From Pelodera strongyloides (taxonomy: Eukaryota; Nematoda; Chromadorea; Rhabditida; Rhabditidae), in NCBI GenBank assembly GCA_036852015.1, contig JAANDG010000239.1:62001-126000 (forward strand): a stretch of DNA of 64,000 bases, read 5' to 3'. Numbering within the stretch: position 1 is the first letter of the stretch; every line of letters starts with the position of its first letter. The notes below the pieces were generated by a model. The model did no database searches. It had not been told where the DNA came from and worked only from the letters and a program-made list of their open reading frames with translations. The position numbers and the translations under genes were made by a program. Positions 1 through 64,000 of this stretch are shown here, piece after piece.

Positions 1-2882
1 TCGGCTGCTCAGTAAGGCGATCAATGAGACTCCATTTCAATTCTCCGTAGTCACTAAATGTTGTTTAAAGTGTCATGGCACGTGGTTCAGGTACGACACC
101 TCGGCAGCTCCATATTCGTCGGATTGTGAGCATATTTCTTCTCTAGCAGTTCACTCCCTGGGTTATATTTCAAATAAAATGGTATGGTCAAAGGATTTTT
201 CTCAATTCTTTTCTATACTCGAAGTATAGTGACGAATTTGGAGTGACCCTATGGGGTTTCCTATGCGATTCTCACTTGTGAAAATGGCAAATGCCTGTCC
301 ATTTTCCAGTCGATGTAAATGACAAGGTCCCGCAGCGATTTTGAATCTGATCCGGATCCATTTCAAAATAGTACGGGTTTATTTCAAATAGCACGGGTCT
401 GGGGCACCGCGCTGCAGGACCATGTCAAATGTGCGATTCGCATGGGTTACGGTAGGCAGTTGACATGCATTTACAATGACTTATAATGGACTGGTATTTG
501 AGATTTTTGCATGTGCGCTTCGCAAAGATGGAAACCCCATTACTAAATGTTTCCAAGGTCAAATAAAGTCACATAAAGAATTATATGACTCGTTACGCCA
601 CTAACATGTGTTCGTAGTCGAGGACCAGTTCCAGAAAGTCGGCTAAAGTTTCCACGTCCATATTGGGATCAAGAGTGATTCGACGATCTGCGGATAAGCA
701 TACATTATTATATTAGTTCAGATGGCTCAATCTTTTCCACGGTGCGTTTTTGAAATGCGTCGTGACCGATTTTCAAAAACGACGCACAACTGACGCACGT
801 ACTTATGCACTTATGCTAACTTGCTCAATATGTTATTCTAATTTTTGTTCTTTTAATAATCTGCATAAGAATGCAATTACTTATCAAAATGCTCACCTAT
901 TTAAAGGGACAGGCCCATCAAAATAAACATATATTTACGATTTCATGTTATTTTTTAATAGCAGCGATTATTACAATATATACACACTAATTTTTATCCA
1001 CATTCACCCCGGGGAACTTTTTTACGACGAGCCCAACTTATAAGGGTGCCGTATTTGCATCAATTTAGTCCTATTAATTCTTTTACTTCGCGTATGTTAT
1101 AACACAGTTACAAAATTAAGCATGAGAAAGTTTGCTCAATAAAGAGGTGCCAGAGAAAAACGGACAGAGCAGACAACCAGAGCGGATTAGACAACGAGAG
1201 GAAGGGCTAGGCAACGGTATACATTTGTGGATGCGCTCGTCGGAAAAATTCCCCGGGGTGAATGTCGATAAAATTTGGTTTGCATATACTGTAATAAACA
1301 CTTTTAATAAAAAAATAAGACGAAATCATAAATATAGTTTTACTTTGATGGGCCTGTCCCTTTAACTGTTTTTACGGAGGTATTTTCCCTTATAATTTTC
1401 CTCTTAGTGCAAACTACTATTAGAAAGTTAAACGTACTCATATGTTCTTCGCAGTAGCTGCGCACAAACTCCAGGTTAAACTTGTTGACCATGCGCATCA
1501 GGTCTTTCAGCTCAGCCACTGTAATGGGATATCAATTGACTAAACCGTCACAGGTTGATGTACAGCACAAACAAGTCACCGATACATATTACTCATTTTG
1601 CTTCAGCGCGCTAATAAGCGGTGAAGACCTTGATTCTTCTGTGCCTGATTTTTCACTGGCAAAACTCGGTTTGTGCGCGTCGAAAGAGGGGTTCCCCAGA
1701 TTCTGCACAGTCTTCGCCGGTCTCTCGCCAAGTGCGATCGAGTGCACTGATGATCCTTTGGCGAAAATCGTGGGAAGATTGAGCGAAAGCGCCGCGAACA
1801 TGTTTCTGCATAAATTTCAGATTTTCGTCCCATCGATGCGCGCCACACTTTTTCTGAACTTTCCATTCCAGTGTCTGGCGAAGACTGGACGAACGCTCTT
1901 TTTTTCGAGTTTCGCATTGTTGCGAAAGTTTTCTGTCAGAGTTCCGCGGCTGTGTAGCTCTTTCAGACCGAGACATATACAACAACCCTTCAATGAAACA
2001 AATACATTAGAGAGTTCACAGCACTTACTTGTTGTTTTCATAATATCCTTGAATGGGTTTTTAAGAATATTCAGAAGAAGAGATAGTGAAGTTACGCTTT
2101 CATCCTGTAACAAAATTCTGAATAATACAATGTAATATTTTTTTTGGCACAACCAAAGGTAAAATATGAATGCATCGCTGTTTCTTAAAACGCGAAACGT
2201 CACCTACCGCGGAAAGGAAGGGATTAGCGAAAATGCGCGCTTGTTTTGCGCCAGTGGAGCGCGGTCCCGCAAGCCGGCAACTGGGCATTTGTGAGCTACA
2301 CTACTTATTGTATAGTGCAGTCGCCAAGGAAAAGCACGAACGTGCGCCAATTTTTTTTGAATGTTCACTTTTCTGCCTTACAATGTAGTTGCGCATCTTA
2401 TCACTCAAACGCCATTGAATCCTGTCAAATAAAAGGTTGTAACAGCTCACAGGAAATTGAGCCACCTGCTCCCGTGCTTCCTTGAAGTCTCCAAAGAAAA
2501 GTTTCTCAAAAACTGGCGAGTATGCAGCCAGAGAGTAGGGGTTCACGTAGAATGTATGGCCTAAAATAATATCCAAGCATGACCCGAAATAAATTACAGA
2601 AGATTAGCACACCGGAAAAAATATATCACTTCTTGACAGAAATGACGCTGGTAGAAAAGAAGCTCTACTGTAAAAACCGAGCCCCACGCACCCATAAGAC
2701 TTGCCGAGTTGGCTTAGGCTTAGGCTAAGCTATTACATAATTAAATACGAAATCACACCAAATAGAGCTCTAAACAAACGTATCTACAAAAACATACCGT
2801 CCTCTACTATGATTTTGAAGGTCTGAAGGTTGGTTCTGGTTCTGTATAACTCAGGCACCTCTGGTGAAGGATCCGCAGACAT
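1..2882 (-). CDS. Gene A: BTB/POZ protein, 5' six exons (3' part beyond left edge)
   Basis: Partial member of the BTB cluster. Exons on the minus strand: 2798-2882 (ATG, MSADPSPEVPELYR start), 2451-2560, 2029-2104, 1438-1518, 606-687 and 1-53, continuing out of the window. All have GT donors and AG acceptors, and phases 1,0,1,1,2 match the complete copies. Exon 2 encodes the BTB core HTFYVNPYSLAAYSPVFEKL; exon 3 DESVTSLSLLLN; exon 4 the MAELKDLMRMVNKF helix; exon 5 DPNMDVETLADFLELVL; exon 6 DYGELKWSLIDRL. BTB proteins are usually dimerising adaptors, often for Cullin-3 ligases; that role is inferred. No frame break is visible. Exons 7-8, which should carry the Cys/His cluster, are off the edge. 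A TTAA MITE sits in intron 4 and a TTAGGC run in intron 1. Confidence 0.8.
901..1365. mobile_element. TTAA-flanked MITE, family 1 (TTAAAGGGACAGGCCC ends)
   Basis: Inverted termini TTAAAGGGACAGGCCCATCA and its complement bound a 465-bp AT-rich element without coding capacity. It lies in intron 4 of gene A. Other copies: 29736-30155, 33436-33832, 41510-41936 (left end lost), 57752-58215 and a short derivative at 53517-53632. Confidence 0.85.
2711..2730. repeat. Interstitial TTAGGC telomere-like repeat
   Basis: GGCTTAGGCTTAGGCT in intron 1 of gene A matches the nematode telomere unit TTAGGC. Similar runs occur in introns of genes C and D, all in the same orientation. Confidence 0.6.
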
Positions 2883-3184
2883 TTCTAAATTATAATTCCA
2901 CATTTTGAATTATGGTTGTGGGTACAAACTAAAAATCAAGCGAGAAAACAAGAGCACTATAATTAAAGCGGTATAACGTCCGCAGAGAAAGAATGCTAAT
3001 GGACGGTTACAAAACGGTTACAAAACGTAAAAGCATATTTTCAGCCTTTCTGACTACGGTACCGTGCCTTGGAGTAACTCGGCGAGTTTTAGGTTCAAAG
3101 AAATGCGGGTTCACAGTAATTCCGGACAGTCTCTTCTCTCTTCTAGTAAATTGAGGACAACTTTTCTCTCGTGGGCCTGTCACT

Positions 3185-3366
3185 TTAAAGCGAAATACTA
3201 GCCGGTTTTTGAAACGCATCCTATGCAACTGAGTTCACACGTTGTGCCATTTTACTTGAATTCAGCTCGATTTTCTGTTCTAATTTATGTAAATTTGCAT
3301 AAGCTGCATAAGAGTGCTGGCTGGTTGCTCGATGTGTTTCAAAAACCGGCTGGTATGTAGGTTTAA
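3185..3366. mobile_element. TTAA-flanked MITE, family 2 (TTAAAGCGAAATACCGGCCGG ends)
   Basis: Inverted termini read TTAAAGCGAAATACTAGCCGG and CCGGCTGGTATGTAGGTTTAA, with internal GTTTTTGAAACGCATC and its complement. About 180 bp, upstream of gene A. The same family recurs at 29225, 41933, 43516, 47521, 49446 and 54636. Confidence 0.8.
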
Positions 3367-3614
3367 ACGCATGGGCAGATCTCACTATATGCTGGTCTTC
3401 AATTAGTATACATACAATATATGATAACACATTTGTCTAAACTACGTTTCAAAAAAACGATTGTTATGTCGCCTTCAAAATACATATGTGCTTGAATAGA
3501 AGTGTGAAATGTGTGTATATGCAACGTGAATACAAATAATACAAGGGACGGGACGCTATGGCAGCATTGAGAGGAGTTTGTGCAATGGTACATATTACTG
3601 CGGCGGGTTCATCA

Positions 3615-3700
3615 GTATAAGTATAGCAATCAATGACACACAGATATTCCCAGAGGCACAAACGTGGGAGTATGCTCCCGGCCTTCTGGAGGTGAGACAA
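3615..3700 (-). promoter_or_regulatory. Upstream block conserved in front of A, B, C and D (copy A)
   Basis: About 0.75 kb before the gene A start codon lies a diverged copy of a block also present upstream of B, C and D. The shared core on the gene strand reads roughly GTGCCTACGGCCAT then GGTGTCATTGATTGCCTA. It may be promoter or 5' UTR, or simply sequence carried along by duplication. Confidence 0.4.
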
Positions 3701-3910
3701 ATGTAGAGGTCAAAAGAAACAGTGAGGGTAGAGGAGATTCTCTACCACATGAAGGGACAAAGAAGGTACAAGCACAATTGTAACACATTGTGCGCAATCC
3801 TAACTAATAATATTCAGTGCAATACGCTGAACACTGATATTGATATGCCGCGGCACGGAGTAACCCGTATGACCTGTTAATTATACACTACACATCTTTG
3901 CATCACATAA

Positions 3911-4175
3911 GGGGCCTGGTGGTCCAGTGGCAGCGCGTTCGTCTCTAACGTAACCCGAGTTCGATTCCGGCCCGTGGCACCTTTGAAACTACCACCAGGC
4001 GAGGGAACCATGGGCGATCCCTCCTGGCCCTAGCCCGAAGACGTCGAGCTGTTTGCGTCGCCTACTGCTCAGGACCTCTGTGGAACATGTCATAAGCAAA
4101 CATTGAATCTGTATTTTCAGTCTTGAATAAAGGTGCAGGCTCTTGAAGCGTAAAAGAATTTAAAAAAAAAAAAAT
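3911..4175 (+). mobile_element. tRNA-derived SINE with oligo(A) tail
   Basis: The 5' end has tRNA-like internal promoter boxes: GGTCCAGTGGCAGCG (A box) and GAGTTCGATTCCG (B box). A non-tRNA body of about 180 bp follows, and an A-rich 3' end at 4160-4174. This is the standard layout of a tRNA SINE. Confidence 0.65.
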
Positions 4176-5183
4176 TTTTTGCATGGGTAGGAAATTTGAA
4201 ATTCAAAACGTACATACGAGTGTACGCGCAAGACTCTGCCAATATTGTGATAAATATAATTTGAATAATACGGACTCCGGTGAACCATATTCTGTGCGTC
4301 AGAAAGCCCTAATTGCGCTGCTATGGCACATCCCTGGCGCACTTCTTTCTAAAATTGCGCATGTTTTGTAATAACGCTATCACGCAGACGTGGACCCGCC
4401 TAGTGACAAATAACAGATAATCCTACAATAAGTTAGGAAGAGTTTGAACTTTTGGATGTTCGCAACGAACTTAGAATATATCTAAACCGTCTAAACGTTA
4501 TAAAACGGGAGACGGAGTACAGTCTTGAGCAAGCAAAATCGAATGCATGACTTTTACAATATACGTCGCAAACGTTTCACATAAATGTGCTCATTGTTCC
4601 TGCATTTTGAACGTTGCAGCATTGAAAAGTAGCCTTAGGCGGCATAGCCGTCTGCCGGTCTGCCATGATATATGTAAGCAGCTCCTGGTTGCAGCCAAAA
4701 ACAAATACGCCACAGCGTTGCAGATAACTAACAAATTGTTGCAGATGACGACAAATTCATGGGGCTGAATTGAGCATTTATTTTAGTAAAACACTGTAAA
4801 ACACGGGCAAAGCACTTCCGAAAATGAGAAAAGCATCGGAAAATCAGTCATTAAAAATACAAAATTACACAAAGAATTAGGCGAAAAATCGGTAAACACG
4901 CCATGGCCTATTTTACGGCCAACTTAATTGTTGCTTATTGTTTGAGTTGGTGATGATTATTTTATTGACATCAAAAAATGAGACTGTATCCGAATCGAAT
5001 GGGTAGAGCGTTTTACAACCAACTATTAAATATTGAGTGATGCCCGAAATAAATAAATCAAAACAAGTTTAACATATATTGGAATGTGGAACGTGGAGTA
5101 TATTGGATAGCATTGGTATAAGAGGACGGCAAAACGTAAATAATACAATAAAGTCCAAATTTACAAAATAAAAAAGTCTAGCT
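4176..5183. other. Intergenic, no gene seen
   Basis: Sequence between the SINE and the 3' end of gene B. Only short unconvincing ORFs are present, with no BTB exon and no recognisable repeat family. Confidence 0.5.
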
Positions 5184-5352
5184 ACAAAGCGAAATGCTAG
5201 CCTCTTTGGAGAATTTGCATATGATAAGCAAATCCTATGTATCCTATGCTAATTTTGTACAATTGCCGTGGACGATCGTACAAAATTAGCATAGCATACA
5301 TAGGATTTGCTTATCATATGCAACTTTTCCAAAGGGGCTAGTATTTCGCATT
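5184..5352. repeat. Near-perfect palindrome 3' of gene B
   Basis: The arms, AATTTGCATATGATAAGCAAA and complement, continue through ATCCTATG and GCTAATTTTGTAC to a short centre near 5265. The outer ends, AAGCGAAATGCTAGCC and GGCTAGTATTTCGC, resemble MITE family 2 termini. The inverted repeat would fold into a long hairpin just downstream of the gene B stop codon. Confidence 0.75.
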
Positions 5353-5392
5353 AAATACAAGTGCATACTGAAAAGTTATAACAACGATTCAA

Positions 5393-8300
5393 TCATGAAA
5401 ACAGTAACGCACCAATGCAAACAGACTTGAACAAATTACGATCAATTTTGTATTTATTGAGTTTTCCGGGACACCGCATAAGGGATGTAGGGTTGTGAGT
5501 GTCACAGAAATACATACTGCATTTTGAACAGGTGATCCATGAATGCTGAAATTTAAACTTGAAATAGGATTGAACTTTAGGTTTAATTTGCCCCCTTCAA
5601 AAATCTTTCTACAGCCGATGTGCGATACCCGGACCGGACCCGGGTACCACTCGATTCTTCAGTATAATAATATTTATTGTATACAATAATTAATTGCTAA
5701 TAAAAATCCATTTCAAAATCGGCTGTTGTACCGCTTTAAAAAAAAGACATTTTACATTGTCACAATTATTGCACTTCCTTCGGATGTCGCAATGGACTAG
5801 AGTATGAAGATTAGCGTTGATGGCCTCACAGTTTTTAATAGACATCTTGAGAATCGCGTCGCTCAGCTTCGAGTCTTTTACCTGAGGCCGTATTCACCAC
5901 TCACGGGGAATTTTTCCCCAGGGACAAATAATCCCTGGGGACAAAATCCCTGAGGGATTTTATCCCTACAGGGAAAAATTCCCTGTTCCCCGAACTGCAA
6001 ACCGATTCACACTCATTTGGGGAGATAGGGATTTTTTCCCTACAGGGATTAATAAACTGTGCGGATTAGTGCACGTCTCCATCTGAGAAAACTCCATTTT
6101 CGTATTTTTGATTGAATTTTAAATTTTCAGTGAATTTCATTTTATTCTTGGTGAGCTAAGAAATGAGTGAGTGACACGTCCATTTTGTCATTTTCGAAAA
6201 TAGGGAGGGGAAGGGGGCGCTGGCGGTGAATCTTTGAAAAGGTGTTTGGAGCGCGTTGCGTTCTATTTTTTTTTACGTACTTTGTACTTGTGAGTTGTAA
6301 TCTCGTTTTCAGCGAATATAATATAAGACTTTTTTGCAGTTATAATTTAATTTTAGAAAACCATTTACAACCAATAAAAGAAAAAATATTGAGTATCTAA
6401 TAGTGTATGAGGCGTAGCCGCAAAGCCTGCTCAGGTTAAACTTCCTGATCAAATTTTGAACAGACTAGCTGGACGATGGTTAACCTTTTATTCAAGATAA
6501 GGCAATAAGGCTTAGTAATGGCTCGATCCTCGATGATCGGCCTGAAGAAACTCGGACCTCCGAGTGGTTGCTCCTCAGCGAGCGGTAGACAATCCCGGAC
6601 TTCCGGGAGAAGAATGATAGCAGCCGGACTTCCGGCAGAAGATACAGTCGATCCAAAAGAAGATGGAGAAGGATCCCCTGATCTAGAATCAGGGATATTT
6701 ATTCGTATACAAACACATGCAAATCAGTTCTGTGATTCCTTATTTAGACGGTTCATCTGTAAATAACATGTCTTACATAACTCCTCTATCGTAATACGTT
6801 TCTAGGTCACGAAAGTCGTGACAAATTTGGTTAATTTTTGACAGTAAAAATTGAAGCCCTTTTTGTCTATAATTTGCACTATATTTATTCTTATAAATTA
6901 AAAACCTTTTAATGGGGCAAATTCCCGTAATTAAACATTAGAAAAATCAAATAAAAACCGTACACATTAGAAAAAGTGCCCAGGGAATCATTAGACCCCG
7001 AGCCAAAGGTGGGGACAGATTCCCTACTCCCTGACAGCATTTGGGGAAATGGGGAAAAATGGTGAATCACTAATTTGTCGGGGAATCGCTCCCCAGGGAT
7101 TAATTTTTTGAAAATTGTCCCCAGGGAGCGATTCCCTGCAGGGAAACGGAATGGTGAATACGGCCTCAGGAGACAATATAGACATAAGACACGGGTGAAG
7201 AAATTTGGTGGACAATCACCGGGTTTCCGTTAGCCAACCCATTTGCTGACCACTTCGTGATCAGGTGGTATACAGGCTTTTTCGGAAACCGTCGTGAACT
7301 GGTCACCAAATGGTCACGAACCAGTGACGAACCATTAACCAGATGGCCTTTTCCGGTAAAAAAAAACATTTGGTAAGGGGGCCCAACGAGGCCCACGAGA
7401 AAAAAGCTTACCTTATTTTACTTGAATATAATGTCCGGAATTTCAGAAATATTACTATGAAACCCGCATTTGTTCGCGCCTAGAACTCGCAGACATATTC
7501 TTCAGCAAAAAAGTTTGGCTAGATACCGTACTAATAAGAAAGGCTAAAATATGTTTTGCGCTTTACGTCCGTCGATTAACATTATGTTTCGACATAGTAA
7601 TTCTTTAACGAATGAAGGACATTCCTACCATTATAAGAAAGTGTTTCCAACAGTTTAATATAAAAAAGAGCAAAATTGCTTCTGGCTACGGTACCTGGCC
7701 GAACTGTTCGCCGGGAAATAATTCTACGAGTTCTACATGTAAAGAAATGCGGCGTCCACTGTTCCCTTTAAAGGGTGAGGTCCACCTCAGAAAATCAAAA
7801 AGTTATTATTTTCATTGGATTCGCCGTATCTTCATCTACCAGAATAACTAAAACACTTTCGGCAGAAGATTATTTCCAACGAAATATTGAGCAAAACATG
7901 GTCCTCTCTGAGTACCGCAGAATACGGCAGTCTGGTACCTTTTTTACGTTTTGGCTGTGAAGAAATTTTTTTGAAAAATTTCGAAAAAATTTTCAACAAA
8001 AAAATAAGCTCCAAATAACTACGGAAACATACAAAATGACGAAGACGGGATTAAATATGGTTTGTTTAGCTAGGCAAATAAAATAAAACGCATGATTTAA
8101 AAAAGCAACAAACGCACAGTCAAAATCCCTCCCTTTTTTAGTTCCCAAACAACGGTGGCGAGAGCGCGGTTTATCATGCACCCCACCCTGCAACGCCTAT
8201 CGTAATAATGATTCTGGAGGGCCATTTGTTGCTCCATATTTCGTTGGAAATAATATTGCGCCAAATTTGTTTTAGTTATTCTGGTAGATACAGACACGGG

Positions 8301-9616
8301 GAATCTAATAAAAAATAATAACTTTTTTGTTTTCTGAGGTGGACCTCACCCTTTAAGTGGGTTGTGAAACTTTAGGGGCGGCTACATAGCGTATATGAGG
8401 CGAATGGAATATATATAATTCACACTGCCATTACTTATTTATTTGCTTATAATAAAGGGCTTACTTAGCACATATTTTACCGACCCGGTTGTTATACTTC
8501 TTTAAAATAAACTTAGCACCCACCTTTTCCCACAACTTTATCTCCAACAGTTTTGCTATCGGCTGCTCAGTAAGGCGATCAACGAGACTCCACTTCACCT
8601 TTTCGTAAGCGCTAAATGTGTTTTAATGTCGGTTGGAGTTGGGACGTGGGAGTACATAGGGAATGGGTGAACCCACTAAACAGTACACTGGTTTTTTTCC
8701 GTGGATGTGCTTATTTGATGTCCAGGTCATGACCAACTCGTGACAAATGGACACCCGGTGGTTCTTTTCGGTGAAAACCATTTGGTCTTGGTGATAAGCC
8801 AGTGGTTTCGGCAATTATTTCGTTTTCCTGTGTAATGGTAAGGAAGACAATGCCATAAGTTTGCGTACAGGTAACGAAATAATTGGTGTAACTACAGAAA
8901 AAAAGGTTGGCACGTCACCAAATGGTTTGTTTGCCGAAATTTTCCAGGTTCTTAAAGGGAGAGGCTCATGTGAAAAAAGTTCTCCTCAATTTAATTGCAC
9001 AGAATGTCCGGAATCTCAGAAAGATTTCTGTGCGAAAACCTCTTTGCATCTACAACTCGCAGATATTTTCTATGCTAAACAGTTTGAAGTTGAACTTGGT
9101 ATGGCCTATTGGAGAAGACACCCTCCATACATCCCCCGTGCATCCGTACATCTTTGTACACCCCCGTACATCCCGTCGGGAGGCCGTACATCTTCGTGCA
9201 CCCCCGTACATCCCCGTACATCCCGTCGCAACACTGTACACCCTCATACATCCCATAGCAATACGGCACACCCTCATACATCCCGTGAGATATACGTACA
9301 CCCTCATACATCCCGTGGGGTATACGTACATCCGCGTACATCACTTTACACATTTTTTTGAACACCATGATTTTAAGGATGCATTTTGCACTAGAAAATG
9401 TGCAAAATATAGTGAATGGTGTGACTTAATATCGAATGAAAATTGTGAAAAAAAACATTAACTGTTTCACTGAGAATACCCTATGCTCCAATTTTATCAA
9501 TGTTCCAATAAAAAAACCATGTTCTTTTTCATAATCATAGACGATGAAGTTTCCTTCGCTCATCACTTCTCAGCCCCGTTTCCATCTAAGACCCGTTTGT
9601 TTTCTGCATCTTCAAT

Positions 9617-9665
<49 letters not shown>

Positions 9666-12626
9666 TCAGATATACAGAGAAACTATCACCGCCAAGTATC
9701 ATAGCCTGTACAGGTAAGGATACGGAGAAAATGACACCCTGGACCAATGCCAAATGGAGCACACATACGACATTTTCAAACGAAACATAAGAGCAAATAC
9801 CTTGTTTTGAGTTTTTTGCCTAATATTAGTTTGAATAAAAACTAAAACAATGAAAAACATCAAAATTGCAGTAAATGACCACGTCCGACGAAACACTAAC
9901 TCAAAGTTACCAATTTCTATGTAAAACCCAAATTTTGTGCCCTAGCCTGCTTTTTTTTGGTCTCATGGTCAAGGCACTATGGTGATTTCAAAACACGCAC
10001 GAAAAGAACAACAGACATTGGCGAGAGGTCGGGCGCGTAGAGTGTTAAACGTGTAGAGGGCGTGAAATGGAGGTACAATACTGCTTTAACCTGAGCGCGC
10101 TGCGTAATAAGATCCTCCATGGAAATGAGCCTATTATGGGTAAGTAAGGCATGGCAAAAGGTATTAGAATATATGTTCCGAAATCTCTATGGACTTCTGG
10201 AATTCAGAATATGAGCCCCGAAGTTATAGCGTTGTGGCCATTTTGTTGCAATTGGCGCCTTTTCTTGACAATTAAATCATCAGTATTGTGGTGTAGTGGA
10301 TAGCTCTCCAGCTTGTGGTTATTGCGGTCAGGGTTCTATTCCCTTCGGGAACTTTTTTTGCAGTTTTATTTTTTTTTAAACTTATTATATTTCTATAGGG
10401 AAATTGTGTCCAACATGATTATTTTCGTTCAAAATCATTCAAAAGGGGCTGTCTTCACTGTCTGCATCTTCGTGCCAAATAATCATCTTTCTTTTTTTTT
10501 GCCCAGTTTCCATCAATGGCCTTGTCAATCGCATACAAACATTTGGAAAAATAGATGAATATGAAATTTACTTTAACCGAACAGTGAGAAACAACATTTG
10601 GTACGAACACTAGCAGCGATGGAACTCATCGATAACTGTGGCAAACAGAATTCATCATGAGATAGATGAGACGACCGATAGCCATTGTGATAGTGCCATG
10701 AGCAATGTTCACTTTAGAGACACCAGCAACTTTGTTCAGTTAAACATATATGTGTCTATGATTTAGTGGATGTTTCTCACTGTTCGGTTAAAGTAAATTT
10801 CATATTCATCTATCTTTCTAAATGTTTGTATGCGATTGACAAGGCCATTGATGGAAACTGGGCAAAAAAAAAGAAAGATGATTATTTGGCACGAAGATGC
10901 AGACAGTGAAGACAGCCCCTTTTGAATGATTTTGAACGAAAATAATCATGTTGGACACAATTTCCCTATAGAAATATAATAAGTTTAAAAAAATAAAACT
11001 GCAAAAAAAAGTTCCCGAATGGAATAGAACCCTGGCCGCAATAACCTCAAGCTGGAGAGCTATCCACTACACCACAATACCGATGATTTAATTGTCAAGA
11101 AAAGGCGCCAATTGCAACAAAATGGCCACAACGCTATAACTTCGGGGCTCATATTCTGAATTCCAGAAGTCCATAGAGATTTCGGAACATATATTCTAAT
11201 ACCTTTTGCCATGCTTTATTTACCCATAATAGGCTAATTTCCATGGAGGATCTTATTACGCAGCGCGCTGCTTGTAAGTACCTTTTTGACAAGAGTAAAT
11301 GTTGGTGAAACTGGAAGTACCGCGCACTTTTGTCTGAAGTACCCTTTTTGACAGAAGTAGTAAATGTTGGTGAAAATGGCCTACATTGGGAAAGAACTAA
11401 CATATGTTCGTTGTCGACGACCATTCCCAGCAAGTCGGTTAAAGTTCCCACATCCATATTGGGATCAATAACGAGGCGATAACCTGCGGATACACACATA
11501 ATTAAAGTGATACGGTCACCTCGAATTGCACCTTTTTTCATAATTTATATTGATAGTATGACGGTCAAAATGCGAAAATTGCAGTAAATTTCCTTTGCTC
11601 CTCGAGCCAGGAGCAAGCTTAAAAGCTAAGCTACCTCGACTTTATCGGCTTTATAAAACAACCGGCATACCGTAGCCCTATTTCTGCACCTCGGCACCTC
11701 TAGCCCTATCACGCTATTTCGCACTTGTGTAACACAGTTTGGCGTACCGTTTGACTGCGGCTACGGTATGCCAGTTGTTTTATAAAGTCGAGGTAGCTTA
11801 GCTTTTGAGCTTGCTCCTGGCTCGAAGAGCAAAGGAAATTTCCTGCGATTTTCGTATTTTGACCGTCGTAGGCCGTACTATCAATAGAAATTATGAAGAA
11901 GGTGCAATACGAGGTAAATCTATCCCTGTAAAAGGACGAGGTCACCGTTTTGTCCCGTACGTATAATTTGCGTTTTTACTATCTGTATAATAAGGCATAG
12001 TGTTGGAAAAAAATCAGACAAAAAAGCAGATTACAGCAACAAATTCACCAATTAAAAAAGTTATGCTCGGACCAAGCACCCACAGTTAGTCACAAAAAAA
12101 AAACCAAAAGTTGTAGAGTTTTCTACATATAATATAGTAGTGTGCTTCCTCTTATTTTAAACAATTTTTAGAAGGTGTCAACTTACTAATATTATAATAG
12201 AAAGATAAGCGCACAATTGCCACGTTGAACTTGGTGGTCATGCGCATCAGGTCCTTCAGCTCAGCCACTGTAATAGGATATCAATAGACAAAATCTTCAG
12301 GTCCAGTATATTCATGGGAAATGGGTGAACCCATTTGGTGACGTTTCATTGGCCTTTCTTCGTGAACAAGTCCATTTGGTGACATGTGGGCACCAAGATT
12401 CATTTCTTCGAAAATGTTCATCTACTGGCACCAAATGGTCACCAATTGGGTTGGTTTCGGTGAAAACCGTATGATGCAGCTAGTCTAGTGATTTTCTGTG
12501 TTTTCGGCAATTACTTCGATCTCCTGTGATGGAATTCCAGAAAACGTCGCTCCTCCAAATAAGGTGTTATTTGTATTATGCTTAAACACACACACGCGCA
12601 CACACACAACAACACAAACACACACA

Positions 12627-12696
<70 letters not shown>

Positions 12697-15600
12697 CCCG
12701 CCTTCAGGATTCGAAGACGGTCGCCTGTCTTCTGAGCACAACGGAATCGAATTTGTTATATCCCGTTGCGATGCGTTGCACACGAGATATACGAAAAGTT
12801 TATTCGTAAACTCTAAACACAATTAATACACGACGATGTAGACGGTGGAGTACGGGCACGTGTACTTCTGTAGATCCCCAGAGTACATCCACAGCACAGC
12901 AGTAGTCGAGTCGAGTCCTCAGCAGGCTTGGCAGCAGGTCCTAGTGTAGTCGCACTTGTCTTGGGTGACTCTCATACTGTGCTCGACTCGCATCCTTATA
13001 TTACTCTTTTCGTATGCTAATTACTTTCGAAATACTTTCGAAACAGACAATTCTAAATCTTGTTTACACAAATATACGTATGCCCAATAGCATACGTTAC
13101 ACCCTTTCCCTAATTGGAACTCCAATTACAAAATAAAGGGCATACTTGAAACAAGTACTTACTCAATGCTGCTTGTTCGCAGTCTTTCGCACATGCGGGC
13201 TGTAGCGCTCCGGTGGACGGCTTCGGCGGGTACTCCTGCGGCACTGCACATCGTCCTGGGTCGTAGGTTCTAACGACGTAGATTCCGAGCTTCTCTTATC
13301 CAAGCTTTCTTGTGTCGTAGCCGTCTTCTTCGATATATCCAATATCGTTTCCTTCTCGCCGAAGTCCAGTTCCATCCAAACTCTCGGACGTTCTCGCAAT
13401 TGGTCGGTACGTCGAATCCAATCGCCTTTACTAGTGTGCACACGGTACGTTGTGTCACTCGTCCGTTCCATAATTCTTCCGGGAAACCACTTCACCGGTT
13501 CGTTGTAACATCGCGCGTAGACTGTCATTCCTTCGACGAAGTCTGGCGAGTCCTTCTTTCTGGCCAAGAACTCTCTTGGTGTCGAATCACTACCTACATT
13601 CCCCCTTCCCAGTTCTTGAGCCAACTGCTTCTTGGGTATCTGCAGCAAACCACACTGCGGAGAGTAGGATAGCTTAATTCCTTTCTTATCACAAAACCGT
13701 TCCAACTTTTGGAAATCCTGAACCTTAGAGCTGTACTTTTGCCTGTCGCAGGTCTTACCTCTGCTCACAGCAGACTTCCTAGCCCTTTCTGAGGTCCTAA
13801 CTAGAGTGGGGTCAATATGAGCTGAGTGACTCACGTGAGTCACTCATTTGGAGGCGAATCATGGAGTGATTCGCTCTGAGCGGGATTCGCGCGACCGACT
13901 CTTCTGATGAGTCACTCATCGAAAGAGTGCCCCGGGCAACTCAAGCTGAGATTCACTCATGACACAATAATTACTCATGAATCCCCCTTGAGTCGTTCAT
14001 GATTCAATAATTTAGTTTGGCGAAAAACAATCAAGGAAGTTGTTTTATCGATAAAGTACAGCTAATACAATCATAAATCTTCTTTAAATTAAAATTTTGA
14101 ACAAATTTGACCACTTTTGGTACTTAATATTAGTATTACAACATAGGGTACCCTCTATAATATCAAAAAACAGCAGCTGTGAAGTTGAAAAGTTGTTCTT
14201 TTTTAATCCAAACAATGTTTTGAATTTTTATAATAGTTATTTGTGAGTTATTGTGGAGTTATTGTGGCATCAATGACATACAATGAAATATCCTGTAAGT
14301 TATCAGTAACTGTGCCCATTCTTGACAACAAACATAGTAAAAGTTATTTAAAACTGTATAATCATTATTATTTAAAAGTTATTTGGATGTAAATCCATTT
14401 TTGAGCACCATCGTGAGTTGATTCGGAGTTGAATCGGAGTTCCGAGCGCGAGTTGATTCCTGATTCACGATTTTGCCCGCATGCGAGCCGACTCTGATTC
14501 AGAGTGCCCTCTTCTTTCGGGAGTGACTCCGACTCTGATTCGGCTCGAGATTTGAGAAATGCGGCGAATCACTCAATGATTCGTCGATTTTGAGTCAATC
14601 ACAAAAATTAGTTGCTTTGACCCCACTCTAGTCCTAACTGTATTCACCACGAATACTTCTCTCTGTGCTAAAGATTTCAGATCATTTAATGATAAACCAA
14701 CCTTGACCTGAAGATCCCGTCCGAAAATTGACGGCGCATTCGTTCCCAATACATGTAGTTGCACTGCATGTCGGACGTTTCCAACCAGTATTTCCACGGT
14801 GCACTTTCCTTTGAATGCAATCTTCCCTCCAGTGTAGCTCTCTGCGTCGTAATTCACCGGTACCAGTCTTGGTTTTCCCACATTCCTCCAAGTCGCTTCA
14901 TTGATTATCGACAGTGCTGCACCAGTGTCGAGTTCCATTTCAATGTTCTTTCCTTGAATCTTCACGGGCAACATGATCGGTGGTTCAAAATGGTGAATAT
15001 ACGGTCTTACAGCGTAAGTTCTAGGATCACTGTAATCAAGGTTAATTGAGCCTAAACGGGGCTCCTCAACTTCATTATGAGTATCAAATGTATGGATCTG
15101 ATGGTTCCTCCGAACCTTTCTATTCTTATAGTCTTTAGCAAAGTGACCTAGCTTGTCACAATTGTAACACCTTACTGACCTTTCTTTGTCCTGCCATCGC
15201 TGTTCCTTGCGCTTTCCTGCCTCGTACTGCTGCTGATTTACTTCGTATGCATCGGTAGAGCTTCGTCCTTGGTGCAGCGAACTCCTTTCAGCTGTTTCCA
15301 CCTTCTGTGCCAACTGTAGAGCCTTGATTGCTTCCAAGTCCTCTTCTAACAGTAGTCTCTCTCGCACAGTATCACTACTCATACCTCTTATAAATTGCAT
15401 CGCAAGTATACAATCTTTAACATTCTTAACCTTGTCAAACTCACATTTACCTGCCAATCGTTCCAATTCCCTGTAGAACTCCTCCATTGTCTGGCCAGGT
15501 CGTTGCTTCTCCATGAGCAACTTGTGACGGTAGGTTATCAGCATCTGTTTCTTGCAGTATCTTTCCTTGAGAATCCTCACAATCGACTTGAAATCCAACG

Positions 15601-18600
15601 AGCGCGGTTCCTTTGGCGCTGTCCACGCTGTCATTGCCTCGTACGTCTCCGGTTGCAGCAGCGAAAGTAGTGTGAGCACTTTCTTCTCGTCCTGTGTCAC
15701 ATCTCTCAGGTCCAGCTGTATCTGCAGTCTCGCAATCCAAACATCCAGATTCGAAACTTCCGGGTCGAACATCTCCATTCTCATTCTTCCGTCCATCGTG
15801 AGCTCGAATCGCTGAACGCCAATGTTATATCCCGTTGCGATGCGTTGCACACGAGATATACGAAAAGTTTATTCGTAAACTCTAAACACAATTAATACAC
15901 GACGAAGTAGACGGTGGAGTACGGGCACGTGTACTTCTGTAGATCCCCAGAGTAGATCCACAGCACAGCAGTAGTCGAGTCGAGTCCTCAGCAGGCTTGG
16001 CAGCAGGTCCTAGTGTAGTCGCACTTGTCTTGGGTGACTCTCATACTGTGCTCGACTCGCATCCTTATATTACTCTTTTCGTATGCTAATTACTTTCGAA
16101 ATACTTTCGAAACAGACAATTCTAAATCTTGTTTACACAAATATACGTATGCCCAATAGCATACGTTACAGAATTGAAGGAACCGGAGACAACCGGTATC
16201 GGACGCAGCCACCGTGGGATCGTGGCACACCCAAGAAGACAACACGCCCACAATCCAGAAACCAATCGATGTGACGGACCGATGGCGACTGAAAAAACCC
16301 CCAAACCTCACCTCAGGGCTTGCAACCCACGGATCGAGGTCGTCGTCTATATGCAAAACATGTTGCAAAAAGAAAAATAAACCGATTGGATTCCCGGATT
16401 GGACTCTGGAAACGTACGATTACGATTATGCCCTTTAACATTCGAACAGTAGCATCTGACGTGATGCTATCGAGCCCCTTAAAGTCAACGGAAAAAATTA
16501 TTTATGATATTATCTGCCTCCGTGAAACTCGCTCACACACCCTCACGACCGAACCCTCAAAAGATGGCCACCTCATCGTAAGAGGCGCACGCGACCCCAC
16601 AACACAGGCTGGCGGTGTCGGATTCATTATACATCCATCCTTCGCACAGCATATCCCGGCAACTGAAATCTTCGGCCCCGCATCGGAAGAGTTATCATCG
16701 CAGTCGACAACCGCCGAACACTAAGTGTACGTCGGATACTGTCCAACCCAGGACAGTCACCTCACGCCTCAGTCACCTTCGATTTGCGGACGATTTGGTT
16801 CTCATTGCGCACTCATCCCAAGAAGCCGACAACTTGCGGCGAGAAGTGGACTCCTCAACATCTACCCATGGATTACGTATAAATATTCAGAAGACGGTTC
16901 TGATGCGGAATAAGCACGCAGATCTACATCCTGTCTCCTTCCACAGCAACCCTCTCCCCGAAACCGATTCCTTCGTCTACTTTGGACGGAAAATCAACAT
17001 GCAGAAAGAGCTTGCTTCGGAAATCCTGCGCCGTCAGCGTGCCGGATGGGCTGCTTATCATCGCATCGAACCTGTGCTCCGAGCATCCCGGGACATCAAA
17101 CTGAAGGCTAACCTGTTCAATTCAACTGTCATCCCAGCTCTCACATACGCTGGTGAAACGTGGGCCTTCACGGAGAAAACCGAACGAAAGCTGCGAATAA
17201 CCCAAGCGAACCTCGAGCGAAGAATGGTTGAAATAACTCTCCGCCAACAACGAGAACAAAACCTCCACAATGCCGATCTTCGAAGACTCACACAAGTTCA
17301 CGACGCTGTCGACCGAGTGAACTATTCTAAACACAGATGGGCAAGACATATAATGCGCCGCACTGACAATCGCTGGAAAATTGAGCTGACAGAATGGAGG
17401 CCGTACAATTACAAACGCCGGGGAGGAAGACCTCCTATGCGATCGGCTGATTCAATTCGATTCCGTTGTGCTCGGAAGACGGGTAACCCATATATCCCCT
17501 GGCAACGCCTCGCCAGGAATCGTGTACAATGGAATGCAACGTGGGACTCGCAGCTGTCAAATCGACCTTGACGCTGGAGTACGAGTCGTCAATTTTTGAG
17601 AAAATTGTTGTACAAAAGTTATTAGAATTCGTTATCAATAATCAGGTTATTCCGCATGAACAACATGACTTCTTTAAGAACCGATCAAGAGAAACAGCAT
17701 TACTTTGCTCATTAAATCATTTGTCGCTTGCTATAGAAAATAAGAAACAAGTAGAGATAATTTACTTTGATTTTGCCAAGACGTTTGATCGGGTCTCCCA
17801 CAAGAAGCTGCTTTGCAAATTAGTAGACATGCAATTTCCTTCTTTTATATGTAAATGGAAAATAGGCTTAGTGATCGCAAAATGTTTGTGAGAGTTGGTG
17901 ATATCAAATGTTGTAGATTGTACTAGTGGTGTGCCACAGAGATCAGTATTAGGTCCAATCCTATTCTCGTTGCGTACCTCCCATCTAGCAATGTCGTTGA
18001 GAAGCCTTGGTATTTCATTTGTAATGTATGCAGATGACATAAAAATATACAGTACTATTAATGATCCTGTAGATTGAATTTTAGTTCAACGCGCAATAAA
18101 TTTGGTGCATGATTGGTCAATTGAGTTTCAGTTACCTTTGGCCCCTCATAAGTGCCAAGCACTGTACATTGGCCCAAACAATTCAAAAGTGGACTACATT
18201 TGTAATTCGGTTGTTATTGAAAAGGTGCAGATCAAAGACCTAGGTTTTATCATGACAGATGATTTATCCTTCTCTAAACATATTTCCTTTGTTTGTGCCC
18301 AAGCAAGAAAAAGAATGTTTGCTCTCTTTCGCACTCTGAAAACTCGGAAGGCAAACCTTTTGGTTCTTGCATATTCTCTTTATGTACAGTTTTGGCTCTA
18401 ATTTGGCTCTACCATTCTTATTTGACGTTTTTTGGGAAAAACAAATCATTCTAGCAAATCAAGCATGGCGAGAAACCCTAGAATAATGAAAATTAGAAAA
18501 AATGTGATTTTATAAGTATTTGACGGTTTCAAACCCGAAAAACGGCCGTCTCATAAGTTTAAATGCAAGTTTTAGAGTAGAACGGGGCTTCGAAAATTCT

Positions 18601-21600
18601 AATTATATTTATCCAATTCGGGCAACTAAACACGCGATAAGCTTCGTTTTTTTTTAAGTAACGACCTACTTATTGAACAGAGTATTCCCGTGTGGAGTGC
18701 CGTAGGTGCGGCTCGTTCAAAGCATGAAGTGTGTAGTACTGTATGCAATTCTAAACAATATCGAAATACGAGTTAACAATACTTACGTGTTTTTTCCTGA
18801 ATATGCTTGAATGGGTCTTCGATAATGTGCAGAAAAAGAGAGAGTGACGTTACGGTTTCATCCTGCAACAAAATATTTACGGTTTCATCCTGTAACAAAA
18901 AAAAAGCCGGCCGGTAGAGCCGGAAAAGCCGGAAGCCGGAAAAGGCAAAATACCGGCCGGTTTTTGGCATCCAGTACCCCTACTTGCTTATGTTTCATAT
19001 GCAAAGGAGCATAAATTAGAATAAAAACTAGATCCCAATTAGACCCCACAATTTGCATGGTAACGTCAGTCGAATGGAGATCCAGAATCATATTATACTT
19101 TTCCACAACCATGAGTCACTTTGTAGACTTTAGAGGGGAAGGAAGTGGATTAAAGGGAATATGTAAGCCCTTTTTGAAGTTAAGCTGTGTTGATAGAATG
19201 TATGTTGCCCATTAAGGAAACAACAACAAAAGTTGTCCAAAGATTCCCAGTTAACAGAAAATAAACTACCAAGTCGCCCTTTCCATAGTAAACGCGTTCA
19301 TGCGATTCATGCCCTATCCGAGTATGCGCTTCGCACTTGCGAAAATGACAAATGCCTGTCCATGTTCGAGTCAATGTCAATGACAAGGTCCCGCTGCGAT
19401 TTTGCATCTAGTAAGGATCTATTTCAAAATAGTACTGATCTATTTCAAATAATACGGATCTGATACACTTTCGTTGCGGGACTATGTCAAACGCGTCATT
19501 CGCATGGGTTACGTTTGACATTCATGTAAAATGGCCTGAACATGGACAGGCATTTGTCATTTTCGCAAGTGCGAATCGCAAACATGGACAGGGCATTACT
19601 GACACGGTGCCATACATCGACGGGTGCAATGGAAATTCTTTCAAATATGCATGCAGATATTGAAAAATAGCATTATTCAGAGACATATTTTCATGCAAGT
19701 TCGAATGGGATGGGTGTAAGGATTGACTTAAATGTGAAGAGGATGATAGGTTAGTTCCTTTTCTCTTTTTATCATTCATTAGTTTGTTGAATGGTTGCGT
19801 TCTTTTACAGTTTAAGTCTATGACATTCGACATTGCCATCTGATTTTCCCTAAAGGTGTGTGGTGGTTTTTTTTCCTAGGACGCTAAGATCGGCGAAGAA
19901 ATGTAGCAGGTATTCTTAGGTATGAAACAAAACACGACAGTAAATATATTCAATAATAATAATAATAATTTATTGACACATTATATAAAATATATAAGTG
20001 TGCATCATATAAATGATGATGAGAAGGTTGGCAAATTAAGCCGCATGTAACGATTAGCTTGAGGTTCGTTTATAAGAAAAGAGTAACACCTTGCAACAAA
20101 TCAATTACCAATAAAATTGAGTGTTTCGCCATAGTTGATTTTTTGAATTTTCGTGCATTACCTCAGGAAATAAAACAATAACATAACACACACAATAGTG
20201 AATTATAAGATAAATCTATATACTACGGCATGCCTAAGAATAGTTTCTACCTAGCCACCTTTCTCAAATTCTAGCATCCGTAATATACCTCCACCCGCAG
20301 TAATTCGAATGCGCTATGCACGAAAATTCATATACCGCACATGGTAGTTTTTGTGGATAAGCCACAGGCGTGCTACTCAAGGATACAGGTAAAATGATTA
20401 AATACAAGTTTGCTTCATGGATTGTTCACTGAGGTTGGTTCCATACATACATGTTTGCACATGTTTGATTCTGATATAATTCTTTTAGAACGCAGATAAA
20501 CATAACAAATACGATTCGATGTAGATAACAGTTGAAAATAGATACGAAACGAAATAACAGAGGTGAAAGTAAATATGATATTTAGGTTTCTTCGTGACTT
20601 TTCCATGATGTAGATGTAGCTGCAAACTCTAATGGCCGTTTTTAGAAGATTTCTAAATGAATGTGATGATTAATTCGTTCTTGGAATATAGGTATATTCC
20701 CTTAAACCCGACTGTGATATCATTTTCTTCGAAAACTATTTAGAATTTGAGTGATGTCTGACGATTTCAATAGCCTTTTAAATGTTTTAGAATCATGTGC
20801 CTTTAGCAATTGTTCTGGCATTTTGTTTAGCCATCTGGCCGTACGCAGAAAGAAACTGTGATAAAACGGGTTACGCTTTGCCAAAGGAACATGATATTCG
20901 AATGACGATAATCGTCCTCGAGTAGGCTTCATTACGTAATATTTACTGAAGGAGTTGGCTAGTTCGCCTTTCAAAAGTTTGAATGTGAATATAAGGTCGT
21001 GTTGGATTCTTCTTTGTTGCAATGAAAGCAGGTTAAACTTACGTAATCGGTCTGAGTAAGATGGGATCAGGGTGCATTTTGGGTAACATTTTTGAAAGAT
21101 CATGCGAGTGATTCTTGATTGCACTTTTTCGACACGTAGTTTATCTTTTTTGAGATACGGATTCCAGACAACGCTTGCAAACTCTAACAGAGGACGGACC
21201 CAAGTTTTATACGATTTTACGAGAATCAGAGGATTTCGCTGCTTAATGCTCTTAGTAAGAGCATACCAAACACCCATACTTTTCGTACATATATTAGAAA
21301 TGTGGTCAACAAAATGCCAATTATCTTGTATCTGAATTCCCAAATCTCTCATAGAAGAAACCACTCCCAATTGAGTTCCATTCACACTATACTTATACTT
21401 ACAGTTTTTCTTTCCCATATATAGAACCTTACATTTTTCACTAGCCAACTCAATTTGCCAATCGATACAGTACTTCGACAACGTATCTAGCGACTTTTCT
21501 AACGAGAGATTGGCACTCAAAGCTTCATGTGGTTGATAATCACAGTAGATTTTACAATCATCAGCAAAACATCGTATGTGTATGTTAGGAGAAGTTCGAA

Positions 21601-24600
21601 TGACATTGGGAAGATCACATATATACAAAAGAAACAATATAGGACCAAGTACAGAGCCTTGAGGCACACCAGATGTAGCATTAAATTCATCAGACAAACA
21701 GTCATTTACTTTTACTTGAAATGTTCTACGCGCTAAGAAATCAGACAACCAGTGAATTAACTGAAGAGGAAAGCCCAGCATTTGAAGTTTGAAGAGCAAT
21801 TTGGAGTGAACCACCTTATCAAAGGCTTTTGCAATGTCTAAGTATATAACATCTACACATTCGCCTTTTTCATAAGAAGAGAGCCATTGTTTCTGTACAT
21901 CAAGCATCTGTAGGTCTACAGATTTCCCCCTTATAAACCCATATTGTTCTGCTGGCATACAATTTAACCGTTCAATATATTTGTACAATTGATGTTTTAC
22001 TATCATTTCCATAGTCTTGCAAACAGCACTGTTAATACATATAGGTCTGAAGTGTACTGGATATTTAGGCTTCGGAACCTTAGGAACAGGAGTTACGATA
22101 GATTTTCTCCAAATGTTAGGCATTCTACCCGTTTCTATAGAGATATTATAAATAAAAGACAATGGTTCTGATAATTCACCTTTACAAAATTTCAAGAAAA
22201 ACTGAGGAATCCCGTCTGATGTCAAAGAGAACGAATTTTTTAGTCTACCAAGTGATTTACACACGTCTTGAGGAAAAATAACCGGTAGTGAAGCATTAGT
22301 ATGGATATCTGATCTAGAATACATCATTGGAAAAGTGCCATTGTCACGCGTGAATACAGACTCAAACTGATTTCCTAAGAGGTTTGCCTTTTCATAGCTA
22401 TCATAAACACATTGGTCATTGAGTGGTTTGTGAATTACACCAATTGATGATTTACCTTTAATACGAGAATTTACGTATGTATAAAATTTCTTCCCAAATT
22501 TGTTCTCAAAAGCTTTATTTTCCTTATAGGCATAAAACCTCTCCAACGATTTGCTAAGTTGAGCGTTTATTCCCTTTATCAAATCACTAATGTGCACCGA
22601 TTTCAAGTTTTTGTTCAAGTTAAACAAGCGTTGTTTTTGATAAACCATATTCTTGATGTATTTTGGAAAACGTGTCAATGGCAATTGCCTGTACTTCAGT
22701 GGAACATAATCCCTAATCAACGAACGTATATAACTAGAAAAGCGTTCTTCCAAGTCGTCAACAGTATTGTATGTCCCAAAATAAGTAACCCAGTCAATTG
22801 AGAGCATAGACTTTATTCGAGGCCAATTAGCACTCTTGAAATCAAGAAAAGGTGTTTGCATATTAATATATTCTATAGTCATATTTATTTGAAAGGTTAT
22901 TAGATTATGATCTGAAGAGCCCAATGGCGGTTCGACCGAACAATTTTTTATTAGGTTAGATGAACTGCAAAATAAATGATCAATAATTCGTCTATCACGA
23001 GTTGGTTCTGTTACATAAAAAGACCATCCCAGGGAGTTTATGAAATCACCGAATTCCCTTTCCTTAGCTAATGTAGGACTTGGGTTTGTAAAATCAAAAT
23101 GAATATTAAAGTCGCCAAGAAGAATAACATCAATTCCCGAAGTAGATAAATTGATAATTTCATCATACAATGAAGTATCAGCTAAAGCAGTACAACCCGG
23201 AAGTCTATATACAACAATAAAACGTATTTTACGAAAAATTAACTAAATCTTCAATATCTACGCAGCACAGTTCAAAATTTGCATTTCCCATGTGTTTTTG
23301 TTCTTTGCATAAAAAACATGAATTTACATAGAGACAAATACCACCACCTTTTTTAGACTGTCTATCAAAACGCAATAATTTGTAATTCCCAGTATGCAAA
23401 ATAGTGCAATCTTTTATATCTTTATTTAACCAAGATTCAACCAGAATTAAAATATCAGGATGTTTAGCAGATAAAAAATGGTGTACATTATTAAGATTTT
23501 TCATGAGACTACGAATATTCATAAAAGATACTAAAATCGTCTCATGTTCCTTAATTTGCCCTCTTAGTTTCCCACCTGCCGGTTAGAACCAACAGAACCC
23601 GCGAAACTATTAGGAGTGAATTTGTTTGGGGGAGGACCCGACCGAGGTCTATTAGTGTGCCGTGGATTTACCCAACCAGGAGGAATGCAAGTCTCAAACG
23701 CCAATTTGGTCCTGTCCACACCATTTTCCGACGCCCACACCAACTTATCATCCCGAAGCTGCCACCTTTGCTGGCCTCCCATACTGTTAAGATAATCCCG
23801 CTGAGTACGCATTTCATTCAAACGTTGCCTCTGTTCGAAAGTCATACTCTCCCTGATGAATACCCTACCCCACTTTGTATCTTTGAGCCGGTGTTTTCTA
23901 CTGAGAATTTTGGAACGGGAAGCACGAGAAGGCATTTCAAGCTTCCACAAAAAAGCATTCATTTTGTATAGGGCACAGGGAGCTTCTGTAATACCTAAGA
24001 ACTTAATCATTGCTTTGAGATTCAATGTCTGGGTTGTCTCCTCCGCTACTTCATTACGAGCAATAGTTTCTTTTGGAAGGTCCATGTTGTGATTAGGAGG
24101 AGGGGGAACATTGGGAACTGAAATAACTAGACTACGGAGTCCTACGCTCCTCCCTGACACTGTCCATTACGAGGCTAGAGGTGCCACTAATAACCCCCTT
24201 AGCCAAAGAAATTAGTTTCTGGACAGCATCAATCAGTTTTCCAGCTTGCCCTGCATCTAGATGTAATCCATCCTGTCCTACTTGAAGCATACCTTCAAGC
24301 TCTACTTCACCCATGCCCAGAATTTCACTGAGCTCAACCTCCTTACGCTTAGGAGAATGCCCCCTAGGCGAAGAACTCCCATCACTATTTCTATCCCTCT
24401 TTGCTGCACTCCTTGGAACAGGAGCGTCTACGCCCTTATCCTTATCCACCTCCATTAAATCTTACAATGAAAGAAAGATATTTACTAACTATTAGTTACA
24501 ATATTGTCAAAAGGAATAATACTGACCGAGGTTGTGTCGCAGAGCCTCGGAAAACCGCCGCGCGCTACGTGAATAGAATTCCTTTGCAGCAGTCTGGCGG

Positions 24601-27088
24601 GTATCAAGATCGTGGATGAAAAAAACCGCTGTTCCGGAGACGCCTTCGGCTGGGGATCCCGATCCCGATACCGAGGCACCTTGGGCTACCGCTTCCAACT
24701 TCCAGATGCCATATTCACCACTCAATTCCCCATGGGGGAAATCCCCGTCTTTTTATCTGCGTGGTTCACATTAGAATGCTATTTTCTGTCCCTAGGGCAT
24801 ATTTCCCCGAGGGAATCGGAGTGGTGAATATGGCCTCAGTTCTGCAATGCATAAGCCCATCGATTGTTGACTATTTTTCTTTGCTCTCATGCTTCTCATG
24901 CTTTCCTAATCCTTCCATTTTATGATTTTGTTACATGTGTACTCGTGTGCTCATTGACCGACTCTCAGTCCCTTACAATTAGATTGATCGTTCGTTTCGT
25001 TGTCCATTTACATTAGTTACAATTTTCTTTCTTGCTTGACCGTTTTGTTAGAATTTGACCGCACTCTCTTAACTTTTATTATGTTCTTCTATGTCATTGT
25101 CATATCCGTGCAGTGCAATAAACATTTTTTATACATATTTTGATCACTGTCAGGTTACGGTATTTATGTGTGAAATGGTTTTTTGACCCAGTGCTGACCC
25201 GACGAGCTAGTGTGCCGACCCGACGCTGACCCCAAAGAATGATGTGCCGACCCGACGTTGACCCCAAAGAGTCGGTATGCCGACACGACGTTGACCCGCT
25301 TTAACTTTTACTGACACGGGGCGCGCACGAGGAGAATGACGCGTCGGTATTTTCCTATTTGGGGTCGGCACTTCGGGTCGGTGAGGAACATAGGTTCGCC
25401 TTTTCCATAGTAAACGCGTTAATCGGAACCATTGCATAAATTTGGTTCCAATGGAACAAATTTCAACTTACATCGGCAAATAGCAAGATTCAAGATGCAG
25501 GGCATGCAAATTCGTATTTACATATTCAGTCGCCTATTTAAATTAACGTCTGGTATGGAAACGCTCGTTTCGCTTTTTTTTGCTCATTTTGAGTGCCTAC
25601 ATATTCGCTTTAAAGCGAAATACCACCCGGTTTGGGGTTTTTTCACCAAAAATAGTTTGAAAAAAGTTATAAACGAAAATAAACATAAAAATACAAACAA
25701 ATAAGTGCATCTTGTATAAAAATGTTCTCAAAGAACCATTTTTTTGCGATTTTGTATGGGAAAATTCGCTTCCCGCGATTTGCCGATTTTAATACTAGCA
25801 CGGCCATGGAAAAATGCACGGTTTGAAAACGGAGGTAAACGCACGGTTCTCCTCTTTTTGTGTGTTTTTTTTTTGTTGAGACCGACCGCTAATTCGCTTT
25901 AAAGCGAATATGTAGGCACTCAAAATGAGCAAAAAAAAGCGAAACTAGCGCTTCCATACCAGACGTTAATTTAAATAGGCGTCTGAATATGTAAATACGA
26001 AATTGGAATGCGCTGCATCTTGAATCTTGCTATTTGCCGATTTAAACTGAAATTTATTCAATCGGACCCAAATTTGTGCAAGGGTTCCGAATTAGCGTTT
26101 ACTATGGAAAAGGCGAGCTTTGTAATTGATTTTCTTTTAAGTGGGTAATTGTAGACAACTTTTGTTATTGTTTCCTTAATGGGCAACACGCATTCTATTA
26201 ATACAGCTTACCTTCAAAAAGGGCCAACATATTCCCTTTAAGGGGACAAGTTTCACAAAGAGGGAAATAGGAGAGATAGAGGGAGAGAGTGTAAGAGAGA
26301 GAGAGAGAGAGAGAGTTAAGAGTGTGTGTAAGAGAGGAGAGCGAGAGACGAGAAATATCCAGAAATAGACGAAGAGACGTGAGTACGCAGATGTGCTTTC
26401 GTGGCTAAGTACTAGTGTCGTTCCATGTTAAGAAGGAGATCGCTGATGATAGAGGTAGAGGCAGAGAGAGAGAGAGACCCTAGAGGAGGAGAGGGATGGA
26501 CAGGAACAGAACACGGAAACAATCGACCAACAGGAGTAGATGACTGAGAGAGAGCAAGGGGAAGAGAGAGAGAAAAAAAAAAAAAAAAAGACGGAAGAGA
26601 GAGAGGGAGAGACGAGAAGAGATCTTATCGTGAGATTCCGGGATGAGATTGTATGTTCTCTCGTAAGGAGAGCGACGATTTGCAATTGAGAGAGGAGGAG
26701 TTTGAGGACCGAGTCGAGCGAGAGAGATGCGCGGCAGAGAGAAGAAACGGATTGGAGCGAAGAGAGAGAAGGGAGACCTCGAGACTGGGAGAGGAAGCGA
26801 TGAGGAACCTTGAACACGTATGCACGATGAAGAGCTCACCAGAGACCGGAGAGGAAGCTTATGAGGAGGGGATGAATGAGCATTAGACCCAGAGCTAGAG
26901 GAGATGCGAGAGACGAGGAGGAGAAGAGACGATGGGGAGAGGACGGGGATCGGAGACAGGCGAAGTAGAGGAGCTGACGGAGGGAGAGGAGAGGAGAGCG
27001 AGAGAGAGCGGAGAGAAGCGGAGAGAGAGCGTGAGAGCGGAGACGGGGGAGAGGAGAGAGGGTTAGAGAGCGAGGAGAGAAGAGAGAG

Positions 27089-27133
<45 letters not shown>

Positions 27134-27176
27134 TTTATGTTTTGTTTTTTAAACTTTTAAAAAAAAAAAGAAGAGA

Positions 27177-27208
<32 letters not shown>

Positions 27209-27438
27209 GGCGCCAGGGACGAGGGTGGGAGAAAACATGAGAAAGAGGAGAGGAGAGAACTAGAAAGATAGTTGAGAGAGAGAGATTCGAAAAGAGAGAG
27301 ATGCGAGACTGAGAGAGAGACTGCGAGACTGAGAGAGAGACTGCGAGACTGAGAGAGAGACTGGAGACTGAGAGGGAGACTGCGAGACGGAGAGAGAGAG
27401 ACTGCGAGACTGAGAGACTGAGAGAGAGACTGCGAGAC

Positions 27439-27516
<78 letters not shown>

Positions 27517-28058
27517 CAGGGACGCGGTGTGAGAAAACATGAGAAAGAGAGAGGAGAGAACTAGAAAGATAGTGAGAGAGAGAGATTGCGAGACTGAGAG
27601 AGAGATGAGTGCGAGACTGAGAGACTGAGAGAGAGACTGAGAGAGAGAGAGCGAGACTGAGAGAGAGACTGCGAGACTGCGAGAGAGAGAGAGACTGCGA
27701 GACTGAGAGAGAGAGATGAGAGAGTGAGAGAGAGAGAGACTGCGAGACTGAGAGAGAGAGCGAGAGAGAGAGAGGATGCGAGACGAGAGAGAGAGAGAGA
27801 GCTGCGAGAGTGAGAGAGAGAGACTGCGAGACTGAGAGAGAGACTGCGAGACTGAGAGAGAGACTGCGAGAGGAGGAGAGAGAGATTGCGAGACTGAGAG
27901 AGAGAGATTGCGAGACTGAGAGAGAGAGACTGCGAGACTGAGAGAGAGACTGCGAGACTGAGAGAGAGACTGCGAGACTGAGAGGGAGACTGCGAGACTG
28001 AGAGAGAGACTGCGAGAACTGAGAGAGAGACTGAGAGAGAGAGAGACTGCGAGACTGC

Positions 28059-28092
<34 letters not shown>

Positions 28093-28350
28093 AAGAGAAA
28101 GAGAAGAGAGAGAGAGAGAGAGGGAGCAGGGACGCGGTGTGAGAAAACATGAGAAAGAGAGAGGAGAGAACTAGAAAGATAGTGAGAGAGAGAGATTGCG
28201 AGACTGAGAGAGAGAGATTGCGAGACTGAGAGAGAGAGACTGCGAGACTGAGAGAGAGACTGCGAGACTGAGAGAGAGACTGCGAGACTGAGAGAGAGAG
28301 ACTGCGAGACTGAGAGAGAGACTGCGAGAGTGAGAGAGAGAGACTGCGAG

Positions 28351-28386
<36 letters not shown>

Positions 28387-30698
28387 AAAGCATGAAGGCG
28401 AAGGTACATACAGCGGGAGAGAGTAGGTGAAAAAGCGCACGAGGGGCTAGTCAGACAGATAAGTGAGCAATATAAACAGTCCGCTTACAATTAGGAAGGA
28501 ATAGTAGGAATAGACTGTTTACGTAGAATATTTTTTAATAGGATAACAACCGGCCGAAGTCGGATTCCTCCAGTCGGAGAAGAGCTGCTACAGCTTTTAC
28601 ATAACGAATTGCCGCTTATTTCAATTATCCCGGTATCCCACGCTCCTTGGACATATCACTTACCAACTGTGTAAAAAATTGATTAAATGAAGGCTTCATT
28701 TAATCAATTCTTTCCGGTTATGCACACCTAGCTGGTATTGTGGTTTATAACTCCCCAGGCAGTTGTGGTGCTATGCGCCCACTGTGTGTTGCAGGCGAGC
28801 CGTATAAGTCGCTAGCAAGAACGAAATTTGGGTGTGGGTGGCGGTAGTGTAGTGGTTAGCATACTGGACCGGTAATCCAGAGGTCGTGGGTTCGACCCCC
28901 ACTCGTCCAATACCCCAATTTTTCGTTCATGCAATCAAACTGTGTAAAAAATGTTCACCCTTTTCAGCGTTACAAGTTCGTGTAGTTTGTTTACCGCTGT
29001 CGGATCTACTAAAAGGATATGTGAGTCTCACCTGAAATTGAAGTTCTTTTTTTGGCGGTTCCGAGGAATCTCCAAAGAAAAGCTTCTGAAATACTGGCGA
29101 GTGGAAGCCGAGGAGGTCCGCATTCACGTAGAATGTATGACCTGAAAGAATATACTTGCTTGTAACCGTGAGGCTCTAGCTTATAATTTACGTCACTCCT
29201 TGTCAGAAATGACGATTTGTACAATTAAAGCGAAATACCGGCCGGTTTTTGAAACACATCGAGTAAACCAGCATTGAAATGCAGCTTATGCAAATGAACA
29301 TGAATAAAAAACAAAAATCGAGCTAAATTCGAGTAAATGAACATAAGTACGTACGAATTCAATTGTCCACGGTGCGCTTCAAAAACCGGCCGGTATTTCG
29401 CTTTAATCATAAATGTTTATTGGATCAACGAGTCGTAGGAACCAAGAAGAAGGTTCTTGGGGTAGTTGCTATTAGCACTACCCTGATATCTTCTTCGCTC
29501 CTACGACTATTACTGTGGGAGTAGTTTTCCATAGACACCAAAGGAGTTGCACCTACCGAGTGACCTAACAAAGTCACGAGAAAATAACTGTAGTCACAGT
29601 TAAATGAGGAGGCGCATGAGAATGAAGTGCTCAAATAGTTTCCTCAGATGAGGGTATTAAATTCCGAAAGACATGCTTTACAAAGCAAACGCTTTTAATT
29701 GAAAGGAGTAAATCAATATAATACTATGAATTCTATTAAAGGGACAGGCCCACCGATATAAACCTACGTTTATTATTTGTTCATAATTCATAAAAAGGGT
29801 ATTTATTATAATATATACAAACTAAATATTATTCAGATTCACCATGGGGAAGTTTTTCCTGTGAGCTTTCCTTACAGAAGGTACCGTAGACAGGTCATTT
29901 GCACAATCATTTGCATACACACCTTTGATGTGGATATGCAAACGACTTAACTTCCCTTTCCGACAAAGGTGTGTATGAAAATGACTATGCAAATAACCTG
30001 TCTACGATACCTTCTGTAAGGAAAGCTCACAGGAAAAACTTCCCCATGGTGAATCTGAATAATATTTAGTTTGTATATATTATAATAAATACCCTTTTTA
30101 TGAATTATGAACAAATAATAAACGTAGGTTTATATCGGTGGGCCTGTCCCTTTAAAATTTTCGTAAAGGATCTTAGTAAATAGGTGATTTCCATAGTGGG
30201 CATGCAGATTTACAAGTCATTTTGCAAGCCGGCAAAAATTAGAATGCCCACTATGGAAATCAACTATTTACTACGATCCAAAATTTTTATAGACTTCATA
30301 GTCTTATATTGATTTGCTCCTTCCAATTAAAAGCTTTTGCTTTGTAAAGCATGTCTTTCGGAATTTAATACCATCATATTTCGATAAAAGGAAACCATTT
30401 GAGCACTTCATTCTCGTGAGCCTCCTCCTTTAAGCTACATTGTCCACCAGCTAACAATTTTAGAATCTTGACCGCCTTGGGGAGAAACGGTGTCCTGCCA
30501 CGAGAACCGAACCCGCGAGTTTGCACGGTGAGCAAGGCATTAACCACTGCACCACAAGGCGACCTACTACTAGGCGAAAATGGACGACAAAAAGCATTTT
30601 CACGAAAACCCACCGTCCTGAACTATAATTTTGTATTTATTAAAGAAGGTGATGCTCCTGTAATCCTCTGGCACCAATGGAGATGGGTCCACAACCAT
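5393..30698 (-). CDS. Gene B: BTB/POZ protein with C-terminal Cys/His cluster, about 25 kb, 8 exons
   Basis: Exons (minus): 30614-30698, 29032-29141, 18787-18862, 12187-12267, 11402-11483, 8524-8611, 5756-5881 and 5393-5545. Lengths 85/110/76/81/82/88/126/153 join to a 266-codon open frame, and the first seven equal those of gene C. BTB core HTFYVNADLLGFHSPVF (exon 2), MAELKDLMRMTTKF (exon 4), YEKVKWSLVDRLTE (exon 6). The Cys/His cluster is C211-x2-C214-x7-C222-x2-C225-x4-C230-x2-H233-x7-C241. Introns hold the LTR element, LINEs, GA satellite, MITEs and palindromes. Two splice oddities: the exon 7 acceptor AG comes from a transposon end, and exon 3 has a second in-frame acceptor 27 nt upstream. 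Exon order and frame make one gene likely, but transcription over 25 kb is unproven; scattered remnants are the alternative. Confidence 0.7.
5883..7168. mobile_element. TIR element (TGAGGCCGTATTCACCA ends) at the gene B intron 6/exon 7 boundary
   Basis: Inverted ends TGAGGCCGTATTCACCACTC and GGTGAATACGGCCTCA enclose about 1.29 kb with subterminal CCCTGGGGA and TCCCTGCAGGGA palindromes and no transposase ORF. Paralogous genes C and D lack it at the same place (gene C intron end ATTGTCTTCAG), so it is an insertion. A small relative lies at 24704-24838. The superfamily is not determined. Confidence 0.75.
7768..8356. mobile_element. TTAA-flanked MITE, family 3 (TTAAAGGGTGAGGTCCACC ends)
   Basis: Inverted termini TTAAAGGGTGAGGTCCACCT and complement bound 589 bp, in intron 6 of gene B. 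A second full copy of almost the same length is at 32539-33128 with similar internal sequence (CCAACGAAATATTGAGCAAAA). Confidence 0.85.
9119..9350. repeat. Minisatellite of about 30 bp units (CCCTCATACATCCCGT)
   Basis: At least seven imperfect units containing CACCC, YATACATCCCGT and GTACACCC motifs. Long ORFs on both strands here are repeat artefacts. Lies in intron 5 of gene B. Confidence 0.8.
9619..9665. repeat. AT microsatellite
   Basis: An alternating TA run of roughly 20 or more dinucleotides. Confidence 0.9.
10092..11271. mobile_element. 1.2-kb palindromic element carrying an inverted pair of tRNA-like sequences
   Basis: Arms 10092-10560 and about 10780-11271 are near-perfect inverted repeats, with termini GAGCGCGCTGCGTAATAAGA and complement. 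Each arm contains TAGTGGATAGCTC and GGGTTCTATTCCC-like stretches that resemble the A and B boxes of a tRNA gene. No ORF of note. It sits in intron 5 of gene B. Confidence 0.75.
11500..11960. repeat. Palindromic element in gene B intron 4
   Basis: Inverted arms share AAAGGAAATTT, GAGCCAGGAGCAAGCT, AAGCTAAGCTACCTCGACTT and ACGGTATGCC with their complements. Outer ends are CGGTCACCTCG and CGAGGTCACCG. This is a MITE-like fold-back without a coding region. Confidence 0.7.
12629..12692. repeat. AT microsatellite next to a CA-rich tract
   Basis: A TA dinucleotide run preceded by ACACAC repeats at 12586-12626. Confidence 0.9.
12754..13101 (-). repeat. 3' LTR
   Basis: 348 bp, TG...CA termini. Aligned by eye it differs from the other LTR at two positions only (GATGTAG/GAAGTAG and GTACATC/GTAGATC). 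Confidence 0.93.
13163..13801 (-). pseudogene. Integrase C-terminal remnant of the LTR element
   Basis: The reading frame up to the stop at 13163 carries FCDKKGIKL, FVEGMTVYARCYNEPVKWFPG and YRVHTSKGDWIRRTDQLR. This matches the pattern of metazoan Ty3/gypsy integrase ends (KW.PG..., RR..DQLR). The catalytic integrase core is absent. At its 5' side it is separated from the gag-protease frame only by the hAT-like MITE, so before that insertion the two formed one frame across the 8-bp duplicated site. Confidence 0.75.
13802..14630. mobile_element. hAT-like non-autonomous element inside the LTR retrotransposon
   Basis: 829 bp bounded by TAGAGTGGGGTCAA and its exact complement, with an 8-bp target duplication GTCCTAAC at 13794-13801 and 14631-14638. 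An 8-bp duplication and a TAGAG-type end are hallmarks of the hAT superfamily. The interior is rich in GAGTCACTCAT/GAGTGACTC motifs near both ends and has no transposase. Confidence 0.88.
14573..15796 (-). pseudogene. gag-protease ORF of the LTR element, truncated by the MITE
   Basis: Likely start ATG at 15796 (MDGRMRMEMF); the frame is also open upstream into the LTR. Retrotransposon gag features include WIARLQIQLDLR and EEFYRELERLAGKCEF. A zinc-knuckle-like motif CYNCDKLGHFAKDY has Tyr where the last Cys of CCHC is expected. The aspartic protease motif is ELDTGAALSIINE. The last codons run into the hAT-like element and stop at 14573, so polyprotein continuity is broken. Confidence 0.85.
15823..16170 (-). 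repeat. 5' LTR
   Basis: 348 bp, near-identical partner of 12754-13101, followed outside by the target duplication GAATT. Confidence 0.93.
16431..17571 (+). pseudogene. RTE-type LINE remnant, internally deleted
   Basis: The first part (16431-16720) looks like the start of an apurinic endonuclease domain (IICLRETRSHTL, AGGVGFIIHP). It is joined directly to the second half of a reverse transcriptase: HLRFADDLVLIAHSSQEADN (motif C FADD), GLRINIQKT, FVYFGRKINM, LTYAGETWAFTEKTERKL and HRWARHIMRR. The endonuclease end and RT motifs A/B are missing, so it is a deletion derivative. The LTR element inserted next to its 5' side. Confidence 0.8.
17575..18420 (+). pseudogene. CR1/Jockey-like LINE reverse transcriptase fragment, degenerate
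   Basis: RT motifs appear in order in broken frames: EIIYFDFAKTFDRVSHKKL (A), SGVPQRSVLGPILFS (B), SFVMYADDIKIYS (C) and VQIKDLGFIMTDDLSF. Stops and frame shifts occur near 17890 and 18077. It is related to, but not a copy of, the LINE at 19951-24480. Confidence 0.8.
18787..18889 (-). other. Gene B exon 3 with duplicated, in-frame acceptor
   Basis: A 27-nt tandem duplication places GTTACAG upstream and GTTGCAG downstream, each followed by GATGAAACCGTAA. Using the upstream acceptor (exon to 18889) instead of the usual one (18862) would add nine in-frame residues, DETVNILLQ, to the BTB domain. Confidence 0.6.
19144..19295. mobile_element. Half of a TTAA-flanked MITE, family 4
   Basis: TTAAAGGGAATATGTAAGCC, AATAGAATGCGTGTTGCCC-like and GTTGTC segments ending at CCATAGTAAACGCGTT match one arm of the larger copy at 25394-26241. 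Confidence 0.5.
20720..23522 (-). pseudogene. LINE ORF2: endonuclease + reverse transcriptase, one frameshift
   Basis: From ATG at 23522: NIRSLMKNLNNVHHF, PDILILVESWL and KKGGGICLYV are the start of an APE-type endonuclease. This frame stops at 23229, and a one-base shift near 23226-23235 restores the downstream frame (FIVVYRLPGC). The endonuclease then continues with LLGDFNIHFDF and SSDHNLITF. Reverse transcriptase motifs: DVIYLDIAKAFDKV (A), SGVPQGSVLGPILFLLY (B), IRCFADDCKIY (C) and MRDLGIQIQDNWHF. The C-terminal region holds no further break to the stop at 20720. It encodes target-primed reverse transcription functions, and one indel separates it from an intact ORF. Confidence 0.9.
23564..24455 (-). 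pseudogene. LINE ORF1 (two overlapping frames)
   Basis: ATG at 24455 opens MEVDKDKGVDAPVPR with a charged, Ser-rich stretch and LSEILGMGEVELEGML. This frame stops at 24132. A second frame, overlapping it from 24160 to 23564, continues with QTLNLKAMIKFLGI, RVFIRESMTFEQRQRLNEMR and NGVDRTKLAFETC. The FIRESMT..QR pattern is typical of the end of the RNA-binding region in LINE ORF1 proteins. One frameshift in the overlap is the simplest reading. Confidence 0.65.
24704..24838. mobile_element. Short TIR element, relative of 5883-7168
   Basis: GCCATATTCACCACTC at the left and GAGTGGTGAATATGGCCTCA at the right, with inner CCCCATGGGGGAAAT. The size is only about 135 bp. Confidence 0.65.
24839..25393. 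other. No gene seen (gene B intron 2)
   Basis: The right half has a short local array of GTGCCGACCCGACG-type units (about 25190-25300). Nothing else was recognised. Confidence 0.4.
25394..26241. mobile_element. TTAA-type MITE family 4 with a family 10 MITE nested in its centre
   Basis: The outer arms carry TTCGCCTTTTCCATAGTAAA and complement, and CAAGATTCAAGATGCAG and complement. The right end is AACATATTCCCTTTAA. The palindrome centre (ACATATTCGCTTTAA) is occupied by a second element at 25609-25902. Confidence 0.75.
25609..25902. mobile_element. TTAA-flanked MITE, family 10, nested
   Basis: TTAAAGCGAAATACCACCCGG on the left and CGACCGCTAATTCGCTTTAA on the right, inserted exactly at the central TTAA of family 4. 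A second copy is at 42353-42636 in gene C intron 5. Confidence 0.75.
26270..28385. repeat. 2.1-kb GA-rich satellite
   Basis: Purine-only to purine-rich sequence grading from simple (GA)n to a higher-order unit GAGAGAGACTGCGAGACT repeated many times. It is interrupted by an A-tract of about 40 at 27090-27129. Two nearly identical GGGAGCAGGGACGCGGTGTG-containing segments occur at about 27511 and 28119. Very long Ser/Leu ORFs here are artefacts. Located in intron 2 of gene B. Confidence 0.92.
28838..28909 (+). tRNA. tRNA-like sequence, probably a pseudogene or SINE head
   Basis: It folds with a D arm (GTGTAGTGGTTAGCAT), an anticodon stem CTGGA/TCCAG with loop CCGGTAA (anticodon GGT if functional), and a T arm GTGGG-TTCGACC-CCCAC. 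The acceptor stem has two mismatches and position 33 is C instead of T, which argues against a working tRNA. An inverted repeat (GAACGAAATTTGGGT and complement) surrounds it. Confidence 0.5.
29225..29406. mobile_element. TTAA-flanked MITE, family 2
   Basis: TTAAAGCGAAATACCGGCCGG and exact complement at both ends. Lies in intron 1 of gene B. Confidence 0.88.
29653..30375. mobile_element. Palindromic element hosting a family 1 MITE
   Basis: Arms AATTCCGAAAGACATGCTTT and complement flank a family 1 MITE at 29736-30155 and, to its right, a further fold-back (30160-30290, CCATAGTGGGCAT arms). This gives three nested inverted repeats in intron 1 of gene B. Confidence 0.75.
29736..30155. mobile_element. 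TTAA-flanked MITE, family 1
   Basis: TTAAAGGGACAGGCCCACCG and complement at the ends, with GGGGAAGTTTTTCCTGTGAG subterminal inverted segments. Confidence 0.88.
30490..30572 (-). repeat. tRNA-like sequence in gene B intron 1
   Basis: On the minus strand, GTGGTGCAGTGGTTAATGCC resembles an A box and GCGGGTTCGGTTCTC a B box. A diverged counterpart is found at the matching position of gene C (44697-44770), so it probably predates their duplication. Confidence 0.5.
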
Positions 30699-31284
30699 GC
30701 TAAATCGAAAACGTTGCTTTTTTGTGGTAATGCTTTTGGATATAAAAGCAAAGTCAGCGAGTAATTAGATGCATTCTCATTGAAGCAGCTGTTTTTATTG
30801 GTTGACACAGACGTCCGAAATACTTTTCAAACAACGAAGGTTATAACGCTTAAAAACGGCATTGTAGAGTGCATGAATATTCTATCTCAATCAGTTTGTA
30901 TAAGGTTATTTTACAATGATTGAGACCGACAAGCACAATGATGACTTTATTAAATATAAGAAACCAGTCGGCTCACGCCGCCTGAGGCGACTTACATGGA
31001 AATATTATTGGTTTAGCATGGGCATACTTATATACAAAGCTTCAAACTTATCATAAGAAATTCACATAATAGGAAACAATTGCATAAGCATACTTAGACA
31101 TTGAGCTGCGAAACTCTTTTTTATGCCCGAACACGAAATTTGCATTTCCGTAACGCACATCGGTATGCAAATTAGGCTACAGTTAATCTTTTATATAATA
31201 AGATAAGTAGACAGAATATTGTGGTGGTGGGAGGTGGGTTAGTTTGAGTTGAGTGACGCTCTGCTCACGTGCCGTCATGTAACT

Positions 31285-31400
31285 GGGTAGGTCAATCAGT
31301 GACACCCATACTTATGGCCGTAGGCACGAACGCTGGGAGTTTGCTCACTGCCTCCCAGATGTGAGGCACATGGACGGATCACACTCGAAACAGTGACACG
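31285..31400 (-). promoter_or_regulatory. Conserved upstream block (copy B)
   Basis: About 0.6 kb before the gene B start codon. It shares GTGCCTACGGCCATAAG and GGGTGTCACTGATTG with the copies upstream of C and D, and continues as CACGTGAGCAGAGCGTCACTC. Function unknown. Confidence 0.45.
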
Positions 31401-31604
31401 TAGGCAAACTTCACCCCTTTGGTATGGCTCCCATGCTAGGGCGAAGCTCGTTGGAATATGGAATCTAACGGGTAGGCAGACTGACAAGATCCATGATAGT
31501 TAGAGAAGAGAATTGTGCATGAAAATCAAGCAAATACTCGATATTCGACCCCCAGTCCAGTATTCACGATGAAACACAGTACATAGTAATGTAGGTTAAA
31601 ACGG

Positions 31605-31940
31605 GGGCAAAGCGAATATGTATATGTAGGCACTGAAAAAATGAGCAAAAAAAAGGCGAAACTAGCGTTTCCATACCAGACATTAATTTAAATAGGCGAC
31701 TGAATATGTAAATACGAATTAGCATGCCCTGCATCTTGAATCTTGCTATTTGCCGATATAAGTTGACATTTGCCCCATCAGACCCAAATTTATACAACGG
31801 TTCTGATTAACGCGTTTACTATGGAAAAGGCGAACTTTGTAATTCATTTTCTTTTAAATGGGTAATTGTAGACAACTTTTTTTATTGTTTCCTTAATGGC
31901 GAACACGCATTCTATTAATACAGCCTACATATTCCCTTTA
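31605..31940. mobile_element. Half of MITE family 4
   Basis: Matches the right arm of 25394-26241: GCGAATATGTA, CAAGATTCAAGATGCAG in complement, AACGCGTTTACTATGGAAAA, and the end CCTACATATTCCCTTTAA. The left arm is missing. Confidence 0.65.
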
Positions 31941-32538
31941 AATAAAACGGTTTCCCGAACTAAATACACCTTTTCCCATTGGACTCGGTGGTGGTGCGTG
32001 CATTTTATCTTAAACGTATCACAAACAGAGCGAGCTGCACTAGCAATGCGGACTCATTGGCGACGTTTATGCCCTGCTCGAAGAAAAATGCAGTACCACC
32101 AAGACCAAACTACGAAAAACGAACTCAAGGAGAGAATCGGAGAATTCACTGAAAATGGAAAGTGGGAGATACTGGAGTACAGTAGTTATGTAAGGGACCG
32201 GGTAGCGGATGATGATAAATAGTATAAATACCCTGCTAGCTTACCCTTCTTCTTCTTCCTTGCGCTTATCCCGCGTGGTGGCAGGGTCCGCTTTTTTGTA
32301 TTTCCCCCATTTTATCCGATCTGACGAGTCTTGTGGCGTTAGACCAGTGGTCTTTAGTTTAGGTCTGCGTTTAGCCGATCCACATCTGTTCTGATATCAC
32401 TGCATTATATTCGTTCATGTAGAATCGGCGGGAGCAGCTTGAAAGCCGAAGACAAGAAATCAAAACGAAACAGCTGTGTTAATTTAAGGTGCCGGCAGAA
32501 ATTTCTTTGATCGCAATTTTTTTTTATTCTGCTTGGAA
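31941..32538. other. No gene seen
   Basis: One ORF of 108 codons (31896-32222) shows no recognisable family features and partly overlaps MITE sequence, so it is not called. Confidence 0.4.
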
Positions 32539-33128
32539 TTAAAGGGTGAGGTCCACCTCAGAAACCAAAAAAGTTATTATTTTTATTAGCTTCCCCGTGT
32601 CTGTATCTACCAGAAAAACTAAAACAAATTTGACAGAACATTATTTCCAACGAAATATTGAGCAAAAAATGGTCCAGCTTGGGTACCTGTGATTACGGTA
32701 GCCTGGTACCTTTTTTACGTTTTGGTTGTGAAGAAAATTTTTTTGAAAAATTTCGAAAAAATAACAACAACAAAAATAAGTTCCAAAATAACTACGGTAC
32801 CATACAAATGACGAAGACGGGATTAAATATGGGTTGTTTAGCTTGGCAAATAAAATAAAACGCCTGGTTTAAAAAGGCGACAAACGCACAGTCACAATTC
32901 CGCCCTTTTTTATTTCCCAAACAACGGTCGCGAGAGCGCGGTTTATCATGCACCACACCCTATCGGCGCCTATCGTAATAATGGTACTGGAGGGCCGTTT
33001 TTTGCCCCATATTTCGTTGGAAATAATTTTCTGCCAAATTTGTTTTAGTTATTCTGGTATATACAGACACGGGGAATCTAATAAAACTGATAACTTTTTT
33101 GTTTTCTGAGGTGGACCTCACCCTTTAA
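32539..33128. mobile_element. TTAA-flanked MITE, family 3
   Basis: A 590-bp copy with ends TTAAAGGGTGAGGTCCACCT and complement, similar along its length to 7768-8356. Confidence 0.87.
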
Positions 33129-33435
33129 TTACAAAGTTACAAAGTTTCCTTGTTGGTCTTCCTTCGGAGTGAATTGGTATATTTCTCGCTCTTTCTGAAT
33201 TATGTGGTTCAGCAGACGGCCGCCTGAGGCGGGTTTCCAATACTTCAATACTTCAAAGCCTCAGAAAATGGGCATATTTGTATAAAACGTCTGAAACGTA
33301 TTCCTATAAATAAGGTACTGAGACCTCATTTTGCTTATTTTTTGCGAAAGGTTGGACTGCGTATACCTTATACCGAATCCTTGAAACTTATTATGGATTT
33401 CGTTTCCGCGATGACATCAAATAAACCTTTCTCCT

Positions 33436-33832
33436 TTAAAGGGACAGGCCCATCAAAGTAAACCTATATTTACGACGTATTCATAATGTGTATAGAGCAT
33501 TTTTATTACAATATATACAAACCCAATTTCACCTACTTTCGTCCTCGAGGACTTTTTCCGATGTGCTCATCATCATATGTATACCGTAAAACTGCAGAGA
33601 TCGAAGCTGTCTACGCAAATTTATCAAGAAATTAAAATGCGAGCTAGATTTGCATATACACCTTGGAAGTCTGCAGCTTTATGGTATACATATGATGATG
33701 AGCACATCGGAAAAAGTCCTCGAGGGCAAAAGTAGGTGAAATTTGGGTTGTATATATTGTAATAAAAATGCTTTATATACATTAAGAACGTTTCGTAAAT
33801 ATAGGTTTACTTTGATGGGCCTGTCCCTTTAA
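33436..33832. mobile_element. TTAA-flanked MITE, family 1 (first of a chain)
   Basis: TTAAAGGGACAGGCCCATCA ends. Its right TTAA (33829-33832) is also the left TTAA of the next element. Confidence 0.88.
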
Positions 33833-34732
33833 AGGGATAGGTTCATCTCAACTCACCTTTATTTTTTATTGTTTTTATCGATAATAGCACAAATATCATT
33901 CACAATGAAAATTAAATCAATCACAAAACAGTAGCCTCGCAGAAGAAGCTTCCTTCATTGGAAGCGAGTTGATCGGAAGCCAAAATCTAAACTCAAAAAC
34001 TAATACCGTACACAGATCTCGCGGACTAATGGCAATTAGCCAAGAGCCAATTAAAGCGTCAGGCCCATTTCAAGTGACCCCTATTTTTGATGATTCCATC
34101 TGATTCTGCATGTCAAATATAGTAGGATGCAATATTTTTTTAATTTTCGAGCGCAAAATTCACACACTATTCAGCAATTTACCGTGGGCAGCCATACCCA
34201 ACTATCTATCGCAGTTGGCACGCCCATTCGCGCTGATGGGCTAATCTCGCAATTGCCACGCCCAATACAGCATATTGCCCAATTAGCGCAAAGGGGCGTG
34301 ACAACTGCGATAGATAGTTGGGTATGACTGGCAATGGTGAATTGGTGAATACTACGTGAATTTTGCGCTTGAAAATTAGAAAAATATCGTATCGTACTAT
34401 ATTTGACATGGGGAATCAGATGAAATCATCAAAAATAGGGGTCATTTGAAATGGGCCTGACCCTTTAAATGATACCACACCGTGGAAAATAATGGCCTGC
34501 CGAGTGTAGTTTGTAGTTTGGCTAAATGCCATTGGCCCGCACGATCTGTGTACGGTATTAATTTTTGCGTTTAGATTTTGGCTTCCGATCAACTAGCTTC
34601 CAATAACGGAAGCTTCTTCTGCGAGACGTATTGTTTTGTGCTTGATTTAATCTTCATTGTGAATGATATTTGTGCTATTATCAATAAAAACAATAAAAAG
34701 AGAGGTGATTTGAGATGAACCTATCCCTTTAA
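33829..34732. mobile_element. TTAA-flanked MITE, family 5, containing family 6
   Basis: TTAAAGGGATAGGTTCATCT and complement at the ends. A separate TIR element occupies 34051-34468. The right TTAA is shared with the element at 34729. Confidence 0.85.
34051..34468. mobile_element. TTAA-flanked MITE, family 6, nested
   Basis: TTAAAGCGTCAGGCCCATTT and AAATGGGCCTGACCCTTTAA ends, with inner arms CATACCCAACTATCTATCGC and complement. Confidence 0.85.
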
Positions 34733-34996
34733 GCCGCGTTCGAGTTGGGAAAAGTTGTGGAATTCCGGAATTCCACCGTTCGAGATGGGATAACGGAAAC
34801 GTAAATGTTTTTCCGCTATTTAACCCCAACCGTCGGGGTCAAGCGTCATTTTTGGCTCCTGCAGTGGTTAAAAATATAATCCCACAACGATTCCACTACG
34901 GTATTTTTGCTTTTCCTCGCACGTTTTTCCGTCCAACTCGAACAGCGGAATTCCGGAATTCCACCAAATTTTCCGCAACTCGAACGCGGCTTTATA
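34729..34996. mobile_element. Fold-back element, probable TTAA type (last of chain)
   Basis: TTAAGCCGCGTTCGAGTTG on the left and CAACTCGAACGCGGCTTTATA on the right; inner GGAATTCCGGAATTCCACC occurs in inverted pairs. The right TTAA is imperfect. Confidence 0.6.
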
Positions 34997-35853
34997 CAGT
35001 AGCAGATAGCTAGCATATAAGTCGTCATAGTAGCTCAGTTTCAGCACAATCGTGCCTCTTCTTTAATGAATTGTTCGCTATTTGCGGTTTAAAAAAGAAG
35101 AATCAAAAGCTTTCACTTTAAACTCTTACACGATATAAAAAATAGCGCAACTTACTCAGCGCAAATCCATCGCGAGCTTTCCATAGCGTTCGCAAAAAAA
35201 AAAACTTTTTACTTCGATTGTACATCAATCGATTGAGCTTTTTTATGCTGAAGTCGATAAAAAAAAGAATTAGCTGCTGCGGTGCAAGAGTAAAAATCTT
35301 ATAGGCTCTCATTGATGTATAATCCAAGTAAAAAGCTTTTTGCGAACAAGTAGCCTTCCCTTGTTAGCGCCTAGATCGTACCAGGAACGGAGACGGCTTG
35401 GGAATCCTATGTGCTGGAAGTTTTTTTCCCTTTGTAAATTGTGAAAAACTCTAAAGCATGCTACACTTTGTTCTAAGAACAAAGGTAACGTCTTTGTTAG
35501 GTGGCAAAGTCGGTGTTTCCCGTACTTTGTAAACAGTGTTATTAGAAACTAACACCATCACCATTCGATAAACGTCTTTCTACCTAACTTTCGAAAGTAA
35601 TCGAACACTTTATCTCGTGAGCCTTCTCCTTTGGTTTGTCAAATAAAATTGTACAACCAAATTCAGGGGGTTGACTTTCAGCAAGCAGATAAGGCAAGTG
35701 TACTGTATACTCAAACAAAAACTCAAAATCAAAAAGCATTGAAAACAAATAATTTAATATACACACACACACACACAATAAATGTACAAAAAAAGATTAG
35801 GCACAACTTCGGCGTACACAAGATTGCCGTTTAGGACTCATGCAAATTTAAGT
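34997..35853. other. No gene seen
   Basis: AT-rich sequence with a short ACACAC run near 35761. No BTB exon or known repeat recognised. Confidence 0.4.
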
Positions 35854-35856
35854 TTT

Positions 35857-35969
35857 TCATTACATTGCATTACATGAAAACCTCCCTTTGCGATACAGTG
35901 GATAACACACCTTCAAACATCGATACGTAAACAAGCTTTATATTCAATCATTTATTCGGTGTAATTGGT
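35857..35969. repeat. Outer B repeat, about 113 bp
   Basis: Matches 36700-36813 except for two single-base indels (CATTGCAT/CATGCAT and TCAAACA/TCATAACA). Confidence 0.85.
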
Positions 35970-36540
35970 GGTTTTTACAGCAATTTTAACTCTAGGGATA
36001 CGTCACATACAACACACACATTATATTATTCCATGAATAGACATCAACAAGCATATATATACATCCAATGGTAACAAGCAAGAACTTCTTTAAACCAACT
36101 ATGAGGGTAAATACCGTAAACATTAAGAAAAACCCGATAGCGTGAATTTTGTAAGCCTACAAATTGAAATTAGACACATACGAAGGAACAGAACAAATAA
36201 TATTACCAGACATGAGAGCACCCACCCTAAACACTGTGGAAAGGGCAAATAAGAGACCAAGAGATAAAGTACGATATAATCCGCCGACAACGACCAATAC
36301 AATTTATACAAAAGGTTGAGAGACAGAAGACCTATAAAACCCCTAAACTTACCAATTCTGAAGATACACACGTTTACTAGCGGTGTGTCTAGAGGTGGCG
36401 GAAAATTAATCCGAATTCAAGACATCCTTATATCCTAGCCTTTGTCTATGCGTCCGATATGTTGCTAAGTTTCTTAACCGTTTTTTTTTTTTTTTTTTTT
36501 TTTTTTTTTGGTGGTGAACCTTTTACAGGGGCGGAGGGGG

Positions 36541-36813
36541 AACCCTAGGCGTCAAAAGCCTAGATGAAGAACAAAATGCGATTTGCTCGCAACGAGGGAT
36601 CGCTACAGTATGCGCGGATGACCTGCGCATCCAAGTTTGAATCGCAGCGAGAGGAGAGTGGTGTACGGTGTGTTATCCACCTACTCACAAAGTACAATTT
36701 TCATTACATGCATTACATGAAAACCTCCCTTTGCGATACAGTGGATAACACACCTTCATAACATCGATACGTAAACAAGCTTTATATTCAATCATTTATT
36801 CGGTGTAATTGGT
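36541..36813. repeat. Internal A.B repeat junction
   Basis: A (36541-36702) is followed immediately by B (36700-36813). A T-run of 29 lies just outside at 36481-36509. Confidence 0.8.
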
Positions 36814-39800
36814 AGAACCACAAAGCCCAGAGGGTTATCAAAACAAAGATTTTTCCCGGATTTGTCATCTGATTTTTCCCGGTATGTCTTGCTTGCTAGA
36901 GCTATAATAGCACAAGTTAACAACTGAGGTGCATAGATGAAGCCGTTTCTCTATGATATAGAACCTGTAACGGTAGGCCGGAAACGCCACAATCATTCCT
37001 CAACCTCGGCAAGGATGATATCCAGCGTTACCGAAAAACGCAACGAGTCCAACTTTCCTCCACAGGCAAACATCTACTAATAATGGTGACGAATCACCTG
37101 GTGGATCGAGACTCCATTGGTTTTATTCGAGTAATACGAAATTACATAATATATGGGAAAGAAATGTACGTGATCTCGGCGTCGGCGAGATTTTTCTGCT
37201 AATGTTCTTAATTTCAAGGCAACCTTCCTTCCCAATGCCTCAACAAAGTGCTAATTGTGTAGTCCAATGGGAATTCCAGACGCGTTAACGTAATCATACA
37301 CACTCGTTCCGTGCGATCATTTTCCCTTGAGACTTAGGACGACATAAACCGTAATTGATGCCCGGGCCCGGCGGCAATTTACCCGAGCCGTGACACGGAA
37401 TGTTCCAACTACAGTCTTACTTGGCTGCCGTTACTAACTCCTGCATAGCCAACACAGTTATTCTTTTTCTTTTACTGACCGAAGCGCTGAAAAGCAGTTG
37501 AGCGATTGTAACAATAGAGAAACTAGAACCTCGAGTGTTCAGAACCCGGTAGATGTGTTGTGTGGTGCGCAGCTGGGTCTGTTGCGCAGTTTGAACTACC
37601 GATAACCTCCTCTTCCACCTGTGAGAAGCCCAAAGCATACTGGAAAAACCGCTATTATAACCTCCGGCACATTCAAATTAGTTCCGATTTTTCCGACCGA
37701 GATACTGTAGACTTTGCGCCCAAATTTAAGCCAGAGAAAAACAGAATCTAGCATGCCCAAACACCCTAGCATGCGTCATATATCGTAGGAACTGGGCTTG
37801 CCGCAAAATTTGAACTAACGATAGATTCCTCTTACACGCATGAGAACTATAGAGTATACCGGAAAAGCAATTTCTCGACACGCAAGACAAAGTTGCCGGA
37901 AACCGATCGTGCTTATCACAATTCCTCATTCCATTATACCCCCATCTTCAGCTCCTTGACTATTCCAAAGAAACACAAGTTCGATCAATTTCGAACAAAA
38001 AGAAACACAAGTTCGAATAGGTTGGCAAAAAGAAAAATCGCAGCTCACAATAGAGAATTACAGTCGCAATTCTAACCAATGAATCCCAGAGTGAATTCGA
38101 ATGGGCCCCGCCAGCGCATCATACGGTGGAGCGTGATTTGAGCGATGTTAAAACTCCAAGTCACCCGAGACCCTTTTCGACCTTTCAGGAATTGGAATAT
38201 GTACGAGAGTCTGTTACATCACGCTTGAGATAAAGGCCCAAAGCTCTTTTTCTGACATTAGAAAAAGGACGTCCCCGGCATGGAATGAAATACATTAACG
38301 TCTAAAGAACTCATGCTTGGCTGTCTCTCAACATCGAGGCGAAAATATAAAATATCATTGGATATGAATATGACAATATATTTGTATGTGTGCTGATTTT
38401 CACAGAAATAATGTTTATTAATCGGGAATCCATCTCCACGCATTCTCTAGTAAACACCGTAAACGGGCACGTTTCATATACGGCCTATGCAATTGACGAG
38501 CTAGGTCAGACATGAACAACAGTGAGAAAAATGAGCGGCTGACACCAAAAGTGACTTCGATGCCAATGGTTCTGCGGACAAATGTAAAATCTTGATTTAG
38601 TAGCTTTACACAGTTCATAAATCAACAGAATATATCAAGCTGTCTAGCCATAAAGCATCTTCATACAAGTTAATGAACAATATGGAAGCTCCATACAAGT
38701 AGTACTACCGGGAGCAAGTAAACCAGCTAATTAGCTGTACACAATAAGGCATTAATACAATAACGATGTCAACGGTTGGGTTTCCGTACCAACAGCCATC
38801 TTCACATGGGTCCAAAAACGCCTCCACAGTGGTCCCAAATGAACTCCACCTCGGTCAACAAGGAATACGCAGGCTTCGTAAACTGAAAAAGTGAAGGACG
38901 AAATAACTAGTTATTTCCCAGGAATTATATATTTCAACTTTCTTTATTCATGAGCCTGGGAGGGCTCGCTTGAGCCGACGAAATGGGACTGCAGTAGACA
39001 TTATGCGCTTTCTTATCGGAACTCGTTGGAGACGAACGAGTTAATACGCTCGCGTAAACCAGCCAAAATCTCGCTTGAGATTTGAGATCATGCTCGCTTG
39101 AACAAGGCCAAAAACCAAATTTTGAAACGGCACATATGGTACCACAATTGGAATTGCAATTTTGTCCCAATAGACCAACACAACGGTCCAAACCATCCAC
39201 GACGCACCAAAATCCAAAATGAACAGTGGTCCAAAATGAACTCCAATAACGGTGCAGAAAGAATAGGCAAGCTTTGCAACCTGGAAAATGAAGAACAACA
39301 TAACTCGGTTATTCCCCGGACATATAATCATTCGTCTCTCTTTGCTTATTCTTTCGTGTGTCTGGTAGGGCTCGCTTGAGCAGACAGAATGGGATTGCAT
39401 AAAACGTAATCCGTAAAACATATCTTATCGGAACCACTGGCTATGAACGACTTAACGAACTTAAAACAGTGTCCTCTGCGGGAAACATGGTGCAACTGGT
39501 TTTCTGAAGGTACAAATTGTATAAATAATTGCTCACTTGAGCAAGGTTCACTTGAACCTGTACATGGCGATAACGTTCGAATAACACTGACCCGCGAAAA
39601 TATTACTCTGCTTCGTGAGCAGCGCCGTCGCCCACTGTCAAATTCCGGCGTAAAAACCCAGCGTATTCCTCGATGGATAGATGAAGTATAAACCTGTAAA
39701 ATATGGCGAGGCCAGACAATCAATGTTGCAAAAGAATGTAAAGGCCCGATTCAATCATATTTGAAAGGAAGGAAACAACTATTTTTGTGCCTTTTAGCAG

Positions 39801-40039
39801 ATAAAATTACTAAAACTGGCCCTTTTACTTATAAGGCGATAATGACACGTAAATTGCCTTTATAAACAAAGAAAGTGGTAAATGAGCAAATATAATTTAT
39901 AATAAAATGGTAAAAACGAACGTGGCACTTCGATAGCCGGAGAAAATAGCGTCGTCCTTCAACTGCCGTAGAATATGAATATCGTAGAAAAATTAATAAA
40001 CATAAATAGGAAGAAATACTTCCGAAAAAATTTGACGTA

Positions 40040-40201
40040 AACCCTAGGCGTCAAAAGCCTAGATGAAGAACAAAATGCGATTTGCTCGCAACGAGGGATC
40101 GCTACAGTATGCGCGGATGACCTGCGCATCCAAGTTTGAATCGCAGCGAGAGGAGAGTGGTGTACGGTGTGTTATCCACCTACTCACAAAGTACAATTTT
40201 C
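40040..40201. repeat. Outer A repeat, 162 bp
   Basis: No mismatch seen against 36541-36702 (from AACCCTAGGCGTC to GTACAATTTTC). Confidence 0.85.
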
Positions 40202-40692
40202 TGAAAATTATAGTTAAATCCGGATTCAGTGAGTAAACCGAAAAATGTACAACAATTAGAATATTGAGTGATGGCTGATGGCCGCACTAAAAATCTTAGG
40301 CATAAAAAATGTACGATGAAGAAAATAAACAAGAAATCCAGGGGATTTAACTAAGAAGATAAATAAGATATCAGAATAATATTTATTGTATCCAATGAAT
40401 GCAAATAAACAAGTCGTTTTTCGGCTGTCGTATCGCTTTACTAAAAAGAAACTTATATCGTACACTGTCACAAAATGACCAAAACTAGTGCTTTCTGAAA
40501 AGTTCTATTTATTTTTCTATTTGTTTATGTTGCTTTCCATTAATAAAAGCAGTTAGACTTCTTTTAACTAAAAAATTCCTAACTGGGTACCATTTTGCTT
40601 TAAGAATATAGACTATAAGCAAGATACACGAGAAATCCGTCAATTATGGAAATTATGTAACGACTTCTAACGCCTTATAAATATAAAACCAC

Positions 40693-43600
40693 TCAAACGG
40701 ACTTGAACAAAGTACGATCAATTTTGTATTTATTAGGTTTTCCGGGACACCGCATAAGGGACGTTGGGTTGTGAGTGTCACAGAAATACGTACTGCATTT
40801 TGAACAGACGATCCATGAATGCTGAAAATTAAACTTTAAATGATACTGAATTTAAGTTCTTTAGGCTAAACGCTTTCAAAAAAACGGTCCAGCAAAATAC
40901 CGGCCGTTTTTTGAAACGTCTGAACAGCCGCATTCTTATTTTATATTCTGAGTTATGTTTATTTGCAGGTTATATGCACAAAAATGAAAGAAATTGGCGA
41001 ATGCGTTCACAGAAAAGCTGCAAAACGAGCATTTTTATGCTCCATTGAATTGCTTAATAGTTCCATAAGTAACGCGCTGTCGATGGTTGAAGCCGATGTT
41101 AATATGATCTCAATTCCGCCTCCTATGCTGCCTGCATTTAGGTTAGCAGTATGTTCGAACACAAAAACACTAAGTGGCTTAGGTTTAGGCTTAGGCTTAG
41201 TTTGGAACGACTGTTTGGTACATCGTGTTGATTCGATTTTCGTAATTCAGAAATACAGCATTTAACTTTGTGTTCCTTTAATCTTGATCGCATTTTCACG
41301 TAAAAGCTGTTAAATTCCAGCTTACACTGTCACAATTATTGCACTTCCTTCTGACGTCACAGTGGACTAGAGAGTGAAGATTAGCGTTCATGGCCTCATT
41401 ATTTTTAATAGACATCTTCAGAATTGCCTCGTTCAGCCTCGAGTCTTTCACCTGAAGACAATATAGACTGAAGAAAAGGGTGAAGTCATTTGCTTACCAC
41501 TTCGTGTCCATATTTACGATTTCGTCTTAATTTTTATTAAAAGTGTTTATGCAAACCAAATTTTATCGGCATTCACCCCGGGGAACTTTTTCCGCCGAGC
41601 GCATCCACAAATGTGTACCGTTGCCTGGCCCTTCCTCTAGTTGTCTATCCGCTCTGGTTGTCTGCTCTCTCGGTTTTTTTTCTCTGGCACCTCTTTATTG
41701 AGCATACTCTCTCATGCGTAATTTTGCAACTGTGTTATAACATACGAGAAGTAAAAGAATTATTAGGACTAAATTGATGCAAATACGGTACCCTTATGAG
41801 TTGGGCTCGTCGTAAAAAAGTTCCCCGGGGTGAATGTGGATAAAAATTAGTGTGTATATATTGTAATAAACGCTGCTAATAAAAAATAACATGAAATCGT
41901 AAATATATGTTTATTTTGATGGGCCTGTCCCTTTAAAGCAAAATACTGGCCACTTTTTGAAACACATCGTGGACAGCTGAATTCTTACGTATTATGCTAA
42001 TGTGCTCGAATTTAGCTCGATTTTTTATTCTAATTTATGTTCATTTGCGCATGAGCTGCATAAGAATGCTGGATGTGTTTCAAAAACCGGCCTGTCTTTC
42101 GCTTTAATATAAAGTTATCACCCACCTTTTCCCATAACTTCATGTCCACAAGAGTTGTGATTGGTAGCTCAGAAAGGCGATCCACAAGACGCCACTTCAA
42201 TTCTTCGTAATCGCTAAATTTTTGTTGGGAGTGTATATATGTAGCCAACGCCAAAACCTTAGATGTCACAAGAAGGAAACATATTAGAGTACGTTTAAAT
42301 CAGGAACACATTCCTGCTTTGTTCACCGTTCAAAACCACATGGCGTATCGCCGTAAAGCGAATTAGCGGTCGGTCTCCAACAAAAAAAAAATACAAAAGA
42401 GGAGGAAAACCGTGCGTTTTTGGACTTATATGTTATATATATGGGATTTGCATGTTTGCAACATTGCAACTATGGCAAAAAACGCCAGTTTTCCTCGCAA
42501 GTATCAATTCGCAAAATCATGTGCAATTTACCGTAATTTTATTATTTGTTTGTGTTTTTCTATTTATTTTCGTTTATAACCGTTTTAAAACTATTTTTGG
42601 TGAAAAAAACCCGAAACCGGGTGGTATTTCGCTTTAAATAGCATGCGTCCGATTATAGACTTCGTTAGGAAAGCACTAACATGTGTTCGAAGTCGACGAC
42701 CATTCCGAGAAAGTCGACTAAAGTTTCCACATCAATATTGGGATCGTTGACGAGGCGAAAACCTGCGGATATACACCATTATGTTAATTGGAAATGGTTT
42801 AAATAATTTAAATTGACAGGCCCACGAGAAAAAAGTTTTCCCCAATTTATTTGTACAGCATGTCCGAAATTGCAGAAATATTAATGTGAAAACCGCATTG
42901 TTTGAAGCCCAGAACTCACAGAGTCATACCCCGGCAAACAGGCTTCGTTGTGGAGCCACAAACAAAAACCCAAACAAAAAAGTAAACTCTTCTCCTTTAA
43001 ATAATAAGTCAGGGGGTCTAATGGAGGTGATTTTTTTTGTTCTAATACTGCTCGTTCGCCGTCAAAAACCGGCCTTTAGTTCGCTTTAAACAATATGGAA
43101 CCTACTCATATGAGATTCGCAATGCATGCCCAAAAGTTCCACGTTAAACTTGTTTTCCATGCGCATCAGCTCCTTCAACTCAGAAACTGTAAAAAAAACT
43201 ATACAGGCTATACGTTCAAAAGCTAATATACATCATAGGAAATCAGTGAGCCCATTTGGTGACGGTTCGTTGGATTTTTCAGAACATTTGGTGATATGGT
43301 CCAAGTTTCACCGAAAACCGTTAACAACAGGCGCCAAATGGTCACCAACTGGTCACTAATCGACGTATGTAGTCACTTCTAAGCAAAAGGGAAATACGAG
43401 TTCCCAACACTTACGTGTTTTCTGCATAATATCCACACATACGTTTTCAATAGCTGTAAGAAGAAGAGAGAATGACGCTACGGTCTCATCCTGTAACAAT
43501 ACACTACTGAAGGCAAATAAAGCAGAATATCGGCCGGTTCTTGAAACGCATCTCAAGTACTTGCACATTCCTATGTATTTATGTAAAATGGGGTCGGTTT

Positions 43601-44893
43601 TTTTTCTAATTTTTGCTCATTTGCATATATTGTATAAGAAAGCAGGTGTACGCAGTGCGTTTCAGAAACCGGCCGGTATTTCGCTTTAACGGGAAGTCGA
43701 GCCCACTCCAGTCGCTTATGCTGTGCTTGACAGCGGCGAAGAAGGAGATTTACAAAATTGCGCAAGCGCGCCAATCGTACATCAGTGGTGCGGTACCAGG
43801 TTTGCGCCAATCGTGGGTCAGCGGCATGCGGTCCACGAGGGTAATTGGACATTTATGAAAGCTGTACATAACGAATTAACGAATTGGTGCTCGTTTCAAT
43901 TTTCCCGATATCCCACGCTTATCCGACATATTACGTGCCAATTTTTAAAGGGAGAGGCCCATGAGAATAAAGTTTTCCTCAATTTATTTGTAAAGAATGT
44001 CGGGAATTTCAGAAATATTACTGTGAAAACCGCATTGCTTGAAGCCTAGTGCTCACAGAATAATTCTCATGGGCCTCTCCCTTAAAGGAAAAATGTTAAC
44101 CCTTTCGGGATGTTTGTATGCTTTTGTACAGCACTATATTTGTACGTACCTCTGTAACCCCTTCCAGCCCTGCAAGTTTGATAACCAAACGCTGTCGGAT
44201 TAACTTAAAGAGTCAAGCTCACGAAAAAAAATTTTTTTTTGCTAGTTTGCCATATGTCGTTTCCATTTGTAAACTAGTATGGAGAACCGGAATATTATGG
44301 CAAACTAGCAAAATTTGTATTTCTCGTGAGCCTGTGTTTTTTTTGTGCTTACCGGTAATTGAAGTTCTTCTTTTGTCGGTTCCTTGGATTCTCCGAAGAA
44401 AAGTTTCAGAAATAATGGCGAGTAAGAAGCGAGGAGGTTTGCACGCACGTAAAATGTGTGACCTGAAATAATCTATTGCTTTTAATCCGAGAGCTCTTAG
44501 GCTTTAGCTCACAAACCCAATACTAACCCAATTTATGTTATTTCGAGTCAGCAATGAGGACTTTTATGTACCATTACTGTGGAAAAAGTTCTGCAAAGGA
44601 GTTGTACCAAATAAGTGACCGAATAAAGTTAAGAGAAAATAACTACAGTCACAGAGGCAAGATTATCCACCGGCAACCAATTCTTTTTTAGCCTTGGTGG
44701 GAAGTGATGCCCTGCCACGGGATCAAAGCACGCGAGCTTTGCACGGGGAGCAAGGTATTGCCACTAGGTGAAGATGGGCGACAAAGAAGCATTTTTACGA
44801 AAACCCACCGTCCTGTACTATAACTTTGTTTTTATTATAGAAGGATATGTTCCTGTACTCCTCTGGCACCAAGGGCGACGGGTCCACTACCAT
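40693..44893 (-). CDS. Gene C: BTB/POZ protein with C-terminal Cys/His cluster, 8 exons
   Basis: Exons (minus): 44809-44893, 44353-44462, 43415-43490, 43106-43186, 42681-42762, 42126-42213, 41326-41451 and 40693-40821, giving a 258-residue open frame. Start ATG GTA GTG GAC at 44893. BTB region, residues about 20-117: KVIVQD-GHTFYVRANLLASYSPLFLKLFFG, DETVASFSLLLTA, LSELKELMRMENKF. Helical BACK-like part, about 118-205: DVETLVDFLGMVVDFEH, YEELKWRLVDRLSE, VKDSRLNEAILKMSIK. Cluster: C211-x2-C214, then C222-x2-C225-x4-C230-x2-H233-x7-C241 (KCNNC, VCSKCSTYFCDTH), divided by intron 7. Lys-rich tail. By family knowledge a likely Cullin-3-type adaptor or transcriptional BTB factor; DNA or protein binding by the tail is inference. 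MITEs fill introns 2 and 4-6. Confidence 0.85.
41177..41200. repeat. Interstitial TTAGGC repeat in gene C intron 7
   Basis: GGCTTAGGTTTAGGCTTAGG: three to four units with one variant. Confidence 0.6.
41510..41936. mobile_element. MITE family 1, left terminus lost
   Basis: The right end GATGGGCCTGTCCCTTTAA is intact; the left 30 bp of the family are missing. The interior matches 57752-58215 (GCATCCACAAATG, CCTGGCCCTTCCTCT). Located in gene C intron 6. Confidence 0.8.
41933..42107. mobile_element. MITE family 2, sharing TTAA with its neighbour
   Basis: Begins at the TTAA that ends the family 1 copy and ends TTCGCTTTAA 18 bp from exon 6 of gene C. Confidence 0.82.
42353..42636. mobile_element. 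MITE family 10 in gene C intron 5
   Basis: TAAAGCGAATTAGCGGTCGG to CCGGGTGGTATTTCGCTTTAA: same termini as 25609-25902, opposite orientation. Confidence 0.75.
43516..43689. mobile_element. MITE family 2 in gene C intron 2
   Basis: AAAGCAGAATATCGGCCGG to CCGGCCGGTATTTCGCTTTAA; the left TTAA is mutated. Confidence 0.78.
43945..44085. mobile_element. TTAA-flanked MITE, family 7
   Basis: TTAAAGGGAGAGGCCCATGA and complement bound 141 bp. Similar internal sequence without the right end occurs near 8954 and 42820. Confidence 0.78.
44205..44335. mobile_element. MITE-like fold-back beside gene C exon 2
   Basis: TTAAAGAGTCAAGCTCACG and CTCGTGAGCCTGTG ends with inner TTTGCTAGTTTGCCATA and complement. 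It ends about 12 bp from the exon 2 donor. Confidence 0.55.
44697..44770 (-). repeat. tRNA-like sequence upstream of gene C exon 2
   Basis: Diverged counterpart of 30490-30572 (GCCACGGGATC, GAGCTTTGCACGG, GAGCAAGGTATT) at the same relative position in intron 1. Confidence 0.45.
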
Positions 44894-45034
44894 GCTAAAC
44901 TGGAAACGTTATTCTTTTGTGTTTTATGGTTAAGGTTTTGGTTACAAAAGAAAAGTCGGTGAGAAATAGATGTAGTGACGAGTAAATAGTGCGAGTAAGT
45001 TGAGTGACGCTCTGATCACGTGCGATGTGCGATG

Positions 45035-45130
45035 TAAGGGTAGGCAATCAATGACACCCATGCTCATGGCCGTAGGCACTAATACTGGGAGTATGCTCCC
45101 GGCCCCGGCCTCCCAGAGGTCTCCCGCCCC
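45035..45130 (-). promoter_or_regulatory. Conserved upstream block (copy C)
   Basis: About 150-240 bp before the gene C start codon. Shared core on the gene strand is GTGCCTACGGCCATGAG, then GGTGTCATTGATTGCCTACC, then GTGATCAGAGCGTCACTCAA. Confidence 0.5.
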
Positions 45131-46686
45131 CTTTGGGAACGCTCCCATACTGGTACATAGCGCTAATTTGTAATACGAACATTTCGCTGTTGCAGGTCTA
45201 ACGCTAAAATGAAGCTTAAAACTAAAACTGCAACAACAACAATCTTATAGGAGAAGAGTTTGTTATTTTGTTTGACGTTCTGTGTGAACGCAACAAAGCC
45301 CATTCATAAGGATTTGCTCACTGAAATAAAGAAAACATTTGCCCAGCCATAAATACATAATGGCATTTCCAATGACAATTTGCATGGTACAATTAGTCGC
45401 ATAGAGAGTCCAGTATCGCAAGTTGTACCATTTCTGCACCTATTCGACAACGTTTTTGAACGCGCTCGGAGGATCTGCCGTAACTGCACTTGTTGTACTG
45501 ATATTTTTCCGCCCGAACAGGTCGCACATGCGTTGTATGGTCGAGTGTTTTAAAGTTTAAAGCGCTGTTTATAGAAAGTATCTAATAAAGAGTGTATGTT
45601 CCAATTGAGCCCTCTGATTTCTCTTTGCCGTTGCCACTTTTCCCGCACCCTTTCCGCACCTTTTCAACATCGTTTTGGGGGTGTTTGCCGCACCAAAACG
45701 GCAACCAGAGTCGGTAAAAAAAAATTTCCACGCACATCAAATTCTTTTGCGGGAAACACCCCCAAATTGTTGCGGCGCGCAACTCTTGAGTTTCGCTGAG
45801 GGACCATGGGTACCATCAGCGATTTCATGAAAAAAATTGGAAAAATCAATTACCAGTTTTTGGCCCGGAATAGTGCATAAATTATGCCTGGAATAAATGG
45901 GTCAAGACTACAAAAGTTGTTGAGACTCGAAGAAAATGTTTTTTATTCAAGGTTTAAATTCCAAAAAATAATCACGGAAAAAATGCAAAAATAGTTTCCG
46001 CATAGGGTAGTCAAACCGTGACCTTCCGCTCAGCATCCTGCTACCCTTTCCTCTACTCTAACAGATCACCTTTTGATAATTGCCTCGAATGGAGCATAAC
46101 ACAAACTTTGAGAAGCCATAACTCGCTTTTAAAAACAAAAATACAAAAGTATTACTTTTAGAAAAGTATTACTTTACTCAGATCTTTGTTTCTATGTACT
46201 CTATCATGTAGCATTGCAGGTTACAGGTTACGTTACACCGTGGGTCATCGGTAACGCCGTATTTATATTTATCCTTGTCAGTTTACTCTCGTTCGATTCT
46301 CAAGTTACTTATTATTTATTCTCCCTTTATCGCTCAATGTATCGTAAGTCTTTCAATGGTAAAGATTTTGTTCACAAGGTATCAATGAATCGCGCACTAA
46401 ATCACATTGCATACACTACAGAAACATAGTCAGCCAACATATGTGCTGGGTTCCACAATGAGAAAAAAGTACAGTGTCAACTGTCAACAATACTGGAAAG
46501 AAAAGTAACATAACATAACATTTAAACAAAGTATCAATAATAATATGTTGCATTCAATCATATGGAATAATATTAATACAGAAGCATTCTTAAGAGTCTA
46601 GGCCAGGCGCATAAACAAGATATATAATGAGAGAGATACATCAATTGTGGAAATTATGTAACGACTTCTAACGCCTTATAAACCAT
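45131..46686. other. Intergenic between C and D, no gene seen
   Basis: Only short ORFs without family features. A pair of similar CCGCACC..TTTTC / GGGGGTGTTTGCCGCACC motifs lies near 45640-45780. Confidence 0.45.
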
Positions 46687-49222
46687 TCAAACGGACTTGA
46701 ACAAATTACGGTCAATTTTGTATTTATTAGATTTTCCGGGACACCGCATAAGGGTCGTTGGATTGTGAGTGTCACAGAAATACAAACTGCACTTCGAACA
46801 GGAGATCCATGAATGCTGAAATGTAAACGTGTAATAAATTTTAGTTTTAATTTAGGTTAGGAAAATTTTGTGAGACGCTGCATAAAGTACTGATAGATAC
46901 ATACCGATTTTTTTTCATTTATTTGCATGTAGCATATATACTATTACAGTTATACAAAGGCCGCTTCAAAAACCAGCTGTAGTATCACTTTAGTAAATAA
47001 AGAAATTTCCATCTTACTCTGTCACAATCGTCGCACTTCTTTCTAGTGTCACAGTGGACTAGAGTATGAAAATTAGCGTTGATGGCTTCACAATTTTTAA
47101 TAGACATCTTCAGGATTGCTTCGCTCAGCTTCGAGTCTTTCACCTGAATATCATATTGAATGGTTTCGCGAGTAAAATTGGACAAGCGCGGCAGAAAACT
47201 TCAAATAGCTCGTTTTTTTAAGAATTTGTTTGTCGCTAGCTCAAAAAGCTGTGGAATTACAGGACACCACCGTGGTATCGCACTCCAGTCACTTGAACAT
47301 AATTATTTGGAACTCTCTCTGGCAAATACTGACTTTTTCCCACAACTTGATCTCCACAAGTGTTGTGATCGGCTGTTCAGTAAGGCGATCCACGAGGCTC
47401 CACTTCAACTCTTCGTAGTCACTAAACGTGGCTTAGGCTTAGGCTTAGGCTTCGGTGCCGAACTTTACTGTGCATGCTATGTTCGGAAAATAAAATTTCA
47501 AAACCACAAATTGTTTTGCTTTAAAGCGAAATACCAACCGGTTTTTGAAACACATCGAGTACACCAGCATACACCCTACGCAAATGAACATAAATTAGAA
47601 TAAAAAATCTAGCTAAATTCGAGCAACTTTGCATAAATACGCAAGAATGGAGCTGCAAACGGTGCGTTTCAAAAACCGGCTGGTATTTGGCTTTAATCTA
47701 GAATTGAAATAAAAGAGCATGTCTCATATCGTTATTCCCATTGAAAAATCACTAACACGTTTCCGTTGTCGAGAACCAGTTCCAGAAAGTCGGCTAGAGT
47801 TTTGACACTGGTGTTTGCATCAGCCGCTTGATCACCTGAAGATAAATATGTTAAATATTTGCACATTACCTAGCTTACGGCGCAGCTGGACAGTTTATTG
47901 ATTGACCAAGCCAAGCGTCGTCATCTCGTAAGAAAAGTCTGATGTTAGAATCAATTTCTCGCTCACGCACATTCATATCAATTATATTTTTACCTGGGAT
48001 CTTTGCCTCGCACTCTCTCTCTCTCTCCCTCTCTCTCTCTTCCTCTCTCTCTCCCTCTCTCTCCCTCTCTCTCTATCTTCTCCCTCTCTGTCTTCTCTCT
48101 CTCTCTCCACTTCTCCTTCCAATTCTAAGTGTAAGGAGAGAAACCTACTGATACAGCGTATGCAATAAAAGTGCAAGCACTCCATGTTAAACTTGTTGGC
48201 CATACGCATCACGTCCTTGAGCTCAGCCACTGAAATTAAAAAGGAGTTGACTAAAAAATAAGTGGTGGGCACATATCCAATTATTGAAACGTAAACTACA
48301 AGTATACTGCGACTTTAGAGCATTTATCCCAAGAGCGTAATCGGTAGCGGGCTGGTCTCACAAGTAAGACGGCCAGGGTTCAATCGCATGTGTGTTTACT
48401 CTAATTATGGGTGGCCTAGCGGATCGAGCTCTCCACTTCCATCAACAAGACGATGGTTCGATTCCAGGCAAAGCTGGATTGCCAGCATCGGGTTTCGTTC
48501 TGACAATGTACATGTTTCATCTCCACGCCACACTGCTTTCTTGGCCCGTAATAATTTATTAGGCTCTGTTTATCTTTAGGGGTCAGAATGAGAAATAGGG
48601 GTCCAAACAACTTTTAGGTTTTAAAAATTTTGTATGGGTCCGAAAAACTTTTAGGGTTTTTAGGGGCTTTCTTTGCTTGTTTTCGCGCGTAAAATTATCA
48701 TAAGACTTACAGGTTCTTTCCCTAAGATAGCACTCGCCGTTCATAAGAATTTTCAGAAGATTAGCGATGGAGTTGACATTTTCATCCTGCAACACATCAA
48801 AAATAGTACTGACAATGAGTAGGTGTAGGTGTTAGAAACGCAGTTCCGTGTCAGGAATACTTATTATATATTCGTCTATGATTATGAGGAAACAGAAAAA
48901 TCAATAAATTATCAGGTAACAATGGGGCGTGGCGCAATGGCAAGCGCCTTGCTGACGCGGCCCGTAGTTGGCTCGATCCCGTCCCGGTACCCCCTCACCC
49001 CGGCCAAAGGTGTAAAAGTTGTCAGCTGGCTAAAACTGGCGGCGATAAATCGGCTTCGGGAGAAAATTTGCCTGCGTGGAGAAGTTTTGGACCAATATCT
49101 CCGGTATCAGAAAAGAACTGGACCCGACGCAGGGTTTCTGTGGATTCGGTGGATAGAACCCTTTACGCTCTTTACCTCTGTCCTCTCTCTCCTCTCTCTC
49201 CTCTCTCTCTATCTCTCTCTCC

Positions 49223-49270
<48 letters not shown>

Positions 49271-50323
49271 ATCTCTCTCTCTCTTTCTCCCTTTCTCTCT
49301 CTTTTTCTAGCCCGTTTTAAAAAAGACCTTACCGGAATTTGAACTTCTTGATTTGGCGCTTCAGTGAAATCTCCAAAGAAAAGTTTCAAAAATACCGGCG
49401 AGTACTCGGCTAGGAATTGGGCATTCACGTAGAATGTATGACCTGAAAGCCAAATACCAGTCGGTTTTTCTAAGCATCGCGGACACCTGAATTCTTACGC
49501 ATTTATGCAAATTTGCTCGAATTTAGCTCGATTTTTCATTCTAATTTATGTTCATTTGCATAAGATGCATAAGAATGTTGATTCACTCGATTTGTTTCAA
49601 AAACCGGCAGGTATTTCGCTTTAACCTGAAATAATAGTTTGTAATCCGGAAGCAAAAAAAAAATGTGCGGTTCTTTTGTCTGTTATGGAGAACTCTCTCG
49701 CAGTGATTCAAAAATCATCCTCTTTCTGAAAAAATACCGAATATTTTACGCAATCAGGTTCATTCCGCTGCATTTCCGTGACCATTTTGTGTGTTTTCTG
49801 TGAAATTCTCTATATTTCTCGTTGAGAATTTCACAAAAAATAACAAAGTGAAGCAATCAATCATACGAGGAGGATGAACACATAAAATGAACAACTAAAG
49901 TAGCAAAAAAATGTGTATTGAAAAAAAAATATTCAGGATTTTAGAAGCATTACTGTGGAAATTGATTTCCAAAACACCAAAGTAGTTGCACCACCGAGAG
50001 ACCCTTAGCTTACCGTATACATTAATTGCTTGGCGAAAATTAGCATGCAAGCCGCGGGTGAAATGAGTGAAGGTAGTTTAGCGACGTTGCGGCGTCAACA
50101 GTACCCGCCGCATAAATGCCAAGTTATCAAAGTACGTACACCATAACACATAACTCTATAACGAAAGACACAATATGAACTTCTGAATTTCAGTTGAACG
50201 GATGCAAGCTCTAAACAAAAGTACTTCAGAAAACCTACCGTCCTGTACTATAATTTTGAAGCCGTGAAGAAAGGTTTTGGTCCGGTAAAACTCTGGCTCC
50301 TCTGGTGATGGGTCCACAGACAT
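46687..50323 (-). CDS. Gene D: BTB/POZ protein with C-terminal Cys/His cluster, 8 exons
   Basis: Exons (minus): 50239-50323, 49333-49442, 48711-48786, 48149-48229, 47757-47835, 47334-47421, 47018-47143 and 46687-46815, a 257-residue open frame. Starts MSVDPSPEEPEFYR. BTB: FKIIVQD-GHTFYVNAQFLAEYSPVFLKL, DENVNSIANLLK, LAELKDVMRMANKF. Helical part: TLADFLELVLDNGN, YEELKWSLVDRLTE, VKDSKLSEAILKMSIK. Cluster: KCDDC then SCSKCSLYFCDTH plus a last Cys (C210, C213, C221, C224, C229, H232, C240). Exon 5 is one codon shorter than in C. Introns contain CT-rich tracts, tRNA-like sequences, a TTAGGC run and two family 2 MITEs. The exon 2 acceptor lies next to one of them. Confidence 0.85.
47431..47452. repeat. 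Interstitial TTAGGC repeat in gene D intron 5
   Basis: Three perfect units GGCTTAGGCTTAGGCTTAGG, about 10 bp from the exon 6 acceptor, so the transcript carries GCCTAA units in place of a normal pyrimidine tract. Confidence 0.7.
47521..47696. mobile_element. TTAA-flanked MITE, family 2
   Basis: TTAAAGCGAAATACCAACCGG to CCGGCTGGTATTTGGCTTTAA, in gene D intron 5. Confidence 0.85.
48016..48115. repeat. CT-rich simple repeat in gene D intron 4
   Basis: TCTCTC with CCCT interruptions; the transcript strand is GA-rich. Confidence 0.9.
48330..48480 (+). repeat. Two adjacent tRNA-like sequences in gene D intron 3
   Basis: First: GCGTAATCGGTAGCGGG and CAGGGTTCAATCGC. Second: GTGGCCTAGCGGATCGAGC and GATGGTTCGATTCCA. 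Both resemble tRNA A and B boxes. No complete cloverleaf was found, so they are likely SINE heads. Confidence 0.45.
48921..48992 (+). repeat. tRNA-like sequence in gene D intron 2
   Basis: GGGGCGTGGCGCAATGGCAA (A-box-like) and TTGGCTCGATCCCG (B-box-like), closing with CGGTACCCC. Probably a SINE head. Confidence 0.5.
49179..49312. repeat. CT-rich simple repeat in gene D intron 2
   Basis: CTCTCTC runs over about 130 bp, ending just before the exon 2 donor. Confidence 0.9.
49446..49624. mobile_element. MITE family 2 abutting the gene D exon 2 acceptor
   Basis: AGCCAAATACCAGTCGG to CCGGCAGGTATTTCGCTTTAA. ACCTGAAA is found on both outer sides, so an acceptor-like TTTCAG lies on each side of the element. 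Confidence 0.75.
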
Positions 50324-50569
50324 TCTTCTAAAACTGCATCTGTAGAAAATGTGGCGGGTACAAAGGAAAAAAAACAAGTGAGAAATAAGATCATCTGATT
50401 AAATAATATATGGGAGTGTACATGAGTAGAAGGACATGGTACTATGGTACATATTTTGTACAAACTCTGACATTATGCACTGTGGTTGGGTATCTATCTA
50501 CGATGACATTTTATATGCCAAAGTGAATGCACTGTTAGGGCAGATTATATTGTATAGTATGCAATCAGA

Positions 50570-50670
50570 GTATGTTGGGCAATCAAAGTCACGCATACCA
50601 TTGCCGTAGGCACGTACTAGAGGAGTCCGGGAGTGTGCATGCTCATGGCCTCCCAGATGTGAGAGAAATA
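50570..50670 (-). promoter_or_regulatory. Conserved upstream block (copy D)
   Basis: About 250-350 bp before the gene D start codon: GTGCCTACGGCAATGG, GCGTGACTTTGATTGCCCA and CCTCCCAGATGTGAG match the B and C copies. Confidence 0.45.
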
Positions 50671-51400
50671 GAAGGATCACTCGAACCATGACACGCAGAG
50701 AACATTCTTCCAATTGCGGAGTCTTCAATGTCCGTGCATAGACCTGGGAAAATGGAACGTGCGAATTTTCGGTCAACAGACATACGAGACGAATTTTACA
50801 GGAATTGGCTTTTCCTTTTGCTTATTTAAATGGATTCGACAATAATCATGCGTAGGTCAATAAACTGGTGAAATAAAGTAAATTAACTCAAATTGTGAGA
50901 TGAGCGCCCAATTAGCACATAATTCGCGCAATTTCAGCAAAATAAAATCGTTTTGTGTCTGGACAGGAGTGCGCCCAGGCAGCGCGACGTGTTTTGTGAC
51001 GCACATGGTTCACAAAGTTCTACAACTCAGAATACTGACGCACCTCTTGCGCGCAACTGGCGGAACATTTTGTGTTGCGACCTTTCACCAATTTAAACAC
51101 TACCGTTTGAAAAGGAACAATAACAAACAAAACGCACAATTTCATTCAGCACAATTATAAAACAACATTTATTCGCACACGCAAAATAAATCACATTAAT
51201 TCTGGCAGATGCTATTCAGTGTAATTGAGCAGTCACCAAATTATAACATTGAATACGTACATATTGGGTGGGTATACACTATGTACAACTTAAAACACAT
51301 ATAAACATGGGCAACACAAATTTCTAAACCAACCAATGAAAAAAATGATAATAATTGGATAAAATAGGCACAGTTAGCAAGAAGAATAAATCTTGAGGCT
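50671..51400. other. No gene seen
   Basis: AT-rich intergenic sequence. The ORF at 50900-51160 has no recognisable features. Confidence 0.4.
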
Positions 51401-51568
51401 AAAATAACTTAAACACCATGATACATAGTACGATCAATTTTTCTTTTCAGTGCGCGTTTTTGACATGCTTTGTTGAAGTGAACCGGACAGAAATGGAGAC
51501 CGCATCTCCTACCCTCTGGGCCACTCCTACCCTCTGCCTTGACAGCGAGCGGTTGTGTGTCCACCAAA

Positions 51569-52285
51569 ATGATCTGTCCTAATGATCAGACCCCTATTTC
51601 TCGTCCCGATATTTCTATTCGACAAACAATCACCGAATTATTCACTGATCTGAAGGCCTTCATTCGAGAAGAACTCAAGGAATCATTCCGCCGTACTGAA
51701 CTCAAGAATCAATTCGTCGTACTCAACGTGGAGGAGAGCAAAAGGGTGAGTTATGACTTTGATATTGTTTCCAAGATCATGTCTTTGTCGAATAACTCAC
51801 CCGGCTCGTTTCACGTTCTGGGCCGTATAGGCAAATTCCGCAATAATTTCATTCGCCCTATCATTTGCTGTATGAATCCCGGCTGCCGCCTTCCCTATTT
51901 TAAGGAACTATCTACGAAGCTCAAGTCCATCCCAGAACTCTCTCACATCATGGTTCGTCGTGCCGAAACACCGCAGCAACGTCAGGAAGGATTTCTTCGT
52001 CGTCAAGCTGCACGAGCAGAGTCAGAGGTCAAAGTCCAACCAGAATCCTCAGCTGAGTTGCCTATGACCCCACGGGCAATTGAACAACCTCGACAGGAAA
52101 TAAATGAGCAATTGCCCCCGCCCAATTTGTCACCCGAAGTGACACCGCAGTTATCCTCCCCTCAGGTGCTCGTAAATGAGGCAATTGCCGATACTGAACA
52201 ATTGCCGTCAACTGACCCAATGTTAGACATTATTGCTTGTATTGCACAAACATTAACAAAATCGTTAGATAAAAAATCTAAATAA
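51569..52285 (+). CDS. LINE ORF1-type protein, ORF1-only element
   Basis: The open frame of 238 codons starts at ATG 51569 (MICPNDQTPISRP); the frame is also open a little upstream without ATG. A short helical segment, ITELFTDLKAFIREELKESF, is followed by HVLGRIGKFRNNFIRPIICC, FKELSTKLKSI and HIMVRRAETPQQRQEGFLRR. The order RLGK-like / RP / LK / D-T-P-QQR resembles the RNA-binding domain of LINE ORF1 proteins. A Pro/Gln-rich low-complexity tail follows. Downstream are AATAAACTATTATAATAATA at about 52465-52484 and a short A run, like a LINE 3' end, but no endonuclease or reverse transcriptase. It therefore looks like a non-autonomous element encoding only ORF1. A domesticated ORF1 gene is possible. 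Confidence 0.65.
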   Translation: MICPNDQTPISRPDISIRQTITELFTDLKAFIREELKESFRRTELKNQFVVLNVEESKRVSYDFDIVSKIMSLSNNSPGSFHVLGRIGKFRNNFIRPIICCMNPGCRLPYFKELSTKLKSIPELSHIMVRRAETPQQRQEGFLRRQAARAESEVKVQPESSAELPMTPRAIEQPRQEINEQLPPPNLSPEVTPQLSSPQVLVNEAIADTEQLPSTDPMLDIIACIAQTLTKSLDKKSK

Positions 52286-53516
52286 AGATGTTGTAAAGTT
52301 TCGGAAAAATGAATGAATAATAGATAATTTATATAATTTATTCTTTCTAGTTATGTATGATCTTTATGATAATGTATATTAGTTTGGACCCTTGTTAGTA
52401 GGAACTGTTGTGAAGCGTTCGTCTTAGGGTATCCTTTTGATTGCATATGTTTTTATGTGTGTATCAATAAACTATTATAATAATAAAAAAATCTTCCGCA
52501 GTCGATGCGCACATTCTGTGTCTGGAAAAATTAGCATACATCAAACGAATTTGTTTTGTCAATAACGATTATTCCGATCGCTTGCATTCGCGCTAGCGCG
52601 ATATCATATACACGATCACCTTAATTCAACTTACTAAGAGCTGTTTGCTAGCATAGTACTGTAGATTTCGGATATTGTTCCCCCTGTAAATGAATAAATG
52701 AAGCTTTGAGACTCACACTCACTGAAAAACCAATACAGTCAGTACAGAGGAAGCCGCTGCCAGTATGGATCTTTGAGAATGAGTGCCCGATTGAAGCAAT
52801 GTCACTAGAAGAGTTTTCGACGGACGTCTGCACAATAAGAGCGAGTAGGTGTCTGTCGTTGACCTGAGGAAAGGTTGAGGTTATTGGAAGACTTTTAGGC
52901 TTCACGCTTGACTCAATTCCACGATCCAACGGCTCCTACGGCAGCTTATCCCCCATTGGTAGTGTAAGATCAGTTGATTGTCTCTTTAAACTATTGGGTA
53001 CGTTCGCCCGGAGCGCATCGTGCGTTCGTTGTGCATAACGCATATGCTGACTTTTTAGTCCTCTGCGCGCTCTATTCCGCTGAATTACTTAGTACACGTA
53101 CACAAAAACTTTTCAAAAACATGCTCTCTAGTAGACAGTAACCCACACCTACACATTTCACAAACATACATTCCAACCTTATGTAATAAGATGCGTATTA
53201 TATCATTCAAACCGTACGAATTCCCAGATTTTGATCGTGTTCAGATGGCCAATATCCACCGAAGCCAGTACATCAGCAATTTTCAGTCTCAATTCCTGGT
53301 ACTCGCTGAAAAGAACAGAATTATTTCGATTTCGATTTCGAGCTAATCGAGTTCACATAGTTTGTGTGTTGAGCTACTGTGAACTGTGACTAAAGTAAAA
53401 CTAAAAGCGGGCTTGTTGCTTTCTTTGTGCACATTTCATTACAATACATTCAATATCGTATAAGGATACAATTAGAAAATTAAGGTATGTGTGCGTAATT
53501 AAGGTATGTGGGGAAA

Positions 53517-53632
53517 TTAAAGGCCCACCGATATAAACCTACATTTATTATTTGTTCATAATTCATACAAAGGGTATTTTGGTAAAAAGGGGTAATAAAT
53601 GTAGGTTTATATCGGTGGGCATGACCCCTTAA
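53517..53632. mobile_element. Short family 1 derivative
   Basis: TTAAAGGCCCACCGATATAA and complement over 116 bp, a mini-version of 29736-30155, in gene E intron 5. Confidence 0.75.
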
Positions 53633-54774
53633 GGTATGTGTGAAAAATTAAGGTAAGTGTGGAAAAAAAGTAATATAATTTCTTACACTTCGTCCTGGCC
53701 CGTAGTTGCCTTCAGCACGTTACACATCAACAATATTTGCTCTTCAGTCAGGTTCTCCACAGGACAAGAAGCTATTCTTTCTAAACAAAAGAAATACGTG
53801 TCTATACTATACATGCATATACCGAACAATTAGGGCAAAACGGATGTTTCTCCGTCACGGGTGGTAGATTCTTGGAAGGAGTTACGTACGTTTGCGTTCG
53901 TAATCCAAATACAACATTAGTGTAACTATTTTGAAGGAACGTGACATGCCGCGGCGTGCGTTCTGTCTGCACCATGCACTCGAGTTGCTGCGGCGAACTA
54001 ATTGCGCAAAAAATTTCGCGTGCGATACGTTGCCGAATGAACAATGCAACTCAAGTACATGGCGTATTATGATGAATTAGAATGGAGAAAATTTTACCGA
54101 GAAAATCCCTGCAACGTCTTCGCACACTTGGAATATCATAAACACTGGACATGCGCATAAGCTCAAGAACATCGTTGTCTAAATTGAGCATGTTATATTT
54201 ACATTGGCAATTGAGTTTATTACTCAATGTAAGTAGTAAGTTGCAAAATAAGTAAGATGACGAAGTATTTTATATGACTTCACTACAATTTCTACTTACC
54301 CTTGTTACTGACAAACAAATAATCAACTGCAAGACGTACGAGTTAGGTGCGCATGTATTGTCTGACTAAGCTGCCGCAGTTTTTCGATGAACATTACACA
54401 CTACGATTCACAATCCAGGTGTCATATCGCTTTAAATACTCCTACCTGTAATTTTACGATGTCCATCCAATCCCATGCCAATGGTACCGAGAAGAAGACT
54501 GAACGATTCCAAACTTTCGTTCTAAAACAATATTTCACGATCAAGAAATAAATGAGGATAAATGAAACAAATACGCTAAACTTGCACGGGATACCAGCAC
54601 GAATTTCTTCCTAATGGACAACACTACACACTACGTGATGCCGGAAGGCCGGTTTTTGAAACGCATCGAGAAACCCTGCATTCTTATGCAGCTTATGCAA
54701 ATGAGAATACATTTGGATAAAAAATCGAGCTAAATTCGAGTATTAGAATAACTCGGATGTCGGTACTATTGAAC

Positions 54775-55131
54775 TTAAAGCGAATGTCAAGCCTGATTCA
54801 CAGATATTCTATAACACGCTGTCACAGCTTCCGTAGTTTACACAATTTCTCTCGCGCTCTCCTCTTTTTCTTTGCTGACTTAAACAAATTTCTCTCGCGC
54901 CCTCCTCTTTTTCTTTGCTGTCTAACAGCAAACGGTCCTGCGGCAGAGAATAGTTCTGATTTTGTCCACACGACTCGAATCCCATATTGAAGGAGTTTTT
55001 TGGAGGGGTTTGAAATTGTTTTTCTTCTTATATGTAAGTTTTTGTTTATTTTTATTTTCACTTTCCTTACCTTCAAAACATAAGCTTTCTTTTTAACCCA
55101 ACATGAAAAACCGGCTTGACATTCCCTTTAA
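54775..55131. mobile_element. TTAA-flanked MITE, family 9, nested
   Basis: TTAAAGCGAATGTCAAGCC to GGCTTGACATTCCCTTTAA; shares its right TTAA with the next element. Confidence 0.75.
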
Positions 55132-55877
55132 GGGGCCCCAAAACATTTTTCAACTTTTTTTCGGGAAACTTCGTAGGAATAGGTAATCGACCCTCCTGAT
55201 TACGATAAAGTAGGTCATTCAGGCCCTGGGAGCCTATAATGCCCTTTAGGGCCCTACAACCTTAAGGACCCAAATTTTTAGATTTTGCTGAAACTTCATA
55301 GGAATAGGTTATCGATCATCCTGATTGCGGCAAAGTGGTTCACTCGGGTCATAGATGTCCAAAAGAACGCTAGCTAGGGTCTATAACCATCTCACCTAAC
55401 GACCTAACAAGGTGCCGCTGCTTGATTTTGCAAAACTGCATAGAACGACGTTAGCGAAAATCTTTATTTCGAGAAGAAGATTGGAATGACTAACTTTGCA
55501 AAACATAGCTATGGTTGTATAAGTGGCACAGTAATGCTTGCATGAGACAGTAGGTGAACGTCCCATTTGGAGATTAGAGCCCTGTTGGGCATTTTATCGC
55601 AGGGTTATAGGCGGCATTTTTGGACATCTGGCGGCATTTTTGGACATCTATGTCACGAATGAGCCACTTTGTCGCAAGCAGGATGACCGATAACCTATTC
55701 CTATGAAGTTTCAGCAAAATCTAAAAATTTGGTTCCTTAAGGTCTTAGGCCCCTAACGGGCTTCATGGGTTCCTAGGGCCTGAACGACCTACTTTATCGT
55801 AATCAGGAGGGCCGACTACCTATTTCTGCGAAGTTTCCCGAAAAATAAAATAAAAAAATTTTTTTGGGGCCCCTTAA
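55128..55877. mobile_element. TTAA-flanked MITE, family 8, long inverted arms
   Basis: TTAAGGGGCCCCAAAACA to TTTTGGGGCCCCTTAA, with arms of more than 200 bp (CTGATTACGATAAAGTAGGT and complement). Confidence 0.82.
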
Positions 55878-56416
55878 GTTCAATAGTACCCGGATGTCCA
55901 CGATGCGTTTCAAAAACTGGCCGGCGTTTCGCTTTAACTGAAAACTGAGAGGAAATAACTAACCGGAAGAGAAGCTCCTTGTTCCCGAGTTTCCTTAAAG
56001 TTACCAAAGCACAATTTCTCGAAATACGGTGACATTTCAGCCAGAAAATAGTGGTTGACATAAGACGTGATCTGAAATGTATATAATTAGAGTCCTGAAT
56101 AGGCTTTGCACGCTATTGGGAAGCGGGAGTTCTTAGGCTTGCCGCCGGCAGCTTGGAATTGCCTTGATACACTTGAGAAAGCGCGGCGGTGTTCTCGCAC
56201 ACTTTTGGGTGTGCCAATGTATGCGAGTTTCGAGCGTTTTCCTGCATAAAATGTATAAAACGCATGAAATTACTTTCAATTAGAAAAATTACTTCCAATT
56301 AGACATAAATTGCAAATAGACCGACCGTCCTGTACTTCAAATTTAAACGGGTGAAGGGTGGTCTTAGTTCTGTACGCTTCCGGGACCGACGGCTCCAGCT
56401 GGCCTTCGCCAGACAT

Positions 56417-57649
56417 AACTAAATTTAATTAGAATGAGTGGAAATTAAATAAATATATTAAAGTAGCCTAACATCCGGTTTTTGAAACGATTTGGATGAT
56501 CTACTCCCGTGTAGTGTAAGCAAATACTTCGCGAAGCTGCGCAATACTTCATTCTAATTATAATCATTTGCATACAACACATGGGAATTAAGACATCCAA
56601 ACTAGATTTCAAAAAAATCTACCGTTATATCGCGAAACAATGCGAGTCATAGGAAGATACAGAATACAGTACGTACAACAATTCTGCCGCAAGGATGACA
56701 ATGATGGCCCAAGTTATGCATAGGTAACAGAAGTGTAGTAATTATTAATATTTAAAAAGGTTATGTTATGCAATAATATCTTTTCGAAAGTGACGTTGCT
56801 AGTCCAGAATTGGGGCGGAGACAAAACCATCTTTTTGCTTTTTTTATTCACTAATTAATCGATAATTGTACACATCTCACTGACTCCGCCCAATTCCCTC
56901 CACCCCAAGCTGATTAGGGTGCGAAATTTCTATGCAAATCAATCAATATTATGTGGGTTCTGTGGACACTGTACCCATCCGGGAGAGCACTGCCCACTAT
57001 TCTTCGCTAGTTATTAGAAAAATAAAGTACATTTACGTGTTAAATAATGTCTTCGACAAAGACTTGTGAAATAAAACGAGTATACTTTTTGAGCTACAAT
57101 CTAAAAAAAGTTAGAGTGAAACATAAAAATTGCTGTAAATGTGATGATTGCATATCTATAAGATAGCCCACAAAAATCCCCAGACTACTCAAGCGTGGAT
57201 GTGAAAACAGTTTTGCTTAGTATGATGCAAAATGCGTTTCTGTAATTGTAATCTGGGAGATTTGTCTCAGAAAAATTAGGGAAAGCTTTTTTTACGTGGG
57301 CCTGAGCCTTTGAACGGAACGAATAAATTTAAATATCAAGACAATTAAAGAAGGTGTATTGTTATGTATTGATTGAAAGTTATTGATTTTCTTATCGCCT
57401 TTTTTACTTTTTATGGTAATAAAGAATTATGTGTTCAAATTGTATTTAGCTAATTTAGCAAGTATTATTCCTCGTAGAGTTGAGGATTGGGCGGCAGAAT
57501 TGTTGATTTTATTTTTCAGTACACAGTGTGTGTGATAGCCGATTAGCGACGATGCTTGCACACAGTAAGTGCGCCCAATTCACGCCGCACACCAATGTTT
57601 TAAATGCAGTAATTTGGCGCGAATAGCTTGAAAAGAGTCTAAGTTCGAT
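56417..57649. other. Between the head-to-head genes E and F, no gene seen (left part)
   Basis: Contains an imperfect inverted repeat at about 56470-56630 (CCGGTTTTTGAAACGATTTGG and related), otherwise AT-rich sequence. Confidence 0.4.
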
Positions 57650-58540
57650 GTAATCGTACGTTTTTTTTCAGAAGTGGACGAGCTGGTGGCAAAGGTGTGC
57701 GCTTGGAACATCTTACTGTACAACTTCAAAATTTGCAGCTTGTGGATTCGCTTAAAGGGACAGGCCCATCAAAGTAAACCTATATTTACGACTTCGTCTT
57801 AATTTTTATTAAAAGTGTTTGTTACAATATATGCAAACCAAATTTTATCGACATTCACCCCGGGGAACTTTTTCCGACGAGCGCATCCACAAATGTATAC
57901 CGTTGCCTGGCCCTTCCTCTCGTTGTCTATCCGCTCTGGTTGTCTGCTCTCTCGGTTTTTTTCTTTGGCACCTCTTTATTGAGCATACTCTCTCATACGT
58001 AATTTTGTAACTGTGTTATAACATACGAGAAGTAAAAGAATTATTAGGACTAAATGGATGCAAATACGGTACCCTTATGAGTTGGGCTCGGCGTAAAAAA
58101 GTTCCCCGGGGTGAATGTGGATAAAAATTAGTGTGTATATATTGTAATAAACGCTGCTAATAAAAAAACATGAAATCGTAAGTATATGTTTATTTTGATG
58201 GGCCTGTCCCTTTAACAGTGAACAGGTTGTCAAAATTGAACTAAATCATAGTTGAGTGACCTCAAGAAAGATTTCCATTGTTGAATTGAGTGCTTCTCTG
58301 AACCTGACCCGCACGGTGCACCGCAGACTTTACGTTTACGTACGCAGACTATCGTACGTTTTTTTCAGAAGTGGACGAGCTGGTGGCAAAGGTGTGCGCT
58401 TGGAACATCTTACTGTACAACTTCAAAATTTGCAGCTTGTGGATTCACTTAACAGTGAACAGGTTGTCAAAATTTAACTAAATCATAGTTGAGTGACCTC
58501 AAGAAAGATTTCCATTGTTGAATTGAGTGCTTACGTGATA
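57650..58540 (+). repeat. Tandem duplication with possible exon, one copy interrupted by a MITE
   Basis: Copy 1 (57650-57755 plus 58212-58295) and copy 2 (about 58343-58535) share CGTACGTTTTTTTCAGAAGTGGACG through ...GGTTGTCAAAATT and GAAAGATTTCCATTGTTGAA. Each has a TTTTTTCAG acceptor-like site followed by an open stretch (SGRAGGKGVRLEHLTVQLQN in copy 2). No family is recognised. Confidence 0.6.
57752..58215. mobile_element. TTAA-flanked MITE, family 1, with empty site in copy 2
   Basis: Filled site GATTCGC-TTAA-AGGGAC...GTCCCT-TTAA-CAGTG; the empty site in the tandem copy reads GATTCAC-TTAA-CAGTG (around 58450). This proves both the boundaries and a 4-bp TTAA duplication. Confidence 0.95.
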
Positions 58541-59195
58541 ACCTAGGCGTCAACTAAAATACGGTCCTACCGCCACATTACTATTACTTCATCCTACCAC
58601 CACTTTACTTTACAGTAGACGGTTCGACCCGTCTATGGTAGACTCGTCTATAGAGTGAACCGGAGGTGCGCGAAAAATGCTTTTGGCACCGTGGCGCACC
58701 CGTGGATGGACAAAAGTGTGCCGTTGTTGCGCAAGCGGAATCGGACAAACTTTATGTAAATGTGACGCATACCGCGTGCACAATAGGGGCATTTACTATG
58801 GCAGGCCTATATCCTTACACGGATATTTACTGTGGCAGGTCTATTTCTCCCTACACGGAATGTGACAAAAAGATGAATTCTCAATTATTGATTGGTTGCC
58901 TGGTCACGTGATCGTGACCGGGTGCAGTGGAAAAAAACGACAACGAGGAGCCGGCTTTCTGATTTTTTTCCATTATTCAATGGATTTTTTTTTCATTGTC
59001 ATACATTACTGCAATGATGCATTTATTGCAGAACTTTTGCAAAATGTGTTATATCCAAACGTGTTAATTTACCGTGATTGGTTTTGGCTACTTTCTTTAC
59101 GTTACTCCTTTCATTGACAAACTGTCCTACGATGTAAGTAGGGGTGTCTTAGTATTGGTGTTACGCAGTTTTTAGCTTTTCGTCCTGAATTCAGC
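58541..59195. other. Upstream of gene F, no gene called
   Basis: An ORF at 58666-58911 overlaps repeated GGCAGG..TAT..TACACGGA motifs; no recognisable product. Confidence 0.35.
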
Positions 59196-61726
59196 ATGTC
59201 TGAAAACGCCCCAGCTCCATGTGTCCCGGATAATCATACTTCTCAAACCGGACTGCATACTTTCAAAATCCAAGTGCAAAATGGTGGGTTTCGACTTGAA
59301 CTAATATAACTATTTTAGTCCATTTTAAAATAATACCATTTTATGCCAATAATTTAGGTGTCGCACTATTTCGGTTAAGTAGCTGTTTGAATTTGTGATG
59401 CCATTCTTATTAATTAAGTATGCCGCGCACCCTTTTTCGACCATAGGTGTGCGACACGACCGCGTAGCTAAATCAGTGTAATTAGGAAAGTGAGAAATTC
59501 CGCTGCTAAATAACAAACCTTTTCAAGCGATACAACAGCCTCAAGCTCAAACCGCTTTTCACAACTCACTATGTTGTATGCAACTAACATAATTAAACTA
59601 AGAAAGATTTTCTGCCGCGGACTTATTTGAATACACTGCATGGAAATAAAGCGTCCGTCATACATAAACTTGAAAACCCGGTTGTTTTACCGCTTTAAGA
59701 TAAGTCATTTTCCAAGTAAACTGCCCGAATTTCAGATCACACCTTTTACGTGAATCCTCACTTTCTCGCCGAATTCTCGCCAGTTTTTGAGAAACTTTTC
59801 TTCGGTGACTTCAAAGAGGCTCGAGAACAAAGTGCGGTGTTCCCAGTTAGTTTTCTTTTACCTTACCTACTTTGTTGCGTCTAAGTTTGATACACTTTTT
59901 GGTCTTATTCGCTTTTCACAATGCCGATTATTTATGTGGCCACACTAGAACCCGCGCAAAGAAAAGACGGTCCATCATTGCGGCGCGGTGGATCCTCTAG
60001 AGAGCGAGCGATGTGCGCTGAGCTGTCGTTGCTCGTGAAGAATGTGACATTTCAGCTGGCGCGTCAGATGAATAGTGCCGTCGTTTTTATGTGATACACT
60101 GATAAAGTCCGCGCAAGCGCCCGCCCATACACGATGCGCAGCGTGTTGACTGTGCGCCACATTTCGCGGCAACGTGTTCAATTCCAGTTGGCACACCTAT
60201 GGCTCACCACTTAGGGGAAGTGCGCCGTCTGGTATGCGCACCAGTGGGACTAGCTCCGCACTCCCTAGAGGGGGCACGCGCTGACATATTTTTTTGCGAG
60301 CGTTGCTTGCGGGCGCGTCACATTGGAAGATGGCGCACACATCGCTCAAGTTGAGTGACCATTTCCAATTTTCAAGATTCGTATAGAGAAAACATTTTAG
60401 GATGAAAGTCTTCAAACCATGACTCTTCTTCTCAGTACTCTTGAAGCCGGACTGAAGGGTGATACTACAGTAACAAGTTAGCAATTTGATCACCTTTGTC
60501 GCGGAACCGGAAATACATTTGGGTATGGTTTCTACATGCATTCTCTCGTTTTCACGTATGAGCTTAAATCCATAATTTAGCGTCGCAACTTAACGACTTG
60601 ATGCGGCTCGCTAACAAATACGAGATCGCCATCCTGCACAACCATTGCAAGGATTACATTGGTTAGTTTTCGAGAGAGATAGAGAGAGAGAGAGGGAGAG
60701 AGAGAGAGGAGGGGAGAGAGAGAGAGGGGGGGGAAAATGAGAGGGAGGAACGGTGCCGGTCTAAAGAGGATCGTAATGTTTTTACTTTGGTAGTTCGGCG
60801 CATTGCCCACCCGTCCGACTTTGGTATCGACGTCGAAATTATGAGTGACTTTCTGCAGGTGGTCCTCGAGCACGGAAATACGTAAGTAATGGAAGCGGTT
60901 TTATTATTTTCTCGTGTATTCACATGAATATTGATCGATTGACGTATCATATACCCGCCCAAGTTTAGAAAAAATGAGGTGGCCTCATCGATATGTCTGA
61001 CAAAAGGCTATTTGTCTTTTTGCACTACTGTGACATGTACACATATTTTCTTTAGCGACTACGAAGATGTAAAGTGGAAAATTATTAACTACCTTGCTGT
61101 AGAAAAGACCGAAACACTTGTGGAGATCAAGCTGTGGGACAAGGTGGGTTATTCACTATTTTAGGAGCACTACAGCTAGTTCTGCTAGTTGGCGACCTCG
61201 TGGTTCATGTCTGTTGTCGTCATTGTATTGTGCTACAAGGCCCAATTTGCTTTGTTGCTAGAATAAGTTTGGCTCCGCTCCGTACTGCATGTAATACCTC
61301 GTTCAAAAATTATTCAATGTACAGAATATTTCTTATAATTTTCAGGTAAAAGACTCAAACTTGACCGCTGCCATTTTTAAGACGGCAATGAAGAATTGTG
61401 ACCCTCGCAACACAGAGCATTCTAGCGGAATGAGAAGAGCCAGTGCTGGGAAATGTATTGTGCTCAATTGTGGACAGGTAAGCTAATCTTCATTCAACTG
61501 AGCGATATTGCATCTGTGGAGCGAATCGAATGCAAACATTAAATAAACGATCTCAACTTACAATTAGTCACATGTTGTCAATAAAAAATGAGGCTTCCAG
61601 GAGAACGTTTGGACGTGTTGTCCAAAATGTTTCAAGACTGTCTGCCCCTCACATATCACTCCTCCGCAGTGTTCTGCGACCGTCGCTAAAGAGAAAGTTG
61701 ATCGTACTGCGTTCGAGGATGCTTAA
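59196..61726 (+). CDS. Gene F: BTB/POZ protein with C-terminal Cys/His cluster, 8 exons
   Basis: Exons: 59196-59283, 59736-59845, 60401-60476, 60581-60661, 60794-60881, 61056-61143, 61346-61477 and 61601-61726; 262 residues, phases as in B-D. Starts MSENAPAPCVPDNH. BTB: HTFYVNPHFLAEFSPVFEKL and FFGDFKEAREQ, DESLQTMTLLLSTL, SQLNDLMRLANKYEIAIL. Helical part: DVEIMSDFLQVVLEHGN, YEDVKWKIINYLAVEK, VKDSNLTAAIFKTAMK. Cluster: C214-x4-C219, then C228-x2-C231-x4-C236-x2-H239-x5-C245 (TCCPKCFKTVCPSH). F belongs with E and G in a second subfamily, and its different spacing around a kept core shows that the cluster is under constraint. Introns hold a GA tract and few MITEs. Confidence 0.85.
60673..60735. 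repeat. GA-rich simple repeat in gene F intron 4
   Basis: GAGAGA with GGGG interruptions directly after the exon 4 donor. Confidence 0.85.
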
Positions 61727-62359
61727 TGCGCTCGCTCCTTTTACAGTAAGCTACAGTAAGTTTACAGTACATGTTGTTAAATGATAATTATTGCAGTGGA
61801 TTATATAAGATGTATTTTGCCGATCTTCTAGTGATTTGACTTCATAACGTAGCTTTTATAATGAAAATAAAAAAATTTTTATGTTGCTCTAATATTTTTT
61901 GCTTTTGTTTCTTGTTGCTGAATTCAGTTGCCGCATTATTATATTTGTTCAAATAAATATGAAATGTTCACTCTGTAAATGCGATGTATTGTACATACTG
62001 GGTACTAAATTTACCCAACCAATTATCAGTACGAGAGTCGTGCTATTTTCTTTAAACTTTTTTGTTACTTTAAAAACTCCATTCCACATTTTAGTGTCCG
62101 ATTTTCTTAGTTCATCTGTGTTTTTAAGGAACTAAGACCACTCTCAAAAATCGAATTGTAGCGGTTATGTTCTTGAAATATTACAAAAATCATTATCCGA
62201 ATTATTCTTTATTATAAAACCGAATGTTTATTGAATTGTTGTTACTGTTGTCCGCTGCGATCATCGTGGTCCGCACATTTCAGTGTTATTATGTAATTCT
62301 TCATGTTCTTTCATCTTATGAAAACGCACTTTTAACGTTCCCTTATTTAGTTCCTACTC
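61727..62359. other. Between genes F and G, no gene seen
   Basis: AT-rich; includes the presumed 3' UTR of F and promoter of G. No conserved upstream block like that of A-D was found. Confidence 0.4.
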
Positions 62360-64000
62360 ATGGTGGTTGTTTCGGAAATGTTTGAAGAATGCCCGAAGGC
62401 TGCCCCGGAGCCACCTTCTGTTCACGAGGCATACCGAACTGAGACCACCCTTCACCCGTTCAGGATTCAAGTAAAGGACGGTTGGTATATTTTCAGTTTA
62501 CGGTTTACGACCAGTGGAAATGTGAAGTAAATTGGTCGGCTGGCGCTTGGTCCATGAAATTTGTTAGCTATTAATATGACGGAAAAAAACTAGTATTTGA
62601 AATTTCCGAGCTACTTAACCCCATCAGCGCTGTAAAGTGTTCTAGCAATGAGCAACTTTTGGTCTGCAAGTTGCGTGGAAATGGAAATGGAGTGCTTTCC
62701 GTTTGTAAAAGCTGATGTGTCATATTTGGTGTGCACACCGTAAAGCCGCTGCTTCGTTATCGCGGCGCACTCAAAAGTGTGCGAGGTGGCCGCGGCGAGT
62801 GCCGTTACATGTTTGGCACATAATATTTTCAGGTCATTCATCATTATGATTATGAAATGAGGTCGCTTTGGCTCTAAGACTTTGCACACTTGTAGCGGCC
62901 CACGTAAAGGTGCAGGTCGCCGCTGCGCAAGCCTGATTCAGGACAACTAATTATATATTTCAGGTCACGTCTTCTACGTCAACCACTATTTGCTGGCTGA
63001 ACTCTCCCCAGTATTTGAAAAGCTTTTCTTTGGAGGTTTCAAGGAAAGTCGGGATCAAAAAGCTTGCCTTCCGGTTAGTTTTTGTAGTTTTGAATTCACA
63101 ATTAATTCTTGTTAATGTACTTCTTTTTTTTCTCCTTATATGTGTCTTATAGTTTGTGTCTTTATTTAAGCTTGGCGACATATATCATATATGTTTGTGC
63201 CTTTAAAGCTGTACGTCAGCCGGTTTATGAAAGGTGTTCTGAAGAACTGTATTTTTATTGAATTATATTCAAATGAATTTAATTTGAATAAAACTTCGGC
63301 ATTGTATCGCACCGTTTTCACCACGTGGGAATATAGCGTATAACATCCAGGAAAATCGGATGTTATGTAGCTTTAAATGTTTAGAACAAGAACAATTCGC
63401 CTAAATTGTTTGTTAAATACAGTACATTGCAGAACGAAACTGTGCACTCGATGAACCTTCTACTGACCTCCTTGAGCTTATGCGTCTGGCCGCCCTTTAC
63501 GACATCAAATGTTTGCGCAACCACTGCAGGAATTTTATCGGTCGTTCTTTGTTTTTGTTCTTGCTGTTGTTTCTATATTTTCGTCATTCATCATTATAAT
63601 AGTTTATTAATGAATACGTAAACAAAGAAGGTACATAGCTCAAAATGCAATCATAACAACGTGGTACCGCGCCTCCTAACGCGGCATTAAAAAACGATGG
63701 CCAATTTTGTACTCAGCTTAGGTTTCCTAATTACTCGATTGCATTATTTATTGAAGGTCATTCTTCGAATATTAAATGTAATCTTCATAATCTCCATTTA
63801 GCAAAAATAATTGCATGTGCTGAAGGGAACATTTTCAACGAGCAATTGGTTTTGATGTGCGAGGTACTGAATGTTATTGCGGACACGGAAGAAACGTGAG
63901 CACAAATTACAGCATTAAAAACATTTCTTGAGGTTTTGCAATTTTGTTGAGGTTTTTGAGCTTTTGACTTTATTTTCTTCTGAAAGTGGTATAACGACAA
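62360..64000 (+). pseudogene. Gene G: BTB paralogue with fused exon 3/4, cut by right edge
   Basis: Exons: 62360 (or second in-frame ATG at 62378)-62480, with SVHEAYRTETTLHPFRIQVKD; 62964-63073, with HVFYVNHYLLAELSPVFEKL; 63433-63540; 63802-63895, with FNEQLVLMCEVLNVIA. The third exon joins the first part of exon 3 (NETVHSMNLLL) to exon 4 (LLELMRLAALYDIKCLRNHC) with no intron and about 49 coding bases missing. The two halves are in different frames, so the BTB helix after the junction is not read correctly from the upstream frame. Downstream phase is again normal. Exons 6-8 lie beyond the window. It may be a pseudogene, or use an unseen splice site. Confidence 0.6.

Follow-up and report, generated by a model that had tools for sequence, protein, structure and literature searches.

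A conserved, probable zinc-binding tail with AN1-like spacing in a predicted tandem family of nematode BTB proteins

The predicted genes of the window (the whole 64,000-nucleotide stretch analysed, C239:62001-126000 of a 160-Mb assembly of Pelodera strongyloides) form a tandem family of nematode BTB proteins, about 258 aa long, each intact member ending in a Cys/His-rich tail that is almost certainly a real zinc-binding module. The closest match to this tail in sequence comparisons is the AN1 finger of the ZFAND1/2/Cuz1 type. We tentatively propose, at slightly less than an even chance for the combined reading, that the tail would be a two-zinc, AN1-like finger with its eighth ligand shifted to the N-terminal side, carried by a probable CUL3-type BTB adaptor, the fold, the ligand shift and the function all being predictions. 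The nematode SL1 sequence occurs in 315 exact copies in the genome, against none for its reversed control, which marks the genome as that of a nematode. The members of the family recognised in the window, and the two exons that encode the tail of gene C, are located as follows.

Gene E: 1..2882, minus strand; exons 1-5 (606-2882), with exon 6 truncated where the window begins
Gene D: 5393..30698, minus strand; 8 exons across 25 kb
Gene D exons 1-4: 30614-30698, 29032-29141, 18787-18862, 12187-12267, minus strand
Gene D exons 5-8: 11402-11483, 8524-8611, 5756-5881, 5393-5545, minus strand
Gene C: 40693..44893, minus strand; 8 exons, 258 aa, BTB domain plus predicted zinc tail, AG/GT at every intron
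Gene C exon 8: 40693-40821, minus strand; second Cys pair, C-x2-H, final Cys, and a conserved [IV]-D-R terminus before the stop
Gene C exon 7: 41326-41451, minus strand; invariant His (tail residue 26) and first Cys pair; each of the remaining intact members has a paralogue of this exon
Gene B: 46687..50323, minus strand; 8 exons, 257 aa, BTB plus predicted zinc tail
Gene A: 51409..56416, minus strand; divergent member, exon set partial
Gene F: 59196..61726, plus strand; 8 exons, 262 aa, BTB plus predicted zinc tail with C-x4-C and H-x5-C spacing
Gene G: 62360..64000, plus strand; 5′ exons with limits set by eye, exons 6-8 lying past the window end in L048

The BTB domain occupies exons 1-4, a conserved linker exons 5-7 and the zinc tail exons 7-8. 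Exons 7 and 8 of gene C join in phase 0 with AG/GT sites, as read from the sequence (predicted splicing). Eight full 8-exon models were predicted in this way (B, C, D, E, F, L029, L031 and L044a), that of gene E being completed by exons 6-8, including the zinc tail, found in L039. The B and C models were built by hand and D was assembled by joining once its third exon had turned up, whereas F, E, L029, L031 and L044a came from a scripted paralogue search that required AG/GT sites and the B/C phases. The phases common to these five models are therefore imposed, but their open frames and sequence likeness are not. Gene D has its stop 8 codons beyond the usual position, a second possible in-frame acceptor at exon 3 (18889) and a longest intron of about 10 kb. 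The zinc tail of gene A looks degenerate, since its exon-8-like end lacks the third Cys. More copies lie on contigs C239, C157, C149, C31 and C525, several of them damaged, and weak matches outside the tail set were also seen on C31, C140, C283, C88 and C439. In four copies on C149 (L034, L035, L036 and L037) the exon 8 acceptor TTTTCAG is changed to TTTTCAA, in some with frame changes as well, so that these tail copies look like pseudogenes.

Pfam BTB was matched above its curated cut-off in each of the five complete models put through the scan (B, C, E, F and L044a; E-values of 6.6e-9 for C, 1.3e-11 for B, 1.2e-10 for F and 1.4e-10 for E), and no other Pfam family reached its cut-off in these five. 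With BTB found by Pfam in B, C and F and with exons 7-8 in phase, the predicted genes bear out the claim of an earlier note that a zinc cluster is joined to a BTB domain here. Among solved structures, the family profile matches SPOP best (E 4.1e-6), across the BTB part. The family thus has in common with SPOP, its closest solved BTB, and with the nematode MATH-BTB adaptors the BTB domain itself, but no MATH domain was found in the window family, which carries the C-terminal zinc tail instead. Judging from the likeness to the SPOP BTB domain, the chance that these proteins act as CUL3 adaptors is about even. Large BTB expansions are known in nematodes (PMC1257465), and 52% of C. elegans BTB proteins (excluding Skp1 and ElonginC) had no other recognised domain in the 2005 survey given in that source. 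At other BTB loci of the genome (L001-L008, about 3 kb each, plus L049 and L050), within short flanks, no convincing zinc tail was found (best E 0.028).

Across exons 7-8, the tails of B, C and D read C-x2-C-x7-C-x2-C-x4-C-x2-H-x7-C, exactly as had been noted before, and the shifted version around the same core that had been ascribed to F was found as C-x4-C-x8-C-x2-C-x4-C-x2-H-x5-C. The G tail (L048) is C-x2-C-x8-C-x2-C-x4-C-x2-H-x4-C. All 14 intact tails fit the pattern H-x10..15-C-x2/4-C-x7/8-C-x2-C-x4-C-x2-H-x4/5/7-C, the first Cys pair being C-x2-C in nine and C-x4-C in five. This set consists of alignment A1, that is, 12 intact tails, plus L031 and L040. A1 itself omits three near-copies, L030 and L031 of L029 and L040 of D, as well as the damaged or incomplete tails of gene A (third Cys lost), L043a, the C149 copies L034-L037, L033, L038 and L042, an incomplete copy of G type within L043, and isolated or weak matches to exon 8 from L040 and L046. 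Within A1, and hence for intact tails only, C37, C40, C48, C51, C56, H59, C67 and an upstream His, H26, are invariant (12/12), as are V1, L6, I10, N17, D77 and F81 (C-tail numbering), while the identity of the aligned tails to the C tail ranges from 32 to 86%. H26, which was absent from the earlier note, stands 10-15 residues before the first Cys in all 14 intact tails, and supplies an eighth candidate for a zinc ligand. Across intact paralogues, the donor of exon 7 and the acceptor of exon 8, as read from the sequence, lie at the identical place between the two Cys pairs.

When the residues of the C, F and G tails were shuffled, the seven-ligand core arose in 0, 1 and 0 of 200,000 trials, respectively; recurring at most once per 200,000 shuffles, the motif is not a product of chance. 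Over exons 7-8, pairwise dN/dS (Nei-Gojobori, own script) was 0.46 for B/C, 0.12 for B/D and 0.25 for C/D, with a range of 0.09-0.66 among the pairs listed (dS < 1.5; D is entered twice in the table), and by these ratios the tail is under purifying selection. For gene C and L031, dS was 0.05 over BTB exons 2-3 but 0.31 over exons 7-8, a contrast that hints at exchange or conversion among paralogues. From H26 onward all 14 tails are basic (pI 8.6-9.5), so contact with nucleic acid or histones may occur. AlphaFold prediction of exon 8 alone, for four window sequences, was too poor for use (mean pLDDT 59.1, pTM 0.26).

The affinity of the tail to AN1 fingers emerged from several comparisons. Searched against the PDB, the tail profile matched eight chains at E<=10, of which six were AN1 (0.002 to 0.25), including the top five; the best of all was 1x4v, which we take to be an AN1 protein, and the remaining two were the PML B-box (0.14) and the T. 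ni piggyBac cysteine-rich domain (CRD) 5lme (1.2, last of the eight). In hhalign, the tail profile reached 92% probability against a set of four AN1 chains of the ZFAND1/2/Cuz1 type, chains that had been picked by the tail profile itself, 91% when three ZNF216-type chains were added to them, and 10% against the three ZNF216-type chains alone. As single sequences, the four AN1 chains gave 68-87%. In the shuffle tests, Cys and His were held in place while the other residues were shuffled. Scores of the four AN1 chains under the tail profile were reached by 0, 2, 1 and 5 of 300 such shuffles, and by 0 of 100 column shuffles; in hhalign, two AN1 chains were each reached by 0 of 60 shuffles and the one ZNF216-type chain shuffled by 12 of 60, which is at chance level. 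The reverse test, a profile of the four AN1 chains on the 12 tails, mostly fell within the shuffles (1-58 of 200; 1, 8, 10 and 10 of 200 for the four best tails and 18-58 for the others), and it should be kept in mind that the reverse-test profiles for AN1, piggyBac and Tc5 were each built from one to four sequences.

In the Pfam comparison proposed with the earlier note, zf-AN1 was matched below threshold in 8 of 12 tails, the most of any family, and zf-Tnp_2 was not among the 12 Pfam families matched by any tail. No Pfam family passed its cut-off in the tails listed. No tail reached the zf-AN1 cut-off of 27.9 bits, the best among the tails listed being 16.1 bits. Among the 11 tails listed, the top sub-threshold match was AN1 in C and L045b, Tc5_C in L032, E and L043b, and other Pfam families in D, L044a and G, and B, L045a and F had no match; in the G tail, two B-box families score above AN1.

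What the tails have in common with AN1 (PF01428; ZFAND1/ZFAND2/Cuz1 type) is the core C-x2/4-C...C-x2-C-x4-C-x2-H and, in B-E, a final Cys at H-x7-C. In AN1 fingers, six Cys and two His coordinate a pair of zinc ions (PMC5035049). In Cuz1, the two sites are Cys18, Cys21, Cys39 and His42, and Cys31, Cys34 and His48 (PMC5035049), the last ligand of the second site being the final Cys, as read from the Cuz1 sequence. The first of these sites is kept in the tails, but the second AN1 His (H-x5-H-x-C) is absent from all 12. Its position is taken by Met or Leu in B-E (H-x5-M/L-x-C), which for B, C and D agrees with the Met (H-x5-M-x-C) pointed out earlier; it is missing in G (H-x4-C), and in the F type it is a Cys (H-x5-C), with no Cys following at the AN1 place. 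The central Phe described for AN1 (PMC5035049) recurs before the fifth Cys in C, B, D, L029, L032, E and L043b; the tails of L044a, L045b, L045a, F and G carry Val, Ile or Leu there. The tails further differ from AN1 in having the invariant upstream His, in being joined to BTB and in staying under the Pfam cut-off. The AN1 reading offered in the earlier note thus held in that AN1 is the nearer family in sequence, and did not hold in that one defining ligand is missing throughout. Given the sub-threshold Pfam matches and the reverse profile tests, AN1 kinship is the best single reading yet not a secure one, and we would put it at roughly even chances.

In the structural model that we propose, the tail would be a small cross-brace finger with two zinc ions, a relative of the ZFAND1/ZFAND2/Cuz1 AN1 finger. 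The first zinc site would be formed by C37, C40, C56 and H59, that is, the first Cys pair with C-x2-H, in AN1 manner, and the second by H26, C48, C51 and C67, with the upstream His replacing the lost second His of AN1. Such an upstream-His arrangement is that of the PiggyMac CRD and of PKC C1 fingers. That H26 is in fact the eighth ligand seems to us an evenly balanced proposition, as packing could instead account for its conservation. The BTB domain, by analogy with SPOP, would dimerise and recruit CUL3, and the basic zinc tail would serve as a fixed docking module for a partner, be it a ubiquitin- or proteasome-side factor, a substrate or chromatin. The family may thus be an uncharacterised kind of ubiquitin-ligase adaptor.

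Several other origins of the tail were considered. One is that it is an independent, lineage-made cross-brace finger whose AN1 likeness is convergence on ligand spacing, which we consider unlikely. It would fit with the variety of unrelated zinc families matched below threshold (AN1, Tc5_C, HIT, B-box, RING), with the mostly within-shuffle scores of the tails under the AN1 profile and with the failure to find any relative at E<=10 in a large protein collection, searched with full gene C, a six-member alignment and the C tail region (541, 2739 and 1 candidates, respectively). This silence, however, is weak evidence of rarity because the collection, searched without a positive control for nematode content, may contain few nematode proteomes. 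Against convergence, the AN1 chains do exceed ligand-preserving shuffles under the tail profile. Derivation from the C-terminal domain of a Tc5 transposase, itself AN1-like and present in the genome, is in our view rather unlikely. Four of the 12 tails are matched by Pfam Transp_Tc5_C (PF04236), at best with E 5.4e-4 and 20.7 bits, and in L032, E and L043b it ranks first. No tail reaches its cut-off of 27.4 bits, and the matches do not include the stretch of the Tc5 domain that precedes its first Cys. A profile of three Tc5 pieces from the same genome gives C, B, D, L029, L032 and E, which are close mutual relatives, scores that hardly any shuffle reaches (0-3 of 200) and for these outdoes the AN1 profile in the tail-scoring direction, whereas the remaining six tails lie within or near the shuffles (9-74 of 200). 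In the opposite direction, the scores of the tail profile on the three pieces are reached by 17-39 of 300 shuffles, and hhalign gives 1-33% for single pieces, the C247 piece not exceeding its shuffles (10/60). The C247 domain reads C-x4-C-x7-C-x2-C-x4-C-x2-H-x5-H-x-C, so Tc5 and the tails agree in C-x4-C-x7-C-x2-C-x4-C-x2-H and in the final Cys at H-x7-C, but in two of the three pieces read Tc5 keeps the His of H-x5-H-x-C, and the domain stops at the last Cys and is without BTB.

A third origin, put forward in the earlier note, is a captured piggyBac-type CRD that would bind transposon ends or histones, making the proteins host-transposase fusions. We regard it as quite improbable. The core C-x2-C...C-x2-C-x4-C-x2-H is indeed common to the tails and the T. 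ni CRD, which is likewise basic, and in one shuffle test the T. ni CRD under the tail profile was reached by 5 of 300 ligand-preserving shuffles, equal to AN1 chain 5ij4; its hhalign probability (25%) also exceeds that of the three single ZNF216-type AN1 chains (2-18%). Against this, its E is 1.2, as opposed to 0.002 for the top AN1 chain, its hhalign score is reached by 10 of 60 shuffles that preserve the ligands, and as a profile on the tails it stays mostly within shuffles (10-123 of 200). The T. ni CRD ends H-x4-C-x2-C, and the final C-x2-C of its CxxC-CxxC-CxxH-CxxC arrangement is absent in 12/12 tails, G having H-x4-C without it. PiggyMac resembles the tails in its first half: an upstream His and the intervals between the first five ligands, H-x10-C-x2-C-x7-C-x2-C, are the same in B, C, D and E, again with eight candidate ligands, its zinc sites being given as His701, Cys723, Cys726 and His749, and Cys712, Cys715, Cys737 and Cys745, in a circularly permuted cross-brace of treble-clef fold (PMC8086355). 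Its second half, in contrast, is C-x10-C-x7-C-x3-H, as compared with C-x4-C-x2-H-x7-C in the tails, which lack the C-x3-H end; it is acidic (pI 5.48, PMC8086355), whereas the window tails are basic and the window proteins have no transposase core. No Pfam match to DDE_Tnp_1_7 was seen in the five full models scanned for BTB, nor was this domain found in the assembly, where the search control was uninformative, whereas the transposase domain of another family, the Tc5 C-terminal domain, was readily detected there (E 6.2e-13 and 7.2e-11). For zf-Tnp_2, the assembly gave two weak sub-cut-off matches, on other contigs. The basic character of the tails and the TTAA-flanked repeats at the locus would suit a captured CRD; the earlier suggestion of a fusion is supported faintly at best.

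Two copies of the Tc5 C-terminal domain lie at C247:146426-146605 (L059) and C649:653-838 (L058), the former with AN1 spacing, and zf-AN1 matches both below threshold (E 0.07 for C247 and 0.0034 for C649), raising the thought that Tc5_C may be an AN1 relative itself. Other zinc fingers were compared by their known ligand spacings. B-box and HIT fingers were set aside (zf-B_box and ANCHR-like B-box in 1/12 tails each, HIT in 2/12, all below cut-offs), as was the MYND finger as an identity for the tail. The PKC-type C1 finger (1ptq), H-x12-C-x2-C-x13-C-x2-C-x4-H-x2-C-x7-C, is alike in its upstream His and in a second half of the form C-x2-C-x4-[H/C]-x2-[C/H]-x7-C, which agrees with B-E apart from one site where Cys and His are exchanged, but has H-x2-C where the tails have C-x2-H and an x13 loop instead of x7-8, and in hhalign C1 showed no profile similarity to the tails (16/60 shuffles reach its score). 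Among the papers listed, none dealt by its title with either a BTB-AN1 or a BTB-C1 combination.

Returning to the AN1-like finger with a shifted ligand, a bolder and to us doubtful extension is that the tails are a new class of binuclear finger between AN1 and C1/PiggyMac, in which a ligand has moved from the C- to the N-terminal side (circular ligand permutation), and which would provide a duplicating array of CUL3 adaptors with a means, derived from AN1, of contacting the degradation machinery. If the ligand shift were true, it would take one cross-brace fold into its circularly permuted form with zinc kept, and BTB adaptors would have gained a docking module akin to that of AN1 proteins. 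More generally, the family shows how a BTB protein can conceal a conserved zinc module beneath profile thresholds.

The cluster is also rich in repeats. As the earlier note had stated, TTAA elements are present at the locus: TTAA-flanked repeats are common in the window, with 38 loose matches to two termini, and two short-element families, beginning TTAA-AGCGAAATACC and TTAA-AGGGACAGGCCCA, are repeated within and between the cluster genes (e.g. at 901, 29225, 33436, 41936, 43689, 47521, 49624 and 57752). The window analysis found no link between these repeats and the tail. Interstitial TTAGGC repeats, of nematode telomere type, occur at about 41178-41202 and 47424-47450, in introns of genes C and B, respectively. 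A near-identical repeat of about 160 bases, recognised by eye on the plus strand, lies at about 36541-36700 and 40041-40200, 3.5 kb apart, and a tRNA match (28839-28910, plus strand) is located inside the exon 2-3 intron of gene D, on the strand opposite to that gene.
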